Source: Actinoplanes sp. NBC_00393 (GTDB taxonomy: Bacteria > Actinomycetota > Actinomycetes > Mycobacteriales > Micromonosporaceae). From it: a stretch of DNA of 64,000 nt. This document shows positions 1 to 64,000 of the stretch, one piece after another. The translations under genes were made by a program, and so were the position numbers. Under the pieces are notes generated by a model. The model ran no database searches. It saw only the letters and a list, made by a program, of their open reading frames with translations, and was not told where the DNA came from. The DNA lies in NCBI RefSeq assembly GCF_036053395.1, contig NZ_CP107942.1:5670501-5734500 (forward strand), read 5' to 3'. The stretch's first letter is position 1. Each line of letters starts with the position of its first letter.

Positions 1-1
1 G

Positions 2-466
2 CTGGTCGTCACCAGGACGCTGGTGCCGGTCGAGGAGATGATGCCGCGCACCACCCTGGCCGGGAAGAAGAAGCCCGGCTTCGTGGACGGTTCGTTCGAG
101 CCGGGCTCGCTGGAGCGGTTCGTCGCCACCCCGGCCACCGCCATGCCCGGTCACGACGCCTATCTCCTGCTCGGCGCTGAGCGGGGCGAGGAGTTCTGCG
201 GCGTCGTGCCGAACGACGCGATGGCGACCATCGCCGACCGCGGCCGCACCCCGCTCACCATCGAGGAGGGCATCGCGCTGATCACCCACTTCCCCGAGCT
301 GCTGGAGAAGAACAAATGCTTCTCGCTCGGCGGCTCCCGGTCCACCGACCGGCGGGTTCCGGCCCTGTGGATCAGCCAGCAGGCGCCGAAGCTCGGCTGG
401 TGCTGGGCCGGCAATCCGCACACCTGGCTCGGCATGGCGTCAGCCGCAGCCCGCGTCGCCCCGTAA
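2..466 (+). CDS. DUF5701 family protein, 5'-truncated by the window edge
   Basis: The reading frame is already open at the first bases of the window, so the true start lies upstream; 154 C-terminal residues are visible. The sequence resembles DUF5701 proteins of actinobacteria: it has a basic patch (TLAGKKKPGF) followed by a conserved core with the segments LLLGAERG and HFPELLEKNKCFSLGGSR, and a tryptophan-rich end (LGWCWAGNPHTWLG). Family members are about 200 residues, so roughly a quarter is missing. There is no signal peptide in the visible part, and the protein is probably cytoplasmic. The biochemical function is unknown. The family assignment comes from memory of the conserved segments and not from a search. 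Confidence 0.75.
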   Translation: MVVTRTLVPVEEMMPRTTLAGKKKPGFVDGSFEPGSLERFVATPATAMPGHDAYLLLGAERGEEFCGVVPNDAMATIADRGRTPLTIEEGIALITHFPELLEKNKCFSLGGSRSTDRRVPALWISQQAPKLGWCWAGNPHTWLGMASAAARVAP

Positions 467-576
467 CCCGCCCGTCACCGGATTGAGACCCAGCGCACAC
501 CCCCTTGAACAGCCGCTACACAACTTGAAGTGTCAAGATTCGGCCTGCTCTACGGGGAGAGTCGGGGGATGCGCGG

Positions 577-1857
577 ATGAAGTGGGCCAGGACGGCTGTC
601 ACGGCCACGGTGGCGATGGGCGCCGCCGCGGGGCTGTATGTGGCTCTCGGCCGCGAGGACGACCCGGACCAGGCCCCGTCCAGCGCCGCCGTGGTTCCGT
701 CAGCCGCGCCGACCGCGGTGACCGAGGTCAAGGCGCCCGAGGTCAAGGTCCTCGAGTCGGTCGAGGAGCCACTGCCGTGGGTCGGCACCTGGGCGGTGGC
801 CGTCCAGCCTCGCGGCCGGGCCTTCGCACGGCAGACGCTGCGCCAGATCGTGCACACCAGCATCGGCGGGACCAGCGCCCGGGTGCGGCTGTCCAACGCG
901 TACGGGGCTCGCCCCCTCACGGTGAGCAGCGTGCACCTGGCCCGGCGGTTGACGGACAGTGCGATCGACCCGGCCACCGATCAGCCGGTGACGTTCGGCG
1001 GCAAGACCTCGGTGACGATCCCGGCCGGCGAGTCGGCGGTCAGCGACCCGGTCGCCTTCGCGGTGCCGGCCGACAGCGACCTCGCGGTGAGTGTGTACCT
1101 GCCGAAGAACACCGGCACGAGCACCCGCCACGGGTTCGCCGGCCGGCACAACTACATCGCGTCCGGCGACCAGGCGTCGTCCGCGGACCTGCGCGGGGCG
1201 AAAACCGTCAAGAGCTACTTCTTCCTGGCCGGCGTCGACGTGCAGAATGCGAAGGCGACCGGCTCGGTGGTCACCTTCGGCGCCTCGATCACCGACGGCG
1301 TCGCCTCGTCCTTCAACGCCAACCGCCGCTGGCCCGACCTGCTCTCCGACCGGTTGCGGGCGTCCGGCCGCACCGTCGGCGTGCTCAACACCGGCATCAG
1401 CGGCAACCGGTTCACCTCGGACCGCAGCGGCGAGAGCGCCGCCAAACGCTTCGACCGCGACGTCCTGCAGCAGCCCGGCGTCCGCTGGGTGATCATCTCG
1501 GACGACGCGATCAACGACCTCGGCCACGGCGCCTCCCCCGCCCGGCTCAAGGACGAACTGCGCGACCTCGTCGACCGCGGCCACGACGCCGGCATCAAGG
1601 TGATCTGCTCGACGCTCACCCCGTTCCGCGGCGCCGGCTACTGGACCCAACGCGGCGAACAGGGCCGCACCGAGATCAACGCCTTCATCCGCTCCGGCCG
1701 CAGCGGCTGCGACGCCGTCCTCGACCAAGATCGCGCCACCCACGACCCGGCCTCCCCCACCCGCTTCCTGGACAAATACGACTCCGGCGACCATTTGCAC
1801 CCGGACAGCCAGGGCATGCAGGCCATCGCCAACGCGGTCAACTTGCGCTGGTTCTGA
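577..1857 (+). CDS. Secreted or membrane-anchored SGNH/GDSL hydrolase
   Basis: A 426-residue esterase-type protein. Residues 1-25 form a signal or anchor segment, followed by a Pro/Ala-rich linker. A beta-rich N-terminal domain (about 65-225) precedes the SGNH fold. The nucleophile block reads FGASITDG with Ser237, so the usual GDS Asp is Ala. The oxyanion Gly/Asn block is GISGNR (Asn277). Block III reads DAINDLG (Asn313) where most relatives have GxND, and the Asp-His pair is DHLH (Asp405, His408). All four catalytic positions are kept, so it is probably active. Relatives cleave acyl esters on carbohydrates or lipids; the substrate is unknown. It is monocistronic, and ATG was chosen because the hydrophobic signal follows directly. 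Confidence 0.85.
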   Translation: MKWARTAVTATVAMGAAAGLYVALGREDDPDQAPSSAAVVPSAAPTAVTEVKAPEVKVLESVEEPLPWVGTWAVAVQPRGRAFARQTLRQIVHTSIGGTSARVRLSNAYGARPLTVSSVHLARRLTDSAIDPATDQPVTFGGKTSVTIPAGESAVSDPVAFAVPADSDLAVSVYLPKNTGTSTRHGFAGRHNYIASGDQASSADLRGAKTVKSYFFLAGVDVQNAKATGSVVTFGASITDGVASSFNANRRWPDLLSDRLRASGRTVGVLNTGISGNRFTSDRSGESAAKRFDRDVLQQPGVRWVIISDDAINDLGHGASPARLKDELRDLVDRGHDAGIKVICSTLTPFRGAGYWTQRGEQGRTEINAFIRSGRSGCDAVLDQDRATHDPASPTRFLDKYDSGDHLHPDSQGMQAIANAVNLRWF

Positions 1858-1862
1858 AGGGA

Positions 1863-1881
1863 AAGACCTTTCGGCGTACGA
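1863..1881 (+). repeat. 19-bp motif shared with 20934-20952
   Basis: AAGACCTTTCGGCGTACGA lies just after the SGNH hydrolase stop codon. An 18/19 match (AAGACCTTTCGGAGTACGA) overlaps the stop codon of the LamG protein gene at 20934-20952. In both places a GC-rich repeat array follows. Confidence 0.7.
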
Positions 1882-1980
1882 CAGAGCCGCGATCTCGCTG
1901 CCACTCCGGGCCCCAGCGCGGCCGCCGGGCCCATGTAGGTGGTTGCGCAGGAGATGCTGCCGCTCCAAGCCGCAGCGTTG

Positions 1981-2196
1981 GTGCCGAGCCGCAGCCCTTG
2001 GTGCCGAACCCGCGCGGCCGCGGAGCAGCGCGGGTGCCGAGCTGCAGCCCTGGCGCCGAGGCGCAACCCTTGGTGCCGAGCCCGCGCGGCCGCAGAGCAG
2101 CGCGGGTGCCGAGCTGCAGCCCTGGCGCCGAGCCGCAACCCTTGGTGCCGAACCCGCGCGGCCGCAGAGCAGCGCGGGTGCCGAGCTGCAGCCCTG
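1981..2196. repeat. Three tandem 72-bp repeats in a convergent intergenic gap
   Basis: Three near-identical 72-bp units lie at 1981-2052, 2053-2124 and 2125-2196. Each contains CCCTTGGTGCCGA, then a GCGCGGCCGC block, then GAGCTGCAGCCCTGG. Degenerate copies of the same words continue to about 2400. The array fills most of the 541-bp gap between the converging SGNH hydrolase and TetR genes. Open frames exist on both strands here, but they are repetitive and have no family signature, so I see no gene in this gap. Confidence 0.9.
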
Positions 2197-2398
2197 GTCC
2201 CGGGCCTCGGCGCAGCCGCCGAACAGCGCTGGTCCCGGACCTCAGCGCGGTAGCTGAGCAGCGCTGGTTTCGAGCCGCATCGCGGATGCCAGGCCGCAAC
2301 GCGAGCGCCGGCGGCAACACGGATGCCGGGCCGCAACACAGGCGCCGGGCCGCAGCGCGGCAGTCGGGTTGTGGTGCGGCCGCCGGGCTCTGCAGGGG

Positions 2399-2956
2399 TC
2401 AGCGCTGAGGACGGATGGCCCCGGCGACGCAGCGGAGCACGAGCCGCAGGATCTCGTGGCGGGAGGAGTTGCTCTCGGCGAGGAAGCTCCAGCCGAGATA
2501 AAGCTGCGCCCAGATCAGGCTCTGCACCCAGATCGGCGGCAGCTCCGGGTCGATGCTGCCGTCGGCCCTGCCCCGCAACACGACCTCCTCGAACCAGTCG
2601 TCGCAGGCGCCTGGGCCCTCGTCGTCCAGCGCGATCTGCTCCCGGAAGAGCAGCGACAGCACGTCGCCGAGATCAAAATATTCCTCGCAGAGCCGGTAGA
2701 CGGCAGCGGCGCCGCTGTCCTCGGTGATGCGGGCGCGGATGCGGGCCTGGTCGACGCGGTCGATCGCCTCTGCGCGCAGGGCGGTGAGCAGATCGCTGCG
2801 CTCCGGGAAGTAGCGGTGCAGCGTGGTGCGGCCCACGTCGGCGGCGGCAGCGACGTCGCCGAGCGAGGCGGCCGGGTTGCGGGCGAGGACCTCGATGGCG
2901 GCGTCGAGGATGGCCTGCCGGGTGCGCGCGCGGCTGCCGGTGGGGACGGTGCTCAC
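2399..2956 (-). CDS. TetR/AcrR family repressor, probable regulator of the divergent ABC exporter
   Basis: A 185-residue TetR-type regulator. The helix-turn-helix lies near the N-terminus (ASLGDVAAAADVGRTTLHRYFPERSDLL), followed by an all-alpha ligand domain with many Trp and Leu residues. The chosen start is the GTG giving VSTVPTGSRARTRQ; a second in-frame GTG two codons upstream (2962) is equally possible. Longer versions would run through the operator and the divergent gene. The gene faces the ABC exporter across a short gap holding a perfect 7-4-7 palindrome, the standard layout of a drug-responsive repressor. The ligand is unknown. Confidence 0.88.
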   Translation of the reverse strand: MSTVPTGSRARTRQAILDAAIEVLARNPAASLGDVAAAADVGRTTLHRYFPERSDLLTALRAEAIDRVDQARIRARITEDSGAAAVYRLCEEYFDLGDVLSLLFREQIALDDEGPGACDDWFEEVVLRGRADGSIDPELPPIWVQSLIWAQLYLGWSFLAESNSSRHEILRLVLRCVAGAIRPQR

Positions 2957-2982
2957 TGGCACAGAATAACAGTTGCCCATTT

Positions 2983-3000
2983 TGGAACAGCAGTGTTCCA
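2983..3000. promoter_or_regulatory. Palindromic operator for the TetR repressor
   Basis: TGGAACA-GCAG-TGTTCCA is a perfect inverted repeat with 7-bp arms and a 4-bp spacer. It lies between the divergent starts of the TetR gene (2956) and the ABC exporter (3009), 8 bp before the exporter ATG. Binding here would block both genes. The symmetry is seen directly; the binding is inferred. Confidence 0.75.
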
Positions 3001-3008
3001 TTGCGGGT

Positions 3009-4748
3009 ATGCCGGATGCCACGAGATTGAAGACTCTGCTGGGCGTTCTCCGACCGCACCGCCGCACCATGGCCATCGGGCTGGCCCTAGGCCTGGTCGC
3101 CAACGCCGCCGGGCTGGCCACCCCGATGGTCACCAAATGGGTGCTCGACTCCTTCAGTGACGGGGTGGACCTGGCCGGGCCGATCGGGGTGCTGCTCGGC
3201 CTCGTCGTGATCGGTGCGGCCATCACCCTGTGGCAGTGGATCCTGATGGGCACGCTGGCCGAGCAGATCGTGCTGGATGCGCGTACGTCGATCATCAGCC
3301 GCTATTTCCGGGCGCGCGTCGGTGACCTGCAACGCCGGCCCACCGGCGAGCTGGTCACCCGGGTCACCTCCGACACCCAGCTGATGCACGAGGCGTCGGG
3401 CAGCCTGGTCGGCCTGATCAACGCCGGGGTCGGGCTGATCGGCACGCTGATCCTGATGGCCGTGCTCGACCTGACCCTGCTGGGCTGCACCCTGATCTCG
3501 GTCGTCCTGGTCAGCGCGGTGATGGCGATGCTGCTGCCGAAGATCAGCACCGCGCAGACCGCGGCACAGGACTCGATCGGGAAACTCGGCGCCAGTCTGG
3601 AGGGTTCGCTGCGCGCTATTCGTACGGTGAAGGCCAGCCGCGCCGAGACTCGCCAGAGTGAGCAGATCATCGGAACCGCGCGGGACGCCGCGGCACACAG
3701 CGTGCGCGCCGCCAAGGTCGCGGCCACGGTGTGGACGATCTCGTGGTCCGGCATCAACCTGGCCGTGATCCTGATCCTGGCGGTCGGCGCCTGGCGCGCG
3801 CACCTCGGCCTGCTGGAGGTGTCGAGCCTGGTCGCGTTCCTGCTCTACGTGTTCCAGCTGATGGGGCCGATCAGCGAGCTGACGCAGAACATGACGGCGC
3901 TGCAGTCGGGCATCGCCGCGGCCGGGCGGATCAACGAGCTGTCCACCATCGCGCTGGAGCCGCACGAGCAGAGCCGGCCCGGCGGCGCCCCCGACCTCGA
4001 CGGCCCGGTGCTGGTCCTGCAGGACGTGACCGCGCGGTACGGGCCGGACGCCCCACCCGCGGTCCGCGGCATCGACCTGGAGATCCCGCGGCGCGGGCAC
4101 ACCGCGGTGGTCGGACCGTCCGGCGCCGGCAAAACGACCCTTTTCTCGCTGCTGCTGCGCTTCCTCGAGCCGGACGGCGGCCAGATCCTGCTGGACGGCC
4201 GGCCCTACGCGACGTGGTCGCACGACGAGGTGCGGTCCCGCTTGGCGTACGTCGAGCAGGAGACCCCGGTGGTCCCCGGCACGATCGGCGACAACCTGCG
4301 CTTCACCCACCCCGACGCCACCGACGAGGAACTGCTCGCCGTCCTGCGCTCGGTCCAGCTCGACGACAAGATCAACGAACTGCCGGACGGCCTGGACACC
4401 TCCCTGAGCTCCACCGACGTGTCCGGCGGCCAGCGTCAGCGGATCGCGCTGGCCCGGGCGCTGCTGCGTACCCCCGAGGTGCTCCTGCTGGATGAGGCAA
4501 CCGCGCAGGTGGACGGCCTGACCGAGGCCGCTGTGCAGGACTGCATCCGCTCCCGAGCCTCCTCGGGGGCGGTGGTGACGATCGCGCACCGTCTCTCCAC
4601 GGTCTTGGACGCCGACCGCATCATCGTGATGGACGACGGCCGGATCCGAGCCCAGGGCACCCACGCCTCCCTGTACGCCACCGACGCCCTCTACCGCAGC
4701 CTCGTCGAGGCCCTGCGCATAGCCGCCGACCAGCCCGCCCCGGTCTAA
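3009..4748 (+). CDS. ABC exporter, fused membrane and ATPase domains (multidrug type)
   Basis: A 579-residue half-transporter. About six membrane helices occupy residues 15-310 (type IV exporter fold), followed by a nucleotide-binding domain. Walker A is GPSGAGKTT near residue 370, the signature is SGGQRQR near 470, Walker B is LLLDEAT near 491, and the H-loop is IAHRLS. It probably works as a homodimer exporting an amphipathic compound out of the cell. The ATG at 3009 was chosen over one 12 codons upstream because the upstream one lies in front of the operator palindrome. The divergent TetR gene is the likely regulator. The substrate is unknown. Confidence 0.92.
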   Translation: MPDATRLKTLLGVLRPHRRTMAIGLALGLVANAAGLATPMVTKWVLDSFSDGVDLAGPIGVLLGLVVIGAAITLWQWILMGTLAEQIVLDARTSIISRYFRARVGDLQRRPTGELVTRVTSDTQLMHEASGSLVGLINAGVGLIGTLILMAVLDLTLLGCTLISVVLVSAVMAMLLPKISTAQTAAQDSIGKLGASLEGSLRAIRTVKASRAETRQSEQIIGTARDAAAHSVRAAKVAATVWTISWSGINLAVILILAVGAWRAHLGLLEVSSLVAFLLYVFQLMGPISELTQNMTALQSGIAAAGRINELSTIALEPHEQSRPGGAPDLDGPVLVLQDVTARYGPDAPPAVRGIDLEIPRRGHTAVVGPSGAGKTTLFSLLLRFLEPDGGQILLDGRPYATWSHDEVRSRLAYVEQETPVVPGTIGDNLRFTHPDATDEELLAVLRSVQLDDKINELPDGLDTSLSSTDVSGGQRQRIALARALLRTPEVLLLDEATAQVDGLTEAAVQDCIRSRASSGAVVTIAHRLSTVLDADRIIVMDDGRIRAQGTHASLYATDALYRSLVEALRIAADQPAPV

Positions 4749-4751
4749 CCC

Positions 4752-4867
4752 AGCTGACCGTCAGCGTCGTTTCCCGCGCGCTGAAGCAGCAGTGCGCGTC
4801 AGCCGAGCCCCCTCGGCTGACCGCCACCGTCGTATCCCGGCCGCCGAAGCAGCAGTGCGGGTCAGCT
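4752..4867. repeat. Two tandem 63-bp imperfectly palindromic repeats (family A)
   Basis: Units begin with AGCTGAC at 4752 and GGCTGAC at 4815, a spacing of 63 bp. Each contains a CGTCGTWTCCCG core, a GAAGCAGCAGTG segment and a closing GTCAGC. The same unit recurs at 21094-21246 and 53245-53440. This copy fills the gap between the converging ABC exporter and the SDR gene. Confidence 0.85.
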
Positions 4868-5621
4868 AGCCGGGGCCGAGGGGGCCGGTTGCCATGGTGC
4901 CGCCGACGGTGCGGTGCTCCGGGGCGGTGGGGTCGGGTTCGCTGAGGTCGGCGGCCCACTTCTCGGCGTCGTCGTGTGGGTGGTAGCCGATCGCCTCGCC
5001 GCCGGCGGTGGACCACCAGCGGCGGGAGTTGGCGGAGACGCCCCAGACCAGGCGCCATCCGGTTGCCGTCAGCGCCGCCTCCACCAGGCGCGCGAGGTCG
5101 TCCGGGGAGAGCCATACCGACAGGTCGCGCGGGTTCCGCGGGTGGTCGTGGCAGGCGCCGATCCGCAGGCAGATGACGTGCAGGCCGTGGCGATCGTGGT
5201 AGAGCCGGCCGAGGGTCTCCAGGGCCGCTTTGCTCCAGCCGTAGTAGGTGTCCGGCCGGGGTGGCACGTCGTCGGGAAGGTCGGCTTCGGTGCGTTCGTG
5301 CAGGCCGGCGGCGTGGTTGCTGGAGGCGAGCACCACCCGTGGAATGCCGAGCCGGTACGCGGCCTGCAACACCCGTTCGGTGCCGCGGACGTTGACCTCG
5401 AGCACGTCGTCGAACGGGCTCTCGTCGGCGAGGCCGCCGAGATGCACGATCGCGTCGACACCCCGGGCGGCGCGTTCGACCGCGTCGCCGTCGGTGACGT
5501 CGAGGGCTTCGACCCCGTCGGCGGGATGGAGGTCGGTCAGGCGCAGGGTGTGCTGGGTGAGGCGTTCGCGCAGTATGGTGCCGAGGGCCCCGGAAGCGCC
5601 GGTCATGAGGATCACCGCCAT
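4866..5621 (-). CDS. NAD-dependent SDR, uronate dehydrogenase-like
   Basis: A 251-residue extended SDR. The nucleotide motif is TGASGALG near residue 7 and the acidic NAD-selecting position sits in LTDLHP. The catalytic SSN is followed by YYGWSK (Tyr-x-x-x-Lys). The blocks HLGGLADESPFDDVLEVN, YYGWSK and CLRIGACHDHP closely follow uronate dehydrogenases, which oxidise galacturonate or glucuronate to the aldaro-lactone in the cytoplasm. Family members are about 265 residues. It lies 141 bp downstream of tctA on the same strand, so it may be co-transcribed, and four pectate lyases are 6 kb away. Another epimerase/dehydratase function cannot be excluded. Confidence 0.72.
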   Translation of the reverse strand: MAVILMTGASGALGTILRERLTQHTLRLTDLHPADGVEALDVTDGDAVERAARGVDAIVHLGGLADESPFDDVLEVNVRGTERVLQAAYRLGIPRVVLASSNHAAGLHERTEADLPDDVPPRPDTYYGWSKAALETLGRLYHDRHGLHVICLRIGACHDHPRNPRDLSVWLSPDDLARLVEAALTATGWRLVWGVSANSRRWWSTAGGEAIGYHPHDDAEKWAADLSEPDPTAPEHRTVGGTMATGPLGPG

Positions 5622-5687
5622 GCGATCGTGATGCCCGCCCCGGCATCTCTCATGCCTTCGCCCGCCGGGAAACCCAGGCCGGCCGGG

Positions 5688-5777
5688 TGATCAGCGCGGG
5701 TCGGGTGATCAGCGCGGGCCGGATGATCAGCGCGGGCCGGATGATCAGCGCGGGCCGGATGATCAGCGCGGGTCGCC
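5688..5777. repeat. Five tandem 18-bp repeats
   Basis: The unit TGATCAGCGCGGGCCGGA is repeated five times with one or two substitutions (5688, 5706, 5724, 5742, 5760). The last unit covers the stop codon and final residues of tctA. Each unit carries a TGATCA palindrome. No hairpin or coding role is evident. Confidence 0.92.
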
Positions 5778-7283
5778 GGCGGGTGAGCGGTCGGCCGGCA
5801 CCGGCTCGGTGTGCCGCCAGCGATAGAGGGCCACAACCCCCGGAACGATCAGCGCGACCACGACCACGAACCACAGGAAGATCGTGAGCGGCGTCGAGAC
5901 CAGCACCGACCAGTCACCCTCGGAGAGGGCCAGCGCCCGGCGCAACTGCTGCTCGAACAGCGGTGCCAGGATCAGGCCGACCACCGCCGGGGCGACCGGC
6001 ACATCCGCCTGGCGCATGAGCAGGCCGACCAGGCCCAGCACCGTCAGGATCAGCAGGTCGGCGGTGGTGCCGCCGGCGGCGTACGTGCCGAGGCAGGCGA
6101 ACAGCAGCACCCCGGCGTAGATGCCGTAGGCGGGGATCATCAGCAATCGCGCCCAGATGCGGGCCAGCGGCAGGTTGAGGATGAGCAGCATGACGTTGCC
6201 GATGTAGAGGCTGGCGATCAGCGCCCACACCAGGTCGCCGGATTCGGTGAAGAGCTGCGGTCCGGGCTGCAGGCCGTATGACTGGAAGGCAGTCAGGATG
6301 ACCGCGGCGGTCGCCGACGTCGGCAGGCCGATGGTCAGCAGCGGCACCAGGACGCCGGCGGCTGCGGCGTTGTTGGCGGATTCCGGGCCGGCGACGCCTT
6401 CGATGGCGCCGTGGCCGAATTCGTGCCGGTGTTTGGAGAGCCGTTTCTCCAGGCCGTAGCTCAGGAACGTGGGCACGTCGGCGCCGCCCGCCGGGAGGCT
6501 GCCGATCGGGAAGCCGAGGGCGGTGCCGCGCAGCCAGGCCGGCCAGGAGCGCCGGAAGTCCTCGCGGGACAGCATGGCGGCGCCGCGTAACGGTTCGACG
6601 CGGCTGGCGCCGGTGCCGGCGACGACGTGGGCGAAGGTCTCGCCGAGCGCGAACAGGGCGACCACGACGATCACCACGTCGATGCCGTCGAGCAGGGACG
6701 GGATCCCGAACGCCAGCCGCGACTGACCGGTCAGGGTGTCGATGCCGACCAGCCCGACGGCGGCGCCGATGACCAGGCTGGCGGCGCCTTTGAGCAGGCT
6801 GGGGCCGAGCAGCGCGCTGACCGTCACGAAGGCGACGGCCATCAGCGCGACGTACTCGGGTGGGCCGAACCCGATCGCGAAGTCGGCGACGACCGGGGCG
6901 GCGAAGGTCAGCGCGATGGTGCCGATGGTGCCGGCGACGAAGCTGCCGATCGCGGCGGTGGCGAGCGCGGCCGCGGCCCGGCCGGCGCGGGCCATCCGGT
7001 TGCCTTCCAGCGCGGTCGCCACCGACGCGCTCTCGCCGGGCGTGTTCAGCAGGATCGAGGTGGTGGAGCCGCCGTACATGCCGCCGTAATAGATGCCGGC
7101 GAACATGATCAGGGCGGCGGCCGGTTCGAGGCGGAAAGTGATCGGCAGCAGCAGGGCCACGGTGAGCGCCGGGCCGATGCCGGGCAGCACGCCGACGGCG
7201 GTGCCGATCGTGACGCCGATCAGGGCCCAGAACAGGTTGGCCGGGGTCAGCGCGTCGGCGAAGCCGGTCAGTAGGTGCTCCAT
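5763..7283 (-). CDS. tctA: Tripartite tricarboxylate transporter large permease, TctA family
   Basis: A 506-residue polytopic membrane protein with about 11-12 hydrophobic helices. The conserved N-terminal Gly/Pro-rich loop ([17 protein letters not shown]) and the repeated loop near the middle ([16 protein letters not shown]) are hallmarks of TctA. TctA forms the ion-coupled channel that takes substrate from the periplasm-type binding protein TctC. It is the third gene of a tctC-tctB-tctA operon; its ATG follows the tctB stop after one base. The C-terminus runs into an 18-bp tandem repeat. Substrates of the family include citrate, tricarballylate and other carboxylates; the adjacent dehydrogenase favours tricarballylate. 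Confidence 0.93.
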
Positions 7284-7284
7284 C

Positions 7285-7839
7285 TCAGAACCCCCACGGC
7301 CCGGTGGGCAGGCTGAGACCGATCAGCCGGTCGAAGATCAGGAACGCGACCGCGGCGAGGGTCCACCCGTAGGCGGCCACCCGTGCGGGATGGGGCGCCC
7401 CGAGCAGCAGGGCAGCGCCGGTGAACAGGCCGGCGGAGCTCACCACGTACCCAAGAAGGGGTAAAAGCAGGGCAAACGCGACCAGCAGCACCACCATCAA
7501 GGCAAGGCGCCGCAGGCGCCGAGCATCCAGAGCAAAACCGGGCGGCGTACGAAGTGAGCGCGCCCCCTGCGCCGCGAGTGCCCCGCCGAGGAGTCCGAGC
7601 AGGATCCCGATCAGGGTCGGCGCGGCCGCGGGCCCCAGCGCGTCGTCGGACTCCCGCAGGTTGGCGGCATCGACGAGCACCACGATGGCTGCAACGATCA
7701 TGAGCAGCCCGAGCAGCATCGTCGCCCGAGCCTGCGACCGCTCGCGCTCCTCCACGGTCGCCGCGTCGGCCTCGGCCGCCTCAGCGCTGGAAAGGGGGTC
7801 AGCGGTGGGCGGACGGCGGTCCGGGTCGGCGGTTGTCAT
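7285..7839 (-). CDS. tctB: Tripartite tricarboxylate transporter small subunit, TctB family
   Basis: A 184-residue protein with a hydrophilic N-terminus of about 35 residues and four hydrophobic helices, the layout of TctB/DUF1468 proteins. It is the small membrane subunit that stabilises the TctA permease. Its ATG overlaps the tctC stop in an ATGA arrangement, so translation is coupled. Sequence conservation in TctB is low, and the call rests on topology plus position between tctC and tctA. Confidence 0.85.
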
Positions 7840-8825
7840 GCGATGCCCATTTTGACCAGGACGTCGGTCACGGTCTCGCGTTCGGTCTGCAGGTAGGTCT
7901 CGAACTCGGGGCCGGCCAGTGTGGCATCGCCCCAGCCGCGCCGCTGCAGGGTTTCCTTCCAGGCTTCGGTGCGGGTCATGTCGACCACCAGGTCTTCCAG
8001 TGCCTGTTCGTCGGCGGCGCTGATGCCGGCCGGGGCGACCACGCCGCGCCAGTTGGCCAGTTCCACGTCGACGCCGGCCTCCGTCAGGGTGGGCACGTCG
8101 GGCAGGGCGGGCAGCCGGTCGGCGCTGGAGACGGCGATCGGGCGTACCGTGCCGGCTTCGATCTGGCCCTCCAACTCGGACACGCCGGAGACGCCGGCGG
8201 TGGCCCGGCCGGAGAGCAGCGTGGACAGCGCCTCGCCGCCGCCGGAGTGGGCCACGTAGTTGACGCCGCCCGGGTCGGCGCCGATGGCGTCGGCGATCAG
8301 GCCGGCCAGGATCTGTTCGACGCCGCCCGCCGAGCCGCCGGCGAACGAGACCGCGCCGAGGTCGGCTTTCATCCGGGCGACCAGGTCGGCGAGGTTCTGC
8401 ACATCGGAGTCGGCGGGGACGACCACCACCTCGTAGTCGGTGGTGAGCCGGGCGATCGGCGTGGTGCTGTCCAGGTCGACCGGGGAGTCGTTGCTCTCGA
8501 TCGCCCCGACCATGATCAGGCCCATCACCATGAGCTGGGTGGGGTCGCCCTGGTACCGGGCGAACTGGCTCAGCCCGATCGTTCCGCCGGCGCCGGCGAC
8601 GTTGTAGACCTCGGTGCGGCCGGTGAGGTCACGCAGCGCGGACTGCATCTCGCGGGAGGTCTGGTCCCAGCCGCCGCCGGGCGCGGCCGGCGCCATCAGC
8701 CGTAACTGGCGGCCGTCGAGGAAGTCGGTGCTGCCACTCTCGCCCCACGGCGTCGTGATGATCAGCAGCAGGGTGGACACCGCCGCCACCACCCAGGGGA
8801 CCACCGCGGCCGGTCGCCAACGCAT
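7836..8825 (-). CDS. tctC: Tripartite tricarboxylate transporter substrate-binding protein, TctC/Bug family
   Basis: A 329-residue exported binding protein. The ATG at 8825 was chosen because it directly precedes a membrane/signal segment (WRPAAVVPWVVAAVSTLLLI). The mature part has the Bug/TctC features: LMAPAAPGGGWDQTSR near the N-terminus, then AGAGGTIGLSQF, SFAGGSAGGVEQI and NYVAHSGGGEAL, the loops that hold carboxylate groups. No lipobox Cys is seen, so it is probably anchored by an uncleaved helix. It is the first gene of the tct operon and is divergent from the flavoprotein gene across 70 bp. Confidence 0.93.
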   Translation of the reverse strand: MRWRPAAVVPWVVAAVSTLLLIITTPWGESGSTDFLDGRQLRLMAPAAPGGGWDQTSREMQSALRDLTGRTEVYNVAGAGGTIGLSQFARYQGDPTQLMVMGLIMVGAIESNDSPVDLDSTTPIARLTTDYEVVVVPADSDVQNLADLVARMKADLGAVSFAGGSAGGVEQILAGLIADAIGADPGGVNYVAHSGGGEALSTLLSGRATAGVSGVSELEGQIEAGTVRPIAVSSADRLPALPDVPTLTEAGVDVELANWRGVVAPAGISAADEQALEDLVVDMTRTEAWKETLQRRGWGDATLAGPEFETYLQTERETVTDVLVKMGIA

Positions 8826-8895
8826 CGCGCCACCCCGCTTCCCATGCGGCCGGGTCGATATCGGCTTACCTTCGAATTGTTGACCCGGAGGGCAG

Positions 8896-10350
8896 ATGGC
8901 GCACGTCGTGGTGGTCGGTGGAGGTAACGCCGGGTTCAGTGCGGCGCAGGCGGCCGCGGCCCGGGGGCGCAGCGTGGTGCTGCTGGAGAAGGGCCGGCCG
9001 GACGAGGCGGGCGGCAACAGTTTCTACACGGCCGGGGCGTTCCGGATCGCGCACCAAGGGCTGGACGACGTCGTGGGACTTCTCGATCCTGATCCCCGGT
9101 TGGCGGAGACGGTTCTTCCGGCGTACCCGGAAGAGGTTTTCCTGGAAGACCTGCATGCCGTGACCGGCGGCCGTGCCGATGCGGGGTTGGCCGCGGCCCT
9201 GGCGGCGGAGAGCGGTCCGGCGCTGCGGTGGCTGCACGGCCTGGGGTTGCGCTTCCGGCTGATGTACGAGCGACAGTCGTATCCGGACAGCGAAGGCCGG
9301 CACGTCTTCTGGGGTGGTCTCGCGATCGGCAGCACCGGCGGCGGGAAAGGCCTGGTCGAGCAGCACACCAGCGCGGCGCGGGCCGCCGGGATCGAGATCC
9401 GGTACGGGCATCGCTGCGGTGACCTGATGGTCGAGAACGGTCGGGTGACCGGCGTCCACTGGACCGACGAGGACGGCGGGGCCGGGGTCACCGAGGCGGA
9501 GTCGGTGGTGCTGGCGGCCGGCGGCTTCGAGGCGAACCCGCAGTGGCGGCGCGAGCATCTCGGCGCGGGCTGGGAGCGGGCGCTGGTCCGGGGCACGCCG
9601 TTGAACACCGGCGACATGCTGCGCGCGGCGCTGGCCGCGGGTGCGGCGCGCGGCGGGGACTGGTCGTCGTGCCATGCCGTGGCGTGGGATGCGGGCGCTG
9701 CGGCGTCGGGTGACCGGGAGCTGACGAACCGGTTGACCCGGCAGAGTTATCCGCTCGGCATCGTGGTGAATCTGGAGGGCCGGCGGTTCCTCGACGAGGG
9801 GGCCGACTTCCGGAATTACACGTATGCGAAGTATGGCGGGGAGATTCTCCGGCAGCCGCAGGGGATGGCGTTCCAGATCTTCGACGCGGAGATCCGGCCG
9901 ATGCTGCGGACCGAGGAGTACGACGCGCCGGGCACGACGGTGGCGACCGCGTCGTCCCTGCCGGCGCTGGCCTCCGCGATCGGTGTCCCGGAGGCGGCGC
10001 TGGTGCGGACGGTCGAGGAGTTCAACGCCGGGATCGACGAGTCGGTGGCGTTCGACCCGTCGGTGAAGGACGGGCGGGCGTCCCGGACGTCGCCGCCGAA
10101 GAGCAATTGGGCGCTGCCGGTTCGGACGCCGCCGTTCTACGCGTTCCCGGTGACCTGCGGGATCACGTTCACGTTCGGTGGGTTGCGGGCTGATGAGCAC
10201 GGGCGGGTGCTGACTGCGGACGACTCTGTGCTGCCCGGGCTGTATGTGTGCGGGGAGATGCTGGGTGGGCTGTTCAGCGGCAACTATCCGGGTGGCACGG
10301 GGTTGACCGCGGGCACGGTGTTCGGCCGGCGGGCCGGGACGCTGGCCTGA
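8896..10350 (+). CDS. tcuA: FAD-dependent tricarballylate dehydrogenase-like flavoprotein
   Basis: A 484-residue flavoprotein of the fumarate reductase/succinate dehydrogenase flavoprotein family. The FAD motif VVVVGGGNAGFSAA is at residues 5-17, GGNSFYTAGAFRIAH follows, and the C-terminal FAD loop is GLYVCGEMLGGLFSGNYPGGTGL. This combination matches TcuA, which oxidises tricarballylate to cis-aconitate in the cytoplasm. A GGAGG site lies 5 bases before the ATG. It is divergent from tctCBA, which could supply substrate. The partner TcuB (Fe-S/heme protein that reoxidises TcuA FADH2 in Salmonella) is not found in the window. A related 3-ketosteroid or fumarate-reductase activity is the main alternative. 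Confidence 0.82.
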   Translation: MAHVVVVGGGNAGFSAAQAAAARGRSVVLLEKGRPDEAGGNSFYTAGAFRIAHQGLDDVVGLLDPDPRLAETVLPAYPEEVFLEDLHAVTGGRADAGLAAALAAESGPALRWLHGLGLRFRLMYERQSYPDSEGRHVFWGGLAIGSTGGGKGLVEQHTSAARAAGIEIRYGHRCGDLMVENGRVTGVHWTDEDGGAGVTEAESVVLAAGGFEANPQWRREHLGAGWERALVRGTPLNTGDMLRAALAAGAARGGDWSSCHAVAWDAGAAASGDRELTNRLTRQSYPLGIVVNLEGRRFLDEGADFRNYTYAKYGGEILRQPQGMAFQIFDAEIRPMLRTEEYDAPGTTVATASSLPALASAIGVPEAALVRTVEEFNAGIDESVAFDPSVKDGRASRTSPPKSNWALPVRTPPFYAFPVTCGITFTFGGLRADEHGRVLTADDSVLPGLYVCGEMLGGLFSGNYPGGTGLTAGTVFGRRAGTLA

Positions 10351-10361
10351 GTCCCGGCACG

Positions 10362-10649
10362 CTAAGCCGCGATCAACTCCCGCTCCGGTTCGGGACGGCG
10401 AGACCCGTAGACGGTCATCACCACACTCCTTGCCCAGCGCATCCGGGGTGCCGCGGTCTCCGGGCAGTCGCCGTAGGCGGCGGCCATCGCGGCCACGCAT
10501 CCGCGTGTGCCACCACAGGCGCGCACGGCCTGCGCGATGGCGGCGTCGACCATGGCCGCGTCGATCTTGGAATCGGTGAGGCGGCAGTTGCTGGACAGGT
10601 CGCTGGCGAACAGGGCGGAGGCTCGGGCGGCTAGCATCTGGCTTCGCAT
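10362..10649 (-). CDS. Small conserved actinobacterial protein, unknown function
   Basis: A 95-residue protein starting MRSQMLAARASALF. The ATG at 10649 was chosen because GGAG lies 8 bases upstream and the LxASALFxSDL start is shared with small actinobacterial proteins recalled from streptomycetes. The C-terminal block (RGCVAAMAAAYGDCPETAAPRMRWARSVV) is the most family-like part. It is alpha-helical, soluble, with no signal or membrane segment. Function is unknown. It converges on tcuA, with only 11 bp between the stops. Confidence 0.65.
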   Translation of the reverse strand: MRSQMLAARASALFASDLSSNCRLTDSKIDAAMVDAAIAQAVRACGGTRGCVAAMAAAYGDCPETAAPRMRWARSVVMTVYGSRRPEPERELIAA

Positions 10650-10773
10650 GACGATCAACTCCGATCAATGGGTGGGTCCTGGCTTCAGAGTGGCCCACCC
10701 GGGCGAGAGATCGCCTCCGGGTTTCTGACGGACGGCAGGAATCCGGGAGACCCTTAGGTGTCAGATCTTGCAC

Positions 10774-10837
10774 TGACGGGCTGACGGGCCGACGGGCCGA
10801 CGGGCCGACGGGCCGACGGGCCGACGGGCCGACGGGC
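10774..10837. repeat. Eight tandem 8-bp repeats
   Basis: Eight copies of YGACGGGC run head to tail; the first two are TGACGGGC and the other six CGACGGGC. It lies between the divergent small conserved gene and the pectate lyase cluster. An 8-bp unit is not a multiple of three, so it is unlikely to be coding, and it may vary in length between strains. Confidence 0.95.
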
Positions 10838-11238
10838 TGCGATGCTCAACCCCCGCCGTCCGGGCGCCCGCGTGGCCGGCCTCCGCCTTCGGACATCCGC
10901 CTTTGGCACGCCACCTTCCGGGCCTCCGCCTGCCCCGGCCGCTTTCGATCGATGAGGAGCAGGCGCTCAGGAATGATTGCGAGCGCAGCCCAGAAAGCCA
11001 CGTCGATCATTTCGCCGGGCGGCATTCCCGGTCCGCTCGGCCCGTCGATTCCGGCAATTCCGCCGGCCGCGGGTGATCGACCGCGCGCGGTGACCAGCCG
11101 CCGGCCGGAAAGCCTGCAGCGTCGGCCCCGCAAGCGTCCGACATGGAGGAATGCGCTTTCCGCCGCAACTTACGACGCCCATCGCCAGTTGTCAACGGCG
11201 GCCAATGATCACTGCAACATTCCTGCAAACAAAAAGCA
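10838..11238. other. Intergenic stretch upstream of the pectate lyases, no gene supported
   Basis: Short open frames exist on both strands (for example 10846-11133 minus), but none has a recognisable domain, a good ribosome site or family resemblance. The stretch leads into a noticeably A/T-richer segment at about 11200-11300 that holds the likely promoter. Confidence 0.5.
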
Positions 11239-11297
11239 TTGACGCTCTCCGATACCCAAATTTATGGTCGGGCCAAGGTTTCACGCGTGTTAACGCG
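11239..11297 (+). promoter_or_regulatory. Candidate promoter and operator of the pectate lyase operon
   Basis: TTGACG (11239-11244) and TATGGT (11263-11268) are separated by 18 bp and lie in the most A/T-rich part of the region, a fair sigma-70-type promoter. Just downstream, CGCGT-GTTA-ACGCG (11284-11297) is a short inverted repeat that could be a repressor site. About 100 nt of leader then precede the first pectate lyase. This is pattern-based inference. Confidence 0.45.
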
Positions 11298-11396
11298 CCT
11301 TTCTCCCCTCGATTCCGCCGAACGCCGTCACCTCCGACCGGCGGCGATCCGGCATGCCTCGATCCCTCAGGCCCAACCCCCACGCAAGGAATCCCG

Positions 11397-12974
11397 ATGA
11401 GACGACTCCGATGGATCGCCACCGCCGCCGCGGTGGCCACCGCGGCACTGACCGCCGGCGCGGTGATCAGCGGCCCGGCCTACGCCGAGACCCTGTTCGG
11501 CGACGACTTCGACGACGGCAACGCCGACGGCTGGTCGCGTAACGGCGGCACCTGGTCGGTGGTCACCGACGGCTCGCCCGCCTACCGCCAGTCCAGCACC
11601 AGCGCGAATGCCCGCGCCCTGGCCGGCAGCACGGCCTGGACCGATTACACCGTGCAGGCCCGGGTGCGGCCGATCACGTACGCCACGGCTGCCCGCACGG
11701 CCGGCATCGCGGCCCGCGCGCAGTCGACGAGCCAGTACTACGCGCTGGTCCTGACCGGCAGCGGCACGGCTCAGCTGCAGCGCGTCTCCGGCGGCACGGC
11801 CACGGCGCTGGGCACGGCCGCGGTCGGGGGCACGGCCGGCACGTGGCGGACCCTGGCGCTGCGCGCGCAAGGCAACACACTGACCGGGTACGTCGATGGC
11901 GCGCAGATCCTCCAGGCCACCGACAGTGCGTACGGCGCGGGCCGGATCGGCCTGGTCACCGGGTACGCGAGCGCCTCCTACGACGACGTGGTCGTCGACA
12001 CCACCGCCCCGGGTCCCGGGCCCAGCCCGAGCCCGACCACTCCTCCCCCGCCCGGTGACTGCCGGGTCACCGGCGCACCCATCGGCTTCGCGACGGTGAA
12101 CGCCTGGGGCCAGAACAACACGACCGGCGGCGCCGGCGGGCCCACGGTCGCGGTGGACACGGCCGCCGAACTGCAGGCCGCGATCGCGACGCCGGGGCCG
12201 CTCACCATCTGCGTCAACGGCACGATCACCCTGCCCGCCGGCATGTACGACGTGACCAGCGACAAGTCGATCATCGGAGTCGGCTCGACCGCCGGGATCA
12301 CCGGTGGCGGCTTCAACATCGGGCTGCCGGTCTCGTCGGTGACGACGCCGCCGGCCGACGCGGTGCACAACGTGATCATCCAGAATCTGACGTTCCGCAA
12401 CGCCAGCGACGACTCGATCAACGTGCAGATGTTCAGCCACCACGTCTGGATCGACCACAACGATCTGGCCCAGGGCTACGACGGGCTGATCGACGTGAAG
12501 CGCGGCTCGTCGTACGTGACCGTGTCGTGGAACCACACCCATCACCACACGAAGAACATGCTGCTCGGCCACGACGACAACAACGGCGCGCAGGACACCG
12601 GGCGGCTCAAGGTGAGCTACCACCACAACTGGTTCGACCGCACGCCGCAGCGCAACCCACGGGTCCGGTTCGGCGAGCCGGTGCACGTCTGGAACAACTA
12701 CTTCGTCTACAACACCGACACCGGGGTGGCCTGCCAGAACAACGCCGGCTGCCTGGTCGAGGGCAACTACTTCTCCGACGTCGAGGAGCCGGTCACCAAC
12801 ACGTACGCCGGTCCGGCCGGCCGCTGCGTGGCCCGCAACAACGTGTTCGCGGGCGAATCGGGGGCGCCGGACTGCAGCGGGACCGTGCAGGAGGCGTCGG
12901 CCTACTACAGCTACCCGCTCGACGACCCGAACCAGGTCAAGTCCATCGTCACAGCGGGGGCAGGGGTGTTCTGA
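11397..12974 (+). CDS. Secreted pectate lyase (PL1) with N-terminal LamG-like domain, copy 1
   Basis: A 525-residue exported enzyme. The signal peptide is residues 1-31 (cut after AYA). A beta-sandwich carbohydrate-type domain (about 35-200) starts ETLFGDDFDDGNADGW, followed by a Pro/Ser linker and a PL1 beta-helix. Diagnostic PL1 segments are HHVWIDHND, the Asp-rich Ca site region (YDGLIDVKRGSS) and QRNPRVRFGEPVHVWNN with the catalytic Arg. PL1 enzymes cleave polygalacturonate by Ca-dependent beta-elimination. AAGGA lies 6 bases before the ATG. The stop overlaps the next start (TGATG), so copy 2 is translationally coupled. Confidence 0.93.
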   Translation: MRRLRWIATAAAVATAALTAGAVISGPAYAETLFGDDFDDGNADGWSRNGGTWSVVTDGSPAYRQSSTSANARALAGSTAWTDYTVQARVRPITYATAARTAGIAARAQSTSQYYALVLTGSGTAQLQRVSGGTATALGTAAVGGTAGTWRTLALRAQGNTLTGYVDGAQILQATDSAYGAGRIGLVTGYASASYDDVVVDTTAPGPGPSPSPTTPPPPGDCRVTGAPIGFATVNAWGQNNTTGGAGGPTVAVDTAAELQAAIATPGPLTICVNGTITLPAGMYDVTSDKSIIGVGSTAGITGGGFNIGLPVSSVTTPPADAVHNVIIQNLTFRNASDDSINVQMFSHHVWIDHNDLAQGYDGLIDVKRGSSYVTVSWNHTHHHTKNMLLGHDDNNGAQDTGRLKVSYHHNWFDRTPQRNPRVRFGEPVHVWNNYFVYNTDTGVACQNNAGCLVEGNYFSDVEEPVTNTYAGPAGRCVARNNVFAGESGAPDCSGTVQEASAYYSYPLDDPNQVKSIVTAGAGVF

Positions 12975-14539
12975 TGTCACGACGTACAGGAATCTGGTCC
13001 GTCCTGATCGCGGCCCTGCTGCTGGTCGCCTTCGCCGCCACCGGAGCGCAGGCGGCGACGCTGCTCAGCGACGACTTCGAGGACGGCAACGCCACCGGCT
13101 GGACCACCAACGGGGGCAGCTGGTCGGTCGCCACGGACGGCTCGCGGGTCTACCGCCAGGGCGGCACCAGCAGCGATGCCCGGGCCCTGACCGGTACGGC
13201 GAGCTGGACCGACTACGCCGTGCAGGCGCGGGTGAAGCCGACCGCGTTCAGCGGCAGCAACCGGTTCGCCGCGGTGCTGGCCCGGGTGCAGAGCAGCACC
13301 AGCTACTACTACCTGGCGCTGCGGTCGAACAACACCGTGGAGCTCAAGCGCCTCGACAACGGGTCGTCGACCACCCTGGACACCGCCTCGGTGACCGTGT
13401 CGGCCGGCACCTGGTACACGCTGCGGCTGGAGGTCGCCGGGACGGCGCTGCGCGGTTACGTCAACGGCACGCTGCTCACCGAGGCCGCCGACACCCGGTG
13501 GGCCGGTGGCCGGGTCGGTGTGGCGACGTTCTACACCAGCGCCAACTTCGACGACGTCGAGGTGACGACGGGCGTGGTGACCCCGCCGAGCTCGAACCCG
13601 CCCACCTCGGAGCCGCCGGCGCAGCCGAACGTCGCGGACGGCTGGGCCTCGGTGAACGCCTGGGGTCAGAACGGCACGTCCGGCGGCACCGGCGGCGCGA
13701 CCGTGACGGTGACGAGCGCCTCGGCCTTCCTGTCAGCCATCGCCCAGCCGGGCCCGCTGACGGTTCGGGTGCAGGGCATGCTGACGCTGCCCGGGCCGAT
13801 GCACGACGTGACCAGCGACAAGACGATCATCGGCGTGGGCAGCGGCTCGGGGCTCACCGGTGGCGGGCTCAACATCGGCCTGCCGATCGACGACGACATC
13901 ACCGCGCCGCCGGCGAACGCCGTGCACAACGTCATCGTCCGCAACCTGAACTTCCGCGGCTGGCCGGACGACGCGATCAACGTGCAGATGTTCAGCCACC
14001 ACGTCTGGATCGACCACAACACCTGGACCACCGGCTCGGACGGTGGCGTGGACGTCAAGCGCGGCTCGTCGTACGTGACGATCTCCTGGAACCACGCGGA
14101 CGGCACCGACAAGAACATGCTGCTCGGGCACGACGACGACAACGGCGCGCAGGACATCGGCCGGTTGAAGGTGTCCTACCACCACAACTGGTTCGACGGC
14201 ACCGAGCAGCGCAATCCGCGCGTGCGGTTCGGCGACGGGGTGCACGTCTACAACAACCACTACAACGACACCGGCAACTACGGCGTCGCGTCGACGGAGA
14301 ACGCCGGCGTGATCGTCGAGGGCAACTCGTTCGAGAACGTCGAGGACCCGTTCCACCTCGGTGAGGGCTCGTCCGGCGACGGCCGGCTGGTGGCCCGGAG
14401 CAACTGCTTCGTCAACTCGGGCACCGGCGAGACCGGCGGAAGCGTGGGCGCGGTGTCCTACGCGTACACCCTCCAGCCCTGTGCCCAGGTGAAGGCAACC
14501 GTGACCGGGCAGGCCGGCGCGGGCCACATCTCCGGCTGA
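12974..14539 (+). CDS. Secreted pectate lyase (PL1) with N-terminal LamG-like domain, copy 2
   Basis: A 521-residue paralogue of the preceding enzyme with the same plan: signal peptide (1-28), beta-sandwich domain starting TLLSDDFEDGNATGW, Ser/Pro linker, and PL1 beta-helix. HHVWIDHNTW and QRNPRVRFGDGVHVYNNHY keep the catalytic and Ca-binding elements. The start codon shares a base with the previous stop. Compared with copy 1, the linker is shorter and the disulfide-type Cys after the linker is missing. A strong hairpin follows the stop codon. The two copies are close enough to suggest local duplication. Confidence 0.93.
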   Translation: MSRRTGIWSVLIAALLLVAFAATGAQAATLLSDDFEDGNATGWTTNGGSWSVATDGSRVYRQGGTSSDARALTGTASWTDYAVQARVKPTAFSGSNRFAAVLARVQSSTSYYYLALRSNNTVELKRLDNGSSTTLDTASVTVSAGTWYTLRLEVAGTALRGYVNGTLLTEAADTRWAGGRVGVATFYTSANFDDVEVTTGVVTPPSSNPPTSEPPAQPNVADGWASVNAWGQNGTSGGTGGATVTVTSASAFLSAIAQPGPLTVRVQGMLTLPGPMHDVTSDKTIIGVGSGSGLTGGGLNIGLPIDDDITAPPANAVHNVIVRNLNFRGWPDDAINVQMFSHHVWIDHNTWTTGSDGGVDVKRGSSYVTISWNHADGTDKNMLLGHDDDNGAQDIGRLKVSYHHNWFDGTEQRNPRVRFGDGVHVYNNHYNDTGNYGVASTENAGVIVEGNSFENVEDPFHLGEGSSGDGRLVARSNCFVNSGTGETGGSVGAVSYAYTLQPCAQVKATVTGQAGAGHISG

Positions 14540-14543
14540 TTCC

Positions 14544-14572
14544 GTGCGGGGCGGCGCTCGGCCGCCCCGCAC
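14544..14572 (+). terminator. Perfect 12-bp hairpin between pectate lyase copies 2 and 3
   Basis: GTGCGGGGCGGC-GCTCG-GCCGCCCCGCAC is a perfect stem with a 5-nt loop, starting 5 bp after the copy 2 stop. There is no U-run after it, so it may be a weak terminator or an RNA-stabilising hairpin separating the two gene pairs. Confidence 0.7.
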
Positions 14573-14612
14573 CCACCATCGTGCCGGCGGGTGCCGGTGT
14601 AGGGAGAATCTG

Positions 14613-15536
14613 ATGCACGCCTTCATCGCGGCCGCCCTGGTCGCGGGCACTCTGACCGCGGCGGCGCCGGCTGCCGCCGCCGACGGTTTCGCGACCGGGA
14701 CCACCGGGGGCGTGGCCGGGCCGACGGTCACCGTCACCACCTCCGCCGACCTGGCCCGGTACGCGGGGGCGAACACCCCGTACACGATCCTGGTGTCCGG
14801 CCGGATCTCCGCGGGCGGCATGATCACCGTCGTCGCGAACAAGAGCATCCTCGGGGTCGGCGCCAACGCCGAGATCACCGGGGGCGGGCTGCAGCTGGGC
14901 ACCACCACCCGGCCCGGCAACAACGTGATCATCCGGAACATCCGGTTCAGCAACGCCTCGGACGACTCGATCAGCGTCACCAACAGCGCCCACCACGTGT
15001 GGATCGACCACAACGAGTTCCTGCCGGGGTACGACGGCTCGCTCGACATCAAGCGCAAGTCGACCAACGTCACGGTGTCCTGGAACCGTTTCCGTGGCAC
15101 CGACAAGACCATGCTGCTCGGCCACTCGGACAACTACCGCGAGGACGTCGGCTATCTGAAGGTGACCTACCACCACAACTGGTTCGAAGGCTCCAACCAG
15201 CGGCATCCGCGAGTCCGGTTCGGTGAGCCGGTGCACGTGTACAACAACTACTACGACGACATCGGGCTCTACGGGATCGCGTCGACCGAGAACGCGGGTG
15301 TGGTCGCCGAGGGCAACTACTTCGAGAACGTCGCGTTCCCCTGTCACTCGGTCGGCGGCTATGCGGAGAGCAACCCGGGGCGGCTCGTGCAGCGGGCCAA
15401 CGTGTTCGTCAACTCGGGCCCGTGCGAGGCCGGCGGCACGGTGGCCGAGCCGCGGACCTACTACTCCTACACGCTGGATCCGACGGCCGACGTGCCCGCG
15501 CTGGTCCAGGCCGGCGCCGGCGCGGGGAGGATCTGA
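14613..15536 (+). CDS. Secreted pectate lyase (PL1), single-domain, copy 3
   Basis: A 307-residue enzyme made only of a signal peptide (MHAFIAAALVAGTLTAAAPAAAA) and a PL1 beta-helix. HHVWIDHNEF, GTDKTMLLGHSDN and QRHPRVRFGEPVHVYNNYY preserve the fold and catalytic Arg. The ATG follows AGGGAGA by 5-6 bases, and the longer frame upstream would run through the hairpin. The stop overlaps the start of copy 4 by one base. It lacks the LamG-like domain of copies 1 and 2, so substrate targeting may differ. Confidence 0.93.
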   Translation: MHAFIAAALVAGTLTAAAPAAAADGFATGTTGGVAGPTVTVTTSADLARYAGANTPYTILVSGRISAGGMITVVANKSILGVGANAEITGGGLQLGTTTRPGNNVIIRNIRFSNASDDSISVTNSAHHVWIDHNEFLPGYDGSLDIKRKSTNVTVSWNRFRGTDKTMLLGHSDNYREDVGYLKVTYHHNWFEGSNQRHPRVRFGEPVHVYNNYYDDIGLYGIASTENAGVVAEGNYFENVAFPCHSVGGYAESNPGRLVQRANVFVNSGPCEAGGTVAEPRTYYSYTLDPTADVPALVQAGAGAGRI

Positions 15537-16483
15537 TGCGCGCCCTTCTCGCGGCCGCCCTGGTCGCCGGTTCCCTGGTCATCGCCTCGCCGGCCGCGGC
15601 CGCACCCTCGACGCCGGACGGCTTCGCCTCGGTCGCCGCGCTCGGCCTCACCACGACCACCGGCGGCGTGGGCGGGCCGACCGTCACCGTCGACACCACC
15701 GATGAGTTGCTGGACGCGATCGACACCGTCGGGCCGATGATCATCCAGGTCAGCGGGACCATCGAGATCACCAGCAAGCAGGGGGTACGCCCGAACAAGA
15801 CGATCATCGGGATCGGCTCGAATCCGACGATCTCCGGCGGCGGGCTCGACTTCTACCGGTCCTACAACGTGATCGTCCGGAACCTGACCTTCGCCGACGC
15901 CGAGGACGATGCGATCAATGTCGGTCAGCAGTCGCATCACATCTGGATCGACCACAACACCTTCGTCCGGCCGGTCGACGGCTCGATCGACGTGGTGCGC
16001 GGCGCCGACTACGTGACCATCTCGTGGAACCACTTCGCCGGCACCGACAAGAGCATGCTGATCGGGCACTCCGACGGGGCATCCGGCACCGACGTCGGTC
16101 ATTTGAAGGTGACGATCCACCACAACTGGTTCGACGGGTCCCGGCAGCGGCATCCGCGGGTCCGGTTCGGTGAGCCGGTGCACGTCTACAACAACTGGTT
16201 CGACGGCAACGAGCTGTACGGCGTGGCCTCCACGATGAACGCCGGCGTGGTGGTGGAGGGCAACGCCTTCACATCGGTGCCCTACCCGTGCTACTCCACC
16301 AGCGGATACGCCGACAGCGGGCCGGGCCGCCTGGTGCAGCGCACCAACGTGTTCACCGCCTCCGGCCCGTGCCAGGCCGGCGGCGCCGTGGCCGAGCCGC
16401 GCACGTACTACGCCTACACCCTGGACCCGGCGGCGAACGTGCCGGCGCTGGTCCAGGCCGGAGCCGGCGCCGGCAAGCTCTGA
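15536..16483 (+). CDS. Secreted pectate lyase (PL1), single-domain, copy 4
   Basis: A 315-residue paralogue of copy 3 with signal peptide (residues 1-23), then a PL1 beta-helix. HHIWIDHNTF, GTDKSMLIGHSDG and QRHPRVRFGEPVHVYNNWF carry the catalytic and Ca-binding features. The start is fused to the copy 3 stop (TGATG). A near C-terminal Cys pair (PYPCYSTSGY, SGPCQAGG) matches copy 3 and may form a disulfide. It is the last gene of the cluster and is followed by a hairpin. Confidence 0.93.
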   Translation: MRALLAAALVAGSLVIASPAAAAPSTPDGFASVAALGLTTTTGGVGGPTVTVDTTDELLDAIDTVGPMIIQVSGTIEITSKQGVRPNKTIIGIGSNPTISGGGLDFYRSYNVIVRNLTFADAEDDAINVGQQSHHIWIDHNTFVRPVDGSIDVVRGADYVTISWNHFAGTDKSMLIGHSDGASGTDVGHLKVTIHHNWFDGSRQRHPRVRFGEPVHVYNNWFDGNELYGVASTMNAGVVVEGNAFTSVPYPCYSTSGYADSGPGRLVQRTNVFTASGPCQAGGAVAEPRTYYAYTLDPAANVPALVQAGAGAGKL

Positions 16484-16499
16484 GCGACCCCGCGCCGAA

Positions 16500-16550
16500 C
16501 CACGTGCCTGAGCCCGGCGGCCGCGTTGCGGCCGGGACCCAGGCACGTGG
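16500..16550. terminator. Nested hairpin, bidirectional terminator of the pectate lyase cluster
   Basis: CCACGTGCCTG and CAGGCACGTGG form an 11-bp outer stem. An inner GGCCGC-GTT-GCGGCC stem sits within the loop. It lies in the convergent gap between pectate lyase copy 4 and the X-Pro peptidase gene and can serve both. No U-run is present. Confidence 0.75.
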
Positions 16551-16618
16551 CCGCGCCGTCACGGCGGAACGGTCACGATGCGGCGGAGCAGCTCATACCC
16601 GTACCAAATATCGTTGTT

Positions 16619-18418
16619 TCAGCTGAGCCGCACCTTGATGCCGGAAGCGCCCGGCTGAACGCCGACCACGGTCCCGGAGGGATAGCGCAGTGTGTGATCA
16701 CGATCGGTCGAGATCAGCACGACGCCGATGCGGTGACCGGGTGCGAACACGTGGTCGGTGGTCTGCAGGTTCCAGCGGAAGGTGTAGGGCTTGCCCGGCT
16801 GGATCGGCTTGGTGACGGCCGGCGAGACCCGGTTGCGCACGTCGATCCACCCGCGGGTGACGATCTCGTAGGGCGTCGTCGCGGTGATGTACTCCCGGCG
16901 GTTGAAGCAGCCCGGATCGCCCTCGATGCCCGGCCCGATGCAGTCCTGGACCGGCAGGGTGCGGACGCCCGCGAAACGCTCCGCCTCGCCGTAATCGACC
17001 AGCAGCGCCGTCAGGTACGGCGAGTCACCGGTCAGATCGGCGCGGACCGTGACCTCGGGCGTCCCCGACAGCCGGGTCTGCTTGGTCAGCGGCGGCGTCA
17101 GATAGACGAGCCGGTTGGGGTCCGCAGCCGTCTCGTTGGCAGCCAGATCCTCGGCGGTACGCGCGGTGTTGTCCACGAACGTCTGCCGGGCCGCACCCGG
17201 CTTCGCGAACGGCACCGTCGTGGCCCGGCTGTCCGGAAGCGGCCAGTTGCGCGCGGTCTGCCACTGGTTCGGCGCGACCTCCACATCCGCGATCGGCTCC
17301 CGCAGAATCCCGGTGTCGATCTTGTAGAGCCACTGGTCGAACCACCGGTGCAGGGTGTTCAGCCACTGCTCACGCCGGATGTTGAACGGGTCGGTGTGCC
17401 CGGCCTGGTGCAGCCAGATCTTGCGGGGCACCCGGTTGGCGGCGAGCTCGTCCCACCACTGGCCGGCCTGCCCGGTCCGCACGTTGAAGTCGTGCAGCCC
17501 GTGCACCAGCAGGACGCTGGCCCGCACCTTGTCGGCGTCGCGCAGGTAGTCGCGCTCGGCCCAGAACCGGCTGTAGTCGCCGGTCTCCCGGTCCTGATCG
17601 CGTTCCAGCGCGGCCATGACATCCGCGCAGACCTCGGGATTCTGCCTGGTCAGGACGGCCTTGGCCAGCACGTCGGTGTCCTCGCCCTGGAAGCCGCCGG
17701 GCGCCACCACACCGCCGTTGGCGCGGTAGTAGTCGTACCAGCTGGAGATCGCGGCGATCGAGACGATCGTCTCCAGGCCGCGGACGCCGGTGGCGGCGAC
17801 CGCGTTCGGCAGAGTGCCGTTGTAGGAGACGCCGATCATGCCGGTGCGCCCGGTGGACCAGGCGGCCTTGACCGGCGCGCCGCTCTCGTCGAAGGCTTTG
17901 GCGCGCCCGTTGACCCAGTCGACGACCGCCTTCATGCCGAGGGTCTCGTTACGCCCGCCGGAGGTGGGGCAGCCGGTCGAACCGCCGGTGCCGAGGCTGT
18001 CGGCGAAGACCACGGCGTACCCGCGGAGCACGAAGTAGTTGTCCAGGTAGCCGGCGAAGGTGATGGTGTCGGCGCGGTTGGCGCCCACGTCGGCGCGCAG
18101 GGCGCTCGCGCCGTCCCGGTCGATGTCATCGTGGTTCGGGACGTCGTTGAGGCCCGCGTAGTACGGGCTCGGCTGGAAGATCACCGGGACTCTGCGGTCG
18201 GTGTCGGGACGGATGATGCGCACGGCGACCCGGTCCGGCGCGCCGTCGGCGTCGCTGTCGACCGTGGTCTGGACCCACACCTGCTCGCGGATGGCGGAGG
18301 CGTAGTCGTAGATCGGCTGGGTGCCCGCGGGCGGAGCCGGGGCGGCGGACGCCGCCGTGGCCGCGGTGGCGGCAACTACGGCGGAAATCGTCGCGGCGAG
18401 TAAACGAGCGAGTCGCAT
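16619..18418 (-). CDS. Secreted X-Pro dipeptidyl-peptidase, CocE/NonD family hydrolase
   Basis: A 599-residue exported serine peptidase (S15 fold). The ATG at 18418 directly precedes a signal peptide (RLARLLAATISAVVAATAATAASA). The nucleophile motif is GMIGVSYNGTLPN, the catalytic Asp is in LLVHGLHDFNV and the His in LHQAGHTDPF. The C-terminal jelly-roll domain (about 400-599) is typical of Xaa-Pro dipeptidyl-peptidases, which remove X-Pro dipeptides. Upstream in-frame residues look like non-coding. It is convergent with the pectate lyases and divergent from the M28 peptidase, so two exopeptidases share one promoter region. Confidence 0.9.
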   Translation of the reverse strand: MRLARLLAATISAVVAATAATAASAAPAPPAGTQPIYDYASAIREQVWVQTTVDSDADGAPDRVAVRIIRPDTDRRVPVIFQPSPYYAGLNDVPNHDDIDRDGASALRADVGANRADTITFAGYLDNYFVLRGYAVVFADSLGTGGSTGCPTSGGRNETLGMKAVVDWVNGRAKAFDESGAPVKAAWSTGRTGMIGVSYNGTLPNAVAATGVRGLETIVSIAAISSWYDYYRANGGVVAPGGFQGEDTDVLAKAVLTRQNPEVCADVMAALERDQDRETGDYSRFWAERDYLRDADKVRASVLLVHGLHDFNVRTGQAGQWWDELAANRVPRKIWLHQAGHTDPFNIRREQWLNTLHRWFDQWLYKIDTGILREPIADVEVAPNQWQTARNWPLPDSRATTVPFAKPGAARQTFVDNTARTAEDLAANETAADPNRLVYLTPPLTKQTRLSGTPEVTVRADLTGDSPYLTALLVDYGEAERFAGVRTLPVQDCIGPGIEGDPGCFNRREYITATTPYEIVTRGWIDVRNRVSPAVTKPIQPGKPYTFRWNLQTTDHVFAPGHRIGVVLISTDRDHTLRYPSGTVVGVQPGASGIKVRLS

Positions 18419-18538
18419 CGCGTCACCATATCGCCGACGTTCGATCGTCGGGGGGCCTCGCCCGATCATCCGGTGCATTGATGCTCACCATCGCATAGGT
18501 TGATCGGTGTTCCGATGTGGACCTAGGGGGATTCGAGG

Positions 18539-20137
18539 ATGAAACTCCGTTTACTGGCCGCCGCGGCGACCGCCACGGTGCTGGTGCTCGCGCCGGCCAC
18601 CACGGCGTCCGCCGGTGGTGGTCACGGCAACTCGTGCGGCAAGCAGGCCAACGACACCTACGCCGAGCTGCTCAAATGTGTGTCGCTCGGCGGCGTCATG
18701 GACCACCTCGAGGCGTTCCAGAAGATCGCCGACAGGAACGACGACGCGTCGTACCCGGGGACCCGGCACGCCGGTACCGAGGGGTACGCGAACAGCGTGA
18801 AGTACGTCGCCGGCAAGCTGAAGAAGGCCGGTTACCGGGTCACTCTGGACCCGTTCGAGTTCCAGTTCGTGTTCCCGGCGCTGCTGCAGCAGCTCACCCC
18901 GGTGAACGCGGAGTACGAGACCGGCCCGTTCACCAACAGCCCGTCCGGTGACGTGACCGGCCCGGTCGTCCCGGTCGACCTGAACCTCGTGGGTGACCGC
19001 GCCAGCACCAGCGGCTGCGAGGCCGCCGACTTCGCCGGCCTGGACTTCAGCGGGCCGAACGACATCGCCCTGATCCAGCGCGGTGGCCCGCCCGACAACT
19101 CCTGCACCTTCATCGTGAAGGCGCAGAACGCGCAGGCGGCCGGCGCCGAAGCCGTGATCATCATGAACCAGGGCAACGACCCGACCCGTGAGGGCCTGAT
19201 CGTCGGCACCCTCGGCGAGAACCCGCCGATCACCATCCCGGTCGTCGGCGCCAGCTTCGCCAACGGTGTCGCACTCGCCCAGGCCGGCTCGACCGCGCAC
19301 GTGCGGATCCTGCCGTCCGAGACGCGTACCGACGTCAACGTGATCGCTGAACTGCCCGGCAGGAACCGCAACAACGTGGTCATGGCCGGCGCGCACCTGG
19401 ACAGCGAGACCGAGGGCCCGGGCATCAACGACAACGGCTCCGGTTCGGCCGCGATCCTCGAGACCGCGCTGCAGATGGCCAAGGTCAAGCCGCAGAACAC
19501 CGTGCGGTTCGCCTGGTGGGGCGCCGAGGAGCTCGGTCTGATCGGCTCGACGGCGTACGTCAACGAGCTCACCCAGGCGGAGAAGGACCGGATCGCGCTC
19601 TACCTGAACTACGACATGGTCGGCTCGCCGAACTACATCTTCATGGTCTACGACGCTGACCAGTCGACGTTCCCGGCGCCGGTTCCGGTTCCGCCGGGCT
19701 CGACCGCCATCGAGGATCTCTACGAGTCGTACTACACCTGGAAGGGCGAGCCGTACGACGACGCCGAGTTCTCCGGTCGCAGCGACTACCAGGCGTTCAT
19801 CGAGGCAGGCATCCCGTCGGGTGGCCTCTTCACCGGCGCCGAAGTCGTCAAGACCGAGGAGCAGCAGGCCATCTGGGGCGGCACGGCCGGCGAGTCGTTC
19901 GACCAGTGCTACCACATCGCCTGCGACGACATCGACAACCTCGACAAGCACGCGCTCGAGGTCAACAGCGACCTGATCGCGTTCGCCCAGCTCACCTTCG
20001 CCTTCTCGACCGAGTCGGTGAACGGCGTGCCGGGTAAGAAGGTTCCCGGCAAGCCGATCAGGCTGCCGGCCCCGGCCGGCCCGGAGGGCACCTTCACCAC
20101 CACCGACGGCGGCGACAGCCACCACCCGGCGGACTGA
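18539..20137 (+). CDS. Secreted M28 family zinc aminopeptidase with PA domain
   Basis: A 532-residue exported metallopeptidase. The signal peptide (1-25) is cut near TASAGG. The PA (protease-associated) insert lies at about 135-265, followed by the M28 catalytic domain. Zinc ligands and catalytic residues can be placed: GAHLDS (His), NDNGSG (Asp bridging), WGAEELG (Glu-Glu), NYDMVG (Asp) and CYHIACDD (His). Relatives cleave N-terminal residues from peptides outside the cell. The C-terminal 30 residues are a low-complexity tail. GAGG lies 4-5 bases before the ATG. It ends in a strong terminator. Confidence 0.93.
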   Translation: MKLRLLAAAATATVLVLAPATTASAGGGHGNSCGKQANDTYAELLKCVSLGGVMDHLEAFQKIADRNDDASYPGTRHAGTEGYANSVKYVAGKLKKAGYRVTLDPFEFQFVFPALLQQLTPVNAEYETGPFTNSPSGDVTGPVVPVDLNLVGDRASTSGCEAADFAGLDFSGPNDIALIQRGGPPDNSCTFIVKAQNAQAAGAEAVIIMNQGNDPTREGLIVGTLGENPPITIPVVGASFANGVALAQAGSTAHVRILPSETRTDVNVIAELPGRNRNNVVMAGAHLDSETEGPGINDNGSGSAAILETALQMAKVKPQNTVRFAWWGAEELGLIGSTAYVNELTQAEKDRIALYLNYDMVGSPNYIFMVYDADQSTFPAPVPVPPGSTAIEDLYESYYTWKGEPYDDAEFSGRSDYQAFIEAGIPSGGLFTGAEVVKTEEQQAIWGGTAGESFDQCYHIACDDIDNLDKHALEVNSDLIAFAQLTFAFSTESVNGVPGKKVPGKPIRLPAPAGPEGTFTTTDGGDSHHPAD

Positions 20138-20148
20138 TCCGACATCAG

Positions 20149-20190
20149 CGCGGGCCGTGGCGAAACTGCCACGGCCCGCGTTGTCTTTTT
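20149..20190 (+). terminator. Strong rho-independent terminator
   Basis: CGCGGGCCGTGGC and GCCACGGCCCGCG form a perfect 13-bp stem around a GAAACT loop, followed by TTGTCTTTTT. This is the best intrinsic terminator in the window and ends the M28 peptidase transcript. It finishes just before the GTG of the next gene. Confidence 0.95.
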
Positions 20191-20191
20191 C

Positions 20192-20935
20192 GTGAAGCAC
20201 TTCCCGCTCCGCCGTCTCGTCGTCCCGGGGCTGCTCATCCTCCTGCTCACCGGCACGTTCGCCACACCCACCGGCCGCGCTGTCTGGAAGCCTGGACCGC
20301 CGGTCACCACGGTGGCCCGCTTCAACTTCGACGGCGCCGGCAACGCCGCCTGGTCCGACATCAGCGGGCACGGCCACACCCTGACCCCGGTCACCGGCGG
20401 CCAGGCCACCGTCATCCGCGAATCACACGCCGGCGGCCAGGCCGTCCGCTTCCCACCGCGCTGCAAACGCGGCCGCCCGTGCCCCCGCATGGTCCTGCGC
20501 GCTGCAGGCACCCCCGCCCTCAACCCCGGCGCCCGCCCGTTTCGCTACGGCGCCGCCATCCGCCTCGCTCCGAACCGCACCAGCAAAGGCCAGAACCTCC
20601 TGCAGAAGGGCTTCTCCGCCGAAGGCAGCCAGTACAAACTCCAGATCGACGGCCGCTCCGGCCACCCGAGCTGCGCGCTGGTCGCCGGCAAGGCCATCCA
20701 CCTGGCCCTCGCCAAACTCAGCGTCGCCGACGACCGCTGGCACACCCTGGAATGCCGCCGCGCCGGCACCAGCCTGTCCGTCCTCATCGACGGCGTCACG
20801 CAGGGCAGCGCGGTGGTGCCGGCCGGGCTGTCCATCAGCAACGGGCGGCCGCTGAGCATCGGCGGCAAGAGCGCCTACGGCGACAACGACCAGTACCACG
20901 GCCTGCTGGACGATGTCTGGATCGCAGTGGGTTAA
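20192..20935 (+). CDS. Secreted LamG/concanavalin A-like domain protein
   Basis: A 247-residue exported protein with a basic N-terminus and hydrophobic signal (VVPGLLILLLTGTFA). It then has a single LamG-type beta-sandwich: VARFNFDGAGNAAWSDISGHG at the start, LQIDGRSG in the middle and GLLDDVWIAVG at the end. Such domains bind glycans or serve as adhesion modules; no catalytic residues are visible. The only workable start is the GTG at 20192, immediately after the terminator T-run with no room for a ribosome site. The transcript may therefore be leaderless, or it may be read through from the M28 gene. Confidence 0.78.
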   Translation: MKHFPLRRLVVPGLLILLLTGTFATPTGRAVWKPGPPVTTVARFNFDGAGNAAWSDISGHGHTLTPVTGGQATVIRESHAGGQAVRFPPRCKRGRPCPRMVLRAAGTPALNPGARPFRYGAAIRLAPNRTSKGQNLLQKGFSAEGSQYKLQIDGRSGHPSCALVAGKAIHLALAKLSVADDRWHTLECRRAGTSLSVLIDGVTQGSAVVPAGLSISNGRPLSIGGKSAYGDNDQYHGLLDDVWIAVG

Positions 20936-20952
20936 GACCTTTCGGAGTACGA
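20934..20952 (+). repeat. Second copy of the 19-bp gene-end motif
   Basis: AAGACCTTTCGGAGTACGA overlaps the stop codon of the LamG gene and differs by one base from 1863-1881. Both copies sit at the junction between a gene end and a GC-rich repeat array. Confidence 0.7.
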
Positions 20953-21052
20953 GCATCGACTCCCCGCCGAAACCGTCGCAGTTCCGCCGTTCGACGCGAT
21001 CGGGGTGCCGCTCAAGGCCGATGCGCGCCCGCCGGGCTGAAGCAGGTGGTCC

Positions 21053-21246
21053 AGCTGACCCCCACTGCCGTCTCCGCCGCCGCCAAGCACACCGGCTGAC
21101 CGTGAGCGTTGCTTCAACGGCGCGGAAGCAGCAGCCCGCGACAGCCGGACCGAAGCGGCTGACCGCCAGCGCTGCTTCGGCGCCGCGGAAGCAGCAGCCC
21201 GCGACAGCCGAACCAAAGCGGCTGACCGCCAGCGCTGCTTCGGCGG
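21053..21246. repeat. Tandem 63-bp repeats (family A) in a convergent gap
   Basis: GGCTGACCG starts recur at 21094, 21157 and 21220, exactly 63 bp apart. The units contain CAGCGCTGCTTCGG-type and GCGGAAGCAGCAGCCCGCGACAGCC segments. A degenerate unit precedes them at 21053. This fills most of the gap (20936-21278) between the converging LamG and patatin genes; no gene is seen in it. Confidence 0.88.
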
Positions 21247-21278
21247 CGGCTGCGCCGGGCGTACCCCGGAATGGCCGG

Positions 21279-22076
21279 CTATCCCTGTTGCCACTCGCGG
21301 CGCGCAGCGGCCGCGGTCTTCAGCGCCTGCAGGAGCGGCAGGGCCTTCTCGGCGGCGGCGCGGCCGGCCTCCTCGAACTCGGGGATGCGGGAGAGCTCCC
21401 AGAACGCGTATTCGTCGACCTCGGGGCACAGGACCAGGTCGGCGTCCTCAGCGAGCGTGTCGGTGCCGCCGGGCTGCAGCGTGCTGACCGCGACCATGAT
21501 GTGCAGCAGGGTCGTCGGCGGGCGGCGCGGGAGCGGGCCCGAGACGTCGACGGCTACGACGATGTCGGCGCCGAGTTCGCGGGCGAGCCGGGCCGGAACC
21601 ATGTTGACCAGGCCGCCGTCCACGAGCAGATGGCCGTCCCGGTCGACCGGCGGGAAGACACCGGGGATGGCGGCGCTGGCCAGGACCGCGCTGCCCACTG
21701 AGCCGTCGCGCATCACGACCTCGCTGCCGGTGGTGAGGTCGCAGGCTACCGCGGCGAAGGGCCGTTCCAGCTGGTCGAATTGCAGGCCGCCGACCGCGTG
21801 GTCCAGGAAGGCGGCCAGCTTGGCGGTCTCGAACAGGGCCTTGCGGGTCCGAGCGGGGCGGATCAACCGGGCCCAGCGCAGGGTCTGCGCCAGCTTGGCG
21901 ATCTCCGACGGGGTCTTGCCCGAGGCGTAGAGCGCGCCGACCAGGGCGCCGGCGCTGGTCCCGGTGATCACGGCGGGTTCCAGGCCGGCGCGGTCGAGCA
22001 CGTCGAGTACGCCGATGTGGGCGGCGCCGCGCACCGCGCCACCACCCAGGGCCAGGCCGATCCGGATGTCGCTCAT
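21279..22076 (-). CDS. Patatin-like phospholipase family protein
   Basis: A 265-residue soluble serine hydrolase of the bacterial patatin (RssA/YchK-like) type. The oxyanion loop is GLALGGGAVRGAAHIGVL at residues 6-23, the nucleophile elbow is GTSAGALVG, and the catalytic Asp is in DGGLVNMVP. Patatins use a Ser-Asp dyad to release fatty acids from lipids. The start at 22076 was chosen because the oxyanion motif must lie near the N-terminus and GGTGG precedes it. Four bases of purine-rich DNA separate that site from the ATG. The C-terminus is helical and charged. The substrate is unknown. Confidence 0.92.
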   Translation of the reverse strand: MSDIRIGLALGGGAVRGAAHIGVLDVLDRAGLEPAVITGTSAGALVGALYASGKTPSEIAKLAQTLRWARLIRPARTRKALFETAKLAAFLDHAVGGLQFDQLERPFAAVACDLTTGSEVVMRDGSVGSAVLASAAIPGVFPPVDRDGHLLVDGGLVNMVPARLARELGADIVVAVDVSGPLPRRPPTTLLHIMVAVSTLQPGGTDTLAEDADLVLCPEVDEYAFWELSRIPEFEEAGRAAAEKALPLLQALKTAAAARREWQQG

Positions 22077-22137
22077 TCCCACCACCCTGCGGTCTCGATC
22101 GGCCGAGAGCAAGCACCCGCTGGTCAGCGGCCCGGTG

Positions 22138-22569
22138 TCAGCTGGGCCGGGTGGCGTTGCGCTCGACCAGGGCGACCAGTCCGGCGAGGTCGGAGGCCAG
22201 GACCCGGTCCAGACCGGCCATTTCGGCGGCGCGTTCGGCGGCCTTCGGGCCGTCCATGCGGGCGTGCAGTTCGAGGCGGCTGCCGGTGCCGTGGGGGTGG
22301 GATTCGTGGCGGACGGTGAGCTCGGCGCCGTCGAGGACCAGGGTGTCCTGGTAGGCCAGCCCGGGCACCAGGTCGGAGACGATGAACGGGCATTCCGGGC
22401 CGTCCTTGGCCTTCATCACTCCGCGGGCGCCGATGGCCAGCGGTTCGGCCAGGCGGAGATACTCCATGCCGGGCGCCCATTCCGTGTGGGTCTCCACGTC
22501 GCACCAGCGGGCGTGGAAGTGTTCCGGCGCGACCCACGACTCAGCGACGATGTGCCCGATCTCGATCAT
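22138..22569 (-). CDS. SRPBCC (START/polyketide cyclase-like) family protein
   Basis: A 143-residue protein beginning MIEIGHIVAESWVAPEHFHARWCDVETHTEW. That opening is the first strand and helix of an SRPBCC fold, and the C-terminus is a long helix. Members bind hydrophobic ligands or act as lipid-transfer proteins or cyclases. It lies upstream of the patatin gene on the same strand (61 bp gap) and may be cotranscribed. A much longer frame upstream is the antisense shadow of the RNA ligase gene. The start has no clear ribosome site. The ligand is unknown. Confidence 0.78.
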   Translation of the reverse strand: MIEIGHIVAESWVAPEHFHARWCDVETHTEWAPGMEYLRLAEPLAIGARGVMKAKDGPECPFIVSDLVPGLAYQDTLVLDGAELTVRHESHPHGTGSRLELHARMDGPKAAERAAEMAGLDRVLASDLAGLVALVERNATRPS

Positions 22570-22650
22570 GGCCGCATCGTTGCAGACGCCGATCGGGACG
22601 CTCGCCGCGGCGGGCCGATATCCGTTTTGTCCGCGTGGCAGCATGGCCGC

Positions 22651-23202
22651 ATGAACAAGATCCCGACGGTGTTCCTCCGCGACCCGGACAACCGGAAGCG
22701 GACCCTTCCCGAGGTCAACCCGGTCTGCCAGTGGGTGCTCGACGGCAAGGGAACGCCGACGCGGAAATACGACGGCACCTGCGTGATGCTCGACGACGAC
22801 GGCGTCTGGTGGGCGCGGCGCGAGGTGCGGCCGGACCGGACGCGGCCGCCGGGCTACCAGCCGGTGATGACGGATGAGGTGACCGGCAAGACGGTCGGCT
22901 GGGAGCCGGTCGCGCAGTCGTCCTACGCGGCCTGCCACGCCGAGGCCGTCGCCGACGGCACGCAGCGCAAGCCGGGCACCTACGAACTCATCGGACCCAA
23001 GATCAACGGCAACCCCGAGGGGGTACGCGCACACGAGCTCGTCCCCCACGCCGAAGCCGAGCATTTCGACGTGCCCCGCGACTTCGACGGCCTGCGGGAG
23101 TGGCTGCTGACGCACCCGCACTACGAGGGAATCGTCTGGCATCACGCCCAGCCGGACGGGACCGTACGCATGGCGAAGTTGAAGGTCAGAGATTTTCAGT
23201 AG
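22651..23202 (+). CDS. RNA ligase of the RLIG1/DUF5565 type
   Basis: A 183-residue nucleotidyltransferase. The AMP-accepting Lys39 lies in KYDGT (39-43), followed by CVMLDDDGVWWARR. Motif IV is EGIVWHH (159-165) and motif V is KLK (Lys176, Lys178) at the C-terminus. The order and the RKYDGTC context resemble C12orf29/RLIG1, a 5'-3' RNA ligase of animals, and its bacterial relatives annotated as RNA ligase 1 family. It would seal 5'-phosphate and 3'-OH RNA ends with ATP. The protein is minimal, with no added RNA-binding domain. The start is divergent from the SRPBCC gene with an 81-bp gap. The 3' end overlaps the converging hydrolase gene by 7 bp. Confidence 0.8.
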   Translation: MNKIPTVFLRDPDNRKRTLPEVNPVCQWVLDGKGTPTRKYDGTCVMLDDDGVWWARREVRPDRTRPPGYQPVMTDEVTGKTVGWEPVAQSSYAACHAEAVADGTQRKPGTYELIGPKINGNPEGVRAHELVPHAEAEHFDVPRDFDGLREWLLTHPHYEGIVWHHAQPDGTVRMAKLKVRDFQ

Positions 23203-23999
23203 AGGACGTCCCGGAGCCGGCCGGCGAATCGTTCCGGGTCGTCGACGAAGCCGATGTGGTCGCCGGGGAACGTGATCCGTTCAACGCCGAGGCGGGCCGC
23301 CAGCGCTGCCGACGTGCGGTCACAGATCTGCCCGGTGGATTCCGCGCCGACGCCGACGACGATGCGGGTGGACGCGTCGCGCAACAGGTCGATGTCAGGG
23401 ATCCACTGGGCGGATGCGCGCAGTTCGTGAGCAAACCAGAAATGCTCATCGGCGACGTCCTGCGGGTCGCGTTCCCCGCTGAACATCTGCTTCACGACCT
23501 CGTCGGGGATGCTGATGCTCGCCTGCCCGAAGAACTTCGTCCAGGCGCCGACCACGTCCCCGGCGAGGTAGGTGGCTATGTAATCGGCGGTCTGCGCGCG
23601 GACGTGATCGCGGTCGTCGAGCAGTTCGGCCAGCGGCGGCTCGTGGGCGACGACGGTGTGGACCAGCTCGGGATGGGCCTGGACGAGGGCGAGGGCGGTG
23701 ACCGCGCCACCGCTGGAGCCCATCACCGCGGCCGGCCCGGCGTCGAGGTGGCGCAGGAGCCGGCTGAGGTCATCGGCGCGCAGTTCCGGGGTCGAGTCCC
23801 GCTCCCGGTCGTCGACCGAGCTGCGGTTGATGCCCCGAGGGTCGGTGGTGAGCACGGTGTGATCGGCGGCGAGCAGCTCGGCCAGTCCCGCGAAGGACGT
23901 CGCGTTCATCGGCGCGCCGACCAGCACCACGAGCGGCCCGGCGCCGCGGATCTCGTAGTAGAGGGTCGCGCCCGGCACTTGCAGAATGTTGTTCTCCAT
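23196..23999 (-). CDS. Alpha/beta hydrolase
   Basis: A 267-residue hydrolase. The oxyanion region is VVLVGAPMNATSF, the nucleophile elbow is VMGSSGGAV, and the catalytic His is in FPGDHIGF. The acid residue is less clear: the usual GxGxDS strand end reads VGVGAES, so Glu may replace Asp. It starts MENNILQVPGATLYYE, the typical first strands of the fold. Its ATG faces the next plus-strand ATG with only 3 bp between them. The substrate is unknown; it is probably an esterase or haloalkane-type hydrolase. Confidence 0.85.
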   Translation of the reverse strand: MENNILQVPGATLYYEIRGAGPLVVLVGAPMNATSFAGLAELLAADHTVLTTDPRGINRSSVDDRERDSTPELRADDLSRLLRHLDAGPAAVMGSSGGAVTALALVQAHPELVHTVVAHEPPLAELLDDRDHVRAQTADYIATYLAGDVVGAWTKFFGQASISIPDEVVKQMFSGERDPQDVADEHFWFAHELRASAQWIPDIDLLRDASTRIVVGVGAESTGQICDRTSAALAARLGVERITFPGDHIGFVDDPERFAGRLRDVLY

Positions 24000-24002
24000 A
24001 CC

Positions 24003-24551
24003 ATGACGACGAACGGCAACCCGCCCGAAGGACATCTCGCCGCGGTCCGCGCGGATGTCGCAGTCATCGACGAGTTGCTGCGTGACATCGCCCAGCGCCC
24101 GGTCGACCTGAGCGACCCGGACTGGGTGACGAGACACCGGCAGGCGCCGCCGCCGGTCGAGGAGGCCGGGGTGGCGGCCGGGGCAGCTGCCGCGTTGGCG
24201 GCGCTGCTGGACGCGTACGAAGCGGGCGGTCCCCCGGTGCGCGAGCAGGTCCGGGACATCTTCCGGACCTACCGGTCCTTCCGCTGGGCTGCCCATCTGC
24301 CCCGGGAATGGAAGTCGGCGGCGGAGTTCCGCCGCCGGCTCGTACACGTCTCCGCGATGGACCAGGGCGCCGATCCCCGCGACGAGCTGATGACGATCTG
24401 GTCGCTGTGCAACCGGGCCCGCGAGCTGGGCATCGACGTGGAACCCGTGCTCCGCGAGGTGGCAGACCTGTCCTCCGACGCGGATCACTACGGGTTCGGG
24501 TCGATGCGGGCGCTGATCATGCGAGGTCTGGAGGAACACGACATCGGCTGA
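24003..24551 (+). CDS. Conserved hypothetical protein
   Basis: A 182-residue soluble, mostly helical protein with no recognised domain. It begins with a flexible segment and a heptad-like helix (VRADVAVIDELLRDIAQRPVDL). A tryptophan/arginine-rich core (FRTYRSFRWAAHLPREW) and an acidic helical C-terminus follow, the latter with LMTIWSLCNRARELGID. A frame extends far upstream, but that part is antisense to the hydrolase gene. The ATG at 24003 is 3 bp from the divergent hydrolase ATG, so either both mRNAs are leaderless or one true start lies further in. Codon use is normal for the window. Confidence 0.6.
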   Translation: MTTNGNPPEGHLAAVRADVAVIDELLRDIAQRPVDLSDPDWVTRHRQAPPPVEEAGVAAGAAAALAALLDAYEAGGPPVREQVRDIFRTYRSFRWAAHLPREWKSAAEFRRRLVHVSAMDQGADPRDELMTIWSLCNRARELGIDVEPVLREVADLSSDADHYGFGSMRALIMRGLEEHDIG

Positions 24552-25085
24552 CAGGTTCGGGGTCGAGGTCCGCCGGCAGCAACGGCCGCGGTCCAGCCCG
24601 GAAGCCGTAACTCCCAGCTGGGTGGTCCCCAGACCGGCTTCGCGGCGGCCAGCTGGATGCTGCGGCTGCGTCCACCGGCCGGAAGGGTGCACAACTCCCA
24701 GCCGAAGGACGAAATGCCCGGAAAACACTCGCCCGGCTGTGTCTTACGGCTACCCCGAGCCCTTTCGCCCTGCCGATCAACCAGCAGACCCCGCCGGGAT
24801 GCCGACGCCACCGGCCAGCCGGCCGCCGCTCGTGCCGGTGATCGCCGAGCAGTCACCGGGTGGGAGAGGTAGGCCGCGACCCCTCTCGATATCGCGTGCG
24901 CACGGTGTCAGCAGACCTCCACACACCGAACGATCACACCGCGCCGGCCCTGATTCGTTCCGCCGTCCAGACGAATGGGGCGGCGACCGCGCCGATTCCG
25001 CCCGCGCGGCAGCCGACTGACCAGGAGCGCGGCTCCCGCGATCAACAGCGGCCGGAGGGCGCTGCCGGACCGGCGAGGTCGGGGG
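24552..25085. other. 534-bp convergent gap, no gene or clear structure
   Basis: The gap lies between the hypothetical gene and the converging HAD gene. Open frames on both strands are present but show no domain, no ribosome site and no family likeness. AACTCCCAGC occurs twice (about 24608 and 24692). I see no strong terminator hairpin and no tandem repeat here, unlike the other large convergent gaps. Confidence 0.5.
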
Positions 25086-25793
25086 TCAAGCGGGGATGAG
25101 GAGGCCGGCTGCTGTGGTCAGGTCGGGGACGATGACTGTGGCGTGGGGTTCGTCGGGGCTTTGGGCGTACTCCCCGGTCTGGACCCGGATGGAGCGGGCA
25201 CCCAGCGCGACCGCCACGGCCATGTCCTTGCCCGGGCGGTCGCCGATCACCACCAGCTCGGCCGGGTCGATGCCGAGGGTGGTGGCGGCGTGCCGCAGGC
25301 CGCCGGGGTGGGGTTTGCGGGCTGCGCGGCCGCCGAGTTCGTCGGTGATGACGATGGTGATGAACGCGTTGGTCAGGCCCGTTGCGGCCAGTTTGGCGCG
25401 CTGGATGAGCGGGTTGCCGTCGGTGAGGCAGGCGATCGGGTAGTGGGCGGCGAGCGCGGCCAAGGCGTCGGCGGCGCCGGGGTAGAGCGGGAGCCGGCGG
25501 GGGCGGTAGCCGGTGAAAGCGGCTACGAGGGTGGGGACCAGTTCGGCGGCTTCGTCGGTGGGGAGGCCGTAGGCGGCCAGGGCGCGGTCGATGGTGCCGC
25601 CGCGGTCGGAGCCGGCTACCAGTTGGCGGCGGACCGCGTGGGCGAGCCGGATCGGGTCGAGGCCGTGGGTGGCGCCGGCGCGGCCTACCGCGCGGGAGGC
25701 ACCGTAGAGGTAGCTGGCCTGCGGGAACAGGGTGTCGTCGAGGTCGATGACGATGCCTGCGGGTGCGGGACCGGTCCAGGTGGGGGTGGTCAT
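25086..25793 (-). CDS. HAD family hydrolase (phosphatase)
   Basis: A 235-residue HAD phosphatase with all four motifs: I VIDLDDTLF (nucleophile Asp near residue 17), II CLTDGNP, III KPHPGG and IV VIGDRPGKD. The helical C1-type cap lies between motifs I and II. It belongs to the group of small-molecule phosphatases such as phosphoglycolate or sugar-phosphate phosphatases; some relatives sit in sialic acid or nucleotide-sugar operons. It is 332 bp downstream of the epimerase gene on the same strand, so it could be a late member of that operon, but the gap makes this uncertain. Confidence 0.9.
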   Translation of the reverse strand: MTTPTWTGPAPAGIVIDLDDTLFPQASYLYGASRAVGRAGATHGLDPIRLAHAVRRQLVAGSDRGGTIDRALAAYGLPTDEAAELVPTLVAAFTGYRPRRLPLYPGAADALAALAAHYPIACLTDGNPLIQRAKLAATGLTNAFITIVITDELGGRAARKPHPGGLRHAATTLGIDPAELVVIGDRPGKDMAVAVALGARSIRVQTGEYAQSPDEPHATVIVPDLTTAAGLLIPA

Positions 25794-25905
25794 GAGCGGC
25801 GCTCCTCAGGCGCAGGCCGGCATGCCGCCGGCGACGGACGGGCACTGCGAGGTGCAGGCGGCCGCACCACTGCCGAAGGCCGCCCGCAGCGAGAAGCACT
25901 CAGCC

Positions 25906-26025
25906 GCGGCAGACGGCGAAGCGAGGCGCGCGGCAGACGGCGAAGCGAGGCGCGCGGCAGACGGCGAAGCGAGGCGCGCGGCAGACGACGAGGCGAGGCG
26001 CGCGGCGGACGGCAAGGCCGAGGCC
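25906..26025. repeat. Five tandem 24-bp repeats
   Basis: The unit GCGGCAGACGGCGAAGCGAGGCGC is repeated from 25906 in 24-bp steps; the first three are exact and the last two are diverged. The array lies in the 332-bp gap between the epimerase stop and the HAD start. Read as protein it would give (AADGEARR)n on the plus strand or Ala/Ser-rich runs on the minus strand. No start, domain or ribosome site supports a gene here. Confidence 0.9.
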
Positions 26026-26125
26026 GAGGCCGTGCCCGTAACAGAAAGCGACCCCGCGACGGACGGCAAGGCAGAGTCTGCAACGGATGCCGGGCCCAGG
26101 GCGGACGGCGAGGCAGTGTCGGCGT

Positions 26126-27256
26126 TCATGCGGCGACCCACGGCCGGGTGCCATCGGTGTAGTCCGGCTCGTCCAGCGCGAGCAGCGGATCCACCTCGGG
26201 AGATGCCAGCAGCGCAGCCACCCGCGGCCCGGTGTCGCCGTCGCCGTAGGGGCAGGGCAGGGCCGCGATCCGGGCAAGCGTCCCCGGCTCGCTGAGCCGC
26301 CGCGCGGCGTCCACCGCGTCGCTGCTGATGCCGGTGAGGATCGCGGTTCCGGCTTCGACGCCTTCCCAGCGCGGCGTCGACCGCCGCAGCACGACGACCG
26401 GCACGCCCAGGTAGGCGGCCTCCTCCTGCAGCCCACCGGAGTCGGTGACCACCACGCGCGCGTGGGCCAGGGCCTGCAACAACTCGTCGTAGGGCAGCGG
26501 ATCCTCGCAGGTCACGCCGGGGAGGGCCGCGAGCTTGTCGTAGAGGCCTTCAGCGAGCAGACGCGCCCGGGTCCGCGGGTGGATCGGGAACCGGACCGGG
26601 CCGAGCGAAGCCAGCTGAGCGATGACCTCGACCAGATCAGCCAGCCGAGCCGGATCATCCACGTTGGAAGCACGGTGAGCAGTGACGAGGACCCCGTTAC
26701 GGGATGACGGCGCAACCGGCACGACTCCCCGGTCACGCAGAGCATCGATCACCGGGTTGCCGACGACGAAGACCCGCGACGCCGGCACGCCCTCAGAAGC
26801 CAGGAAGGCAGCAGCCCGCGCGGTAGGCGCGAAGTGCAGCTGCGCGGTAGCCGCCGCGACCCGCCGGTTGACCTCTTCGAGACTGCGCGGGTTGAAGCTG
26901 CGCAGCCCCGCTTCCAGATGGGCGAACGGAATGCCGGCACCCCGCGCGGCGAGCGCGTAGGCCGGGACAGTGTGGGTGTCGCCGAGCGCGAGCACGACAT
27001 CCGCCGGCACGCCCGCAAGGACCTGCGCAGCGCCGGTGAGCAGCGCACCGAGCCGGCCTGGGCCGTTCGGCAGCGTCAGGCGTACATCGGGAAGGAGACC
27101 CAGATCGAGCTGCACATCCCCGCTCATCGCCGCATCGGCGTGCTGTCCGGTGTCCACGGCCGTGACCGTGTGCCCGGCGGCGCGCAACGCGCGCACGACC
27201 GGCGCCAGCTTGATCACTTCGGGGCGGGTGCCGAAGGGAACCAGGATGTGTTTCAT
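26126..27256 (-). CDS. wecB: UDP-N-acetylglucosamine 2-epimerase (non-hydrolysing)
   Basis: A 376-residue GT-B-fold epimerase that interconverts UDP-GlcNAc and UDP-ManNAc in the cytoplasm. Family motifs are clear: FGTRPEVIKLAP at residues 8-19, LALGDTHT, HLEAGLRSFN, VTAHRASN, and DSGGLQEEAAYLGVP with RWEGVEAGT near the C-terminus. The usual HRxEN reads HRASN, a small deviation. The ATG overlaps the stop of the exosortase/ATP-grasp gene (ATGA), so it is the last gene of a five-gene translationally coupled set. It probably supplies ManNAc-type sugar to the glycosyltransferase in that operon. Confidence 0.92.
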   Translation of the reverse strand: MKHILVPFGTRPEVIKLAPVVRALRAAGHTVTAVDTGQHADAAMSGDVQLDLGLLPDVRLTLPNGPGRLGALLTGAAQVLAGVPADVVLALGDTHTVPAYALAARGAGIPFAHLEAGLRSFNPRSLEEVNRRVAAATAQLHFAPTARAAAFLASEGVPASRVFVVGNPVIDALRDRGVVPVAPSSRNGVLVTAHRASNVDDPARLADLVEVIAQLASLGPVRFPIHPRTRARLLAEGLYDKLAALPGVTCEDPLPYDELLQALAHARVVVTDSGGLQEEAAYLGVPVVVLRRSTPRWEGVEAGTAILTGISSDAVDAARRLSEPGTLARIAALPCPYGDGDTGPRVAALLASPEVDPLLALDEPDYTDGTRPWVAA

Positions 27257-29265
27257 CGAGCAGCTCCGAGCGGGTCGGTGATCGGGGCGCCGTCGGCGTC
27301 GTAGTAGACCTCGGCGAAGTGCCGGGCCATGCGAACGCCGGGCTGGTAGGTCAGGCCGGGCAGCGGCGCGCCCGGGTTCAGGATCCCTTCGAGGTACGCG
27401 GTGACGACGTTCGCCCCGGCCGCCAGGGTGAGTGGCAGTCCCCCGGAGAAGCGCGGGTTCACTTCAACGACCGTCACCGCGCCGTTGTCGGCCACGAACC
27501 CCTGCACGTTGGCCGGCCCGGTGTGGCCGACCGCGCGCAGCGTCGCGGCGACGACCTGGGTGACGGCGTCGGAGGCGAAGGTGGTGCCCCGGGTGGAGAT
27601 CCCGCCGCGGGTCTCGTCGCGCCACCGCGGTACGCAGACGGCGAGCGTCCCGTCCCGGTCGACCAGCGCGTCGGCGGTGAATTCACGCCCGCCGAGCCGG
27701 GTCTGGGCGATGGCGCCGGGGACGACGGCGAAGGCGTGGGCGAGTTCGCGGGGATCGTCGACAAACATGACGTCGCGGCTGCCGCGGCCGCGGGCCGGTT
27801 TGACCACCCACGGGCCGGGGATCATCTCGGCGGTGGCGGCGTTCCAGGCGGTGGCCGGGTGCGGTACGCCGGCCTGGTACAACGCGGCCGCGAAGGCGAC
27901 CTTGTCGAGGCAGGCGTCGGCGGAGTTCAGGTCGGGCAGCCAGGTGCGTACGCCGAGCCGCTCGAGGGTCCCGGTCAGCGGGGTGAGCGCCGCGTACTCC
28001 TCCGCGACCGTGCAGATCAGCGCGGCCGGCCGGTGTTCGTCGAGGGTGGTGAGCAGCGCTTCGGCGTACCCCGGCTGGTCGGCCCGGGGCAGCACCGCCG
28101 CGCGACCGGCCAGCCGAAGCCCGACCGCATCGGGGTTGGCATCGAGAGCCAGCACATGGTCGCCGTTCGCCTGCAGGGCCTTGATCACGGCAACGCCGGC
28201 CGGCCCGCCCGCGCCGGTGACCGCGATGAGCCGCCCGGTGGGCGTGCCCCCGTCGTGCTGCCGGGGCGCGCGCATCAGCCAGGCCCGGGCCCACAGGCGC
28301 AGCGCGATGACATCCTGCCCCGCGACCGGCTCCCACTGCCGGGCGGCGACGGCCGTGGCCAGGGAGTCGAGCACCAGCGGGTCGGTCTCGTGGGTGGCGA
28401 CCGCGAGCAGGGTGGCGGTGTGCACGCCGAGGCCCTTGGCGGCGAGTTCGCGGACGATGACCGCGCGGCGCCCGGCGCTCTCGTGCCCGACCCGGTAGTC
28501 GACGCGCCGCTGCTCACGGCGGCGGGCCAGCCGGTTGGAGACGGCCTTGGGCAGGATCCTGCGGTGCAGGATCGCCGCGACGTTGGCGCGCCCGGTCTCC
28601 GGTGCGGCTTCGACCGGTACGCGGTGCCCGAGCCCGGGCCGCCCCCACGCTTCCGGACGGTCGGCGGTGTGCCGGCCGGTGTGGTCCTGCTCGGCCCGCT
28701 GAGAGTCGTACATGGTCAGTCCGATCATGATGAGCAGTCCGATCAGGGTGTAGGCGAAGTTGATGACGGCGCCGACCCAGTCGTGGAAGAAGATCAGCGC
28801 GTCGATCGCGAAGTAGCGGCCGGCGAGCAGCGACAGGAGCAGCCGGACCTGGTTGGCGGCGAGGACGAACAGGCCGGCGACGGCGAATCCGACGATGACC
28901 TGCGGGCGTTCGCGCAGTGCGACCAGGGCGAGGGCGGCCAGCGCGAGGACGCTGGTGAGGATGGAGCAGGAGCCGGTCATCTCGGCGACCACGGGTTCGA
29001 AGCCGGGGCCGAAGACGATGAACGAGTCGCCGAGGGCGGCCGAGATGCGGTCCACCCCGAGCGCGTCGATGATCGACGCGGCGAGCGAGACCTCGAAGCG
29101 GCGGGCCCACTCGATGAGCAGCGTGTACCCGCCGACGCAACCGGCTACGGCCAGGAGCATCTCGAGCAGGACGAGCTGTCTGCGGCGTACCGTCGCGGTG
29201 GTGATCGTCCGGCGGCTCGCCCGCCGGATCAGGGTCCGCTCCAGCCGGCTGGTCACGAGGCTCAT
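27253..29265 (-). CDS. Exosortase-like transpeptidase fused to an ATP-grasp ligase
   Basis: A 670-residue fusion. Residues 30-185 hold about five membrane helices with the exosortase/archaeosortase triad: Cys100 in GSC, Arg141 in ANQVRL and His161 in FFHDWVG. A charged linker and helical region (190-335) follow, then a Rossmann-type pre-ATP-grasp part (IAVTGAGGPAGVAVI, 346-360). The ATP-grasp domain (about 450-650) has VVKPARGRGSRDV (Lys489) and VVEVNPRFSGG (Glu601, Asn603) for ATP and Mg. Exosortases cleave C-terminal sorting signals; ATP-grasp enzymes form amide or ester bonds. The start at 29265 overlaps the GT2 stop (ATGA). I do not know of a described enzyme with this exact fusion. Confidence 0.82.
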   Translation of the reverse strand: MSLVTSRLERTLIRRASRRTITTATVRRRQLVLLEMLLAVAGCVGGYTLLIEWARRFEVSLAASIIDALGVDRISAALGDSFIVFGPGFEPVVAEMTGSCSILTSVLALAALALVALRERPQVIVGFAVAGLFVLAANQVRLLLSLLAGRYFAIDALIFFHDWVGAVINFAYTLIGLLIMIGLTMYDSQRAEQDHTGRHTADRPEAWGRPGLGHRVPVEAAPETGRANVAAILHRRILPKAVSNRLARRREQRRVDYRVGHESAGRRAVIVRELAAKGLGVHTATLLAVATHETDPLVLDSLATAVAARQWEPVAGQDVIALRLWARAWLMRAPRQHDGGTPTGRLIAVTGAGGPAGVAVIKALQANGDHVLALDANPDAVGLRLAGRAAVLPRADQPGYAEALLTTLDEHRPAALICTVAEEYAALTPLTGTLERLGVRTWLPDLNSADACLDKVAFAAALYQAGVPHPATAWNAATAEMIPGPWVVKPARGRGSRDVMFVDDPRELAHAFAVVPGAIAQTRLGGREFTADALVDRDGTLAVCVPRWRDETRGGISTRGTTFASDAVTQVVAATLRAVGHTGPANVQGFVADNGAVTVVEVNPRFSGGLPLTLAAGANVVTAYLEGILNPGAPLPGLTYQPGVRMARHFAEVYYDADGAPITDPLGAAR

Positions 29266-30641
29266 CGCGCGGCCACCAGTTCGGGGGCGACCGTGCTGGT
29301 GGCGCCGGAGCGCGCGGTCTTGGACCAGCTGTAGGTGGTGCCCCACATGCCGTCGAAGTAGGCCTTCGTGGCGGTCAGGATCGACATCCCGAAGGCCGGG
29401 ATGAAGCCGACCAGCATCCAGACGGCACGGCGTTCGACGCGGCCGAGCACGAGGCCGACCGCGAGCTCGGTGAACGGCCCGGCGAACAGCAGCGCGGACA
29501 ACGACAGCATCTCGAAGGCCGAGGCATCTCCGATGCCGAAGGCCCGGAGAACGATCAAAATCAGACCGAGACCGCAGAGTACGGGCACGTGGTACACCCA
29601 GAGGAAAAGCATGGTCTCGAGCTTTTCCATGGGCGAGAGATGCCGGGTACGCAGAATCGGGCGCCAATAGTCACGCAGGCACTTCTGGTGTCCCCGCGCC
29701 CACCGGTAGCGCTGCCGCCAGAACCGGCTGGACGACAGCACCGCCTCCTCGAAGTCGACGGCCGACGGGTCGTAGCGGACCCGCCGCCCGCCGAGGAGCA
29801 GCCGCAGGGTGAGGTCGGTGTCCTCGGTGACGGTGTCGACGTTCCAGCCGCCGAGGGCGCGGATCAGGTCGGTGCGTACCGCGCAGTTGGCGCCACCGTA
29901 GGCGGGCAGCTCGAACAGGGCCTGCCGGCCGTACTCGTTGACCAGGTAACCGGACAGGTAGTCGATGAAAATCGTGGACGCGAGGCTGGACTCGATGCCG
30001 TTGCGGACCACGCAGCGGCCCATGACGGCGCCGACCTTGGGCTCGCGGAAGTGCCGGACCAGCCGGCGCAGCACGCTGGCCTCGGGCTGGTGGTCGGCGT
30101 CGAAGATCACCGCGATCTCGGAGTCGACCAGTGCGAGGGCGTCGTTGAGGGCGCCGGACTTGCCGCCGCCGGCGCCGGGCTCGCGGTGCAGGACGCGCAG
30201 GCGCGGGTTGGCCGCGGCCCAGCGGTCGAGGATGGCGCCGGTGCCGTCGGTGGAGGCGTCGTCGACGACCACGACGGTGAGCCTGTCGGCCGGGTAGTCG
30301 AGGGACAGCAGGGCGGAGACCATGCCGTCGACGACGAGTTCCTCGTCCTTGCAGGCGACCAGGACGGCGACCGAGGGGGTGAAGTCCTCGACGCCGACCA
30401 GGGGCGCGTCCAGATCCTTCTCGGCCCAGCGGGCGGCGGCGACGGCGAACGCGAGGTGCCGGAAGAAGAAGACCAGGAAGACGACGTTGAGCACGGTGGC
30501 GCACCAGCCGAGCGTGGCGTCCACGCCGAACAGCGCGAACGCGGCCGCGACCAGCAGGGCGTGCCCGAGCAGGCCTTTGCGGAAGTTCTTTCTGGAGTGC
30601 GCCGGGGACGCCCCACGGCGGTGGCGCCCCCGGCCTGTCAT
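29262..30641 (-). CDS. Membrane processive glycosyltransferase, GT2 family
   Basis: A 459-residue membrane glycosyltransferase. Two helices (24-70) precede a cytosolic GT-A domain: VVVVDDAST (Asp127-128), DADHQPE (DxD at 181-183), TED (Asp274 base) and QRYRW (310-314). The QxxRW motif marks processive enzymes such as hyaluronan, cellulose or poly-GlcNAc synthases. Three to four C-terminal helices (340-440) form the export channel. The ATG overlaps the PIG-L stop, and its own stop overlaps the exosortase start. With a neighbouring GlcNAc-type deacetylase and UDP-GlcNAc epimerase, an amino-sugar polymer is likely, but the sugar is not proven. Confidence 0.9.
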   Translation of the reverse strand: MTGRGRHRRGASPAHSRKNFRKGLLGHALLVAAAFALFGVDATLGWCATVLNVVFLVFFFRHLAFAVAAARWAEKDLDAPLVGVEDFTPSVAVLVACKDEELVVDGMVSALLSLDYPADRLTVVVVDDASTDGTGAILDRWAAANPRLRVLHREPGAGGGKSGALNDALALVDSEIAVIFDADHQPEASVLRRLVRHFREPKVGAVMGRCVVRNGIESSLASTIFIDYLSGYLVNEYGRQALFELPAYGGANCAVRTDLIRALGGWNVDTVTEDTDLTLRLLLGGRRVRYDPSAVDFEEAVLSSSRFWRQRYRWARGHQKCLRDYWRPILRTRHLSPMEKLETMLFLWVYHVPVLCGLGLILIVLRAFGIGDASAFEMLSLSALLFAGPFTELAVGLVLGRVERRAVWMLVGFIPAFGMSILTATKAYFDGMWGTTYSWSKTARSGATSTVAPELVAAR

Positions 30642-31309
30642 GCCGGGACCTGCGCCGGGAAGGCGGCCATCTCGGTCAACATGGGCATCTCCATCACGGG
30701 GGCCAGGTCCCACACGAAGCGGGCCGGCATGAACGCCTCGGCGTAGCGGACCCGGGCCTGGGCGCCGAAGTGCCGGGCCGAGGCGGCGACCACCTCCGGG
30801 TCGACCATCGCCGAGTTCTCGACCTGGCTGCGGTGGCAGGACAGGGCGTCGATCTTGCGGTCCAGGTGGGCCGAGATGTCGACGAACACGGTCGGTTCGA
30901 AACGGGTGGTGGACGGGCTGCGGTAGTGCAGGATCCGCCGGCCGTGCCGGGCCGCCGACAGGGTCGCCGCGGTGACCGCCCGGTGGTCCTGGTGCGAGTC
31001 GTCGGGCGCGTGCACATAGATGACGTCAGCGTCGACGTCGCGGATCGCCTTCTCGATCAGCGCGATCGTCGGCGCGTCGGCGGTGACCGCGCAGTCCACC
31101 AACCGACCCCACTGCAGCAGGCAGTCGAGGTTGCGGGCGGCGGCCTCGGCCTCCGCGCGCCGGCCGGCGGTGCTGCCCGGACCGTTCTGCCCGCCGGTGA
31201 TGACGAGCATGGTCACCGGGTCGCCCGCGGCGCGGTGGGCGGCGAGGGCGCCGCCGCAGCCGAGTTCGATGTCGTCGGGGTGGGCCCCGATCGCCAGGAC
31301 GCTGCGCAT
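30638..31309 (-). CDS. PIG-L family zinc deacetylase
   Basis: A 223-residue LmbE/PIG-L enzyme. The zinc site is AHPDD (His10, Asp12-13) near the N-terminus and HQDH (106-109) in the middle; Asp12 is the expected base. Members remove acetyl from N-acetylglucosamine residues, as in MshB or GPI PIG-L. The ATG at 31309 shares a base with the preceding stop (TGATG). Its stop overlaps the GT2 start. In this operon it would deacetylate a GlcNAc-containing lipid or glycan before or after polymerisation. No signal peptide is seen, so it acts in the cytoplasm. Confidence 0.92.
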   Translation of the reverse strand: MRSVLAIGAHPDDIELGCGGALAAHRAAGDPVTMLVITGGQNGPGSTAGRRAEAEAAARNLDCLLQWGRLVDCAVTADAPTIALIEKAIRDVDADVIYVHAPDDSHQDHRAVTAATLSAARHGRRILHYRSPSTTRFEPTVFVDISAHLDRKIDALSCHRSQVENSAMVDPEVVAASARHFGAQARVRYAEAFMPARFVWDLAPVMEMPMLTEMAAFPAQVPA

Positions 31310-31845
31310 CACGACTGGACCGCGTTGCGGCGCTTGCGCCAGAAGAAGACTCCACCGCCGATCAGGCCCGCGAACAGCAGCGCCACGATCGGGCCGGAAC
31401 CGTTGCCGCCGGCCGGGAGGCTGACGTCGCGGCCGCACGTGGGCTTGTTCCAGGTGGCGGTGACGGTCTTGCCGCCGACCGTCCAGGTGACCTTGGTGTC
31501 CTTGGCGATCCAGCCGGTGGAGAAGCTGGCCTTGTGGGTGCCCGGCTCGAAGCGGGTGGTGACCGACCCGTCGGTCTTGCCGCTGCCGCTGAACTCCAGC
31601 TTGTTGTTCGACCCGGCGTCGATCTTGCCGGGCGTCTTGCTGGTGTTGACGTAGCCGAACACCGCCCGGTACGTGTTGTTCTTGGTGTCCTGCACGACAC
31701 AGTCGCAGGTGGGCGTGCCGGAGAAGCTCTGCCAGGTGGCCGCGGCCGGCCCCGAGTTGAGCACGAGCAGCGTCACGATCGCGGCGACGACGGCCGCGCT
31801 GGTGGCGGTGAGCAGCGCGCCGCGGCGGCGCAACGACTTGGGCAT
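31309..31845 (-). CDS. Small secreted protein with LPAGG C-terminal sorting signal, candidate exosortase substrate
   Basis: A 178-residue exported protein. Residues 1-37 form a signal peptide (LRRRG basic, then AAVVAAIVTLLVL). The mature domain has a CDC motif and another Cys near 137, and looks beta-rich (repeated Thr/Gly/Trp strands). The C-terminus is a tripartite sorting signal: LPAGG (143-147), hydrophobic helix (152-169) and RKRR (170-173). GGAGG lies a few bases before the ATG. It is the first gene of the operon that encodes the exosortase-like fusion, and no sortase gene is in the window, so that enzyme is the best candidate processor. The domain itself is not recognised. Confidence 0.8.
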   Translation of the reverse strand: MPKSLRRRGALLTATSAAVVAAIVTLLVLNSGPAAATWQSFSGTPTCDCVVQDTKNNTYRAVFGYVNTSKTPGKIDAGSNNKLEFSGSGKTDGSVTTRFEPGTHKASFSTGWIAKDTKVTWTVGGKTVTATWNKPTCGRDVSLPAGGNGSGPIVALLFAGLIGGGVFFWRKRRNAVQS

Positions 31846-31941
31846 GAACTACCTCCGCAGATTCGGGTCACGTCTCTATCGGCGCGCAGGCGTTCGGCTT
31901 GAGGAGGAGCGGGCTTGGTCCGCCTCGATAGGCTGTTGATC

Positions 31942-34900
31942 ATGACGCTGACCGATGTGCTGGTCCGGGCCGCGACCGAGGCGCCGGAGCAGGGCGTCGC
32001 ACACGTCGACGGAGAGCGGTTCACCAGCTACGCGCAGCTGTACGCGGACGCGTTGCGGATCGGCGGCGGGCTGCGGGCCGCGGGCTTGTCCCAGGGCGAT
32101 CCGATGCTGCTGGTCACCGAGGACAGCGCGGAGTTCCTGTCGCTGTTCTGGGGTGCGGTGGTCGCCGGCGTGGTCCCGGTGCCGCTGCCCCCGGAGCCGG
32201 CCCGGATCGAAGCGGTGCGGCGCCTGCTCGGCCGGCCGCCGGCCTTCTCGGCGGCCGAGCTGCGTTCAGCGTTGCCGCTCGCTGAGCCGGTGCCGGTCAG
32301 TCCGGACGACCTGGCGCTCCTGCAGTTCTCTTCCGGCAGCACCGGTACGCCGAAGGGCGTCGAACTGACCCACGGCAACCTGGCGGCGAACGTCGAACAG
32401 GCCGCCCAGGCATGCGCCGGCGGCCCGGACGACGTGGTCGTCACCTGGATGCCGTACTTCCACGACATGGGCTTGATCGGCACCCACCTGACGCCGATGC
32501 ACCTGCGGTGCAAGCAGGTGCGGATCAGCCCGCTCGCATTCGCGAAACGCCCCGCGCACTGGCTGCAGGTCGCGGCCGAGCATCGCGCCACCATCCTGTC
32601 GGCGGCGAACTTCGCGCTCGCCCTGGTCAACCGCCGCGTGCCGGACGTGATCCTCGACAAGCTGGATCTGAGCAGCGTGCGGCTGGTCATGGTCGGCGCG
32701 GAACCGATCTCCCCCACCGTTTGGCGGGCCTTCACCGGAAAGTTGCGCCGGGCGAAGCTCGATCCTGGAGCACTGCAGCCGGTGTACGGGCTAGCCGAAG
32801 CTACCGTCGCCGTAGCCTGCCCGCCGATGGGCGAACTGGCCCGCCCACACCGGTTGAGCCGGGCGGCCCTGGCGCGCGGGGTGGCGGTGGACGCCGGCCC
32901 GGGTGCGCCGGCCGTGGAGTTCATGGACGTCGGCTTTCCGGTGCCGGGCTGCGCGATCCGGGTGACCGACGACGCCGGCCTGGTCCTGGAGGAAGGCCTC
33001 GTCGGTCACATCCAGGTGCGCGGCCCGAACGTCAGCCGCGGCTATCACGGCGGCGACTCAGCGCTGGCGGACGGCTGGCTGCAGACGGGCGATGTCGGGT
33101 TCCTGAGATCCGGTCGGCTCTGCGTCACCGGGCGGCACAAGGACGTCCTGTTCGTGCACGGCCGCAACTTCCACGCCTCAGACCTGGAAGAGGTAGCGGC
33201 CGGAACGCCGGGCCTCGGCCCCGGCCCGGTCGCAGTGGTAGGCGTGACCGATGCAGCCGGCGGCCGGGAACGCGTCGTGGCCTTCCTGGCGGCGCCAGCA
33301 GTGCGTGCCGACCCGTCAGTGGCTGACCGCGTTCGCGGGCGGCTCGCGGAGGCCCTCGGCTACGACGGCGTCGAGGTGCGCGTGGTCCCGAACGGCACGT
33401 TCGAGCGCACCACCAGCGGAAAGCTGCGCCGCGAGACCTTGCGGGAGCGCATCGCGGCCGAGGCGCCGCCGATTCCGGAGGCCTACGCACGGTCGGCGCA
33501 CGTCAAGGCCGCGCCGCCGCAGAGCACACCGCCGCGGACCCGGGTGGAGACCGAGCAGGTGGTCCGGGCGGTCTGGGCTCGCGTGCTCGGCGTTCCGGTG
33601 GAGCGGATCGGGCCCGACGACCGGTTCCTGGCGATCGGCGGGTCTTCGCTGGCGGCGATGGAAGTGCTGGCGGGGTTGGAGGACGCGTTCGGGCGTACCC
33701 TCGATCCGGTTCTGTTGCGTGATTGCGCGACCGTCGCCGCATTGGCCGACCGGCTGCTGACCCTTGACTCGGGCCCGGCCACCCACCCCGCGCGAGCCGC
33801 CGCGCGGACCGATCCGGCCGCGGAGATCGCGATCGTCGGCATGGCCTGCCGGTTCCCGGACGCCGATACGCCCGAGCAGTTCTGGGACAACCTGCTGGCC
33901 GGCCGCGACAGCGTCGGCCCGGTGACCCGCTGGATCGGCGGAGGCCATGGCGCTTTCCTGGCTGATCCGAGCCGATTCGATGCCGGATATTTCGGAATCG
34001 GGGACGCCGAGGCCCGCTACCTCGACCCGCACGCCCGGATCTTCCTGGAGTTGGCCCACGAAGCCCTCGAACGCGCCGGCTACGCGGGCCCACGCCGCCG
34101 CAACCGACGAATCGGCGTGTTCGCTGCCGTCGGCGAGAGCGGCTACCCATCGCTGATAGCCGAAACCAGCGCCGGCGACCCACCAGCCTGGGCCGGCACC
34201 GGCAATCCCTTCGCGCTCACCGGGACGCTGCGCAATCTCACCGCTGCCCGCGTCGCGCACCTGCTCGATCTGCACGGACCCGCCCTCGCGATCGACACCG
34301 CCTGCTCCTCTGCGCTGGTGGCGCTGCATCTGGCCCGGCGCAGCCTGGCCGCCGGCGACTGCGACATCGCCGTGGTGGGCGGCGTCAACCTGAACCTCAC
34401 CGCCACCGGCCACCATCTCCTGGCCGCCGCGCAGGCGCTCTCCCCCACCGGCCGCTGCCGGGCCTTCGACGCGGACGCCGACGGTTTCGTGCCGGGCGAG
34501 GGCGGCGCCGCGCTGGTGCTGACCCGCCTGCCGGATGCGGGCGGCGACGCGGTGCTGGCCGTGCTCCGCGGTACAGCCGTCAACAACGATGGCCGCTCAC
34601 TGAGCCTGATGGCACCGAACCCGCTGGTACAGCAGGAAGTGATCACCGAGGCCTACCGGGAATGCGGAGTTGATCCGGCCGAGGTGTCCTACCTGGAGGC
34701 CCACGGCACCGGCACAGCGGTCGGCGATCCGATCGAGGCCCGCTCGCTGGCGCACGCTTTCCCGCCGCTGCCGGACGGCCGGATGCGGCTGCTCGGCTCG
34801 GTGAAGACCAATATCGGTCACCTGCTCAACGCGGCGGGCATGCCGGGCCTGGTGAAGGTGATCCTGGCCCTGCAGCACCGCGAACTACCGCCGTCGCTGC

Positions 34901-37900
34901 ACCACAACCGCCCGACGCCACGCTTCGACCTGGCGGGTGCGGGCTTCGAAGTGGTCACCGAGCGCCGGCAATGGACCGGCCCGCTGGTGGCCGGCATCAA
35001 CAGCTTCGGTTTCGGCGGCACCAACGCCCATGCCATCCTGGCAGCCGCGCCGATGCACGCAGTCCCACCACGAATCGGCACGTCGAGCCCGCATCTGCTC
35101 ACCCTGTCGGCCCGCTCGGCCGCCGCACTCCGGGCCGCCGCCGAAGACCTCGCCGACTACCTGCGCGACCATCCCGACCTGCGCGAAGCCGACGTCTGCG
35201 CCACCGCCTCCACGAATCGCGACGACGGCCCGCACCGGATTGCGCTCACCACCGACGGTGACCTCGCCGCGCAACTGGCCACGGTAACTCCCGGCCCGCC
35301 GATCGGCCGGGCGCCCCGCGTAGCGTTCCTCTTCAGCGGCCAGGGCACCCAAACCCCCGGCCAGGGCGCGGAACTCTACGCAACCGCCCCCGTCTTCCGC
35401 ACCACCCTCGACGAAGTCTCGGCAGCGGTGGGCCCGATCGCCGGCCGCACCCTCGTCGACTGGTGCATCAACCCGGACATCCCCGCGGAAGACCTGGCCC
35501 GCACTGAAGTCACCCAACCTTTGGTGGTCGCTTTCGCGGCGGCACAGGCCGCCCAATTGCAGGCCTTCGGGGTACGCCCGAACGCCGTGACCGGCCACAG
35601 CATCGGCGAGTTCGCCGCCGCAGTGACCGCCGGAATGCTCACCCCCGTCGAAGCCGTCCGTCTGGCCGCCGAACGGGGCCGCCTGACCACCACCCACGCC
35701 GAACCGGGCGCGATGATCGCGGTAGCCGCCGCCCCCGAGACCCTGGCCGGCGTACTGAAATCCGGCGTAGTCATCGCCGCCCACAACGCCCCCAACCGCG
35801 TGGTCCTGTCCGGCCCACCCGAGGCGATCAACGACGCCACCGCCCGACTGACCACCCGCGGCATCGCCACTCTCCCGCTGGCCGTCTCGCACGCCTTCCA
35901 CTCCCCCGCGATGGCCCCGGTCGCCGCAGCGCTGCCGGCACCCACCGTGCGACCTGCGAACATTCCCCTGCTGAGCACGGTCACCGCCGATTGGGACGCC
36001 CCCTTCGACACCGCCTACCTGACGGCCCACGCCGTGCAGCTGGTCCGCTTCGCAGCGGCCGCCGACCGCTTGCGCGCCGCCGGCTACGACACTTTCGTCG
36101 AGCTGGGCGCCGGCGTCGCGCTGGTCCCGCTGATCAAATCCGCATCGGTACGTCCAGCCGGCCGCACCACCCGCGAACTCCTGGACACCGCCGGCGACCT
36201 GTGGCGTCGCGGCGTACCCCTCGACCGCACCCACCTCGACGCCGGCACCCGCCGGGTCCCCGTGCCCACCTACCCGTTCCAGCGCCGCCGCCACTGGATC
36301 ACCGACCCGGCCCTCTCGGTCCCCCGCTGGGTCGACGCCCCGCTCCCCGCAACCCCCACCACCGGCCCGGTAACCGTGCTCACCGCGGGCGATCCGCATT
36401 CCGCCGCGACCGCGCTGACGACCACACCCCGCACCGGCCACCTGCTGCTCGTCACCACCGACCTCTACGCCGAACATCCCCGTCCCGGCCACGCAGTCTG
36501 GTCCGGCTTCGCGATGGCCCTGGCCGACGAGAACCCCAACCTCGGGGTACGCGTAATCGACCTCTCGTCCACCGCCTCGGACGAGGCCCGCCGCACCGCC
36601 GTCGAACAGGAATCAGCCGCACCCCCGTCGCCCGGCCCCGCCGAGATCGTCACCTGGCGCAACGGCCGACGGCTGACCCGCGAGTTCGTCCCCGCCCCGG
36701 CCGCCACCCCGCTCGACCTGCCCCCGAACGGCCACTACCTGCTCGTCGGCGGCGCCGGAGCGGCCGGTGCCACCATCGCCCGCCACCTGGCCCGCCGCGG
36801 AAACCCCCGTCTGCTGCTGGCCGGCCGCTCCCCCGAACCCACCGCCCTGCTCACCGAACTCCGCGAGCTCGGCGCCACAGCCACCTACCAGGTAGCGGAC
36901 ATCTCCACTCCGGCGGACGTGACTGCCTTGGTCGCCGACCACCGCTTCGACGTGGTGATCCAGGCCGCGGGCATCGTGCGTCCCGGCAGCCTGCGAGCCA
37001 AAACCCCGGCCGAGATCCTCGACGGCCTCGCCGCCAAGGTGCAGGGCACCACCCTGCTCGCCGAAGCTGTCCGCCCACACCGGCCCCTGTTCGTGGCCCT
37101 GTCCTCCATCTCCTCGGTGATCCCCGGCCTGGCCGGCGCCGTCGGCGACTACGTGGCCGGAAACGCCTACCTCGACGCGTTCGCCGCCGCCGAACGATCC
37201 GCCGGCCACCGCTTCGTCGCCGTGAACCTGCCCCCGCTGACCGGCGGTGGTCTGGCCGAAGCCCACCTGCCGGCGACCCCCCGCGCCCTGCCGCTGGAGC
37301 AGGTGCCGGACGTCCTGTGGGCAGCCGCCGCCCTGGACACCGCCCAGGTGCTGGTCACCGCCCACGCGAACACACCGGCAGGAAGCAGCGCCCCCGGTCC
37401 CAGTACGACGCCTGCCGGCACGGCGACGGTCAGCGGACGCGGCGAGCCGCCCGGGGCCGGCTTCGACGGGTTGGTGACGATCGTCCGGGAGCTGCTCGCC
37501 GGACCGCTGAACCGGGAGCCGGAGACGATCGGGCTGGACGAACCGTTCCTCGCCCTCGGCCTCGACTCGCTCACCGCCGTCGACCTGGTCAAAGCCCTGG
37601 AAACCCGCCTCGGACGAACCCTGTCGACGACCCTGTTCTTCGAACACCGCACCCTCGGCGAACTGGCCCGCCATCTGGCCGGGGCGCCGGAGTTCGCGCT
37701 CAGCCCGGTACAGCTCGCGTTCCACACCACCGGCCGGCTCTATCCGGAGGTTCCGGCCTACGCCTACGTCCGGCAGACACTGACCGGCCCGATCGACGCC
37801 ACCCGGCTCGGCCTCGCCTTCGCCGAACTGGAACGACGCCATCCGATGCTGCGCGTCCGGTTCGGCCCGCAGTCGCAACGGTTCGCCGCAGCCGGCCCCG

Positions 37901-40900
37901 GGCAGCCCACGTGGTTCGCCGTGACCGATGTGGCCCGGCCAGTGACAGAACTCGAGGCCGAACTGCGCAACCGCACCTTCGACCTGACCCGCGAAGCCCC
38001 GATCCGCGCAGTGCTCGCCGTCGCGAACCCCGACCTCGCCCATCTGATCCTGGTCGCGCATCACGCCGCAGCCGACGGCTTCAGCCTCGCGGTCCTCGGC
38101 GACGAGTTGTGGACGCTGTACGCGGGAGCCGAGCCGCCGCCACCGCCCCACGCCACGTTCGCGGACCACGAGGCCACCCGGACTCCGCCGACCGGTGACG
38201 ACCTGGAATTCTGGCGATCGACTCTGGCGACCTACCCCGGCCTCGCGTTGCCGTTCGATGGTGAACCGGACGCCGAACCGAAGGCGCCGTTCGCCGTACA
38301 CCACAGAAGTCTCGACCCGGAACTCACCGCGCGCCTCACCGCTCAAGCCCGCACCGCGGGGGTGTCGCTCTTCCATCTGCTGCTCGCCGGCTACGTGCGG
38401 TGCCTGGCCCGCTGGAGCGGGCAGTCCACTGTGCCGGTCGCGGTGGCCCGGGCCGGCCGCGACGCCCGGCTGACCGGAATAGATCGGATGGTCGGCCCGT
38501 TCGCCGACACCCTGCCGGTGCTCGCCGACGTCTCCCCCGATGAACCCGCCACCGCCCTCGCCGACCGGCTCCGCCAGGCCTGGCTGACGGCTGAGCAGCA
38601 CGGCTCGGTCTCCACCGTCGACATCGCCCGCATGCTGGCCGCGAGCACCGCCGGGCCCCGCACCGCGAGCCCCGCGAGCTTCAGCTACGCCCGCTTCCCC
38701 ACCGCGGCGCCGGCCACGCATCAAATCGCAGCGACGTACGCCGGAACGGCCTCCGCCGCGACCCGACTGGGCCTGGTCTGCTTCGAGGCTGAAGGCACCC
38801 TGCACTTCTCGTGGAACTATCCGACCGCCCTGTTCCACGCCGCGACGATCGAACGCTTCGCCACCGAACACCTCGCCGAACTGTCCGCCCTGGCCGGCGC
38901 CGCCGACGCGCCCACCGAACGTGCCGAACCGCCTGCCGATGCCGCCGGGCTGCCGTCTGAGGCCGCCGAGGCCGCGCCGATCGTCGAACGGATCCGGGCG
39001 CAATGCCACCGCACACCCTCGGCAATCGCGGTGCTCACGGAAGGCGTACCCCTCAGTTATCTTGACCTTGATCTTGCCTCGGATCGCCTCGCCGCCCGGC
39101 TGGCGGCGACCGGCGCGTGCAAGATCGGGCTGCTCACCGGGCCGGGTGCGGAAACCGTCATCGGCGTCGTCGCGATCCTCAAAGCCGGTGCCGCGTGGGT
39201 GCCGTTGGACGCCGCCCACCCATCGGCGCGGCTGGCCGACCAGCTCAACCGCACCGGCGCGACCGTCGTGGTCTGCGACGCCACCACCCGCGACGCGGCC
39301 CGGGCGCTCGGCGGCTTCACGCTGGTCGACGGCCGCACGTCCCCGCACGGCCAGCCGCCGCCGGTGACGACCCGGGCGGACGACACCGCGTACGTCATCT
39401 TCACCTCCGGCTCGACCGGCCGCCCCAAGGGTGTTCCGGTGACGCACCGGGCGATGGTCAATTATCTGGACTGGTCGCTGGCGGCGTTCGGCTATCGCAG
39501 CAGCGACCGGCTCGCGCAGACCGCGTCGATCTGTTTCGACGCGTCCGTGCGGCAGTTGCTGGCGCCCCTGCTCGTCGGAGCGACCGTGGTCGCCTGGGAC
39601 CGGGACACCGTCCGCGACCCGGCTGAACTGCTGAAACGCGTCGAACGTGACCGGGTGACGGTGTGGAGTTCGGTGCCGACCCTGTGGGAACGGCTCCTCG
39701 GCGCGGCCGAGAGGCAGCGCCCCGACCTGGCGTTGCGCTGGGTGCACGTGGGTGGTGAGGAGTTGTCGCCGGTGCACGTTCGGCGGTGGTTCGACCTGTT
39801 CGGGCCGGGTCAGCGGATCACCAATCTGTACGGCCCGACCGAGACGACGATCAACGCCACCTTCCACGTGATCAGCGAACGGCCCGCCGACGACGTCACC
39901 CATCTGCCGATCGGCCGCCCGGTCGGCGGCGCGCTGGTCGAAGTGGTCGGCGACGACGGCCGGGTGTGCGCGCCCGGCGAGGTCGGCGAGCTGTACATCG
40001 GTGGGGCCGGGGTGGCGGCCGGCTACCTGGACGACCCGTCGACGGCGTTCGTGCAGCGGCACGGCGCACGCTGGTACCGCAGCGGAGACCGCGCCGTCCA
40101 GGACGCCGACGGCCTGCTCTGGTTCCGTGGCCGCGTCGACGACCAGGTGAAACTCCACGGCTACCGGATCGAGCCGGGCGAGGTGGAGGCGGTGCTGCGC
40201 CGCCACCCGGCCGTCGACAGCGCCGCCGTGCGGGTGGACGGCAGCCGCCTCCTCGCCTGGGTGCAGCCGCGCGGGGAGACTTCGGGGGGCGAGCTTCGCG
40301 CGTACCTCGAAGGGTTGCTGCCGCCCTACCTGGTGCCGGCCCGCATCTCGGTGCTGGCCGCGCTGCCGCTCACCGCAACCGGCAAGATCGACCGCGCCCT
40401 GCTGACGCCGGCGGCCGTGGCCGCCCGCGAACCCGCCGCTCCTCCGGCCACCGCGACCGAACGCCTGCTCGCCCGGGTCTGGTCGCACCAGCTGGGCGTT
40501 CCCGAGCCCAGCCGCGAGGACGACTATTTCGCGCTGGGCGGCGACTCGATCGGCGTGCTGGAGATGTTCGCGGCGTTGGAGGGGGAGCTGCCGTCCCTGC
40601 CCCGGCCGACTGTCATCTACCGGCACCGCACGCTCGCCGCCCTGGCAGCCGCCATCGACGCCGCGCACCCGACCCCGGCCGCAGCGCCCCCGGCCGCAAC
40701 CGGCGCCTTTCCGCTCACTCTCAGCCAGCGCGGTTTCCTGCTGGCCGACGCGATCGGCACGCCGTCGACCTGGTTGGCCGCGCCGCGCCTGCACGGGCCG
40801 CTCGACCTGGATCGCTTCCAGCGGGCAGTCGACGTGCTCGTCGACCGGCATCCGATGCTGCGGACCGTCTTCCGGCCGCCCATGCAGCAGGAACTCCCGG

Positions 40901-43041
40901 TCGGCACCCGGCTGATCGTCGCCTACGACCCGGATCCGGCGTCGCTCGCCGACGAGATGGCCGCCGAGCGGGCGATCCGATTCGATCCGGCTCAGTGGCC
41001 GCTGCTGCGGTTGCGGCTGCTGCGGTCCGGCCCCGACGAGCACGTACTGCTCCTACACGCCCACCATCTGATCGGTGACGGTTACAGCGTCGCGCTGCTG
41101 ACCAGGGAACTCCTGGCCGTCTACGACCGCGGCCCGCAGGCCCTGACTCCGCTGCGCTCGACGTTCCGTGACTACGTTGCGCTGCTCGGCCGCCGCACGC
41201 CCGTATCGGTGGCGCGCGATCGGTCGGCCGGCGGCGGGTTCGCGGTGGGGACGCCGAGCGCGACGGGCTTCACTGTGGACGCGGCGACCGCGGCCCGCCT
41301 GCGGAAAATCGCCACCGAAGCCGGTGTGACGCCGTTTGTACCGGTGCTCACTGCCTACCATCGCTGCCTCGGCCGGAGGCTCGGCCGCCCGGACCCGACC
41401 ATCGGGGTTGCGGTGACCGGCCGTGATCATGCCTTGCTGGACCTGGCCCGGCTCTTCGGGCCGTGCGCGACCGCAGTCGCCGTTCGCCCCGGCCCGCCCA
41501 CCGACCACGCCGCCGACCTCCACAGAATGGCCGACGCGGTGGTCGAGGCCCGCAGCACCGTCTTCACCGCCCCGGAAGGCTGGCAGCACTTCTTCACCTA
41601 CCTCGACTTCGCCGCCCTCGGCCCGGTCGAGGCTGAGACCCTGAGCCTGACCTGGGACGACACCGAGACGGAACTGGCCGTCCCACCGGGCACCGACGTC
41701 CTGCTGGCGGTCCGTCCATCATCCGGCGGCCTGCGCCTCACCCTGCGCGGCAACCTCCCGCAGGACCAGCTGGAACAGCTCGCCACGGAGCTGCACGCCG
41801 ACCTCGAATCGGCCGCAAACCGACCGCGCCGCAACGAGGCGATCACCGCGCCGCCAGCAGCAAGCGAACCACGCGACCACGCCACTGCTGCGCCGGCGTC
41901 GGCAGCGGCCGAACTGCTGGATGCTGCGCTGGTCGGTTACCTACCGGCTCCAGCGCAACTCGCGGCCCTGGCCGGAGACCTCCCCGACGAGGTACGCGCC
42001 GCGCTCCCCACCCTCGACCGCGAAACCATCCGCGCGGCCTTGTTCCCCGGCGGCCGGCCACGGTTGCTGGAGACCGTGACGACCCGCCTCGGCAGGTCCG
42101 GCTTCGTCAGCCTGCCCCGCTTCGCCGACGAACTCACCCGGTCCGGCCTCGCCATCGACGCTGCCGCTGCCGTGGACCTCGCCGCTGCCCACGGCGCCCG
42201 CACGGTGTCGCTGGCCGGCATGATCCCCGCTCACACCGGCTACGGAACCGCGGTGGTCAGCCACCTCCGCTCCCGGGCCCGGATCACCACCGGCCATGCC
42301 GTCACCGCGGCGTCAGTCGTGCGCACCACGTTCGCCGCGCTCGCCGCGCAGGACCGCAAGCTGTCCGGCAGCGTCCTCGCGGTGGTCGGCGCCGGCTCGA
42401 TCGGCACCTCGTCGCTGAGCCTGCTGCTGGCCCGCGCCGAGCAGCCACCGGCCGGCCTGGTCCTGTGCGACCTGCCGGCCGCCGCCGCCCGGCTGGCGGA
42501 CTTGGCGCGCGAGCTCGAAGCCGCCGGCTTCCCCGGCCCGATCGAGATCGCCACGACCACGAGCGGACCCGGCGACAGCGATGCGGTTCAGGTGGCCCCC
42601 GATGCGGTGTACCGCGCCGATGTCATCGTGGCCGCCACCAGCGGCGGCCCCGGCACTCTCGACATCGGCCGGCTGCGGCCCGGCACGATCGTGGTCGACG
42701 ATTCGTTCCCGCACTGTTTCGACACCACCCGGGCGCTGGCCCGGATGCGCGACCTTCACGACGTACTGATCATCGGCGGCGGCCTGCTGGACTGCGGCCC
42801 CACCACCCGCGCCGTCGCCGCGGGCCTGCCGGCCCCAGCGCGAGCCGGACTGCCCGACACGATCGCGTCCTGCCGGCTCGAGTCCCTGCTGCACGCCGTC
42901 ACCCCGGGATTGCCGCTGCTCAGCGGCCCGGTCGAAGCCCTGGCCGCAGCCGCGTACTGGGACGCCCTCGACGCCGCCGGCGTGCGCGCCGCCCCACTGC
43001 ACCTGCTGGAGACTCCGCTGGAGGTTCCCACCATTCGATAA
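31942..43041 (+). CDS. Hybrid PKS-NRPS megasynthase with AAR-like terminal reductase
   Basis: A 3699-residue single-protein assembly line. Order: FAAL-type loading ligase (1-505; SSGSTGTPKG, YFHDMGLIG), ACP (Ser569), KS (628-1035; Cys788, His921, His960), AT (1125-1405; Ser1220, HAFH at 1317-1320, typical of malonyl-CoA), KR (1450-1820; GGAGAAG at 1603, Tyr1737), ACP (Ser1876), C (1917-2330; HHAAADG at 2040), A (2347-2830; IFTSGSTGRPKG, Lys2815), PCP (Ser2869), second C (2923-3290; HHLIGDG at 3041) and a terminal domain (3322-3699). The terminal domain has GAGSIG (3483) and Cys3644, resembling cyanobacterial acyl-ACP reductase. No DH, ER or TE is seen. My manual A-domain code is D-A-R-S-V-V-L-I-N-K, with no confident substrate. 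The ATG at 31942 is 96 bp from the divergent operon. Confidence 0.93.
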   Translation: MTLTDVLVRAATEAPEQGVAHVDGERFTSYAQLYADALRIGGGLRAAGLSQGDPMLLVTEDSAEFLSLFWGAVVAGVVPVPLPPEPARIEAVRRLLGRPPAFSAAELRSALPLAEPVPVSPDDLALLQFSSGSTGTPKGVELTHGNLAANVEQAAQACAGGPDDVVVTWMPYFHDMGLIGTHLTPMHLRCKQVRISPLAFAKRPAHWLQVAAEHRATILSAANFALALVNRRVPDVILDKLDLSSVRLVMVGAEPISPTVWRAFTGKLRRAKLDPGALQPVYGLAEATVAVACPPMGELARPHRLSRAALARGVAVDAGPGAPAVEFMDVGFPVPGCAIRVTDDAGLVLEEGLVGHIQVRGPNVSRGYHGGDSALADGWLQTGDVGFLRSGRLCVTGRHKDVLFVHGRNFHASDLEEVAAGTPGLGPGPVAVVGVTDAAGGRERVVAFLAAPAVRADPSVADRVRGRLAEALGYDGVEVRVVPNGTFERTTSGKLRRETLRERIAAEAPPIPEAYARSAHVKAAPPQSTPPRTRVETEQVVRAVWARVLGVPVERIGPDDRFLAIGGSSLAAMEVLAGLEDAFGRTLDPVLLRDCATVAALADRLLTLDSGPATHPARAAARTDPAAEIAIVGMACRFPDADTPEQFWDNLLAGRDSVGPVTRWIGGGHGAFLADPSRFDAGYFGIGDAEARYLDPHARIFLELAHEALERAGYAGPRRRNRRIGVFAAVGESGYPSLIAETSAGDPPAWAGTGNPFALTGTLRNLTAARVAHLLDLHGPALAIDTACSSALVALHLARRSLAAGDCDIAVVGGVNLNLTATGHHLLAAAQALSPTGRCRAFDADADGFVPGEGGAALVLTRLPDAGGDAVLAVLRGTAVNNDGRSLSLMAPNPLVQQEVITEAYRECGVDPAEVSYLEAHGTGTAVGDPIEARSLAHAFPPLPDGRMRLLGSVKTNIGHLLNAAGMPGLVKVILALQHRELPPSLHHNRPTPRFDLAGAGFEVVTERRQWTGPLVAGINSFGFGGTNAHAILAAAPMHAVPPRIGTSSPHLLTLSARSAAALRAAAEDLADYLRDHPDLREADVCATASTNRDDGPHRIALTTDGDLAAQLATVTPGPPIGRAPRVAFLFSGQGTQTPGQGAELYATAPVFRTTLDEVSAAVGPIAGRTLVDWCINPDIPAEDLARTEVTQPLVVAFAAAQAAQLQAFGVRPNAVTGHSIGEFAAAVTAGMLTPVEAVRLAAERGRLTTTHAEPGAMIAVAAAPETLAGVLKSGVVIAAHNAPNRVVLSGPPEAINDATARLTTRGIATLPLAVSHAFHSPAMAPVAAALPAPTVRPANIPLLSTVTADWDAPFDTAYLTAHAVQLVRFAAAADRLRAAGYDTFVELGAGVALVPLIKSASVRPAGRTTRELLDTAGDLWRRGVPLDRTHLDAGTRRVPVPTYPFQRRRHWITDPALSVPRWVDAPLPATPTTGPVTVLTAGDPHSAATALTTTPRTGHLLLVTTDLYAEHPRPGHAVWSGFAMALADENPNLGVRVIDLSSTASDEARRTAVEQESAAPPSPGPAEIVTWRNGRRLTREFVPAPAATPLDLPPNGHYLLVGGAGAAGATIARHLARRGNPRLLLAGRSPEPTALLTELRELGATATYQVADISTPADVTALVADHRFDVVIQAAGIVRPGSLRAKTPAEILDGLAAKVQGTTLLAEAVRPHRPLFVALSSISSVIPGLAGAVGDYVAGNAYLDAFAAAERSAGHRFVAVNLPPLTGGGLAEAHLPATPRALPLEQVPDVLWAAAALDTAQVLVTAHANTPAGSSAPGPSTTPAGTATVSGRGEPPGAGFDGLVTIVRELLAGPLNREPETIGLDEPFLALGLDSLTAVDLVKALETRLGRTLSTTLFFEHRTLGELARHLAGAPEFALSPVQLAFHTTGRLYPEVPAYAYVRQTLTGPIDATRLGLAFAELERRHPMLRVRFGPQSQRFAAAGPGQPTWFAVTDVARPVTELEAELRNRTFDLTREAPIRAVLAVANPDLAHLILVAHHAAADGFSLAVLGDELWTLYAGAEPPPPPHATFADHEATRTPPTGDDLEFWRSTLATYPGLALPFDGEPDAEPKAPFAVHHRSLDPELTARLTAQARTAGVSLFHLLLAGYVRCLARWSGQSTVPVAVARAGRDARLTGIDRMVGPFADTLPVLADVSPDEPATALADRLRQAWLTAEQHGSVSTVDIARMLAASTAGPRTASPASFSYARFPTAAPATHQIAATYAGTASAATRLGLVCFEAEGTLHFSWNYPTALFHAATIERFATEHLAELSALAGAADAPTERAEPPADAAGLPSEAAEAAPIVERIRAQCHRTPSAIAVLTEGVPLSYLDLDLASDRLAARLAATGACKIGLLTGPGAETVIGVVAILKAGAAWVPLDAAHPSARLADQLNRTGATVVVCDATTRDAARALGGFTLVDGRTSPHGQPPPVTTRADDTAYVIFTSGSTGRPKGVPVTHRAMVNYLDWSLAAFGYRSSDRLAQTASICFDASVRQLLAPLLVGATVVAWDRDTVRDPAELLKRVERDRVTVWSSVPTLWERLLGAAERQRPDLALRWVHVGGEELSPVHVRRWFDLFGPGQRITNLYGPTETTINATFHVISERPADDVTHLPIGRPVGGALVEVVGDDGRVCAPGEVGELYIGGAGVAAGYLDDPSTAFVQRHGARWYRSGDRAVQDADGLLWFRGRVDDQVKLHGYRIEPGEVEAVLRRHPAVDSAAVRVDGSRLLAWVQPRGETSGGELRAYLEGLLPPYLVPARISVLAALPLTATGKIDRALLTPAAVAAREPAAPPATATERLLARVWSHQLGVPEPSREDDYFALGGDSIGVLEMFAALEGELPSLPRPTVIYRHRTLAALAAAIDAAHPTPAAAPPAATGAFPLTLSQRGFLLADAIGTPSTWLAAPRLHGPLDLDRFQRAVDVLVDRHPMLRTVFRPPMQQELPVGTRLIVAYDPDPASLADEMAAERAIRFDPAQWPLLRLRLLRSGPDEHVLLLHAHHLIGDGYSVALLTRELLAVYDRGPQALTPLRSTFRDYVALLGRRTPVSVARDRSAGGGFAVGTPSATGFTVDAATAARLRKIATEAGVTPFVPVLTAYHRCLGRRLGRPDPTIGVAVTGRDHALLDLARLFGPCATAVAVRPGPPTDHAADLHRMADAVVEARSTVFTAPEGWQHFFTYLDFAALGPVEAETLSLTWDDTETELAVPPGTDVLLAVRPSSGGLRLTLRGNLPQDQLEQLATELHADLESAANRPRRNEAITAPPAASEPRDHATAAPASAAAELLDAALVGYLPAPAQLAALAGDLPDEVRAALPTLDRETIRAALFPGGRPRLLETVTTRLGRSGFVSLPRFADELTRSGLAIDAAAAVDLAAAHGARTVSLAGMIPAHTGYGTAVVSHLRSRARITTGHAVTAASVVRTTFAALAAQDRKLSGSVLAVVGAGSIGTSSLSLLLARAEQPPAGLVLCDLPAAAARLADLARELEAAGFPGPIEIATTTSGPGDSDAVQVAPDAVYRADVIVAATSGGPGTLDIGRLRPGTIVVDDSFPHCFDTTRALARMRDLHDVLIIGGGLLDCGPTTRAVAAGLPAPARAGLPDTIASCRLESLLHAVTPGLPLLSGPVEALAAAAYWDALDAAGVRAAPLHLLETPLEVPTIR

Positions 43042-43124
43042 GCCGAGACTGATTCACAGGCTTCAATTCACCTGCTAGCGTCACGTGGCGTGGTTGCGTG
43101 ACCACCCAACGTGGGGAGGTTCAG

Positions 43125-44309
43125 GTGAATACAGCCATCCGTCGTGGCGCCGCTGCAGTCGGCGCCATCGTGCTGTCGGTGTTCGGAGTGGCCACCGGCG
43201 CCCAGGCGGCGCCCGCCGAAGCAGACGTTCTCGCAGTTCCCGGCGCCGAGGTCGTGCCGGACAGCTACGTCGTCGTCCTGAAGTCCGGCAAGGTCGCCCG
43301 CGCCGTCGCCGCCGAGCACAAGGCGGCGGTGGCTCACACGTACGCCAAGGTCTTCAACGGTTTCGCGGCGACCATGTCGGCGCGCAAGGCGCGGCAGGTG
43401 GCCGCCGACCCGGACGTCGCGTTCGTGCAGCCCAACGTGATCCACCGGATCTCCGACACGCAGACCAACCCGCCGTCCTACGGCCTGGACCGGATCGACC
43501 AGCGCAACCGCCCGCTCAACCAGGCCTACACCTACAGCACGACCGCGTCCAACGTGCACGCCTACATCATCGACACCGGCATCCGGACCAGTCACAACGA
43601 CTTCGGTGGGCGCGCCAGCAGCGGATTCGACGCCATCGACGGGGGCACGGCCGACGACTGCAACGGCCACGGTACGCACGTCGCCGGAACTGTCGGCGGC
43701 ACCGCGCACGGCGTGGCCAAGGGCGTGCAGCTGCACGCGGTGCGGGTGCTGAACTGTGAGGGCAGCGGCACGACCGCGCAGGTCGTCGCCGGCATCGAGT
43801 GGGTCACCGCCAACGCCGTGAAGCCGGCCGTCGCCAACATGAGCCTCGGTGGCGGCGCCGACACTGCCCTGGACAACGCGGTCCGCGCGTCGATCTCCTC
43901 CGGCGTCAGCTACGCGATCGCGGCCGGCAACGGCCTGTTCGGCCTGTTCGCCCTGGACGCCTGCACGCAGTCCCCGGCGCGCGTCGCGACGGCGCTGACC
44001 GTGTCGGCCACCAACAGCAGCGACGCCAAGCCGTCCTGGGCCAACCGCGGCACCTGCGTCGACGTGTTCGCGCCCGGCATCAGCATCACGTCGGCCTGGT
44101 CGACCAGCAACACCGCCACCAACACGATCAGCGGCACCTCGATGGCCGCCCCGCACGTGGCCGGCGCCGCCGCGCTGTACCTGGCCGGCAACACCGGCGC
44201 CACCCCCGCCCAGGTGCACGCCGCGATCGTCGGCAACGCGACCACGGGCGTCGTGACCAGCCCCGGTTCCGGCTCACCGAACCGGTTGCTCTACACGGGC
44301 GCCTTCTAG
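43125..44309 (+). CDS. Secreted subtilisin-like serine protease (S8) with I9 propeptide
   Basis: A 394-residue exported protease. The GTG at 43125 was chosen because GGGGAGG ends 5 bases before it; a GTG 27 bases upstream lacks such a site. Residues 1-28 are the signal, and about 38-105 form an inhibitor I9 propeptide ([18 protein letters not shown]). The catalytic domain has Asp150 (IIDTGI), His182 (NGHGTHVAG) and Ser339 (GTSMAAP). It has three or more Cys for disulfides, like many actinobacterial subtilisins (aqualysin type), but lacks a C-terminal P or bacterial PPC domain. It ends in a shared bidirectional terminator. Confidence 0.95.
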
Positions 44310-44314
44310 GAGCA

Positions 44315-44968
44315 CTACTCCCCCACAGTGCTGGGGAGGCCAGGGTGCGGTCCCACCCGGCCTCCCCACACTGTCAAAGCCGCGCGGGTCCAGCCGGTGG
44401 CGATCAGGAAGAGCGCGGCGGCGTACGTGGTCATCACCAGCACGCCGTGCGCCGGCGGCCGCATGCCTGCGGCGCCCAGGCCGATCAGCAGGTCGGAGAC
44501 CAGGAAGAGCAGCCCGCCCAGCGCGACCCGCCGGGAGACCCCAGCCGCTGCCGCAGCCATCGCGGTCAAGGCCAGGCTGTAAATCGCGATGGGTACGCGC
44601 AGAGCGCCCAACCTCTCCCCCAGCACCAGATTCGCGACCGCCCACAGCAGCCCGTACCCGGCGAAGGCCCACCACAGCGGCCGGGCCCGGCGCAGGAACG
44701 CGACGATCAGGCTGATCTGCGTGCCGAGGAAGAACAGCATCCCGATCAGGAACGCGGTGTCCCCCGGCACGAGCAGTGCGATGTCCCCGGCGGTGGCGAA
44801 GACGAACGCGACGACCACCACGTCCGGGCGCCCGTGCCGCAGCAGGTGCCAGATGAGCAACGGGGCGAGCAGCGGCTTGGCGACCCACTGCAGGGCGGTC
44901 CAGTCCGCGGCCACCGCGACGATCTCGACCGTCGCGGCGGCGGCGAACAGCTTCAGTGGCAGGTTCAC
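44315..44968 (-). CDS. Lysoplasmalogenase (YhhN/TMEM86 family)
   Basis: A 217-residue membrane protein with about eight hydrophobic helices and the YhhN family signatures: KPLLAPLLIW early, FATAGDIALL, FLIGMLFFLGTQ and FLVSDLLIG late. The conserved Asp residues in the second and last of these are thought to form the active site. TMEM86-type enzymes hydrolyse the vinyl-ether bond of lysoplasmalogens. The GTG start overlaps the upstream gene stop (GTGA), so it is coupled to the sterol-desaturase-type enzyme. The last 15 codons overlap the terminator hairpin. Confidence 0.88.
   Translation of the reverse strand: MNLPLKLFAAAATVEIVAVAADWTALQWVAKPLLAPLLIWHLLRHGRPDVVVVAFVFATAGDIALLVPGDTAFLIGMLFFLGTQISLIVAFLRRARPLWWAFAGYGLLWAVANLVLGERLGALRVPIAIYSLALTAMAAAAAGVSRRVALGGLLFLVSDLLIGLGAAGMRPPAHGVLVMTTYAAALFLIATGWTRAALTVWGGRVGPHPGLPSTVGE
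44333..44367. terminator. Bidirectional terminator between subtilisin and lysoplasmalogenase genes
   Basis: GGGGAGGCC-A-GGGTG, loop, CCACCC-GGCCTCCCC form a long stem, extended outward by CAGTG/CACTG with a bulge. It lies 24 bp after the S8 stop and inside the 3' end of the converging lysoplasmalogenase gene. It lacks a long U-run. Confidence 0.8.
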
Positions 44969-45792
44969 GAGGCGGGCTGCCAGCCGGGACGGCCGAACAG
45001 GTAGCCGGCGCGGTGCCGCCAGTTCGAGGTGGACCGCAGGTCACGCCAGATCGCCGCGTACTCGTGGGTGGCCACCTTCAGCGGGTTGTAGGTCTCGATG
45101 TTGGTGGTCAGCCCGTACCGGACCCGTTCGCCCTCGGGTTCGAAGCTGCCGAACATCCGGTCCCAGATGATCAGGATGCCACCGTAGTTGCGGTCCAGGT
45201 ACGGGTCGTTGGCGCCGTGGTGCACCCGGTGGTGCGACGGGGTGTTCCAGAACCATTCGATCGGCCGGGGCAGTTTGTCGATGCGCTCGGTGTGCAGGAA
45301 GAACTGGTACGCCAGACTGATCGACTGCTGCAGGAAGATCATCCACGGCGGGAAGCCGAGCGCGGCCAGGCCCAGCCAGAACGGCAGCGCGGTCATCGGC
45401 GTCCAGCTCTGCCGCAGCGCCGTGGAGAAGTTGAAGAACTGGCTGGAGTGGTGCACGACGTGCCCGGCCCAGAAGACACGGACCTCGTGGTGCAGCCGGT
45501 GGAACCAGTAGTAGGCGAAGTCGTCGGCGAAGAACAGCAGCACCCACACCCACCAGTCGGTCGGGTCGAGCTTGAGCGGGCTGAGCACGTAGAGGCCGGC
45601 GAAGAGCACCGCGGTGAACAGCTTCCACGGCACGCCGATGACCTGGCTGCCGATGCCCATGGACAGGCTGGTGGCGGTGTCGCGGGCTTCGTAGCCGCGC
45701 TCCTCGTCGTCCGGCAGGAACCGGAACGACAGGAACTCCATGACGATCAGCAGCAGGAACGCCGGGACGGCGTAGAGGACGGCGGGAATCAT
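44965..45792 (-). CDS. Sterol desaturase/fatty acid hydroxylase superfamily membrane enzyme
   Basis: A 275-residue di-iron membrane oxygenase. Histidine boxes HRLHH, HVVHHSSQ and HHRVHH are in the expected order and spacing, and about four to five helices surround them. The NYGGILIIWDRMFGSF segment is typical of the superfamily. The group includes alkylglycerol mono-oxygenase, sterol C5-desaturases and carotenoid hydroxylases. Here it is translationally coupled to a lysoplasmalogenase, which favours an ether-lipid role. The ATG at 45792 was chosen because a membrane helix follows at once; upstream residues look non-coding. Confidence 0.9.
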   Translation of the reverse strand: MIPAVLYAVPAFLLLIVMEFLSFRFLPDDEERGYEARDTATSLSMGIGSQVIGVPWKLFTAVLFAGLYVLSPLKLDPTDWWVWVLLFFADDFAYYWFHRLHHEVRVFWAGHVVHHSSQFFNFSTALRQSWTPMTALPFWLGLAALGFPPWMIFLQQSISLAYQFFLHTERIDKLPRPIEWFWNTPSHHRVHHGANDPYLDRNYGGILIIWDRMFGSFEPEGERVRYGLTTNIETYNPLKVATHEYAAIWRDLRSTSNWRHRAGYLFGRPGWQPAS

Positions 45793-45873
45793 GGGCGAGG
45801 GGTCCCATCGGTTCGGCGGGCAGGGGTGATCAGCGCGACGCCGGAGCAGCGTCACGCTGGCTTTGCGGTCGTT

Positions 45874-45905
45874 CCTCCTGCCGCGGTTCCGGCTGCGGCG
45901 GGAGG
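45874..45905 (-). terminator. Hairpin terminator after the FadR-type regulator
   Basis: CCTCCTGCCGC and GCGGCGGGAGG pair over 11 bp with one G-U, with a 10-nt loop. It lies 7 bp beyond the GntR stop codon in the minus direction and separates it from the desaturase operon. Confidence 0.65.
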
Positions 45906-45911
45906 ACGGGA

Positions 45912-46625
45912 TCAGGGGCGTGGCGTTCGGGTCTCGGCGGGCACCGCGGCGGTGAGCAGGGCGCGGGCCACGCCTTCAGCGCCGGCCGCGTCGCCGGCGG
46001 TGATCAGTTCGGACAGCCGGCGGTGCGCGGCGACATCGAGCAGTTCAGCGGTACGCCGGTGCGGCGGCATGTGCCCGACGGCGAGTGCTCCGGCGGTGAG
46101 GCTGTTGAACGCCAGCAGGTAGGCGATGTTGCCGGAGCCCTCGACGATCCGCCGCCACAGGGCCAGGTCGGCCGTGGCCATCCGGGCCAGGTCGGGGACA
46201 GCTGCCGCGTACGCCTCCACAGCTTCGGCAATCGCCTGCCGGGCCGGTGGCTCGGCGCGTTCGGCGCAGAGCCGGGCCGCGTCGGCGCCGATGCAGGCGC
46301 GCATCTCCAGCACGTCGCGGTTGAGGGTGGCGACGGGCAGCACGTCCCCGGCGGCGGCGAGGGTCATGGCCAGGTCGAGGCCGGCGGTGGCCCGCCAGTC
46401 CTGCACCCGGGTGGCGCCGCCCTGGCTGACCCGGACCAGGCCGAGCTGCTGCAGCCGGCGCAGCGCCTCACGGATCGCGTGCCGGTTGACGCCGAAGGTG
46501 GTGGCCAGTTCGCGCTCGCTCGGCAGCGGGTCACCGGCGGCGTACCGCCCGGCGACGACAGCATCCCGCAGCCGGCCGAACACCTGGTCCGACACGGACT
46601 CGCGCGACAGTGGTTCGAACGTCAT
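45912..46625 (-). CDS. FadR-subfamily GntR transcriptional regulator
   Basis: A 237-residue regulator. The winged helix (about 8-75) contains PLPSERELATTFGVNRHAIREALRRLQQLGLV, the GntR signature. The all-helical FCD domain (about 95-225) follows, with likely metal ligands (Asp/His) along its helices. FCD regulators sense carboxylates such as lactate, gluconate or acyl-CoA. A perfect FadR-type operator lies 36 bp upstream of its start, between it and the divergent TetR gene, so it probably represses itself and possibly the P450 operon. The ATG at 46625 gives a normal N-terminus; its ribosome site is weak. Confidence 0.9.
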   Translation of the reverse strand: MTFEPLSRESVSDQVFGRLRDAVVAGRYAAGDPLPSERELATTFGVNRHAIREALRRLQQLGLVRVSQGGATRVQDWRATAGLDLAMTLAAAGDVLPVATLNRDVLEMRACIGADAARLCAERAEPPARQAIAEAVEAYAAAVPDLARMATADLALWRRIVEGSGNIAYLLAFNSLTAGALAVGHMPPHRRTAELLDVAAHRRLSELITAGDAAGAEGVARALLTAAVPAETRTPRP

Positions 46626-46660
46626 GCCCGGCAGTGTGCCCGCCATCACAGCAACCCGTC

Positions 46661-46677
46661 AACTGGTTGGACCAGTT
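46661..46677. promoter_or_regulatory. FadR-type operator
   Basis: AACTGGT-TGG-ACCAGTT is a perfect 7-bp inverted repeat with a 3-bp centre. It contains the TGGTNNNACCA core known for FadR-subfamily GntR proteins. It sits in the divergent gap between the GntR (46625) and TetR (46768) genes. Confidence 0.85.
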
Positions 46678-46767
46678 ACTTGATGAGCGCTCGAGCAACG
46701 GCCCGGCGAGCGGGTGGCCCGCCCTGCTCGAAACCGATGCCGGCGGCGCCCCACGTACCCTGCAACC

Positions 46768-47403
46768 ATGCCGCGGCCGACCACCTCCGTTTCCCGTATC
46801 GAGCAGAAGCGACGCACGCGTGTCGCCCTGGTCCAGGCCGCACGCGGCCTGCTGGTGACCCAGGGGTACGCGACGACGACCGCCGAGATGATCGCGAAAG
46901 AGGCCGGGGTCTCGCGGGCGACGTTCTACCTGCACTTCCGGTCGAAGGCGGAGATCGTCGTCGAGCTGATGCGCAACGTCGAGCCGGACATCGTCGCCGA
47001 CTTCCAGCGGCTCGGCACGATCGACCCGACCCCGGCAGCGGCCGAGTCGTGGCTGCGCGGCCACGCGCAACTGTGGCGCCGCTACCGCATGGAGTTCACC
47101 TCGATGGAGCAGGCCCTCGCGAACGAGCAGGCCGTCGCCGACGAGTGGTTCTCGTTCTACCGGCGGCTGGCCGACGGCATCCCCGGCGTGATCGACCGGC
47201 TCGTCACCGGCGGGCTGAGCCGGGAGCGCGCCGAGGCCCGGCTGGTCGCGCTGGTCATGACGATCGACCGCGCCTTCCACTTCACCGTCGTGCGGGACCG
47301 GCCGGACTTCTTCGACGCCGTCGTCGCCGAGATCGCCGAGGCGCTGGCATCCGCACTGTCGGGTTCGCCCAGCATCGCCTCACGGGAGACCAACTTTCGC
47401 TAG
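46768..47403 (+). CDS. TetR family regulator of the P450 operon
   Basis: A 211-residue TetR protein with a helix-turn-helix at residues 25-65 (TTTAEMIAKEAGVSRATFYLHFRSKAEIV). A helical ligand domain rich in aromatic residues (WFSFYRRLADG, IDRAFHFTVVRDRPDFF) follows. It is the first gene of the MFS-SDR-hydrolase-P450 run. Related TAGACAC-N-TGTC sequences stand before the second and third genes, and the first of these overlaps this stop codon, so this protein probably represses the operon in response to its substrate. The start at 46768 is the last ATG before the domain. Confidence 0.9.
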   Translation: MPRPTTSVSRIEQKRRTRVALVQAARGLLVTQGYATTTAEMIAKEAGVSRATFYLHFRSKAEIVVELMRNVEPDIVADFQRLGTIDPTPAAAESWLRGHAQLWRRYRMEFTSMEQALANEQAVADEWFSFYRRLADGIPGVIDRLVTGGLSRERAEARLVALVMTIDRAFHFTVVRDRPDFFDAVVAEIAEALASALSGSPSIASRETNFR

Positions 47404-47423
47404 ACACTTGTCAACTGAGTGAC
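47401..47423. promoter_or_regulatory. TetR operator 1, before the MFS gene
   Basis: TAGACACTTGTCAACTGAGTGAC begins at the TetR stop codon and precedes the MFS gene by 73 bp. TAGACAC-N-TGTC and the GAGTG end match operator 2 at 48997-49032. Same-site recognition by the TetR protein is inferred. Confidence 0.6.
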
Positions 47424-47496
47424 TTCTGAGGCACGCTGTGGCCCCGCTCACAGCGCGGCTCCACCGCGCCGCGCCTCAGACCCTGCGAGGACGACG

Positions 47497-48984
47497 ATGT
47501 CGCAGACCCTCAGTCCTTCCGTGCCGCGAACGGTGCCGTGGCGCCGCTCCGGCCTCCTGATGGCCCTGACCTTCTCCGCACTGCAGATGCTCAACGAGAT
47601 CGGCACGATGGTGGCGATCCCGCTCTACGGCTCGATGAGCCAGGAACTCACCCTGTCGCCCGCCCAGACCACCTGGGCGCTGATGAGCACCACGATCTTC
47701 GGCGCCGCCACGATCGCCCTGCTCGCCAAGGCCGGCGACCGCTACGGTCACCGCCGGCTGATGATCTACAGCGTGGCCGGCATCATCGCCGGCTTCGTGA
47801 TCTCCGCGCTCGCGCCGAACTTCCTGGTCCTGCTGATCGGCCGCGCGCTGACCGGCATGATGGCCGGCCAGGCGCTGTGCATCGGCATCATGAACGACCG
47901 GCTGACCGGCACCGACAAGCGCAAGGCGATCGCGATCATCGCGGGCGGCCAGGCGATCGGCGTCTTCTGCGGGTTCTTCCTCGGCGGGATCATCGTCGAG
48001 GCGGGCGGCACGTTCCGGCACGCGTTCTGGCTGGGTGCGGCGCTGACGCTGGTCAGCCTGCTGGCGTTCCTCGCATGGGGCAGCGACTCGGACGCGCTCG
48101 AGCGGCACGCCGCCGGCCGCCCGCGCATCGAGGTCGCCGGGGTGGTGCTGCTCGGCATCGGCCTGACGCTGCTGTGCGTCGGCATCTCGCAGTCCACCGC
48201 CTGGGGTCTTGGCGACTGGCGGACGCTGGCCTGCATACTCGGCGGCCTGGCTGTCATCGCCCTGTCGCTGCTGGTCGAGGCCCGGGCCACGCACCCGCTG
48301 CTGGACGTGCGGGAGCTGGCCGGGCGCAATCTGACTCCGGCGTACGCGGCCTTCCTGACCTTGGGGGTCTGCGGCATGCTGCTGTTCAACGCCGCCATGG
48401 CGTTGCTGCAGATCCCCGGCACGCTGCCGCTGCCGACCGGCCCGCTGCAGATCGGTCCCGGCTTCGGGTACACCGCCCTGCAGGCCTCCTTCGTGTTCCT
48501 GCCGATGACCGCGGCCGGCCTGGTCGCGGCCAAGGTGATCCCCGGCCTGCTGCGGCGTACCTCGGCCCGGACCGGCCTGGTCCTCGGCGGCCTGCTGATG
48601 GCGGTCGCGTTCGCGATCCTGCGGGTCGACCACGCGCACGTCGCGACCATGCTCGCCGCGATCCTGATCTACGGGTTCGGCTACACCACCGTGCTGTCGA
48701 CCGCGGTCTCGGTGATCGCCGTGGAGGCCAAGGAGGGCAAGGGCGCCGGCACCGCGTCGCTGTACGTCTCCATGGCCCTGGCGGCGTCGTCGCTGGGCGC
48801 GGCGATCTTCGCGGCGCTGCAGAACTCGTACACCGGCCCGGCGCTGCTGCCGGACGGCTCGCCGATCCCAGGGCTCCCACCGCTGCCGCAGGCCGCGCTG
48901 TTCGACCACGCCTTCGTGATCGCTGCGGTCGCCGCACTGGTCGCGGTCGTGGCCGGTCTGGTCCTGAAACCGACCCGAAACTGA
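47497..48984 (+). CDS. MFS transporter, DHA2-type
   Basis: A 495-residue transporter with about 13-14 membrane helices. The signature after helix 2 is LAKAGDRYGHRRLMI, and helix 5 carries the antiporter-like Gly-rich segment (AGGQAIGVFCGFFLGG). DHA2 proteins exchange protons for drugs or secondary metabolites; a few import aromatic compounds. In a catabolic setting with a P450, import of the substrate or export of a toxic intermediate are both plausible. GAGGA lies a few bases before the ATG at 47497. The longer in-frame version would include the operator region. Confidence 0.9.
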   Translation: MSQTLSPSVPRTVPWRRSGLLMALTFSALQMLNEIGTMVAIPLYGSMSQELTLSPAQTTWALMSTTIFGAATIALLAKAGDRYGHRRLMIYSVAGIIAGFVISALAPNFLVLLIGRALTGMMAGQALCIGIMNDRLTGTDKRKAIAIIAGGQAIGVFCGFFLGGIIVEAGGTFRHAFWLGAALTLVSLLAFLAWGSDSDALERHAAGRPRIEVAGVVLLGIGLTLLCVGISQSTAWGLGDWRTLACILGGLAVIALSLLVEARATHPLLDVRELAGRNLTPAYAAFLTLGVCGMLLFNAAMALLQIPGTLPLPTGPLQIGPGFGYTALQASFVFLPMTAAGLVAAKVIPGLLRRTSARTGLVLGGLLMAVAFAILRVDHAHVATMLAAILIYGFGYTTVLSTAVSVIAVEAKEGKGAGTASLYVSMALAASSLGAAIFAALQNSYTGPALLPDGSPIPGLPPLPQAALFDHAFVIAAVAALVAVVAGLVLKPTRN

Positions 48985-48996
48985 GTGGAATTCGGC

Positions 48997-49032
48997 CGCA
49001 CACTCACTAGACACATGTCTTGTGAGTGTGCG
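48997..49032. promoter_or_regulatory. TetR operator 2, 36-bp near-perfect palindrome before the SDR gene
   Basis: CGCACACTCACTAGACAC and ATGTCTTGTGAGTGTGCG pair with only two mismatches. The centre TAGACACATGTC matches operator 1 at 11 of 12 bases. It lies 36 bp before the SDR start and probably controls the SDR-hydrolase-P450 part of the operon. Confidence 0.8.
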
Positions 49033-49068
49033 ACCGTCGTCACACCCCGATTTCAGAGGAGCAACCCC

Positions 49069-49881
49069 ATGCGTTTCGCGGACAAGGTCGTCTTCGTGAC
49101 CGGAGCGGCATCGGGCATGGGTCACGCGGTGGCCCGCGCCTTCCACGACGAGGGCGCCCACGTCTACGGCGCCGACATCTCGGCCGACGCGCTCAAGACG
49201 GCCTTCGACGACCTGCCCCGGGCCGTCCCGCTGGCCTTCGACATCGCCGACAGCGCCGCCGTCGACGAGGCCTTCGCCCGCGTCGGCGCCGACCACGGCC
49301 GGCTCGACGTGCTGGTCAACGCGGCCGGGGTGAACGCTCCCGGCCGGGCCGCCAACGAGGCCCTCAACGCCGAGAACCTCAAGGTCTTCGAAGCCATGAA
49401 GCGCGGCGAGCAGCACCACTCGGAGTTCATCGAGCACACCAGCGACGACGACTTCGACCGGGTGCTGCGGATCAACCTGTACGGCACCTTCTACGCGATG
49501 CGGGCCGCGGTTCCGCTGCTCAAGGCCAACCAGGGCGGCTCGATCGTCAACTTCTCCTCCGCCGCGGCGCTGATCGGCGTCGTCATGCCGCCGTACTACC
49601 CCGCGTCCAAGGCAGCGGTCCTCGGCCTCACCCGCGAGGCGGCCACCGAGCTCGCCCCGTTCGGCATCACCGTCAACGCCCTCGCGCCGGGCGCCGTGGA
49701 CACCCCGCTGTTCCGGCAGACCGACGAGGAGTTCCGGCAGTTCCTGATCGGGATGCAGCCGATCCGGCGGGCCGCCGACCCAGCCGAGGTCGCCCGGCAG
49801 GTGCTCTTCCTGGCCGGTCCGGACGCCGCCTACCTCACCGGGCAGACCATCTCCCCGTCCGGCGGGCTGGTGATGGCATGA
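49069..49881 (+). CDS. Classical SDR oxidoreductase
   Basis: A 270-residue short-chain dehydrogenase. The cofactor loop is TGAASGMG at 11-18, followed by an acidic position (GADIS) that suggests NAD. The NAAG strand, catalytic Ser (NFSSAAAL) and YYPASK (Tyr-x-x-x-Lys) are present. An unusual charged insertion of about 25 residues (ENLKVFEAMKRGEQHHSEFIEH) follows the NAAG motif. AGAGGAG lies 6 bases before the ATG. The stop overlaps the next ATG (ATGA). It probably oxidises the alcohol made by the P450 or esterase of the same operon. Confidence 0.92.
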   Translation: MRFADKVVFVTGAASGMGHAVARAFHDEGAHVYGADISADALKTAFDDLPRAVPLAFDIADSAAVDEAFARVGADHGRLDVLVNAAGVNAPGRAANEALNAENLKVFEAMKRGEQHHSEFIEHTSDDDFDRVLRINLYGTFYAMRAAVPLLKANQGGSIVNFSSAAALIGVVMPPYYPASKAAVLGLTREAATELAPFGITVNALAPGAVDTPLFRQTDEEFRQFLIGMQPIRRAADPAEVARQVLFLAGPDAAYLTGQTISPSGGLVMA

Positions 49882-51020
49882 GCATCGACCGGGCAGCCGT
49901 CCAGCGCCTCGCCGACGAGATCAACCGGGACATCGAGCGCGGGGCGTACGACGGGGCGAACGTGATCCTCGCCCGCCACGGCGAGATCGTCCTCGACCTG
50001 ACCACCGGCTGGGCCGAACGCGCCACCAACCGGTCGCTGCGCCGGGACGACGTCTTCCGGGTCCTGTCGCTGACCAAGGGCTTCACCAACGTGCTCGCGC
50101 TGCGGGCCGTCAGCGAGGGCAGGCTGGCGCTGTCGACCCGGGTCGTCGACCTGATCCCGGAGTTCCTCGGCACCGACCCGTTCCACATGCTGCGCAAGGA
50201 CCGGATCAACCTGGTCCACCTGCTGACCCACCGCTCGGGGATGCCGCCGACGCCGAACCCGGGGCTGGGCCCGGACCGCTTCGGCGTGCTGGCTGACGTT
50301 GTCGCGGCGCTCGCGAGTGTGGACGTGCTGTTCGAGCCGGGTACCAATCTCAACTACGCGCCGGCGATCAATCACGCGTTGATGGGTGAGATGGTGCGTC
50401 GTGCGTACGGTGCCAAGAATTTCCGGGACCTGGCGCGGGACCTGCTCTTCGACCCGGTGGGCATGGCCGACACCGCGTTCGGGCTGCCGGCCCGGCTGGC
50501 CGGGCGGGCCGTGCCGCTGAAGGCCTACCTGCCGGAGGGTGGCTTCCTGCAGCCCTCGGACATCGAGTGCCTCAACGAGCACATCACCGAGGACGCCGAG
50601 ATGCCGTGGGTCGGTGCCGTGTCGACCGTGGCGGACGTGTTCGCGTTCGCCGAGATGGTCCGCGGCAACGGGCCGCGGCTGGTGGCGCCCGCGGTGATGG
50701 ACCAGGCCACCACGCTGCAGACCGGGGACATGCCCAACGATCTGTACGCGGCGATGGCGCAGGCCCGCGGCTGGGAGATCCCGAAGGGCAACTTCGGACT
50801 CGGCTTCTCCCTTTCCGGGACGGGCACCGCGCCGAGCTTCTTCGGCCCGTTCACCTCGCCGCGCACCCACGGCAACTACGGCGCCGGCTCCTCGCTGTTC
50901 TGGGTCGACCCGGAGCGCGACCTGACCTTCGTCTTCCTCTCGGCCGGCGTGATGGAGGAGAGCGAGAACGTCGCCCGCTTCCAGAAGCTCTCCACCATGG
51001 CCGTCGCCGCCGCTCGGTAA
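49878..51020 (+). CDS. Serine hydrolase of the beta-lactamase/esterase family (class C fold)
   Basis: A 380-residue enzyme with the SxxK motif SLTK near residue 65 (nucleophile Ser, base Lys). The YxN-equivalent reads NYAP near 162, and the third element is HGNYGAGSS near the C-terminus. This pattern fits EstB-type carboxylesterases more than true beta-lactamases. There is no signal peptide, so it acts in the cytoplasm. The start overlaps the SDR stop (ATGA). In the operon it would hydrolyse an ester or lactone intermediate next to the SDR and P450. Confidence 0.88.
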   Translation: MSIDRAAVQRLADEINRDIERGAYDGANVILARHGEIVLDLTTGWAERATNRSLRRDDVFRVLSLTKGFTNVLALRAVSEGRLALSTRVVDLIPEFLGTDPFHMLRKDRINLVHLLTHRSGMPPTPNPGLGPDRFGVLADVVAALASVDVLFEPGTNLNYAPAINHALMGEMVRRAYGAKNFRDLARDLLFDPVGMADTAFGLPARLAGRAVPLKAYLPEGGFLQPSDIECLNEHITEDAEMPWVGAVSTVADVFAFAEMVRGNGPRLVAPAVMDQATTLQTGDMPNDLYAAMAQARGWEIPKGNFGLGFSLSGTGTAPSFFGPFTSPRTHGNYGAGSSLFWVDPERDLTFVFLSAGVMEESENVARFQKLSTMAVAAAR

Positions 51021-51028
51021 GGACCGTT

Positions 51029-53236
51029 ATGACCGACCTGAAACGATGCCCGGTCGCGCACGGCTTCGACGCCATGAGCGACGACTACTACACCGACCCG
51101 TCGATGCACTTCGCGAAGGTACGCGACGAGCACCCGGTCTTCTGGTACCCGTGGCTGAACGCCTGGATCGTCACCCGCCGCGAGGACGTGCTCAAGGTGC
51201 TCGGCGACTGGACCGAGTTCTCCTCCGCCGGCAACACCGCGAGCATCCCGGTGCCGGAGAAGTACCAGCACATCGTCCCGCCCGGCCTGATGTCCGAGAT
51301 GATCGTCGGGATGGACCCGGACGGTCACACGGTTCACCGCGGCGTGGCCCTGCGCGGTTTCACCGTGGCCCGGATGGAACAGTTGCGGCCGCAGATCGAG
51401 GAGCGGGCGCACCGCATCATCGACAAACTGGAGCAGCAGGGCTCGGCGAACCTGATGGAGGAGTACTGCCTCGAGCTCACGACCCAGACGCTCTGCGCGC
51501 ATCTCGGTCTCGGCTACGAGCACGACCCGATGATGCGGCGGCTGCGCAACGCGACCGGGCGGGTGCTGTCGTCGGCGCAGGAGCAGATGCCGCCGGAGAT
51601 CATCGACGAGGTGTGGGAGGTGTTCTCCTCGTCCTTCGCCGAACTGTCGAAAGTGGTCGCCGAGCGCAGGGAGAACCCGGGCGACGATTTCATTTCTGAA
51701 ATGGCGGCTGAGCGTACGCTCTCCGTCGCGCAGATCGCGCTGAAGGTGTGCGAATTCGCCCTCGCCGGGGCGGACACCACTGCCCAGGCGATGACGAACG
51801 CCGTGCTGTTTCTCGCGGACAAGCCGCAGTACATCGCGGAGGCGCTGGATGATCCGGCGCTGTGGGCCAATGTGTTCGAGGAGACGATCCGGCGGCGGCC
51901 GTCTTCGCCGTTCGCCTCGCGTCAGGCGACCCGGGACATGGAGATCGGCGGCGTCTCCGTTGCGGCCGGGGACATGATCTGGGTGTCGCTGGCCAGTGCC
52001 AACACCGATCCTTCGCATTACGAGCGGCCGTTCGAGTTCGATATTCACCGGCCTGACCCGGCGGACCACCTCGCGTTCACGGCGGGGCGGCACACGTGCC
52101 TGGGGCAGGCTCTGGCGCGGGTGCAGGGTGCGACCGGGCTGAAGGTGCTGTTCGAGCGGCTGCCGTCGGTCCGGCCGGTGCCGGGGTTCCCGCTGGACTT
52201 TATCCGGATGGCGTTGCTGCCGGTGCGGGCCAACCTGCCGGTGACCTGGGATCTCGCGGACATCGAGCGGTCCAAGAAGCGGGTCAAACGGGGGATGGAT
52301 CTGGTCGTCACCGCCCGTTCCGAGCCGGCCGGCGACGTCGTGGCGTTGCATTTCGCGCACCCCGACGGCGATGCGCTGCCGCCTTGGGAGCCGGGGGCGC
52401 ACGTCGACGTACGGATCCCGGTCAGCGACGGTGTCGTGGTGCGGCAGTATTCGCTGTCGTCGTCGCCGGCTTCCTCCGCGCAATGGCGACTCGGTGTGCT
52501 GCGCGAGCCGAACGGTCGCGGTGGTTCCGCCGGCATCCATTCCTTCGCTGTCGGCGACGTGGTTCGGGCGGGCTGGCCACGCAACAATTTCGCGCTGGTG
52601 CCGTCGCCGCGCTACGTCTTCGTCGCCGGTGGCATCGGGATCACGCCGATCCTGCCGATGCTCGCGGCGGCGACGGCTGCCGGAGCCGAGTGGACGCTGC
52701 ACTACGGCGGCCGGAGCCGTTCGTCGATGGCGTTCTGCGAGGAGCTGGCCCAATACGGTTCCCGGGTCGTCCTCACCCCGCACGACGAACACGGGCTCCT
52801 GGATCTGGCCGGCATCTTCGCTTCCGTCAGCCCGGACACGCTGGTCTACGCCTGCGGCCCGGAACCGTTGCTGACCGCCCTCGAAGAAGCGCTGTCGCAC
52901 TGGCCGGAAGGCACACTGCACACCGAACGTTTCGCACCCAAACGCATCGCGCCGAGGGCTGACGTCGCTTTCGAGGTCGAGTTCGCGGCGTCGGGGGTGA
53001 CCGTCACGGTGCCGCCCGGCCGGTCCATCCTGCAGGCCGCTGAGGAGCAGGGCATCACCGCTTTGTCATCGTGCAAAGAGGGCACCTGCGGCACCTGCGA
53101 AACCCGAATCCTGTCCGGCGAGGCCGACCACCGCGACTCGATCCTGACCCCCGCTGAACAGCGAGCCAACCAGTCCCTGATGCTCTGCGTCTCCCGGGCC
53201 GCCCCCAGCTGCCCCAAGCTGATCCTCGACGCCTGA
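51029..53236 (+). CDS. Self-sufficient cytochrome P450 fused to a PFOR-type reductase (CYP116B-like)
   Basis: A 735-residue fusion. The P450 part (1-410) has AGADTT in the I-helix, ExxR (EETIR), and FTAGRHTCLG with haem ligand Cys357. A linker (ADIERSKKRVKRGMD) leads to a phthalate-dioxygenase-reductase-type module. Its FMN-binding region is RQYSLSSSP, the NADH region is VAGGIGITPILPM, and the C-terminal 2Fe-2S ferredoxin has Cys682, 687, 690 and 720. NADH electrons pass through flavin and Fe-S to haem in one protein, as in P450RhF (about 770-780 residues). AAGGA lies 5 bases before the ATG. Codon use matches the operon. The substrate is unknown. Confidence 0.95.
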   Translation: MTDLKRCPVAHGFDAMSDDYYTDPSMHFAKVRDEHPVFWYPWLNAWIVTRREDVLKVLGDWTEFSSAGNTASIPVPEKYQHIVPPGLMSEMIVGMDPDGHTVHRGVALRGFTVARMEQLRPQIEERAHRIIDKLEQQGSANLMEEYCLELTTQTLCAHLGLGYEHDPMMRRLRNATGRVLSSAQEQMPPEIIDEVWEVFSSSFAELSKVVAERRENPGDDFISEMAAERTLSVAQIALKVCEFALAGADTTAQAMTNAVLFLADKPQYIAEALDDPALWANVFEETIRRRPSSPFASRQATRDMEIGGVSVAAGDMIWVSLASANTDPSHYERPFEFDIHRPDPADHLAFTAGRHTCLGQALARVQGATGLKVLFERLPSVRPVPGFPLDFIRMALLPVRANLPVTWDLADIERSKKRVKRGMDLVVTARSEPAGDVVALHFAHPDGDALPPWEPGAHVDVRIPVSDGVVVRQYSLSSSPASSAQWRLGVLREPNGRGGSAGIHSFAVGDVVRAGWPRNNFALVPSPRYVFVAGGIGITPILPMLAAATAAGAEWTLHYGGRSRSSMAFCEELAQYGSRVVLTPHDEHGLLDLAGIFASVSPDTLVYACGPEPLLTALEEALSHWPEGTLHTERFAPKRIAPRADVAFEVEFAASGVTVTVPPGRSILQAAEEQGITALSSCKEGTCGTCETRILSGEADHRDSILTPAEQRANQSLMLCVSRAAPSCPKLILDA

Positions 53237-53244
53237 ACCCCCTC

Positions 53245-53440
53245 GGCTGACGCCCACCGTCGTATCCCGCCACCCGAAACAGCCCTGGCCGTCAGCCAGT
53301 TCCCCCGGCTGACACCCACCGTCGTATCCCGGCCGCGGAAGCAGCACTGAGCGTCAGCCACCTGCCGGGCTGACCCACACGGTCGTATCCCGCCGCCCGA
53401 AGCAGCGCTGGCCGTCAGCCAATTCGTCCGGCTGACGGCC
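53245..53440. repeat. Tandem 61-63-bp repeats (family A) downstream of the P450 gene
   Basis: GGCTGAC starts at 53245, 53307, 53368 and 53430, spaced 61-62 bp. Units contain CCACCGTCGTATCCCG-type and CGAAGCAGC-type segments and end in GTCAGCC, so each unit is bounded by inverted GGCTGAC/GTCAGCC. They lie in the convergent gap between the P450 and LCP genes and match 4752-4867 and 21053-21246. Confidence 0.9.
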
Positions 53441-53571
53441 AGCGCGCTTTCGGCGAGCGGGATGCAACGCTCTGCGTCAGCCCGAATCTGATCAAGGTGG
53501 CCGCAGCATGGGATCAGGCCGAGGTTGGGTGCGTGAGGGCCAGCTGACGGGCCGATGGCCAGCCGGCGGAT

Positions 53572-53856
53572 CTCAGCTGGGCCGGCGGGCCTCGGCTGGG
53601 CCGACGGGCCTCGGCTGGGCCGGCGGACCTCGGCTGGCGCTGACGGGCCTCAGCTGGGCCGGCGGACCTCGGCTGGCGCTGACGCACCGAGTGCGGCTTT
53701 GATCAGGTGCCTCACAGCCGGACGGCCGGGCTCAGCTGGCACTCACGCATGGAATGAGGCCGCAATTACATGCGTGGCGGCCAGCCGGCGCCCCTCGGCT
53801 GGCACTCATGCATCGAATGCGGCCGCAATTAGATGCTTGAGCGCCAGCCGGGCGGC
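53572..53856. repeat. 19-20-bp and 63-bp tandem repeats in the P450-LCP gap
   Basis: From about 53572 to 53684, CTCGGCTGGGCCGGCGG-type units of 19-20 bp repeat about six times. Then two 63-bp units start at 53731 and 53794 with CTCAGCTGGCACTCACGC or CTCGGCTGGCACTCATGC. They continue with GGCCGCAATTA and end in GCCAGCC, again bounded by inverted GGCTGGC/GCCAGCC. Diverged pieces occur at 53490-53550. I see no gene in the 719-bp gap. Confidence 0.85.
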
Positions 53857-53955
53857 CGGCGGGTTGGCTTGATCTTGGAAGAGGTCCGCGGGTGGGCTGA
53901 GGAAAGACCAGGCGGGCGCGGATGTCGATCACCACTGCGGGCGGCGGCGAGGGCG

Positions 53956-55002
53956 TCAGCGGTCGACCTGGACGAGGTTGGGGTTGGCCAGGAGGAACGG
54001 GGCCACCCGGTCTTCGGCTACGGCGGTGAAAAAAGTCTGCACCTCGGCGGGGAACTGTTCGCCTCGGTAGGTGCCGGCCTCGAACAATGGGGCGCCGGGC
54101 AGGTCCAGGGTGGTCAGGTCCTTGATGCTCAGGTTCTTCAGCTGTCGCAGCCATTCGGCTACGGAATGGCCTCCGCCGACCACCGTGAGGGAATCGCCGG
54201 CGGCGGCCATCACCGGGAGCAGCTTCGCGGGGTTGCTGCGGATCTTGCGGGTCACCGCGGTGAGGAACTGGCGCTGGTGGCGCTGGCGGTCGTAGTCGCC
54301 GCGGGGTAGGCCGTAGCGCTGGCGGACGAAGTCCAGGGACTGCCAGGCGTTGAGGCGCATCGGTTTGTCGCTCTTGGGATACAGCATCTGCGGGCCGGTG
54401 TACGGGCGCAGGCATTTCTGGCCGGCCTGGCACGAGGGCAGGCGGTCGCGTGGGGTGCCGTCCGGCTTGCGGTGTTCGGAGGGGACGTCCTGGTCGATGG
54501 CCAGTTTGACGCCGCCCATCGCGGCGACGACCTTCTGGAAGCCGCCGAAGTTGATGATGGCGCCGGCGTCGAACTTCGGGATTCCGGTGACGTTGCGGAC
54601 GGTCCGGGAGAGCAGTGTGTAGCCCTGGGCGGGGCTGGGGTTGCCGCCTGCGACCGGGCTGCCCAGGGCCATCGCGGCGTTGATTTTGGCGGTTTGGGCG
54701 GGGGTGCCGGTGGGGGCGAAGGCGGGGATCTGCACGACCAGGTCGCGGGGCAGGGAGAAGAGGTAGGTGGTGTGCCGGTCCGCGGGGATGTGCGCCACCA
54801 GGATGGTGTCGGCGAGCGGGATGGTGTGCGATCCGCGCGGGTCGATGCCGACCAGCAGGAAGTTCAGCGGGCCGGCGACGGCGGCCGTCGGCGAGGCCAG
54901 CACGACCGCCGCGGGCACGGCGACGGGAGCCAGCAGGAGGCAGCCGGCGGCGATGCTGAGCCGGGCCCACAGCGGGGTACGGCGTTTCGCAGATCTGTCC
55001 AC
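53956..55002 (-). CDS. LCP (LytR-CpsA-Psr) family cell-wall ligase
   Basis: A 348-residue membrane-anchored protein. A basic N-terminus and one helix (15-35) put the LCP domain outside. The domain has FLLVGIDPRG, the conserved Arg/Asp pocket segments (LADTILVAHI, FSLPRDLVV, KINAAMALG) and the late motif LDFVRQRYGLPRGDYDRQRHQRQFL. LCP enzymes transfer undecaprenyl-linked glycans such as teichoic acid or arabinogalactan to peptidoglycan. The GTG start has GGGAGG 10 bases upstream. Two Cys in the PSCQAGQKCLRPY loop may pair. The gene is monocistronic. Confidence 0.93.
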   Translation of the reverse strand: MDRSAKRRTPLWARLSIAAGCLLLAPVAVPAAVVLASPTAAVAGPLNFLLVGIDPRGSHTIPLADTILVAHIPADRHTTYLFSLPRDLVVQIPAFAPTGTPAQTAKINAAMALGSPVAGGNPSPAQGYTLLSRTVRNVTGIPKFDAGAIINFGGFQKVVAAMGGVKLAIDQDVPSEHRKPDGTPRDRLPSCQAGQKCLRPYTGPQMLYPKSDKPMRLNAWQSLDFVRQRYGLPRGDYDRQRHQRQFLTAVTRKIRSNPAKLLPVMAAAGDSLTVVGGGHSVAEWLRQLKNLSIKDLTTLDLPGAPLFEAGTYRGEQFPAEVQTFFTAVAEDRVAPFLLANPNLVQVDR

Positions 55003-55079
55003 TTGAGGGTTACCTCCCGTTTGCGACCGATAAGCGATGATTACACGGTTCGGTCGGTCGGTGAGGGTTGATCGACCAT

Positions 55080-55100
55080 CTGCTCAAGCCCGGCGGCCGC
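55080..55100 (+). repeat. Left arm of a 21-bp inverted repeat pair
   Basis: CTGCTCAAGCCCGGCGGCCG followed by C is the exact reverse complement of 58656-58676. The pair brackets the hemerythrin-to-binding-lipoprotein region. Confidence 0.7.
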
Positions 55101-55161
55101 CGGGCGACCCGGTGTTGCAGGTGGTCGCGCGGTAGCGAAGGACTGTCCGATACTCGTACCG

Positions 55162-55674
55162 ATGAAAAGCGCCGAACATGAAGCACACCGACGCCTGACC
55201 GCGTTCGGTCATCAGTTGATCGAGGTGCACGTCTGGCTGCGGGATCTGCTGGACGATCTGGCCAACGGCCTGGACGGCTATTTCGCCGGGCGAGGGCTGC
55301 CGGCCACTGATCTGCGGGCGCACTGCCTGGCGTTCTGTTCCGCGCTGACCCGGCATCACACCGGCGAGGACCGTGGCGCGTTCCCGGCGATCGCCGAGGA
55401 GTTCCCCGAGTTACGGCCGGTGCTCACCGAGCTGCGGACTGATCACAATCAAATCGAGTGGCTGCTCGGGAATCTGCGCAAGCTGCTCGACGGACTGCCG
55501 GAGCAGCCGGATCCGGCGGCGGAGGCCGCGGTGCGCGCGGAGCTGGAGGCGTTGTCGGCGGTGCTGCAGACGCACTTCATCTACGAGGAGAAGAGACTGA
55601 TCGCCGCACTGAACGGCATGTCCGTGCCCGAGTGGCGGGAGCAGCGGCCGGCGTTCCTGCTGCACGACGACTGA
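55162..55674 (+). CDS. Hemerythrin HHE-domain protein
   Basis: A 170-residue four-helix protein. The iron ligands expected for an HHE fold can be placed: His in FGHQLIEVH, HH-x2-E in LTRHHTGEDRG, His in RTDHNQIEWL, and HxxxE in QTHFIYEEKRL. Such proteins bind a di-iron centre and sense or store oxygen, or repair damaged Fe-S or nitrosated sites. There is no signal peptide. The 3' end overlaps an antisense gene by 98 bp. A flavohemoprotein-like enzyme 3 kb away could act in the same oxygen/NO response, but that is conjecture. Confidence 0.88.
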   Translation: MKSAEHEAHRRLTAFGHQLIEVHVWLRDLLDDLANGLDGYFAGRGLPATDLRAHCLAFCSALTRHHTGEDRGAFPAIAEEFPELRPVLTELRTDHNQIEWLLGNLRKLLDGLPEQPDPAAEAAVRAELEALSAVLQTHFIYEEKRLIAALNGMSVPEWREQRPAFLLHDD

Positions 55675-55939
55675 GGTCGAGCTGCAGGTGTTCGGGCAGG
55701 CGGGTGCCCTGAGGGTCCAGGTAGTGCACGTCGGCGACGCGGGCGGTGCCGCCGTCGGGCAGGGTGATCAGCGAGCCGGGCGGGGCGACCGTGTCGGGCG
55801 GGCAGAAGACGATGCCGTCGGCGACCATGCAGGGGCCGACCGGTACGGGTGGCGCGTACCCTCGGGTGCCCTTGACCGCCGCGACCTCGACGGTGCAGGT
55901 ATCGTCCGCGTGCAGTATCGCGAATTCCAGCCAGTTCAC
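55577..55939 (-). CDS. Hypothetical protein with a phage connector-like look
   Basis: A 120-residue protein starting at a GTG preceded by a good GGGAGG site. The first 90 residues (MNWLEFAILHADDTC, VPVGPCMVADGIVFCPPDTVAPPGSLITLPDG) look like a small beta-rich domain. They are reminiscent of head-tail connector proteins in actinophages, but no other phage gene is near. The last 30 residues are Arg/Ala-rich and lie antisense to the end of the hemerythrin gene, so the true end or even the gene may be questioned. Function is unknown. Confidence 0.5.
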   Translation of the reverse strand: MNWLEFAILHADDTCTVEVAAVKGTRGYAPPVPVGPCMVADGIVFCPPDTVAPPGSLITLPDGGTARVADVHYLDPQGTRLPEHLQLDLSRRAAGTPAAAPATRARTCRSVRRSVSSPRR

Positions 55940-56025
55940 CGGTCGCCCTCCCGTGTCGGTTGGCCTTCATGATGAACATTTCCCGACGGCGGCCCGCCTA
56001 ATCGGCGAGCCGCCCCCGAAGTTGA

Positions 56026-56841
56026 TCAGGCCAGGTTCTTGCTGGTGACCGTCCAGCGGGTGCCGGAGCACAATCCGCAGTTCGGGCCGGTGAAGAGGGC
56101 ACGGGCGCTCTGGTCGCCCTTGAGCTGCCACCTCAGCCAGGCGGAGCCGACTCGGCCGTACTCGCCGCCGTTGGTCTCGGCGAACGTGCCGTAGTGACCG
56201 ACCGGCAGGTGCCCGAGGAAGGCGGGCAGTCCGGCGGGCAGGCGGCCGTAGTCGTCGACAGCGTTGGGGTACGCGATGTCGTCCGGCCCGCCGGTGAAGT
56301 AGGCGACCGGGGCGTGCAGCCGGGTGAGCTGGGCGTTGTTGCGGTCGCTGAGCAGGCCGCTGTTCCAGAACACCGAGGTGTCGACGCGGCTGTCGGCGCT
56401 GGCTTCGACGGCTTCCAGACCGCCGCAGGACTGTCCCATCACCGCCACCTTGGTGGTGTCGATCTTGCCGCGGTAACGGGAAGCGAGCCGCGTGTTCTCG
56501 GCGATCGCCCAGTCGATGGCGTCGATGAGCATGTCGGCGTCGGTGCTGCCGGTGCCGCCGGGCCGGCCGTTGGCGATCACCAGGAAGCCGTGCGAGGCGA
56601 ACTCCTTGAGGATGTTCTCGAACCAGGTGCCGTCGGCGCGGCAGGCGCCGTTGCCCCAGACGACGATCGGCAGCAGCCCGGCCGGGAGCGTGTCGGGGCG
56701 GTAGATGGTGTGGTTGTAGAGGCGGATGGTGGTCTCGTAGTCGGCGGCATAGGGGCCGGAGCCGCCCGGCGCGGCCTGAGCCGGACTCGCGACGGACAGC
56801 CCGGCGGTGACGATCAGCAGAAGCACGAGAAGTCGTCTCAT
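56026..56841 (-). CDS. Secreted alpha/beta hydrolase
   Basis: A 271-residue exported enzyme with signal peptide (RRLLVLLLIVTAGLSVASPAQA). The nucleophile motif is VMGQSCGGLEA, the Asp is in TGGPDDIAYPNA and the His is in VGHYGTF. A VVWGNGACRADGTWFENIL oxyanion segment and Cys pairs (GPNCGLCSG at the C-terminus) suggest an extracellular, disulfide-stabilised esterase, broadly like dienelactone or polyester hydrolases. ATG at 56841 or the GTG just before it are both possible; neither has a clear ribosome site. The substrate is unknown. Confidence 0.85.
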   Translation of the reverse strand: MRRLLVLLLIVTAGLSVASPAQAAPGGSGPYAADYETTIRLYNHTIYRPDTLPAGLLPIVVWGNGACRADGTWFENILKEFASHGFLVIANGRPGGTGSTDADMLIDAIDWAIAENTRLASRYRGKIDTTKVAVMGQSCGGLEAVEASADSRVDTSVFWNSGLLSDRNNAQLTRLHAPVAYFTGGPDDIAYPNAVDDYGRLPAGLPAFLGHLPVGHYGTFAETNGGEYGRVGSAWLRWQLKGDQSARALFTGPNCGLCSGTRWTVTSKNLA

Positions 56842-56897
56842 CACAGAGACAGTCGTCGATGTATTGCCCTCGCGAATCGGCGAAATCGCCGGTGCCG

Positions 56898-57848
56898 TCA
56901 GCGCTCGATGTGAGCCACCGGCGCGATCACCAGGTCGTGCATCCGCCAGTCGAAGGAGCGGACGAACTCCTCGAGGGTGGCCAGCCGCTGCACCAGGCAG
57001 TCGGTGTCCGGCCGCGGCACCACCAGCAACTCCCCGACGAACACGTGCCCCTCGTCGCGCAGCCGCAGCCAGGCGTCGGCGATCCAGTCGTGGTCGCGGA
57101 CCGCGGCGAGCAGCTGGTCCGGCAGCGGATGCGGCCGGCTGCCGTCCACCACCCGCGGCCGGTCGTCCATCAGGTCGGCCACCGCCCCGCGGGTCGTGCG
57201 CACACCGTCGCGCACGATGTCACCGCCGATGACCAGCGCCGCGACAGCGTCCGCCCACCACAGCCCGGCACCGATGCCGAGCACGCCGAGGATGGCCGCG
57301 CCGGCGGTCAGCCAGTCGGCCCGGTTCATCTCGGCGTCGGCGAACAGCACCTTGTCGTGGAGGTCCCGCGCGATGCGCTGCTTGATCCGGCCGAGCAGGA
57401 TCGCCGGGACCATGGTGGCGAACAGCACCGCGATCATCAGCCAGCCCAGCCAGAACGTCTGCCCGAACACCTCGACCAGCCCGATCGGCGCGCGTTCCCG
57501 GGCGAGCAGCCGCATCGCCGAGTCGTAGACGACGTAGGCGCCGAGGCCGAGCAGCGCGACCGAGCCGGCCAGGAACGCGACGCTGACCGAGCGGTGGTAG
57601 CCGTACGGGAACCGTTCGGTGGGCCGCCGGTCGCGGTAGCGGGCGGCGATCAGGAACGCGGCGGGCGGGACCAGGCCGAGCATGTCCTCGATCCAGGCCG
57701 CCTTCATCGCCTGCGACTGCCCCAGCGTCACCGCGAGCAGACCGACCGCGACCAGGAAGAACACGATCGTCCACCACTCCAGGCGGACAGCTTTGCGGTG
57801 CAGGGCGGCCTTGTCCGGCGGCAGCTCGAACCGGTCGTAGGGCTTCAC
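56898..57848 (-). CDS. Cation diffusion facilitator (CDF) transporter, degenerate metal site
   Basis: A 316-residue protein with about six membrane helices (25-210) and a cytoplasmic C-terminal domain, the plan of CDF efflux proteins. The helix-V metal motif, normally HxxxD, reads MNRAD (ADAEMNRADWLTA), so the His is Met. The helix-II site reads WIEDMLG. These changes may alter the metal or abolish transport. The GTG at 57848 overlaps the stop of the upstream binding-protein gene (GTGA). GGCGGAG precedes it. Coupling of a CDF transporter to a solute-binding lipoprotein is unusual. Confidence 0.82.
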   Translation of the reverse strand: MKPYDRFELPPDKAALHRKAVRLEWWTIVFFLVAVGLLAVTLGQSQAMKAAWIEDMLGLVPPAAFLIAARYRDRRPTERFPYGYHRSVSVAFLAGSVALLGLGAYVVYDSAMRLLARERAPIGLVEVFGQTFWLGWLMIAVLFATMVPAILLGRIKQRIARDLHDKVLFADAEMNRADWLTAGAAILGVLGIGAGLWWADAVAALVIGGDIVRDGVRTTRGAVADLMDDRPRVVDGSRPHPLPDQLLAAVRDHDWIADAWLRLRDEGHVFVGELLVVPRPDTDCLVQRLATLEEFVRSFDWRMHDLVIAPVAHIER

Positions 57849-58546
57849 TTCTCCGCCTCCGCCAGCAGCGCGGTCACGTCCTCGTGCCGCAACGAGAGCA
57901 GGAACCGCTCGACCTCGACCTGCCAGCCGTTCTCCCCCGGCGGCACCGCCCACACGTGGTCGGCCGAGCCGGTCTCATGGCCGGTCTCGCGTAACCCGAG
58001 CTCAGCGACGCGCCACTCGCCGACCACCACCGGTAAACCCTCCTTGCCGGTTATCTCGGGAACGGCGACGACCTGCGCGTCCTCGGCCGTCATCACGGCC
58101 ACCTCGGCGGTGCCGGCCTGCACGGCCACGCGTACCCCGGCGAGGTCGTCCGGGACCGTGGTGCCGGCCGGTGCCGCCACCAGCGTGCGCATCGTGACAT
58201 AAGGCCTGGTCAGCGACGCCTGCTCGATCCACGGCGACTTCGCGTCCAGCCCGCCGATCACCAGATCGAGGACCCGGTCCTTCAGCGCCGGCATCAGCGC
58301 GGACTCCGAGCCCGGATACCATTCGACACGCGCCTCCAACCGCTGCGCCAGCCGCTTGACCAGCGCAACCTCGGCCCCGGCCGGCTCACCGGAATCGGTG
58401 GTCCGGGTCCACGGCTCGTTCTCCGCGACACCCACCCGCAGCACCCCGCCACGCACGTCGGCCAGCGTCTGCCCGGTGTCGCGCGGCCAGCCGCACCCGC
58501 CCAGCAGCCACAACACCGCGGCCAGGGCCGCGACGATCCTGCGCAT
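57845..58546 (-). CDS. Solute-binding lipoprotein (SBP family 3)
   Basis: A 233-residue lipoprotein with the lipobox LLGGC near residue 18. A bacterial extracellular solute-binding family 3 fold follows: VLRVGVAENEPWTRTT, AEVALVKRLAQRL, DLVIGGL and GVRVAVQAGTAEVAVM. The family binds amino acids or serves as a receptor domain. No ABC permease or ATPase lies nearby; instead its stop overlaps the CDF transporter start, so the pair may sense or chaperone a ligand. GGGAGG lies 4 bases before the ATG at 58546. Confidence 0.85.
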   Translation of the reverse strand: MRRIVAALAAVLWLLGGCGWPRDTGQTLADVRGGVLRVGVAENEPWTRTTDSGEPAGAEVALVKRLAQRLEARVEWYPGSESALMPALKDRVLDLVIGGLDAKSPWIEQASLTRPYVTMRTLVAAPAGTTVPDDLAGVRVAVQAGTAEVAVMTAEDAQVVAVPEITGKEGLPVVVGEWRVAELGLRETGHETGSADHVWAVPPGENGWQVEVERFLLSLRHEDVTALLAEAEK

Positions 58547-58655
58547 CCCGCCTCCCAAACCCCCGAGGTCAAAGGCTGCCACAACCATTCCGGGTACGCG
58601 TATGCGACTCACCGCCGCTTGCGGGACGCGAGCAACTGCCATGCCGGGCCGCAGC

Positions 58656-58676
58656 GCGGCCGCCGGGCTTGAGCAG
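58656..58676 (-). repeat. Right arm of a 21-bp inverted repeat pair
   Basis: GCGGCCGCCGGGCTTGAGCA followed by G is the exact reverse complement of 55080-55100. It lies just beyond the stop codon of the flavohemoprotein-like gene, within GC-rich repeat-like DNA. Confidence 0.7.
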
Positions 58677-58685
58677 GGCTGCCGC

Positions 58686-59795
58686 TCAGCTGTCGGTGAA
58701 CGCGTCGTACCGGATGCGGGTGGACGGGATGCTCATCTCGGCGAGCCGGCTCAGGGTGGCCCGCACCATCGGCGCGGCCCCGGAGACGTAGAAGTCGTGG
58801 TCGCGCCACGGGCCGTGCCGGGACAGCACGTCGTGGATCTTGCCCTGCTCCCCCCGGAAGCCCGGCTCGTCGCTGACCGCCCGCACGATGCTCAGCCACG
58901 GGTACCGTTCGGCGATCCGGTCCAGGTTCTCCTGGTCGTAGAAGCCGTCGCTGCGCCGCTCGCCGCGGAACAGGTGCACCCAGCGGGTCCGGTTGTACTT
59001 CACCAGCTCACCGAGCAGCGCCTTCGCCGGGGCCAGCCCGGTGCCGCCGGTGACCAGCACGACGTCGCGGCGCGACGCGGTGTCCAGCGTCATCGAGCCC
59101 ATCGGAGCGGCCAGGCGTACCGTGTCCCCGGCGCGCAGCCGGCGCACCAGCGCGCTGGACACCCACCCGGCCTCGGCCGCCCGCACGTGGAACTCCAGGG
59201 TGCCGTCCGGCTGCGGACTGTTCGCGATCGAATAGGTGCGCCACATCCGCGGCTTGTACGCGCACTCCAGGCTGACGTACTGCCCGGCGCGGAACGTGAA
59301 CGGCTGCCGCGGCCGGCAGGTGAACACCGCGATGTCGGCGCCGCGCCGCTCGTGGCTGAGCACCTGCGCATCCCAGTACGGCGGCTCGTCGTCCTCGGCC
59401 GCGCCCGCGATCATCTTCTCCGCCATCAGGTCGTAGACGTCGCTCCAGACCTGCTCGTAGACGTCGTTCCACCGCTCGCCGGCGTGGGTCCGGATCGCGT
59501 CGAGCAGACACACCTTGACCTGGGCGTAGTGTTCCGGCCGCACGTCGTACTTGCGGTGGTCCCGCCCGAGGGAGCGCAGGTGCTCGTCGAGGCGTACCGG
59601 GTCGTCACACATCCGCACGGCCGCGACGATCGCGGCCAGCAGCCGGTCGCGTTGCACCTGCATCTGCACCGGGAACATCTCGCGCAGATGCGGGTAGGCC
59701 AGGAACAGCCGCGCGTAGAAATGCTCCACTACCCGGTCGCTGCGGTCCTCGACCAGGCTCCAGCTCTCCTTGAGCACGTTCGTCAGGTCAGCCAT
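58686..59795 (-). CDS. Globin-reductase, flavohemoprotein-like
   Basis: A 369-residue fusion of a globin (1-135) and a ferredoxin-NADP reductase-like module (150-369). The globin part starts LTNVLKESWSLVEDRSDRVVEHFYARLF, and the proximal His region is HRKYDVRPEHY. The reductase has FAD-binding RMWRTYSIANSP and NAD-binding VTGGTGLAPAKALL. Such enzymes detoxify nitric oxide to nitrate with NAD(P)H and oxygen. The linker contains a Trp-rich acidic stretch. The ATG at 59795 was chosen because the globin A-helix follows at once. A second start 8 codons upstream exists but has no support. Confidence 0.9.
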   Translation of the reverse strand: MADLTNVLKESWSLVEDRSDRVVEHFYARLFLAYPHLREMFPVQMQVQRDRLLAAIVAAVRMCDDPVRLDEHLRSLGRDHRKYDVRPEHYAQVKVCLLDAIRTHAGERWNDVYEQVWSDVYDLMAEKMIAGAAEDDEPPYWDAQVLSHERRGADIAVFTCRPRQPFTFRAGQYVSLECAYKPRMWRTYSIANSPQPDGTLEFHVRAAEAGWVSSALVRRLRAGDTVRLAAPMGSMTLDTASRRDVVLVTGGTGLAPAKALLGELVKYNRTRWVHLFRGERRSDGFYDQENLDRIAERYPWLSIVRAVSDEPGFRGEQGKIHDVLSRHGPWRDHDFYVSGAAPMVRATLSRLAEMSIPSTRIRYDAFTDS

Positions 59796-59937
59796 CGCCC
59801 TTCCCCGGCGGTCGGTCACGGCATCGGTCGACGCTGATCAGCGTCGCCGCCCCCGCCGGGTGCCGCCGCACACCGTGTGCGACGGGCACTCAGTCATAAC
59901 GGGCGAACCTGTGGGACCCGGCCGGAAAGGACTCCCG

Positions 59938-60558
59938 TTGACCACCTCCCAGGGCGAGCGCATGCTCCAGGAAACCCTCGGCACCCGCCCGCGCGCCGAA
60001 CGCTTCTACCGCCGGCAGATGCTGGACCACCTGAACGAGCCGATGCGCGAGTTCATCGGCCGCCAGCGGATGATGTTCCTGGCCACCAGCGACGGGAACG
60101 GCGCCTGCGACAGCACGTTGCGTTCCGGGCCGCCCGGTTTCGTCACCGTCCTGGACGCCCACCGGCTGGCCTGGCCGGAGTACCGCGGCAACGGCGTGCT
60201 GGCCAGCCGCGGCAACATCCTGGAGAACCCGCACGCCGGTCTGCTCTTCGTCGACTTCCTCGACGAGGTGATCGGCCTGCACGTCAACGGCCGGGCGTCG
60301 CTGGCCTCCGCGCTGCCGGACGTCGCTGCCACACCGGGACGCCGTGTCGAGCAGTGGGTGGTCGTCGAGGTCGAGGAGGCGTACATCCATTGCGCCAAGA
60401 ACATCCCCCACCTGCAGCCGGTCACCGACCGCCCACGCCCGCTGTCGCGCCGATCCGATTTCTTCTCGGTCGCCCGGGCCCGCCCGGCGGTGCCGGCGCC
60501 CCGGGCCCGCCGTGCGGCCCTGCATCTGCTGCTGCGTCAGCTATGGCGTCACCGGTAG
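59938..60558 (+). CDS. Pyridoxamine 5'-phosphate oxidase-like flavin protein
   Basis: A 206-residue split-barrel protein. It has the family pattern MREFIGRQRMMFLATSDGNGACDST, GPPGFVTVLD, GNGVLASRGNILENPHAGLLFVDF and a conserved His/Asn patch near HCAKNIPHL. Such proteins bind FMN, F420 or haem and act as small-molecule oxidases or reductases. A TTG at 59938 is preceded by GAAAGGA at a good distance; an ATG 8 codons later is the alternative. It is divergent from the flavohemoprotein-like gene, so the two may share a stress-related promoter. The C-terminus is Arg/Ala-rich. Confidence 0.85.
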   Translation: MTTSQGERMLQETLGTRPRAERFYRRQMLDHLNEPMREFIGRQRMMFLATSDGNGACDSTLRSGPPGFVTVLDAHRLAWPEYRGNGVLASRGNILENPHAGLLFVDFLDEVIGLHVNGRASLASALPDVAATPGRRVEQWVVVEVEEAYIHCAKNIPHLQPVTDRPRPLSRRSDFFSVARARPAVPAPRARRAALHLLLRQLWRHR

Positions 60559-60565
60559 GTCGTCT

Positions 60566-61360
60566 TCAGGATGTCGTCGTCGTCAAGACGTCGTCCAGGA
60601 ACGCCAGCACCGCCGGTCCTGCCGGGTCGACCAGGTGGCCGCCGGGCACCCGCTCGTGGCGGACCCGCGGCAGGATCTCGGCCAGCGCGCGGTCGGCCGC
60701 CCGGAACGCCGCCGGCGAGTCATCCGCCGAGATCAGCAGCGTGGGCAGGGTCAGCCCGGCCAGACTCGCGGCATCCGGGACCGTCCAGTCACCGTTGATC
60801 TCGGCGAGCACGGCCGGCCCGTTGCTGCGGAACAGCTCGTGGATCTCGGCCGGCAGTTCCTTCCAGCCGTCGTCGCCCAGCATCTCCCGGGCGAAACACT
60901 CGGCCGCGACACCCGGCCCGTCCGCCCGGGCGATGTGATTGATCCGGCCGGTCACCGCCCGCCACCACAGCCGCATCGACGCCGACAGCGCGGGGATGGC
61001 CGGTTCCAGCAGGATCAGCGCGGTCGCCACCGACGGGCAGCGCCGGGCCAGTTCCAGCGCCACCTCACCGCCGTAGCTGCGGCCCACCATCACGGCCGGC
61101 AGCGCATCCAGTTCACGCAGCAGCGCGTACGCATCATCGGCATGCTGCCCGACCCCGGTCCGCCCGGACCCGGCCCCGCGTTCGCTGCGCCCGCCGCCGC
61201 GCCGGTCGTAGAGAATCAGCCGCCCCCGCGCCGACAGCTCCGGAACCGCGCCCTCCCACAGCCGCGCCGAACTCCCGGTCCCGTGAATCCCCAGGATCGG
61301 CGGCCCCGCCCCGTACTCCTCATAGCACAGGGTGACCCCATTCACCCTGACCGTAGCCAT
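60566..61360 (-). CDS. Alpha/beta hydrolase
   Basis: A 264-residue hydrolase with HGTGSSARLW (oxyanion), VGRSYGGEV (nucleophile Ser), SADDSPAA (likely Asp) and PGGHLVD (catalytic His). It starts MATVRVNGVTLCYEEYG, the usual first strands. The residues upstream of 61360 in the same frame look non-coding. It is cytoplasmic by lack of a signal peptide. It converges on the PNPOx gene with only 7 bp between stops. Substrate unknown; the closest types are general esterases or haloperoxidase-like enzymes. Confidence 0.88.
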   Translation of the reverse strand: MATVRVNGVTLCYEEYGAGPPILGIHGTGSSARLWEGAVPELSARGRLILYDRRGGGRSERGAGSGRTGVGQHADDAYALLRELDALPAVMVGRSYGGEVALELARRCPSVATALILLEPAIPALSASMRLWWRAVTGRINHIARADGPGVAAECFAREMLGDDGWKELPAEIHELFRSNGPAVLAEINGDWTVPDAASLAGLTLPTLLISADDSPAAFRAADRALAEILPRVRHERVPGGHLVDPAGPAVLAFLDDVLTTTTS

Positions 61361-61410
61361 GCCTGCACAGTACGCCGCCGCATCGACCCCCATCAGATCT
61401 GTTGGGCGAC

Positions 61411-61737
61411 TCAGGCGCACGTCACACAGCAGCGGGCGAACGGCCGCGCAACGAGCCGCTCCTCGGCGATCGGCTGTCCACATCGTTCGCAGATGCCGTA
61501 GGTGGCCGCGTCGACCCGGCGCAGCGCGTCGTCGACCTCGGCGATCCGCTCCCGTGCGGCGGCCAGCAGCGCGGTCAGCTGGGCGCGCTCGAAACCGATG
61601 GTGGCGCCCTCCGGGTCGTGTTCGTCATCCGCATTGGAATCCCGCGACGCCACGAACAGCGCTTCCAGATCGCGGGCCAGGATCGCCGCCTCGGCTTCCG
61701 TGCTCGCCCGTAGTCGCAGCAGCTCATCCCGCACCAT
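61411..61737 (-). CDS. TraR/DksA family zinc finger protein
   Basis: A 108-residue protein with a coiled coil (RDELLRLRASTEAEAAILARDLEALF) and a C4 zinc finger: CERC and the Cys pair in RCCVTC close to the C-terminus. The middle has a DE-rich turn (DSNADDEHDPEGATIGFE), where DksA inserts an acidic tip into the RNA polymerase secondary channel. Actinobacteria carry several such proteins; the function may be redox or stress control of transcription. The ATG at 61737 has GGAG immediately before it, too close for normal use, so it may be leaderless. Confidence 0.88.
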   Translation of the reverse strand: MVRDELLRLRASTEAEAAILARDLEALFVASRDSNADDEHDPEGATIGFERAQLTALLAAARERIAEVDDALRRVDAATYGICERCGQPIAEERLVARPFARCCVTCA

Positions 61738-61827
61738 CTCCGCAGCCTAACGAGGGTGCCCCCTGCCGCACGGCATGATCGTCTACTTTGTGCGATGCGT
61801 TCCTGCCCCCGACTTGAGGACAATTCC

Positions 61828-63579
61828 TTGCGCAGATCACTCCGAGCCCGGGTCGGGCTCGCCATCCTGTCCGGTGTCCTGGCCGCCGGTGCGCTGACCG
61901 CCCCCGCGGCCGCCGCCGAAGGCACCGCCATCGCCGGCACTGTCACCGATGCATCCGGCCAGCCGGCGGCCGCGGTCTTCGTGATCGTCGAGAACGTCGA
62001 CGGGAGTGCCAACTACCTGCAGACCGACGAGAGCGGCGCCTACTCGGCCAGCGTCTCGCCCGGCTCCTACCGGGTCTCGTTCCAATGGAACGCGCACACC
62101 CAGTGGGCACATCAGCGAGTCACCGCTGACACGGCGAACATCTTCGCGGTCGCCGAGGGCGAGACCGTACGGGTCGACGACCAGCTGCTGGCACCCGGCG
62201 CCGTGAACGGCCACATCACCAAGGCGGACGGCAGTCCCGTGCCCGGAGCATGGGTCACCCTGCGACGGGACGGCGTGCCGATCGTCGGCGCCACCACTGA
62301 CGAGAACGGCTTCTACTCCATCGGCGAAGCACTGCCCGGCGAGTATCAGGTGGCGTTCGAGTGGAACGGCCTTCACCACCTGCCGGACACGGCCACCGTG
62401 GCCGCCGGCACGACCACCACAGTGAACGGTTCGCTGCCGCAGGAGACGACGCTGCTCGTCAAGGCCGTCGACTCGGTCACCGGGGCGCCGGTGGGCGCTT
62501 TCTGCGTGGAGGCGTGGGACCTCGAGGAGGCGGTCTGCAGTGACGCGGGCGACGCTGTCTCGGTCACCGGACTGTCGGCCGGCCAGGCCCGCTTCAACGT
62601 GGTGCCGAGCGGCTCCGACTACTACCTCGCCGAGCGGAGTCTGTCCGCCACCCTGACCGCCAACGAGGTCACCACGGTTACGGTGCCGCTGGTCTTCGGT
62701 GGTCAGATCGCGGTCAACGCCACCGACCGGGCTTCCGGGCAGCCGGTCGACCGCACGTGCTACCTCATCCGGGCGATCGGGCGCCCGGGGAACTTCAGCC
62801 AGGGCTGCACGGCCGCCGACGGCGCCGGGAAGCTCGACCGGCCGGTCGCGCCCGGGACGTACGAGGTCTTCGTGATCGCCCCGCGCGCCTACGGTCACCA
62901 GTGGCTGGGCAAGTCGGGCGGCACGGGCGACCAGAAGCAGGCGGCCCGGATCGTCGTCAAGCCGGGCAGGACGGCGAAGACGCCGACCGTGCTGCTCGAC
63001 CCGCCCGGCACGATCACCGGCGTGGTGACCGGAGCCGACGGCACGCCGCTGAAGGGTGTCGGCGTTCACCACCATGCCCGCTCGCTCCACGAGTGGGACG
63101 GGGTCAACACGGACGCCTCCGGTCGCTACGTGATCAGCGGGCTCGGGCCGTACGCCTGGCCGCTGAACTTCTCGGGCAGCAACACCCACCCCGATCAGTG
63201 GTCCGGGAACGCGGGAAACCGCTTCCAGGCCGTCAAGATCCCGGTCACCGCGGGCGGCAGCAGCACCTATGACATCAAGCTGGCGAAGGGATCGACGCTG
63301 CGCGGCACCATCAAGCCGGGATCCCCGGAGGTACGGCTGATCGCGCACAACGCGGCCACCGGCGACCCGGTCGGCGTCTTCCACGGCTACGACGACGGCA
63401 ACGCCGTGACGTCGTACGAAATGTCGCTGATCGGCCCTCAGCAGGTGAAGATCCTCTGGGATCTGTACGACGGGACCGACGGCAAGACGTGGCACGCCGG
63501 CGCGACCGACATCAGCACTGCTACCAAGGTCGGCATCCCGGCTTCCGGGGTGAAGAAGCTCAACCTGACGCACAAGTGA
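61828..63579 (+). CDS. Secreted protein with repeated carboxypeptidase regulatory-like (Ig-type) domains
   Basis: A 583-residue exported protein. The TTG at 61828 was chosen because TTGAGGA lies 7 bases upstream and a signal peptide (ARVGLAILSGVLAAGALTAPAAAA) follows. About five to six beta-sandwich repeats then occur, each opening like GTVTDASGQPAAAVFV or GHITKADGSPVPGAWV and closing with a YSASVSPGSYRVSF-type strand. This is the carboxypeptidase-D regulatory fold. A late repeat reads GTITGVVTGADGTPLKGVGVHHH. No catalytic domain is visible, so it may bind surfaces or glycans. It ends in a hairpin shared with the next gene. Confidence 0.82.
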   Translation: MRRSLRARVGLAILSGVLAAGALTAPAAAAEGTAIAGTVTDASGQPAAAVFVIVENVDGSANYLQTDESGAYSASVSPGSYRVSFQWNAHTQWAHQRVTADTANIFAVAEGETVRVDDQLLAPGAVNGHITKADGSPVPGAWVTLRRDGVPIVGATTDENGFYSIGEALPGEYQVAFEWNGLHHLPDTATVAAGTTTTVNGSLPQETTLLVKAVDSVTGAPVGAFCVEAWDLEEAVCSDAGDAVSVTGLSAGQARFNVVPSGSDYYLAERSLSATLTANEVTTVTVPLVFGGQIAVNATDRASGQPVDRTCYLIRAIGRPGNFSQGCTAADGAGKLDRPVAPGTYEVFVIAPRAYGHQWLGKSGGTGDQKQAARIVVKPGRTAKTPTVLLDPPGTITGVVTGADGTPLKGVGVHHHARSLHEWDGVNTDASGRYVISGLGPYAWPLNFSGSNTHPDQWSGNAGNRFQAVKIPVTAGGSSTYDIKLAKGSTLRGTIKPGSPEVRLIAHNAATGDPVGVFHGYDDGNAVTSYEMSLIGPQQVKILWDLYDGTDGKTWHAGATDISTATKVGIPASGVKKLNLTHK

Positions 63580-63582
63580 GCT

Positions 63583-63616
63583 GATGGGGCCGTCGCGGCT
63601 ATGCGGCGGCCCCGTC
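63583..63616. terminator. Bidirectional hairpin terminator
   Basis: GATGGGGCCGTCGC and GCGGCGGCCCCGTC pair with two mismatches around GGCTAT. It lies 3 bp after the stop of the Ig-repeat gene and overlaps the end of the converging hypothetical gene. Confidence 0.75.
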
Positions 63617-64000
63617 CTTGTGGTCCCGCGCCCAGAGGTAGTAGTCGCGTTCCAGCATCCGAGCTTCCAGCGCGAGCCGGCGTTGCCGCATCCGCGGGAC
63701 ATTCGACGGCAGCGTGATGAAGGTTTCCGGGAGCACTGCCAGCGAGGTGGTGATCCGCTCGCCGTCGACCATCCGCAGCAGCACCCGGCACTGCCACCAT
63801 GGCCGGTCGTCGCCCGGCCAGTAGTAGTCCGCCGGATCGGGGAACAGATAGTGCGTGGCCCCGGGATCCAGATGGGCTCGCAGCTCGGGGCTACCGCCAC
63901 CCAGCCCGAGCCTTCGGCGGCCGGCTTCCTCGAACAGGGCGTACATTCGGTCGCGATCCAGCGCCTTCAGGACTCGGGCCTGCCTGGGCAGAGGCTTTCG
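63599..64000 (-). CDS. Conserved hypothetical protein, 5' end beyond the window
   Basis: An open frame runs from the right window edge to 63599; 133 residues are visible, with no stop upstream of an internal ATG at 63946. The visible part is Arg/Trp/Tyr-rich: ALFEEAGRRRLG, THYLFPDPADYYWPGDDRPWWQCRVLLRM, then a basic helix near the end (RMRQRRLALEARMLERDYYLWARDH). No domain is recognised and no signal peptide is seen in this part. The 3' end lies in the shared terminator hairpin. Confidence 0.6.
   Translation of the reverse strand, partial: RKPLPRQARVLKALDRDRMYALFEEAGRRRLGLGGGSPELRAHLDPGATHYLFPDPADYYWPGDDRPWWQCRVLLRMVDGERITTSLAVLPETFITLPSNVPRMRQRRLALEARMLERDYYLWARDHKDGAAA

What the first reader, a model, noticed from the sequence alone, without database searches (positions are those of the whole stretch)
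26126..31845. Five-gene operon built around an exosortase-ATP-grasp fusion: candidate new surface-anchoring system
Seen directly: five minus-strand genes joined by 1-4-bp stop/start overlaps encode a small secreted protein with an LPAGG-helix-RKRR tail, a PIG-L deacetylase, a QxxRW processive GT2, a 670-residue fusion with the exosortase Cys100/Arg141/His161 triad plus an ATP-grasp domain, and UDP-GlcNAc 2-epimerase. Known: exosortases cut C-terminal signals, PIG-L enzymes deacetylate GlcNAc, and ATP-grasp enzymes ligate carboxylates to amines. Inference: the system makes an amino-sugar glycan or glycolipid and joins the processed protein to it. I know of no described system with this exact fusion.
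Basis: partly seen in the sequence, partly recalled or inferred. Interest (0 to 1): 0.88.

Follow-up and report, generated by a model that had tools for sequence, protein, structure and literature searches.

The report
Exosortase-ligase operon anchoring one surface protein
A soil actinobacterium carries a conserved, so far unnamed gene cluster that probably cuts the tail off one small secreted protein and attaches it to a custom-made amino-sugar on the cell surface, with the cutting enzyme and the enzyme that prepares the attachment point fused into one protein.

Summary
Five minus-strand genes overlap by 1-4 bp; a HAD hydrolase follows and belongs to the set (75 of 80 related loci). The fusion starts with a true exosortase: it passes TIGR04178, and Cys100/Arg141/His161 are invariant in 77 of 77 relatives. 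The other active sites are intact. A scan with ATP-grasp patterns alone found the exosortase in 77 of 80 actinobacterial loci held, and all six core genes in 66. Exosortase, linker and ATP-grasp occur as one gene, two or three. Candidate substrates have clade-specific tails: LPxxGNG or LPVDPLG with the fused/EM|G types, VPxGxxGG with the unfused type. Five of 16 unfused-clade candidates carry the 'choice-of-anchor P' ectodomain, whose relatives also end in LPxTG or PEP-CTERM-like tails. XrtP, XrtS and XrtR cut-offs are all missed. Best reading: a dedicated exosortase sorting system in which epimerase, PIG-L, ATP-grasp and GT2 make an aminoacylated amino-sugar acceptor, paralleling with unrelated enzymes the Vim 'linking sugar' of type IX secretion. 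The chemistry is inferred, not shown. New variant of a known kind.

The parts
31309..31845 (-). Candidate substrate, 178 aa: signal peptide, all-beta ectodomain (~40-137) and C-terminal sorting tail LPAGGNG-TM-RKRR
   Evidence: 34 rows, window included; the tail's P invariant, N and last G in at least 90%; AlphaFold2 mean pLDDT 83.8
31309..31440 (-). Tripartite sorting signal within the substrate (LPxxGNG, TM helix, basic end)
   Evidence: (one significant hit in the genome; 150 of 636 first-look candidates scored)
30638..31309 (-). PIG-L family de-N-acetylase; metal and active-site residues intact
   Evidence: PF02585 82.5 bits; 68 of 68
29262..30641 (-). Membrane GT2 with DxD/TED/QxxRW motifs and about 5 TM helices (hydropathy)
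   Evidence: (75 of 75)
28717..29265 (-). Exosortase domain of the fusion (4 predicted TM helices, Cys100/Arg141/His161)
   Evidence: (TIGR04178 25.6 vs cut-off 23); domain edge approximate
28261..28716 (-). Middle HEAT-like linker module of the fusion; its own gene, or joined to either neighbour, in other lineages
   Evidence: (PF13646 listed for some relatives); edges approximate
27253..28260 (-). ATP-grasp ligase domain of the fusion (PRK12767 / PylC-like), cytoplasmic by predicted topology
   Evidence: six positions in 80 of 80; edge approximate
26126..27256 (-). Non-hydrolysing UDP-GlcNAc 2-epimerase (WecB family)
   Evidence: (253 vs 210 bits)
25806..26129 (-). Low-complexity ORF built on a 24-bp tandem repeat, between epimerase and HAD; in A. 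aureus (L008) epimerase and HAD are adjacent; probably not a functional part
   Evidence: (no family)
25086..25793 (-).
   Evidence: 75 of 80 loci

Best explanation
This is a dedicated exosortase protein-sorting system. The small secreted protein is exported, held in the membrane by its LPxxGNG tail, and cut there by the exosortase domain on the outer face through a Cys100 acyl-enzyme. The new C-terminus is passed to an amine made by the rest of the operon. Inside the cell, the epimerase makes UDP-ManNAc, the PIG-L enzyme frees an amine on the amino sugar, and the ATP-grasp domain, held at the membrane by the fused exosortase, ligates a carboxylate (most likely an amino acid) to it. The GT2 places the sugar on a lipid or glycan, and HAD removes a phosphate at some step. 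Shown by sequence: the families, intact active sites, conserved linkage, modular fusion, and clade-matched tails. Inferred: cleavage, the acceptor, the order of steps and the amino acid.
For: Exosortase signature above cut-off and the only TIGR04178 match in the genome; triad 77/77. The scan patterns came from the ATP-grasp only, yet 77 of the 80 loci held have the exosortase and 66 of 80 all six core genes. Three modules occur as EMG 23, EM|G 29, E|MG 10, E|M|G 13 (4 of these with the M hit out of place); one triple fusion with the epimerase (P0035). Tail type follows architecture: LPxxGNG-like in 46 of 53 fused/EM|G loci vs 0 of 27 others; VPxGxxGG 0 of 53 vs 10 of 27; LPVDPLG 4 of 53 vs 0 of 27. 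Five of 16 unfused-clade candidates match choice-of-anchor P, whose relatives also bear LPxTG or VPEP tails. In 39 exosortase-picked regions of the same order, this kind of ATP-grasp and PIG-L occurs only in the 4 with this exosortase type. Hydropathy and charge put the triad outside and the ATP-grasp inside. Precedents: ArtA with an amine lipid as proposed nucleophile (PMC7157517, passages); the Vim linking sugar, amide-bonded to protein C-termini and proposed to be made by deacetylation then amino-acid transfer (PMC7468200).
Against: No biochemistry. ATP-grasp substrate unknown: its only PDB match by sequence is 2pn1, deposited as a carbamoylphosphate synthase large subunit. Three other wecB-type genes in the genome, so the epimerase need not be dedicated. 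Two loci with upstream sequence (L051, L073) have the ATP-grasp and epimerase without an exosortase in the locus; L024 keeps only substrate and exo-grasp. The older Pfam exosortase model PF09721 is just missed (21.6 vs 25.7). In 4 of 61 substrate homologues the motif is LPATGNG, which contains a sortase-like LPATG. Only 10 of 27 non-fused-type loci gave a tail protein under the strict pattern. No flippase recognised: apart from the two substrate groups, no neighbour group exceeded 4 of 36 loci. The fusion structure could not be predicted.
Confidence: 0.6

Rival explanations
1. Polysaccharide locus: the GT2, PIG-L, epimerase and ATP-grasp make an aminoacylated exopolysaccharide of the partly deacetylated PNAG kind, and the exosortase merely releases or trims an accessory protein that binds it without covalent attachment.
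For: GT2 best NCBIfam match is PgaC/IcaA, 129.7 bits; PEP-CTERM exosortases sit in EPS loci (PMC1569441, passages); one relative substrate carries an F5/8 type C domain (L032).
Against: Far below the PgaC cut-off (422); apart from the two substrate groups no neighbour group exceeded 4 of 36 loci, so no shared export partner was seen; tail/exosortase co-variation and gene fusion point to coupling with the exosortase step.
Confidence: 0.17
2. The LPAGG protein is an ordinary sortase substrate processed by one of the five sortases elsewhere in the genome; the exosortase has other targets.
For: 5 sortase genes; TIGR01167 score 15.1 just below its cut-off 15.9, 4 of 34 rows hit it at E up to 0.1 and 1 hits the LAETG model at E 0.005; some sources name relatives 'LPXTG cell wall anchor' proteins; 4 of 61 homologues read LPATGNG.
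Against: Position 4 is G, D, E, Q, A or others in 52 of 52 tails from the loci, never Thr, while N-G is nearly fixed; the gene lies 0-211 bp from a core gene in those 52; no other significant tail of this kind in the genome (150 of 636 candidates scored); sortase-like ORF in 1 of 80 loci (queries from 2 of 5 sortases).
Confidence: 0.08
3. The sugar enzymes make a small soluble metabolite (bacillithiol or mycothiol-like aminoacyl-glucosamine), and the exosortase is a passenger.
For: PIG-L closest NCBIfam match is BshB1 at 99.7 bits, below its cut-off 182.5; deacetylation followed by amino-acid ligation is the bacillithiol/mycothiol logic (recalled, no call).
Against: Exosortase within the locus in 77 of 80, in one ORF with the ligase in 24; a membrane GT2 in 75 of 80.
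Confidence: 0.08
4. The ATP-grasp domain acts on the protein or the exosortase itself, for example activating or capping a carboxylate of the substrate.
For: Physical fusion.
Against: Predicted topology puts ATP-grasp in the cytoplasm and the cut C-terminus outside; does not explain PIG-L, GT2 and epimerase.
Confidence: 0.05

Closest known systems
XrtP / CoaP system (NCBIfam NF012139, NF053846, NF053845)
   Same: Actinobacterial short exosortase beside a GT2 and a secreted protein with a TM-basic tail; wecB-type epimerase nearby in L128; the choice_anch_P ectodomain is shared with 5 of 16 unfused-clade candidates.
   Different: Exosortase, GT and tail models all fail their cut-offs here (18.3 vs 200; 93.3 vs 520; no CoaP_CTERM hit). 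This kind of ATP-grasp and PIG-L was found in 0 of the 35 examined exosortase regions of the order that are not of this type.
Archaeosortase A (PGF-CTERM, Haloferax)
   Same: Active-site-Cys membrane enzyme proposed to pass a cut C-terminus to an amine-bearing lipid whose synthesis genes are adjacent in some Methanosarcina (PMC7157517, passages read).
   Different: There the proposed acceptor is archaetidylethanolamine; here a sugar is inferred.
Wbp/Vim linking-sugar pathway of type IX secretion (Porphyromonas, Tannerella)
   Same: C-2 deacetylation, then amino-acid transfer to the amine (both proposed from genetics and mass spectra), and an amide bond to the protein C-terminus; the Tannerella sugar is manno-configured (PMC7468200). 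The authors speculate that exosortase systems use such sugars.
   Different: Enzymes come from other families (VimE carbohydrate esterase 4, VimA N-acyltransferase; sortase PorU recalled, no call); here PIG-L, ATP-grasp and exosortase.
XrtG and its GT2 (TIGR03110/TIGR03111)
   Same: Gram-positive exosortase paired with a GT2 related to PgaC (family descriptions; pairing recalled).
   Different: GT2 scores 52 vs cut-off 364; the XrtG model is hit by only 1 of 22 exosortases.
Mycothiol/bacillithiol deacetylase-ligase pairs
   Same: PIG-L deacetylation of GlcNAc followed by amino-acid ligation (recalled).
   Different: Soluble metabolite, other ligase family (recalled); BshB1 cut-off not met (99.7 vs 182.5).

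Membership tests
Exosortase/archaeosortase superfamily (TIGR04178) | Signature HMM above curated cut-off | tested here: met
   25.6 vs 23 bits; 21 of 22 aligned exosortases hit at E up to 0.001
Exosortase/archaeosortase superfamily (TIGR04178) | Pfam exosortase model PF09721 above gathering score | tested here: not met
   21.6 vs 25.7 bits; the XrtP control L128 also misses it, 24.0
Exosortase/archaeosortase superfamily (TIGR04178) | Invariant Cys, Arg, His triad in a multi-TM protein | tested here: met
   77 of 77; 4 hydrophobic helices
Exosortase/archaeosortase superfamily (TIGR04178) | Cognate C-terminal motif-TM-basic target in the same genome | tested here: met
   One adjacent target, tail profile E 6.5e-20, next best 0.02 without the LP columns; 150 of 636 first-look candidates scored
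Exosortase/archaeosortase superfamily (TIGR04178) | Protease/transpeptidase activity | not testable with these tools
   Needs bench work
XrtP / CoaP | XrtP HMM at or above 200 bits | tested here: not met
   18.3 bits; 7 of 22 aligned exosortases hit at E up to 0.001, best 2.8e-5
XrtP / CoaP | XrtP-associated GT NF053846 at or above 520 bits | tested here: not met
   93.3 bits
XrtP / CoaP | CoaP_CTERM tail on the substrate | tested here: not met
   No hit at E up to 0.1 among 34 and 16 substrate candidates; the L128 control scores 64.5 vs 35
XrtS / XrtR | HMM at or above 145 / 150 bits | tested here: not met
LPXTG/sortase substrates | TIGR01167 at or above 15.9 bits | tested here: not met
   15.1 bits for P0004
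LPXTG/sortase substrates | Thr before the scissile Gly (definition recalled) | tested here: not met
   Gly in the window; 0 of 52 tails found in the loci; but 4 of 61 database homologues read LPATGNG
Poly-GlcNAc synthase PgaC/IcaA | TIGR03937 at or above 422 bits | tested here: not met
   129.7 bits
Wbp/Vim linking-sugar pathway | VimE (CE4 deacetylase) and VimA (N-acyltransferase) homologues | tested here: not met
   Deacetylase is PIG-L (PF02585) and ligase ATP-grasp; no other broadly shared neighbour in 36 loci; the rest of the genome was not searched for VimA/VimE
Wbp/Vim linking-sugar pathway | Aminoacylated amino sugar amide-bonded to protein C-terminus | not testable with these tools
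   Needs mass spectrometry
ATP-grasp carboxylate-amine ligases | ATP-binding Lys residues and Glu/Asn metal ligands intact | tested here: met
   80 of 80 at six positions; PF02655 54.1 vs 23.2, PF15632 56.6 vs 29.1; roles of the positions recalled
WecB UDP-GlcNAc 2-epimerases | TIGR00236 at or above 210.15 bits | tested here: met
   253.4 bits

The most novel reading that the evidence does not exclude
An exosortase system whose whole acceptor pathway is encoded with it. The protein C-terminus is amide-bonded to an amino acid that the fused ATP-grasp domain has ligated to a de-N-acetylated (manno- or gluco-)samine carried on a lipid or wall glycan. This would be a Gram-positive, independently evolved counterpart of the type IX secretion linking sugar, and the exosortase nucleophile would be readable from one operon.
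Probability: 0.4. Interest if true: 0.87.

Novelty: new variant of a known kind. Interest (0 to 1): 0.72.

Why it matters
What an exosortase hangs its protein on is still open in what I read: a 2020 paper calls it an 'unidentified compound' (PMC7468200). Here the candidate acceptor-making enzymes are few, linked, and in part fused to the exosortase, and there is a single recognised substrate. That makes the question testable in a soil bacterium: one protein to purify, one C-terminus to weigh, and a handful of genes to delete. If the aminoacyl-sugar reading holds, Gram-positive and Bacteroidota systems would have arrived at the same coupling chemistry with unrelated enzymes.

Tried and rejected
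Filing under XrtP, XrtS or XrtR: rejected, all cut-offs missed. XrtP was then found intact in a relative (L128) and used as a contrast; an earlier phylum search for XrtP rang nowhere, controls included, and is no evidence of absence.

Fusion as an assembly or annotation quirk: rejected, seen in 23 of 80 loci as one ORF exosortase-linker-ATP-grasp plus one without linker. Direction (fusion or fission) is left open: the tree is midpoint-rooted, though a starred branch (SH-aLRT 100) separates 26 unfused-type rows from the rest.

LPAGG as a sortase signal: kept only as a low-probability rival. The sortase-neighbour check used 2 of the 5 sortases, since my script failed to extract the other three.

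Further conserved neighbours (flippase, regulator): in 36 representative loci, apart from the two substrate groups (15 and 5 loci), no group was shared by more than 4; one of these is a response-regulator-like ORF in L069, L083, L084 and L086, and several others are in close relatives or look like shadow frames.

PIG-L as BshB, GT2 as PgaC: cut-offs missed.

Structure of the fusion and fold searches: not possible. PDB by sequence for the exosortase profile: no match up to E 1.

My loose first tail filter gave false positives among its 79 rows; the counts in the report come from the stricter. Those patterns were written after seeing the data, so the 46-versus-0 contrast shows clade-specificity, not an independent prediction.

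Paper searches of little use: one search listed 8 of 775 papers, none with the word exosortase; one search listed 20 of 33, none about exosortases by title; one search did not bring the paper behind PDB 6yv7.

One search ended in a script error after printing most of its output; I used only what it printed. One search's output was cut in the middle; the full tail list came.


Full report
What is there. The window (unnamed 11.4-Mb actinobacterial chromosome; nearest named relative Actinoplanes aureus, fusion 89% identical) has the five overlapping minus-strand genes described. Reading the junctions directly: substrate/PIG-L overlap 1 bp; PIG-L/GT2, GT2/fusion and fusion/epimerase 4 bp (ATGA). 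The epimerase also overlaps a repeat-built ORF (25806-26129; 24-bp unit, 4.5 copies), followed by a HAD hydrolase (25086-25793).

Families. The fusion N-terminus passes TIGR04178 (25.6 vs 23 bits), just misses the Pfam model PF09721 (21.6 vs 25.7), and is below the cut-offs of XrtS, XrtR and XrtP (21.3, 19.1, 18.3 vs 145, 150, 200). Its C-terminus is an ATP-grasp of the PRK12767/PylC-like kind (PF15632, PF02655). The GT2 is nearest PgaC (129.7 vs 422) and the XrtP-associated GT (93.3 vs 520). The deacetylase is PIG-L (PF02585), and the epimerase passes wecB (253 vs 210). It is the only TIGR04178 match in the genome, which also has 5 sortases and 3 other wecB-type genes. The fusion N-terminus has four hydrophobic helices; with an Arg-rich start inside, the triad falls on the outer side and the ATP-grasp inside (inference from hydropathy and charge).

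Conservation of the cluster. A scan of the species-genome collection used two patterns, both from the ATP-grasp domain (RFSGGLPLT and GPW[VI]VKP[ARV]xG). It gave 124 relatives, of which the best 80 are held and all were used; ranking by the full-length query favours fused proteins, and 44 relatives were not seen. Profile searches found the exosortase in 77 of the 80; the exceptions are L022 (contig edge), L051 and L073. Counts over the 80: ATP-grasp 80, epimerase 78, exosortase 77, HAD 75, GT2 75, PIG-L 69; all six in 66. The commonest orders are PIG-L-GT-exo-grasp-epi-HAD (33) and GT-exo-grasp-epi-HAD-PIG-L (28). Families named in the records include Micromonosporaceae, Geodermatophilaceae, Pseudonocardiaceae, Catenulisporaceae, Acidothermaceae, Streptosporangiaceae and Acidimicrobiaceae; one record is labelled Acidobacteria MAG (L028). 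The system is patchy: 21 of 300 genomes of the same family at E up to 1e-60, and 3 of 396 across the phylum, own included, with E below 1e-80 (single-sequence query).

Modularity. Exosortase (E), middle module (M) and ATP-grasp (G) occur as EMG 23, EM|G 29, E|MG 10, E|M|G 13 (in 4 of which the M hit lies out of place: L059, L064, L065, L072), E-G 1, E|G 1, no exosortase 3. One relative adds the epimerase to the same chain (P0035/L013). On a tree of the ATP-grasp domain (81 rows) the unfused types form one side of a starred branch (26 rows, SH-aLRT 100); the root is unknown.

Active sites. Cys/Arg/His 77 of 77; six ATP-grasp positions 80 of 80; GT2 DxD/TED/QxxRW 75 of 75; PIG-L six His/Asp positions 68 of 68 (hits weaker than 1e-60 for GT2 and 1e-40 for PIG-L were left out). 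Epimerase: eight positions 77-78 of 78; HAD: six positions 69-74 of 74.

The substrate. P0004 has one copy in the genome. In 34 aligned rows (window included; 26-85% identity to it) the conserved ectodomain residues are two Cys, Tyr, Asn, Trp and others, and the tail keeps P, N and G. AlphaFold2 gives a confident all-beta ectodomain (mean pLDDT 83.8). Tail and architecture go together. Of 53 loci with fused or EM|G architecture, 46 have an LPxxGNG-like tail protein and 4 more LPVDPLG. Of 27 others (which include the contig-edge Actinoplanes locus L022), none has either and 10 have VPxGxxGG, which none of the 53 has (451 ORFs examined, patterns chosen after inspection). In 52 of 52 LPxxGNG cases the gene is 0-211 bp from a core gene (PIG-L 32, HAD 19, exosortase 1). 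Of 61 database proteins found with the substrate profile, 57 have the LPxxGNG-like tail, 4 of these reading LPATGNG; the other 4 lack the motif, one being a 98-aa fragment. In the window's genome the tail profile gives one strong hit (E 6.5e-20); the other 28 hits (E 0.02 and above) do not cover the LP columns; 150 of 636 first-look candidates were scored.

Is the tail an anchor? Of 16 candidate substrates from unfused-type loci, 5 match choice-of-anchor P (118 bits vs cut-off 27 for L083). Among 84 proteins found with L083's protein (itself included), tails include VPxGxxGG (32 by pattern), LPxTG-like (P0227, P0241, P0252, P0257) and PEP-CTERM-like VPEP (P0249, P0260); 34 showed no tail or are partial. 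The same ectodomain thus appears with sortase-like, PEP-CTERM-like and VPxGxxGG ends. The LPxxGNG ectodomain itself passes no NCBIfam cut-off that I saw.

Contrast with other exosortases. In the same order 84 of 397 genomes have an exosortase match (83 over cut-off). I read 39 of those regions, about 9 kb each side where the contig allowed, chosen mostly outside the group f89; L162 was picked for its ATP-grasp and not counted. The other 35 show no ATP-grasp or PIG-L of this kind, though 26 have a more distant epimerase (202-260 vs 545-636 bits) and 32 a more distant GT2 (36-128 vs 695-816 bits). So ATP-grasp and PIG-L mark this system, and GT2 plus epimerase may be common ground.

Mechanism. 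For ArtA the authors propose a Cys thioester and, as acceptor, the amine of archaetidylethanolamine, whose synthesis genes are adjacent in some species (PMC7157517, passages). In type IX secretion, protein C-termini are amide-bonded to 2-N-seryl or 2-N-glycyl amino sugars, proposed to be made by deacetylation (VimE) then amino-acid transfer (VimA), and the authors suggest exosortase systems may do likewise (PMC7468200; outline with abstract, passages and section 20). The present operon supplies the same logical steps from other families: epimerase, PIG-L, ATP-grasp ligase, GT2, exosortase. Confidence: dedicated exosortase sorting system about 0.9; operon makes the acceptor about 0.6; aminoacylated amino sugar about 0.4. 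The ligated group, the sugar, the carrier and the HAD step are not known.

Print. Searches for exosortase with ATP-grasp, archaeosortase/exosortase terms (13; 20 of 237 listed), XrtP/XrtS names (16; 20 of 33 listed), exosortase with glycosyltransferase (49), ATP-grasp with PIG-L and others (69), choice-of-anchor (70; 15 of 17 listed) and linking sugar (90) showed no description of this system in the open library; subscription papers are not held. (host genera) was uninformative. In one search the only paper with both words has them in its reference list.

Noticed in passing
L128:7610-12048, and 21 further regions listed: L128 is an XrtP locus: exosortase, its GT and a CoaP substrate beside a small LAXTG sortase protein and a divergent wecB-type epimerase. 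22 regions without this ATP-grasp have exosortase and epimerase 405-2596 bp apart (only L128 among them was typed), hinting that ManNAc sugars are a general partner of actinobacterial exosortases.
   Followed up: partly
window 25905-26013: 24-bp tandem repeat (4.5 copies) inside an ORF that separates epimerase and HAD; in A. aureus (L008) the two genes are adjacent.
   Followed up: partly
window 31915-43041: Divergently transcribed PKS-NRPS hybrid of about 3,700 aa (AMP-binding, KS, AT, KR, condensation domains), starting about 70-90 bp from the substrate gene. Whether it accompanies the cluster elsewhere was not tested.
   Followed up: no
L032:14903-15949: Second substrate-like protein, LPALANG tail, with an F5/8 type C (discoidin) domain in front of the usual ectodomain.
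   Followed up: no
L013:9710-13201 (P0035): Single chain exosortase-linker-ATP-grasp-epimerase in Actinoplanes sp. KI2.
   Followed up: partly
L024:9237-11746: Actinoplanes philippinensis shows only substrate and an exosortase-ATP-grasp gene without the linker; PIG-L, GT2, epimerase and HAD were not found in the flanks. Decaying or differently organised.
   Followed up: no
L032, L042, L045, L050, L055, L075: Geodermatophilaceae loci with two LPxxGNG-type substrates each.
   Followed up: no
L118:9436-9996, L136:8770-9321, L142:8965-9594: Short actinobacterial exosortases that match XrtR, XrtS and XrtP at 51-98 bits, below all three cut-offs: further unnamed exosortase types.
   Followed up: no
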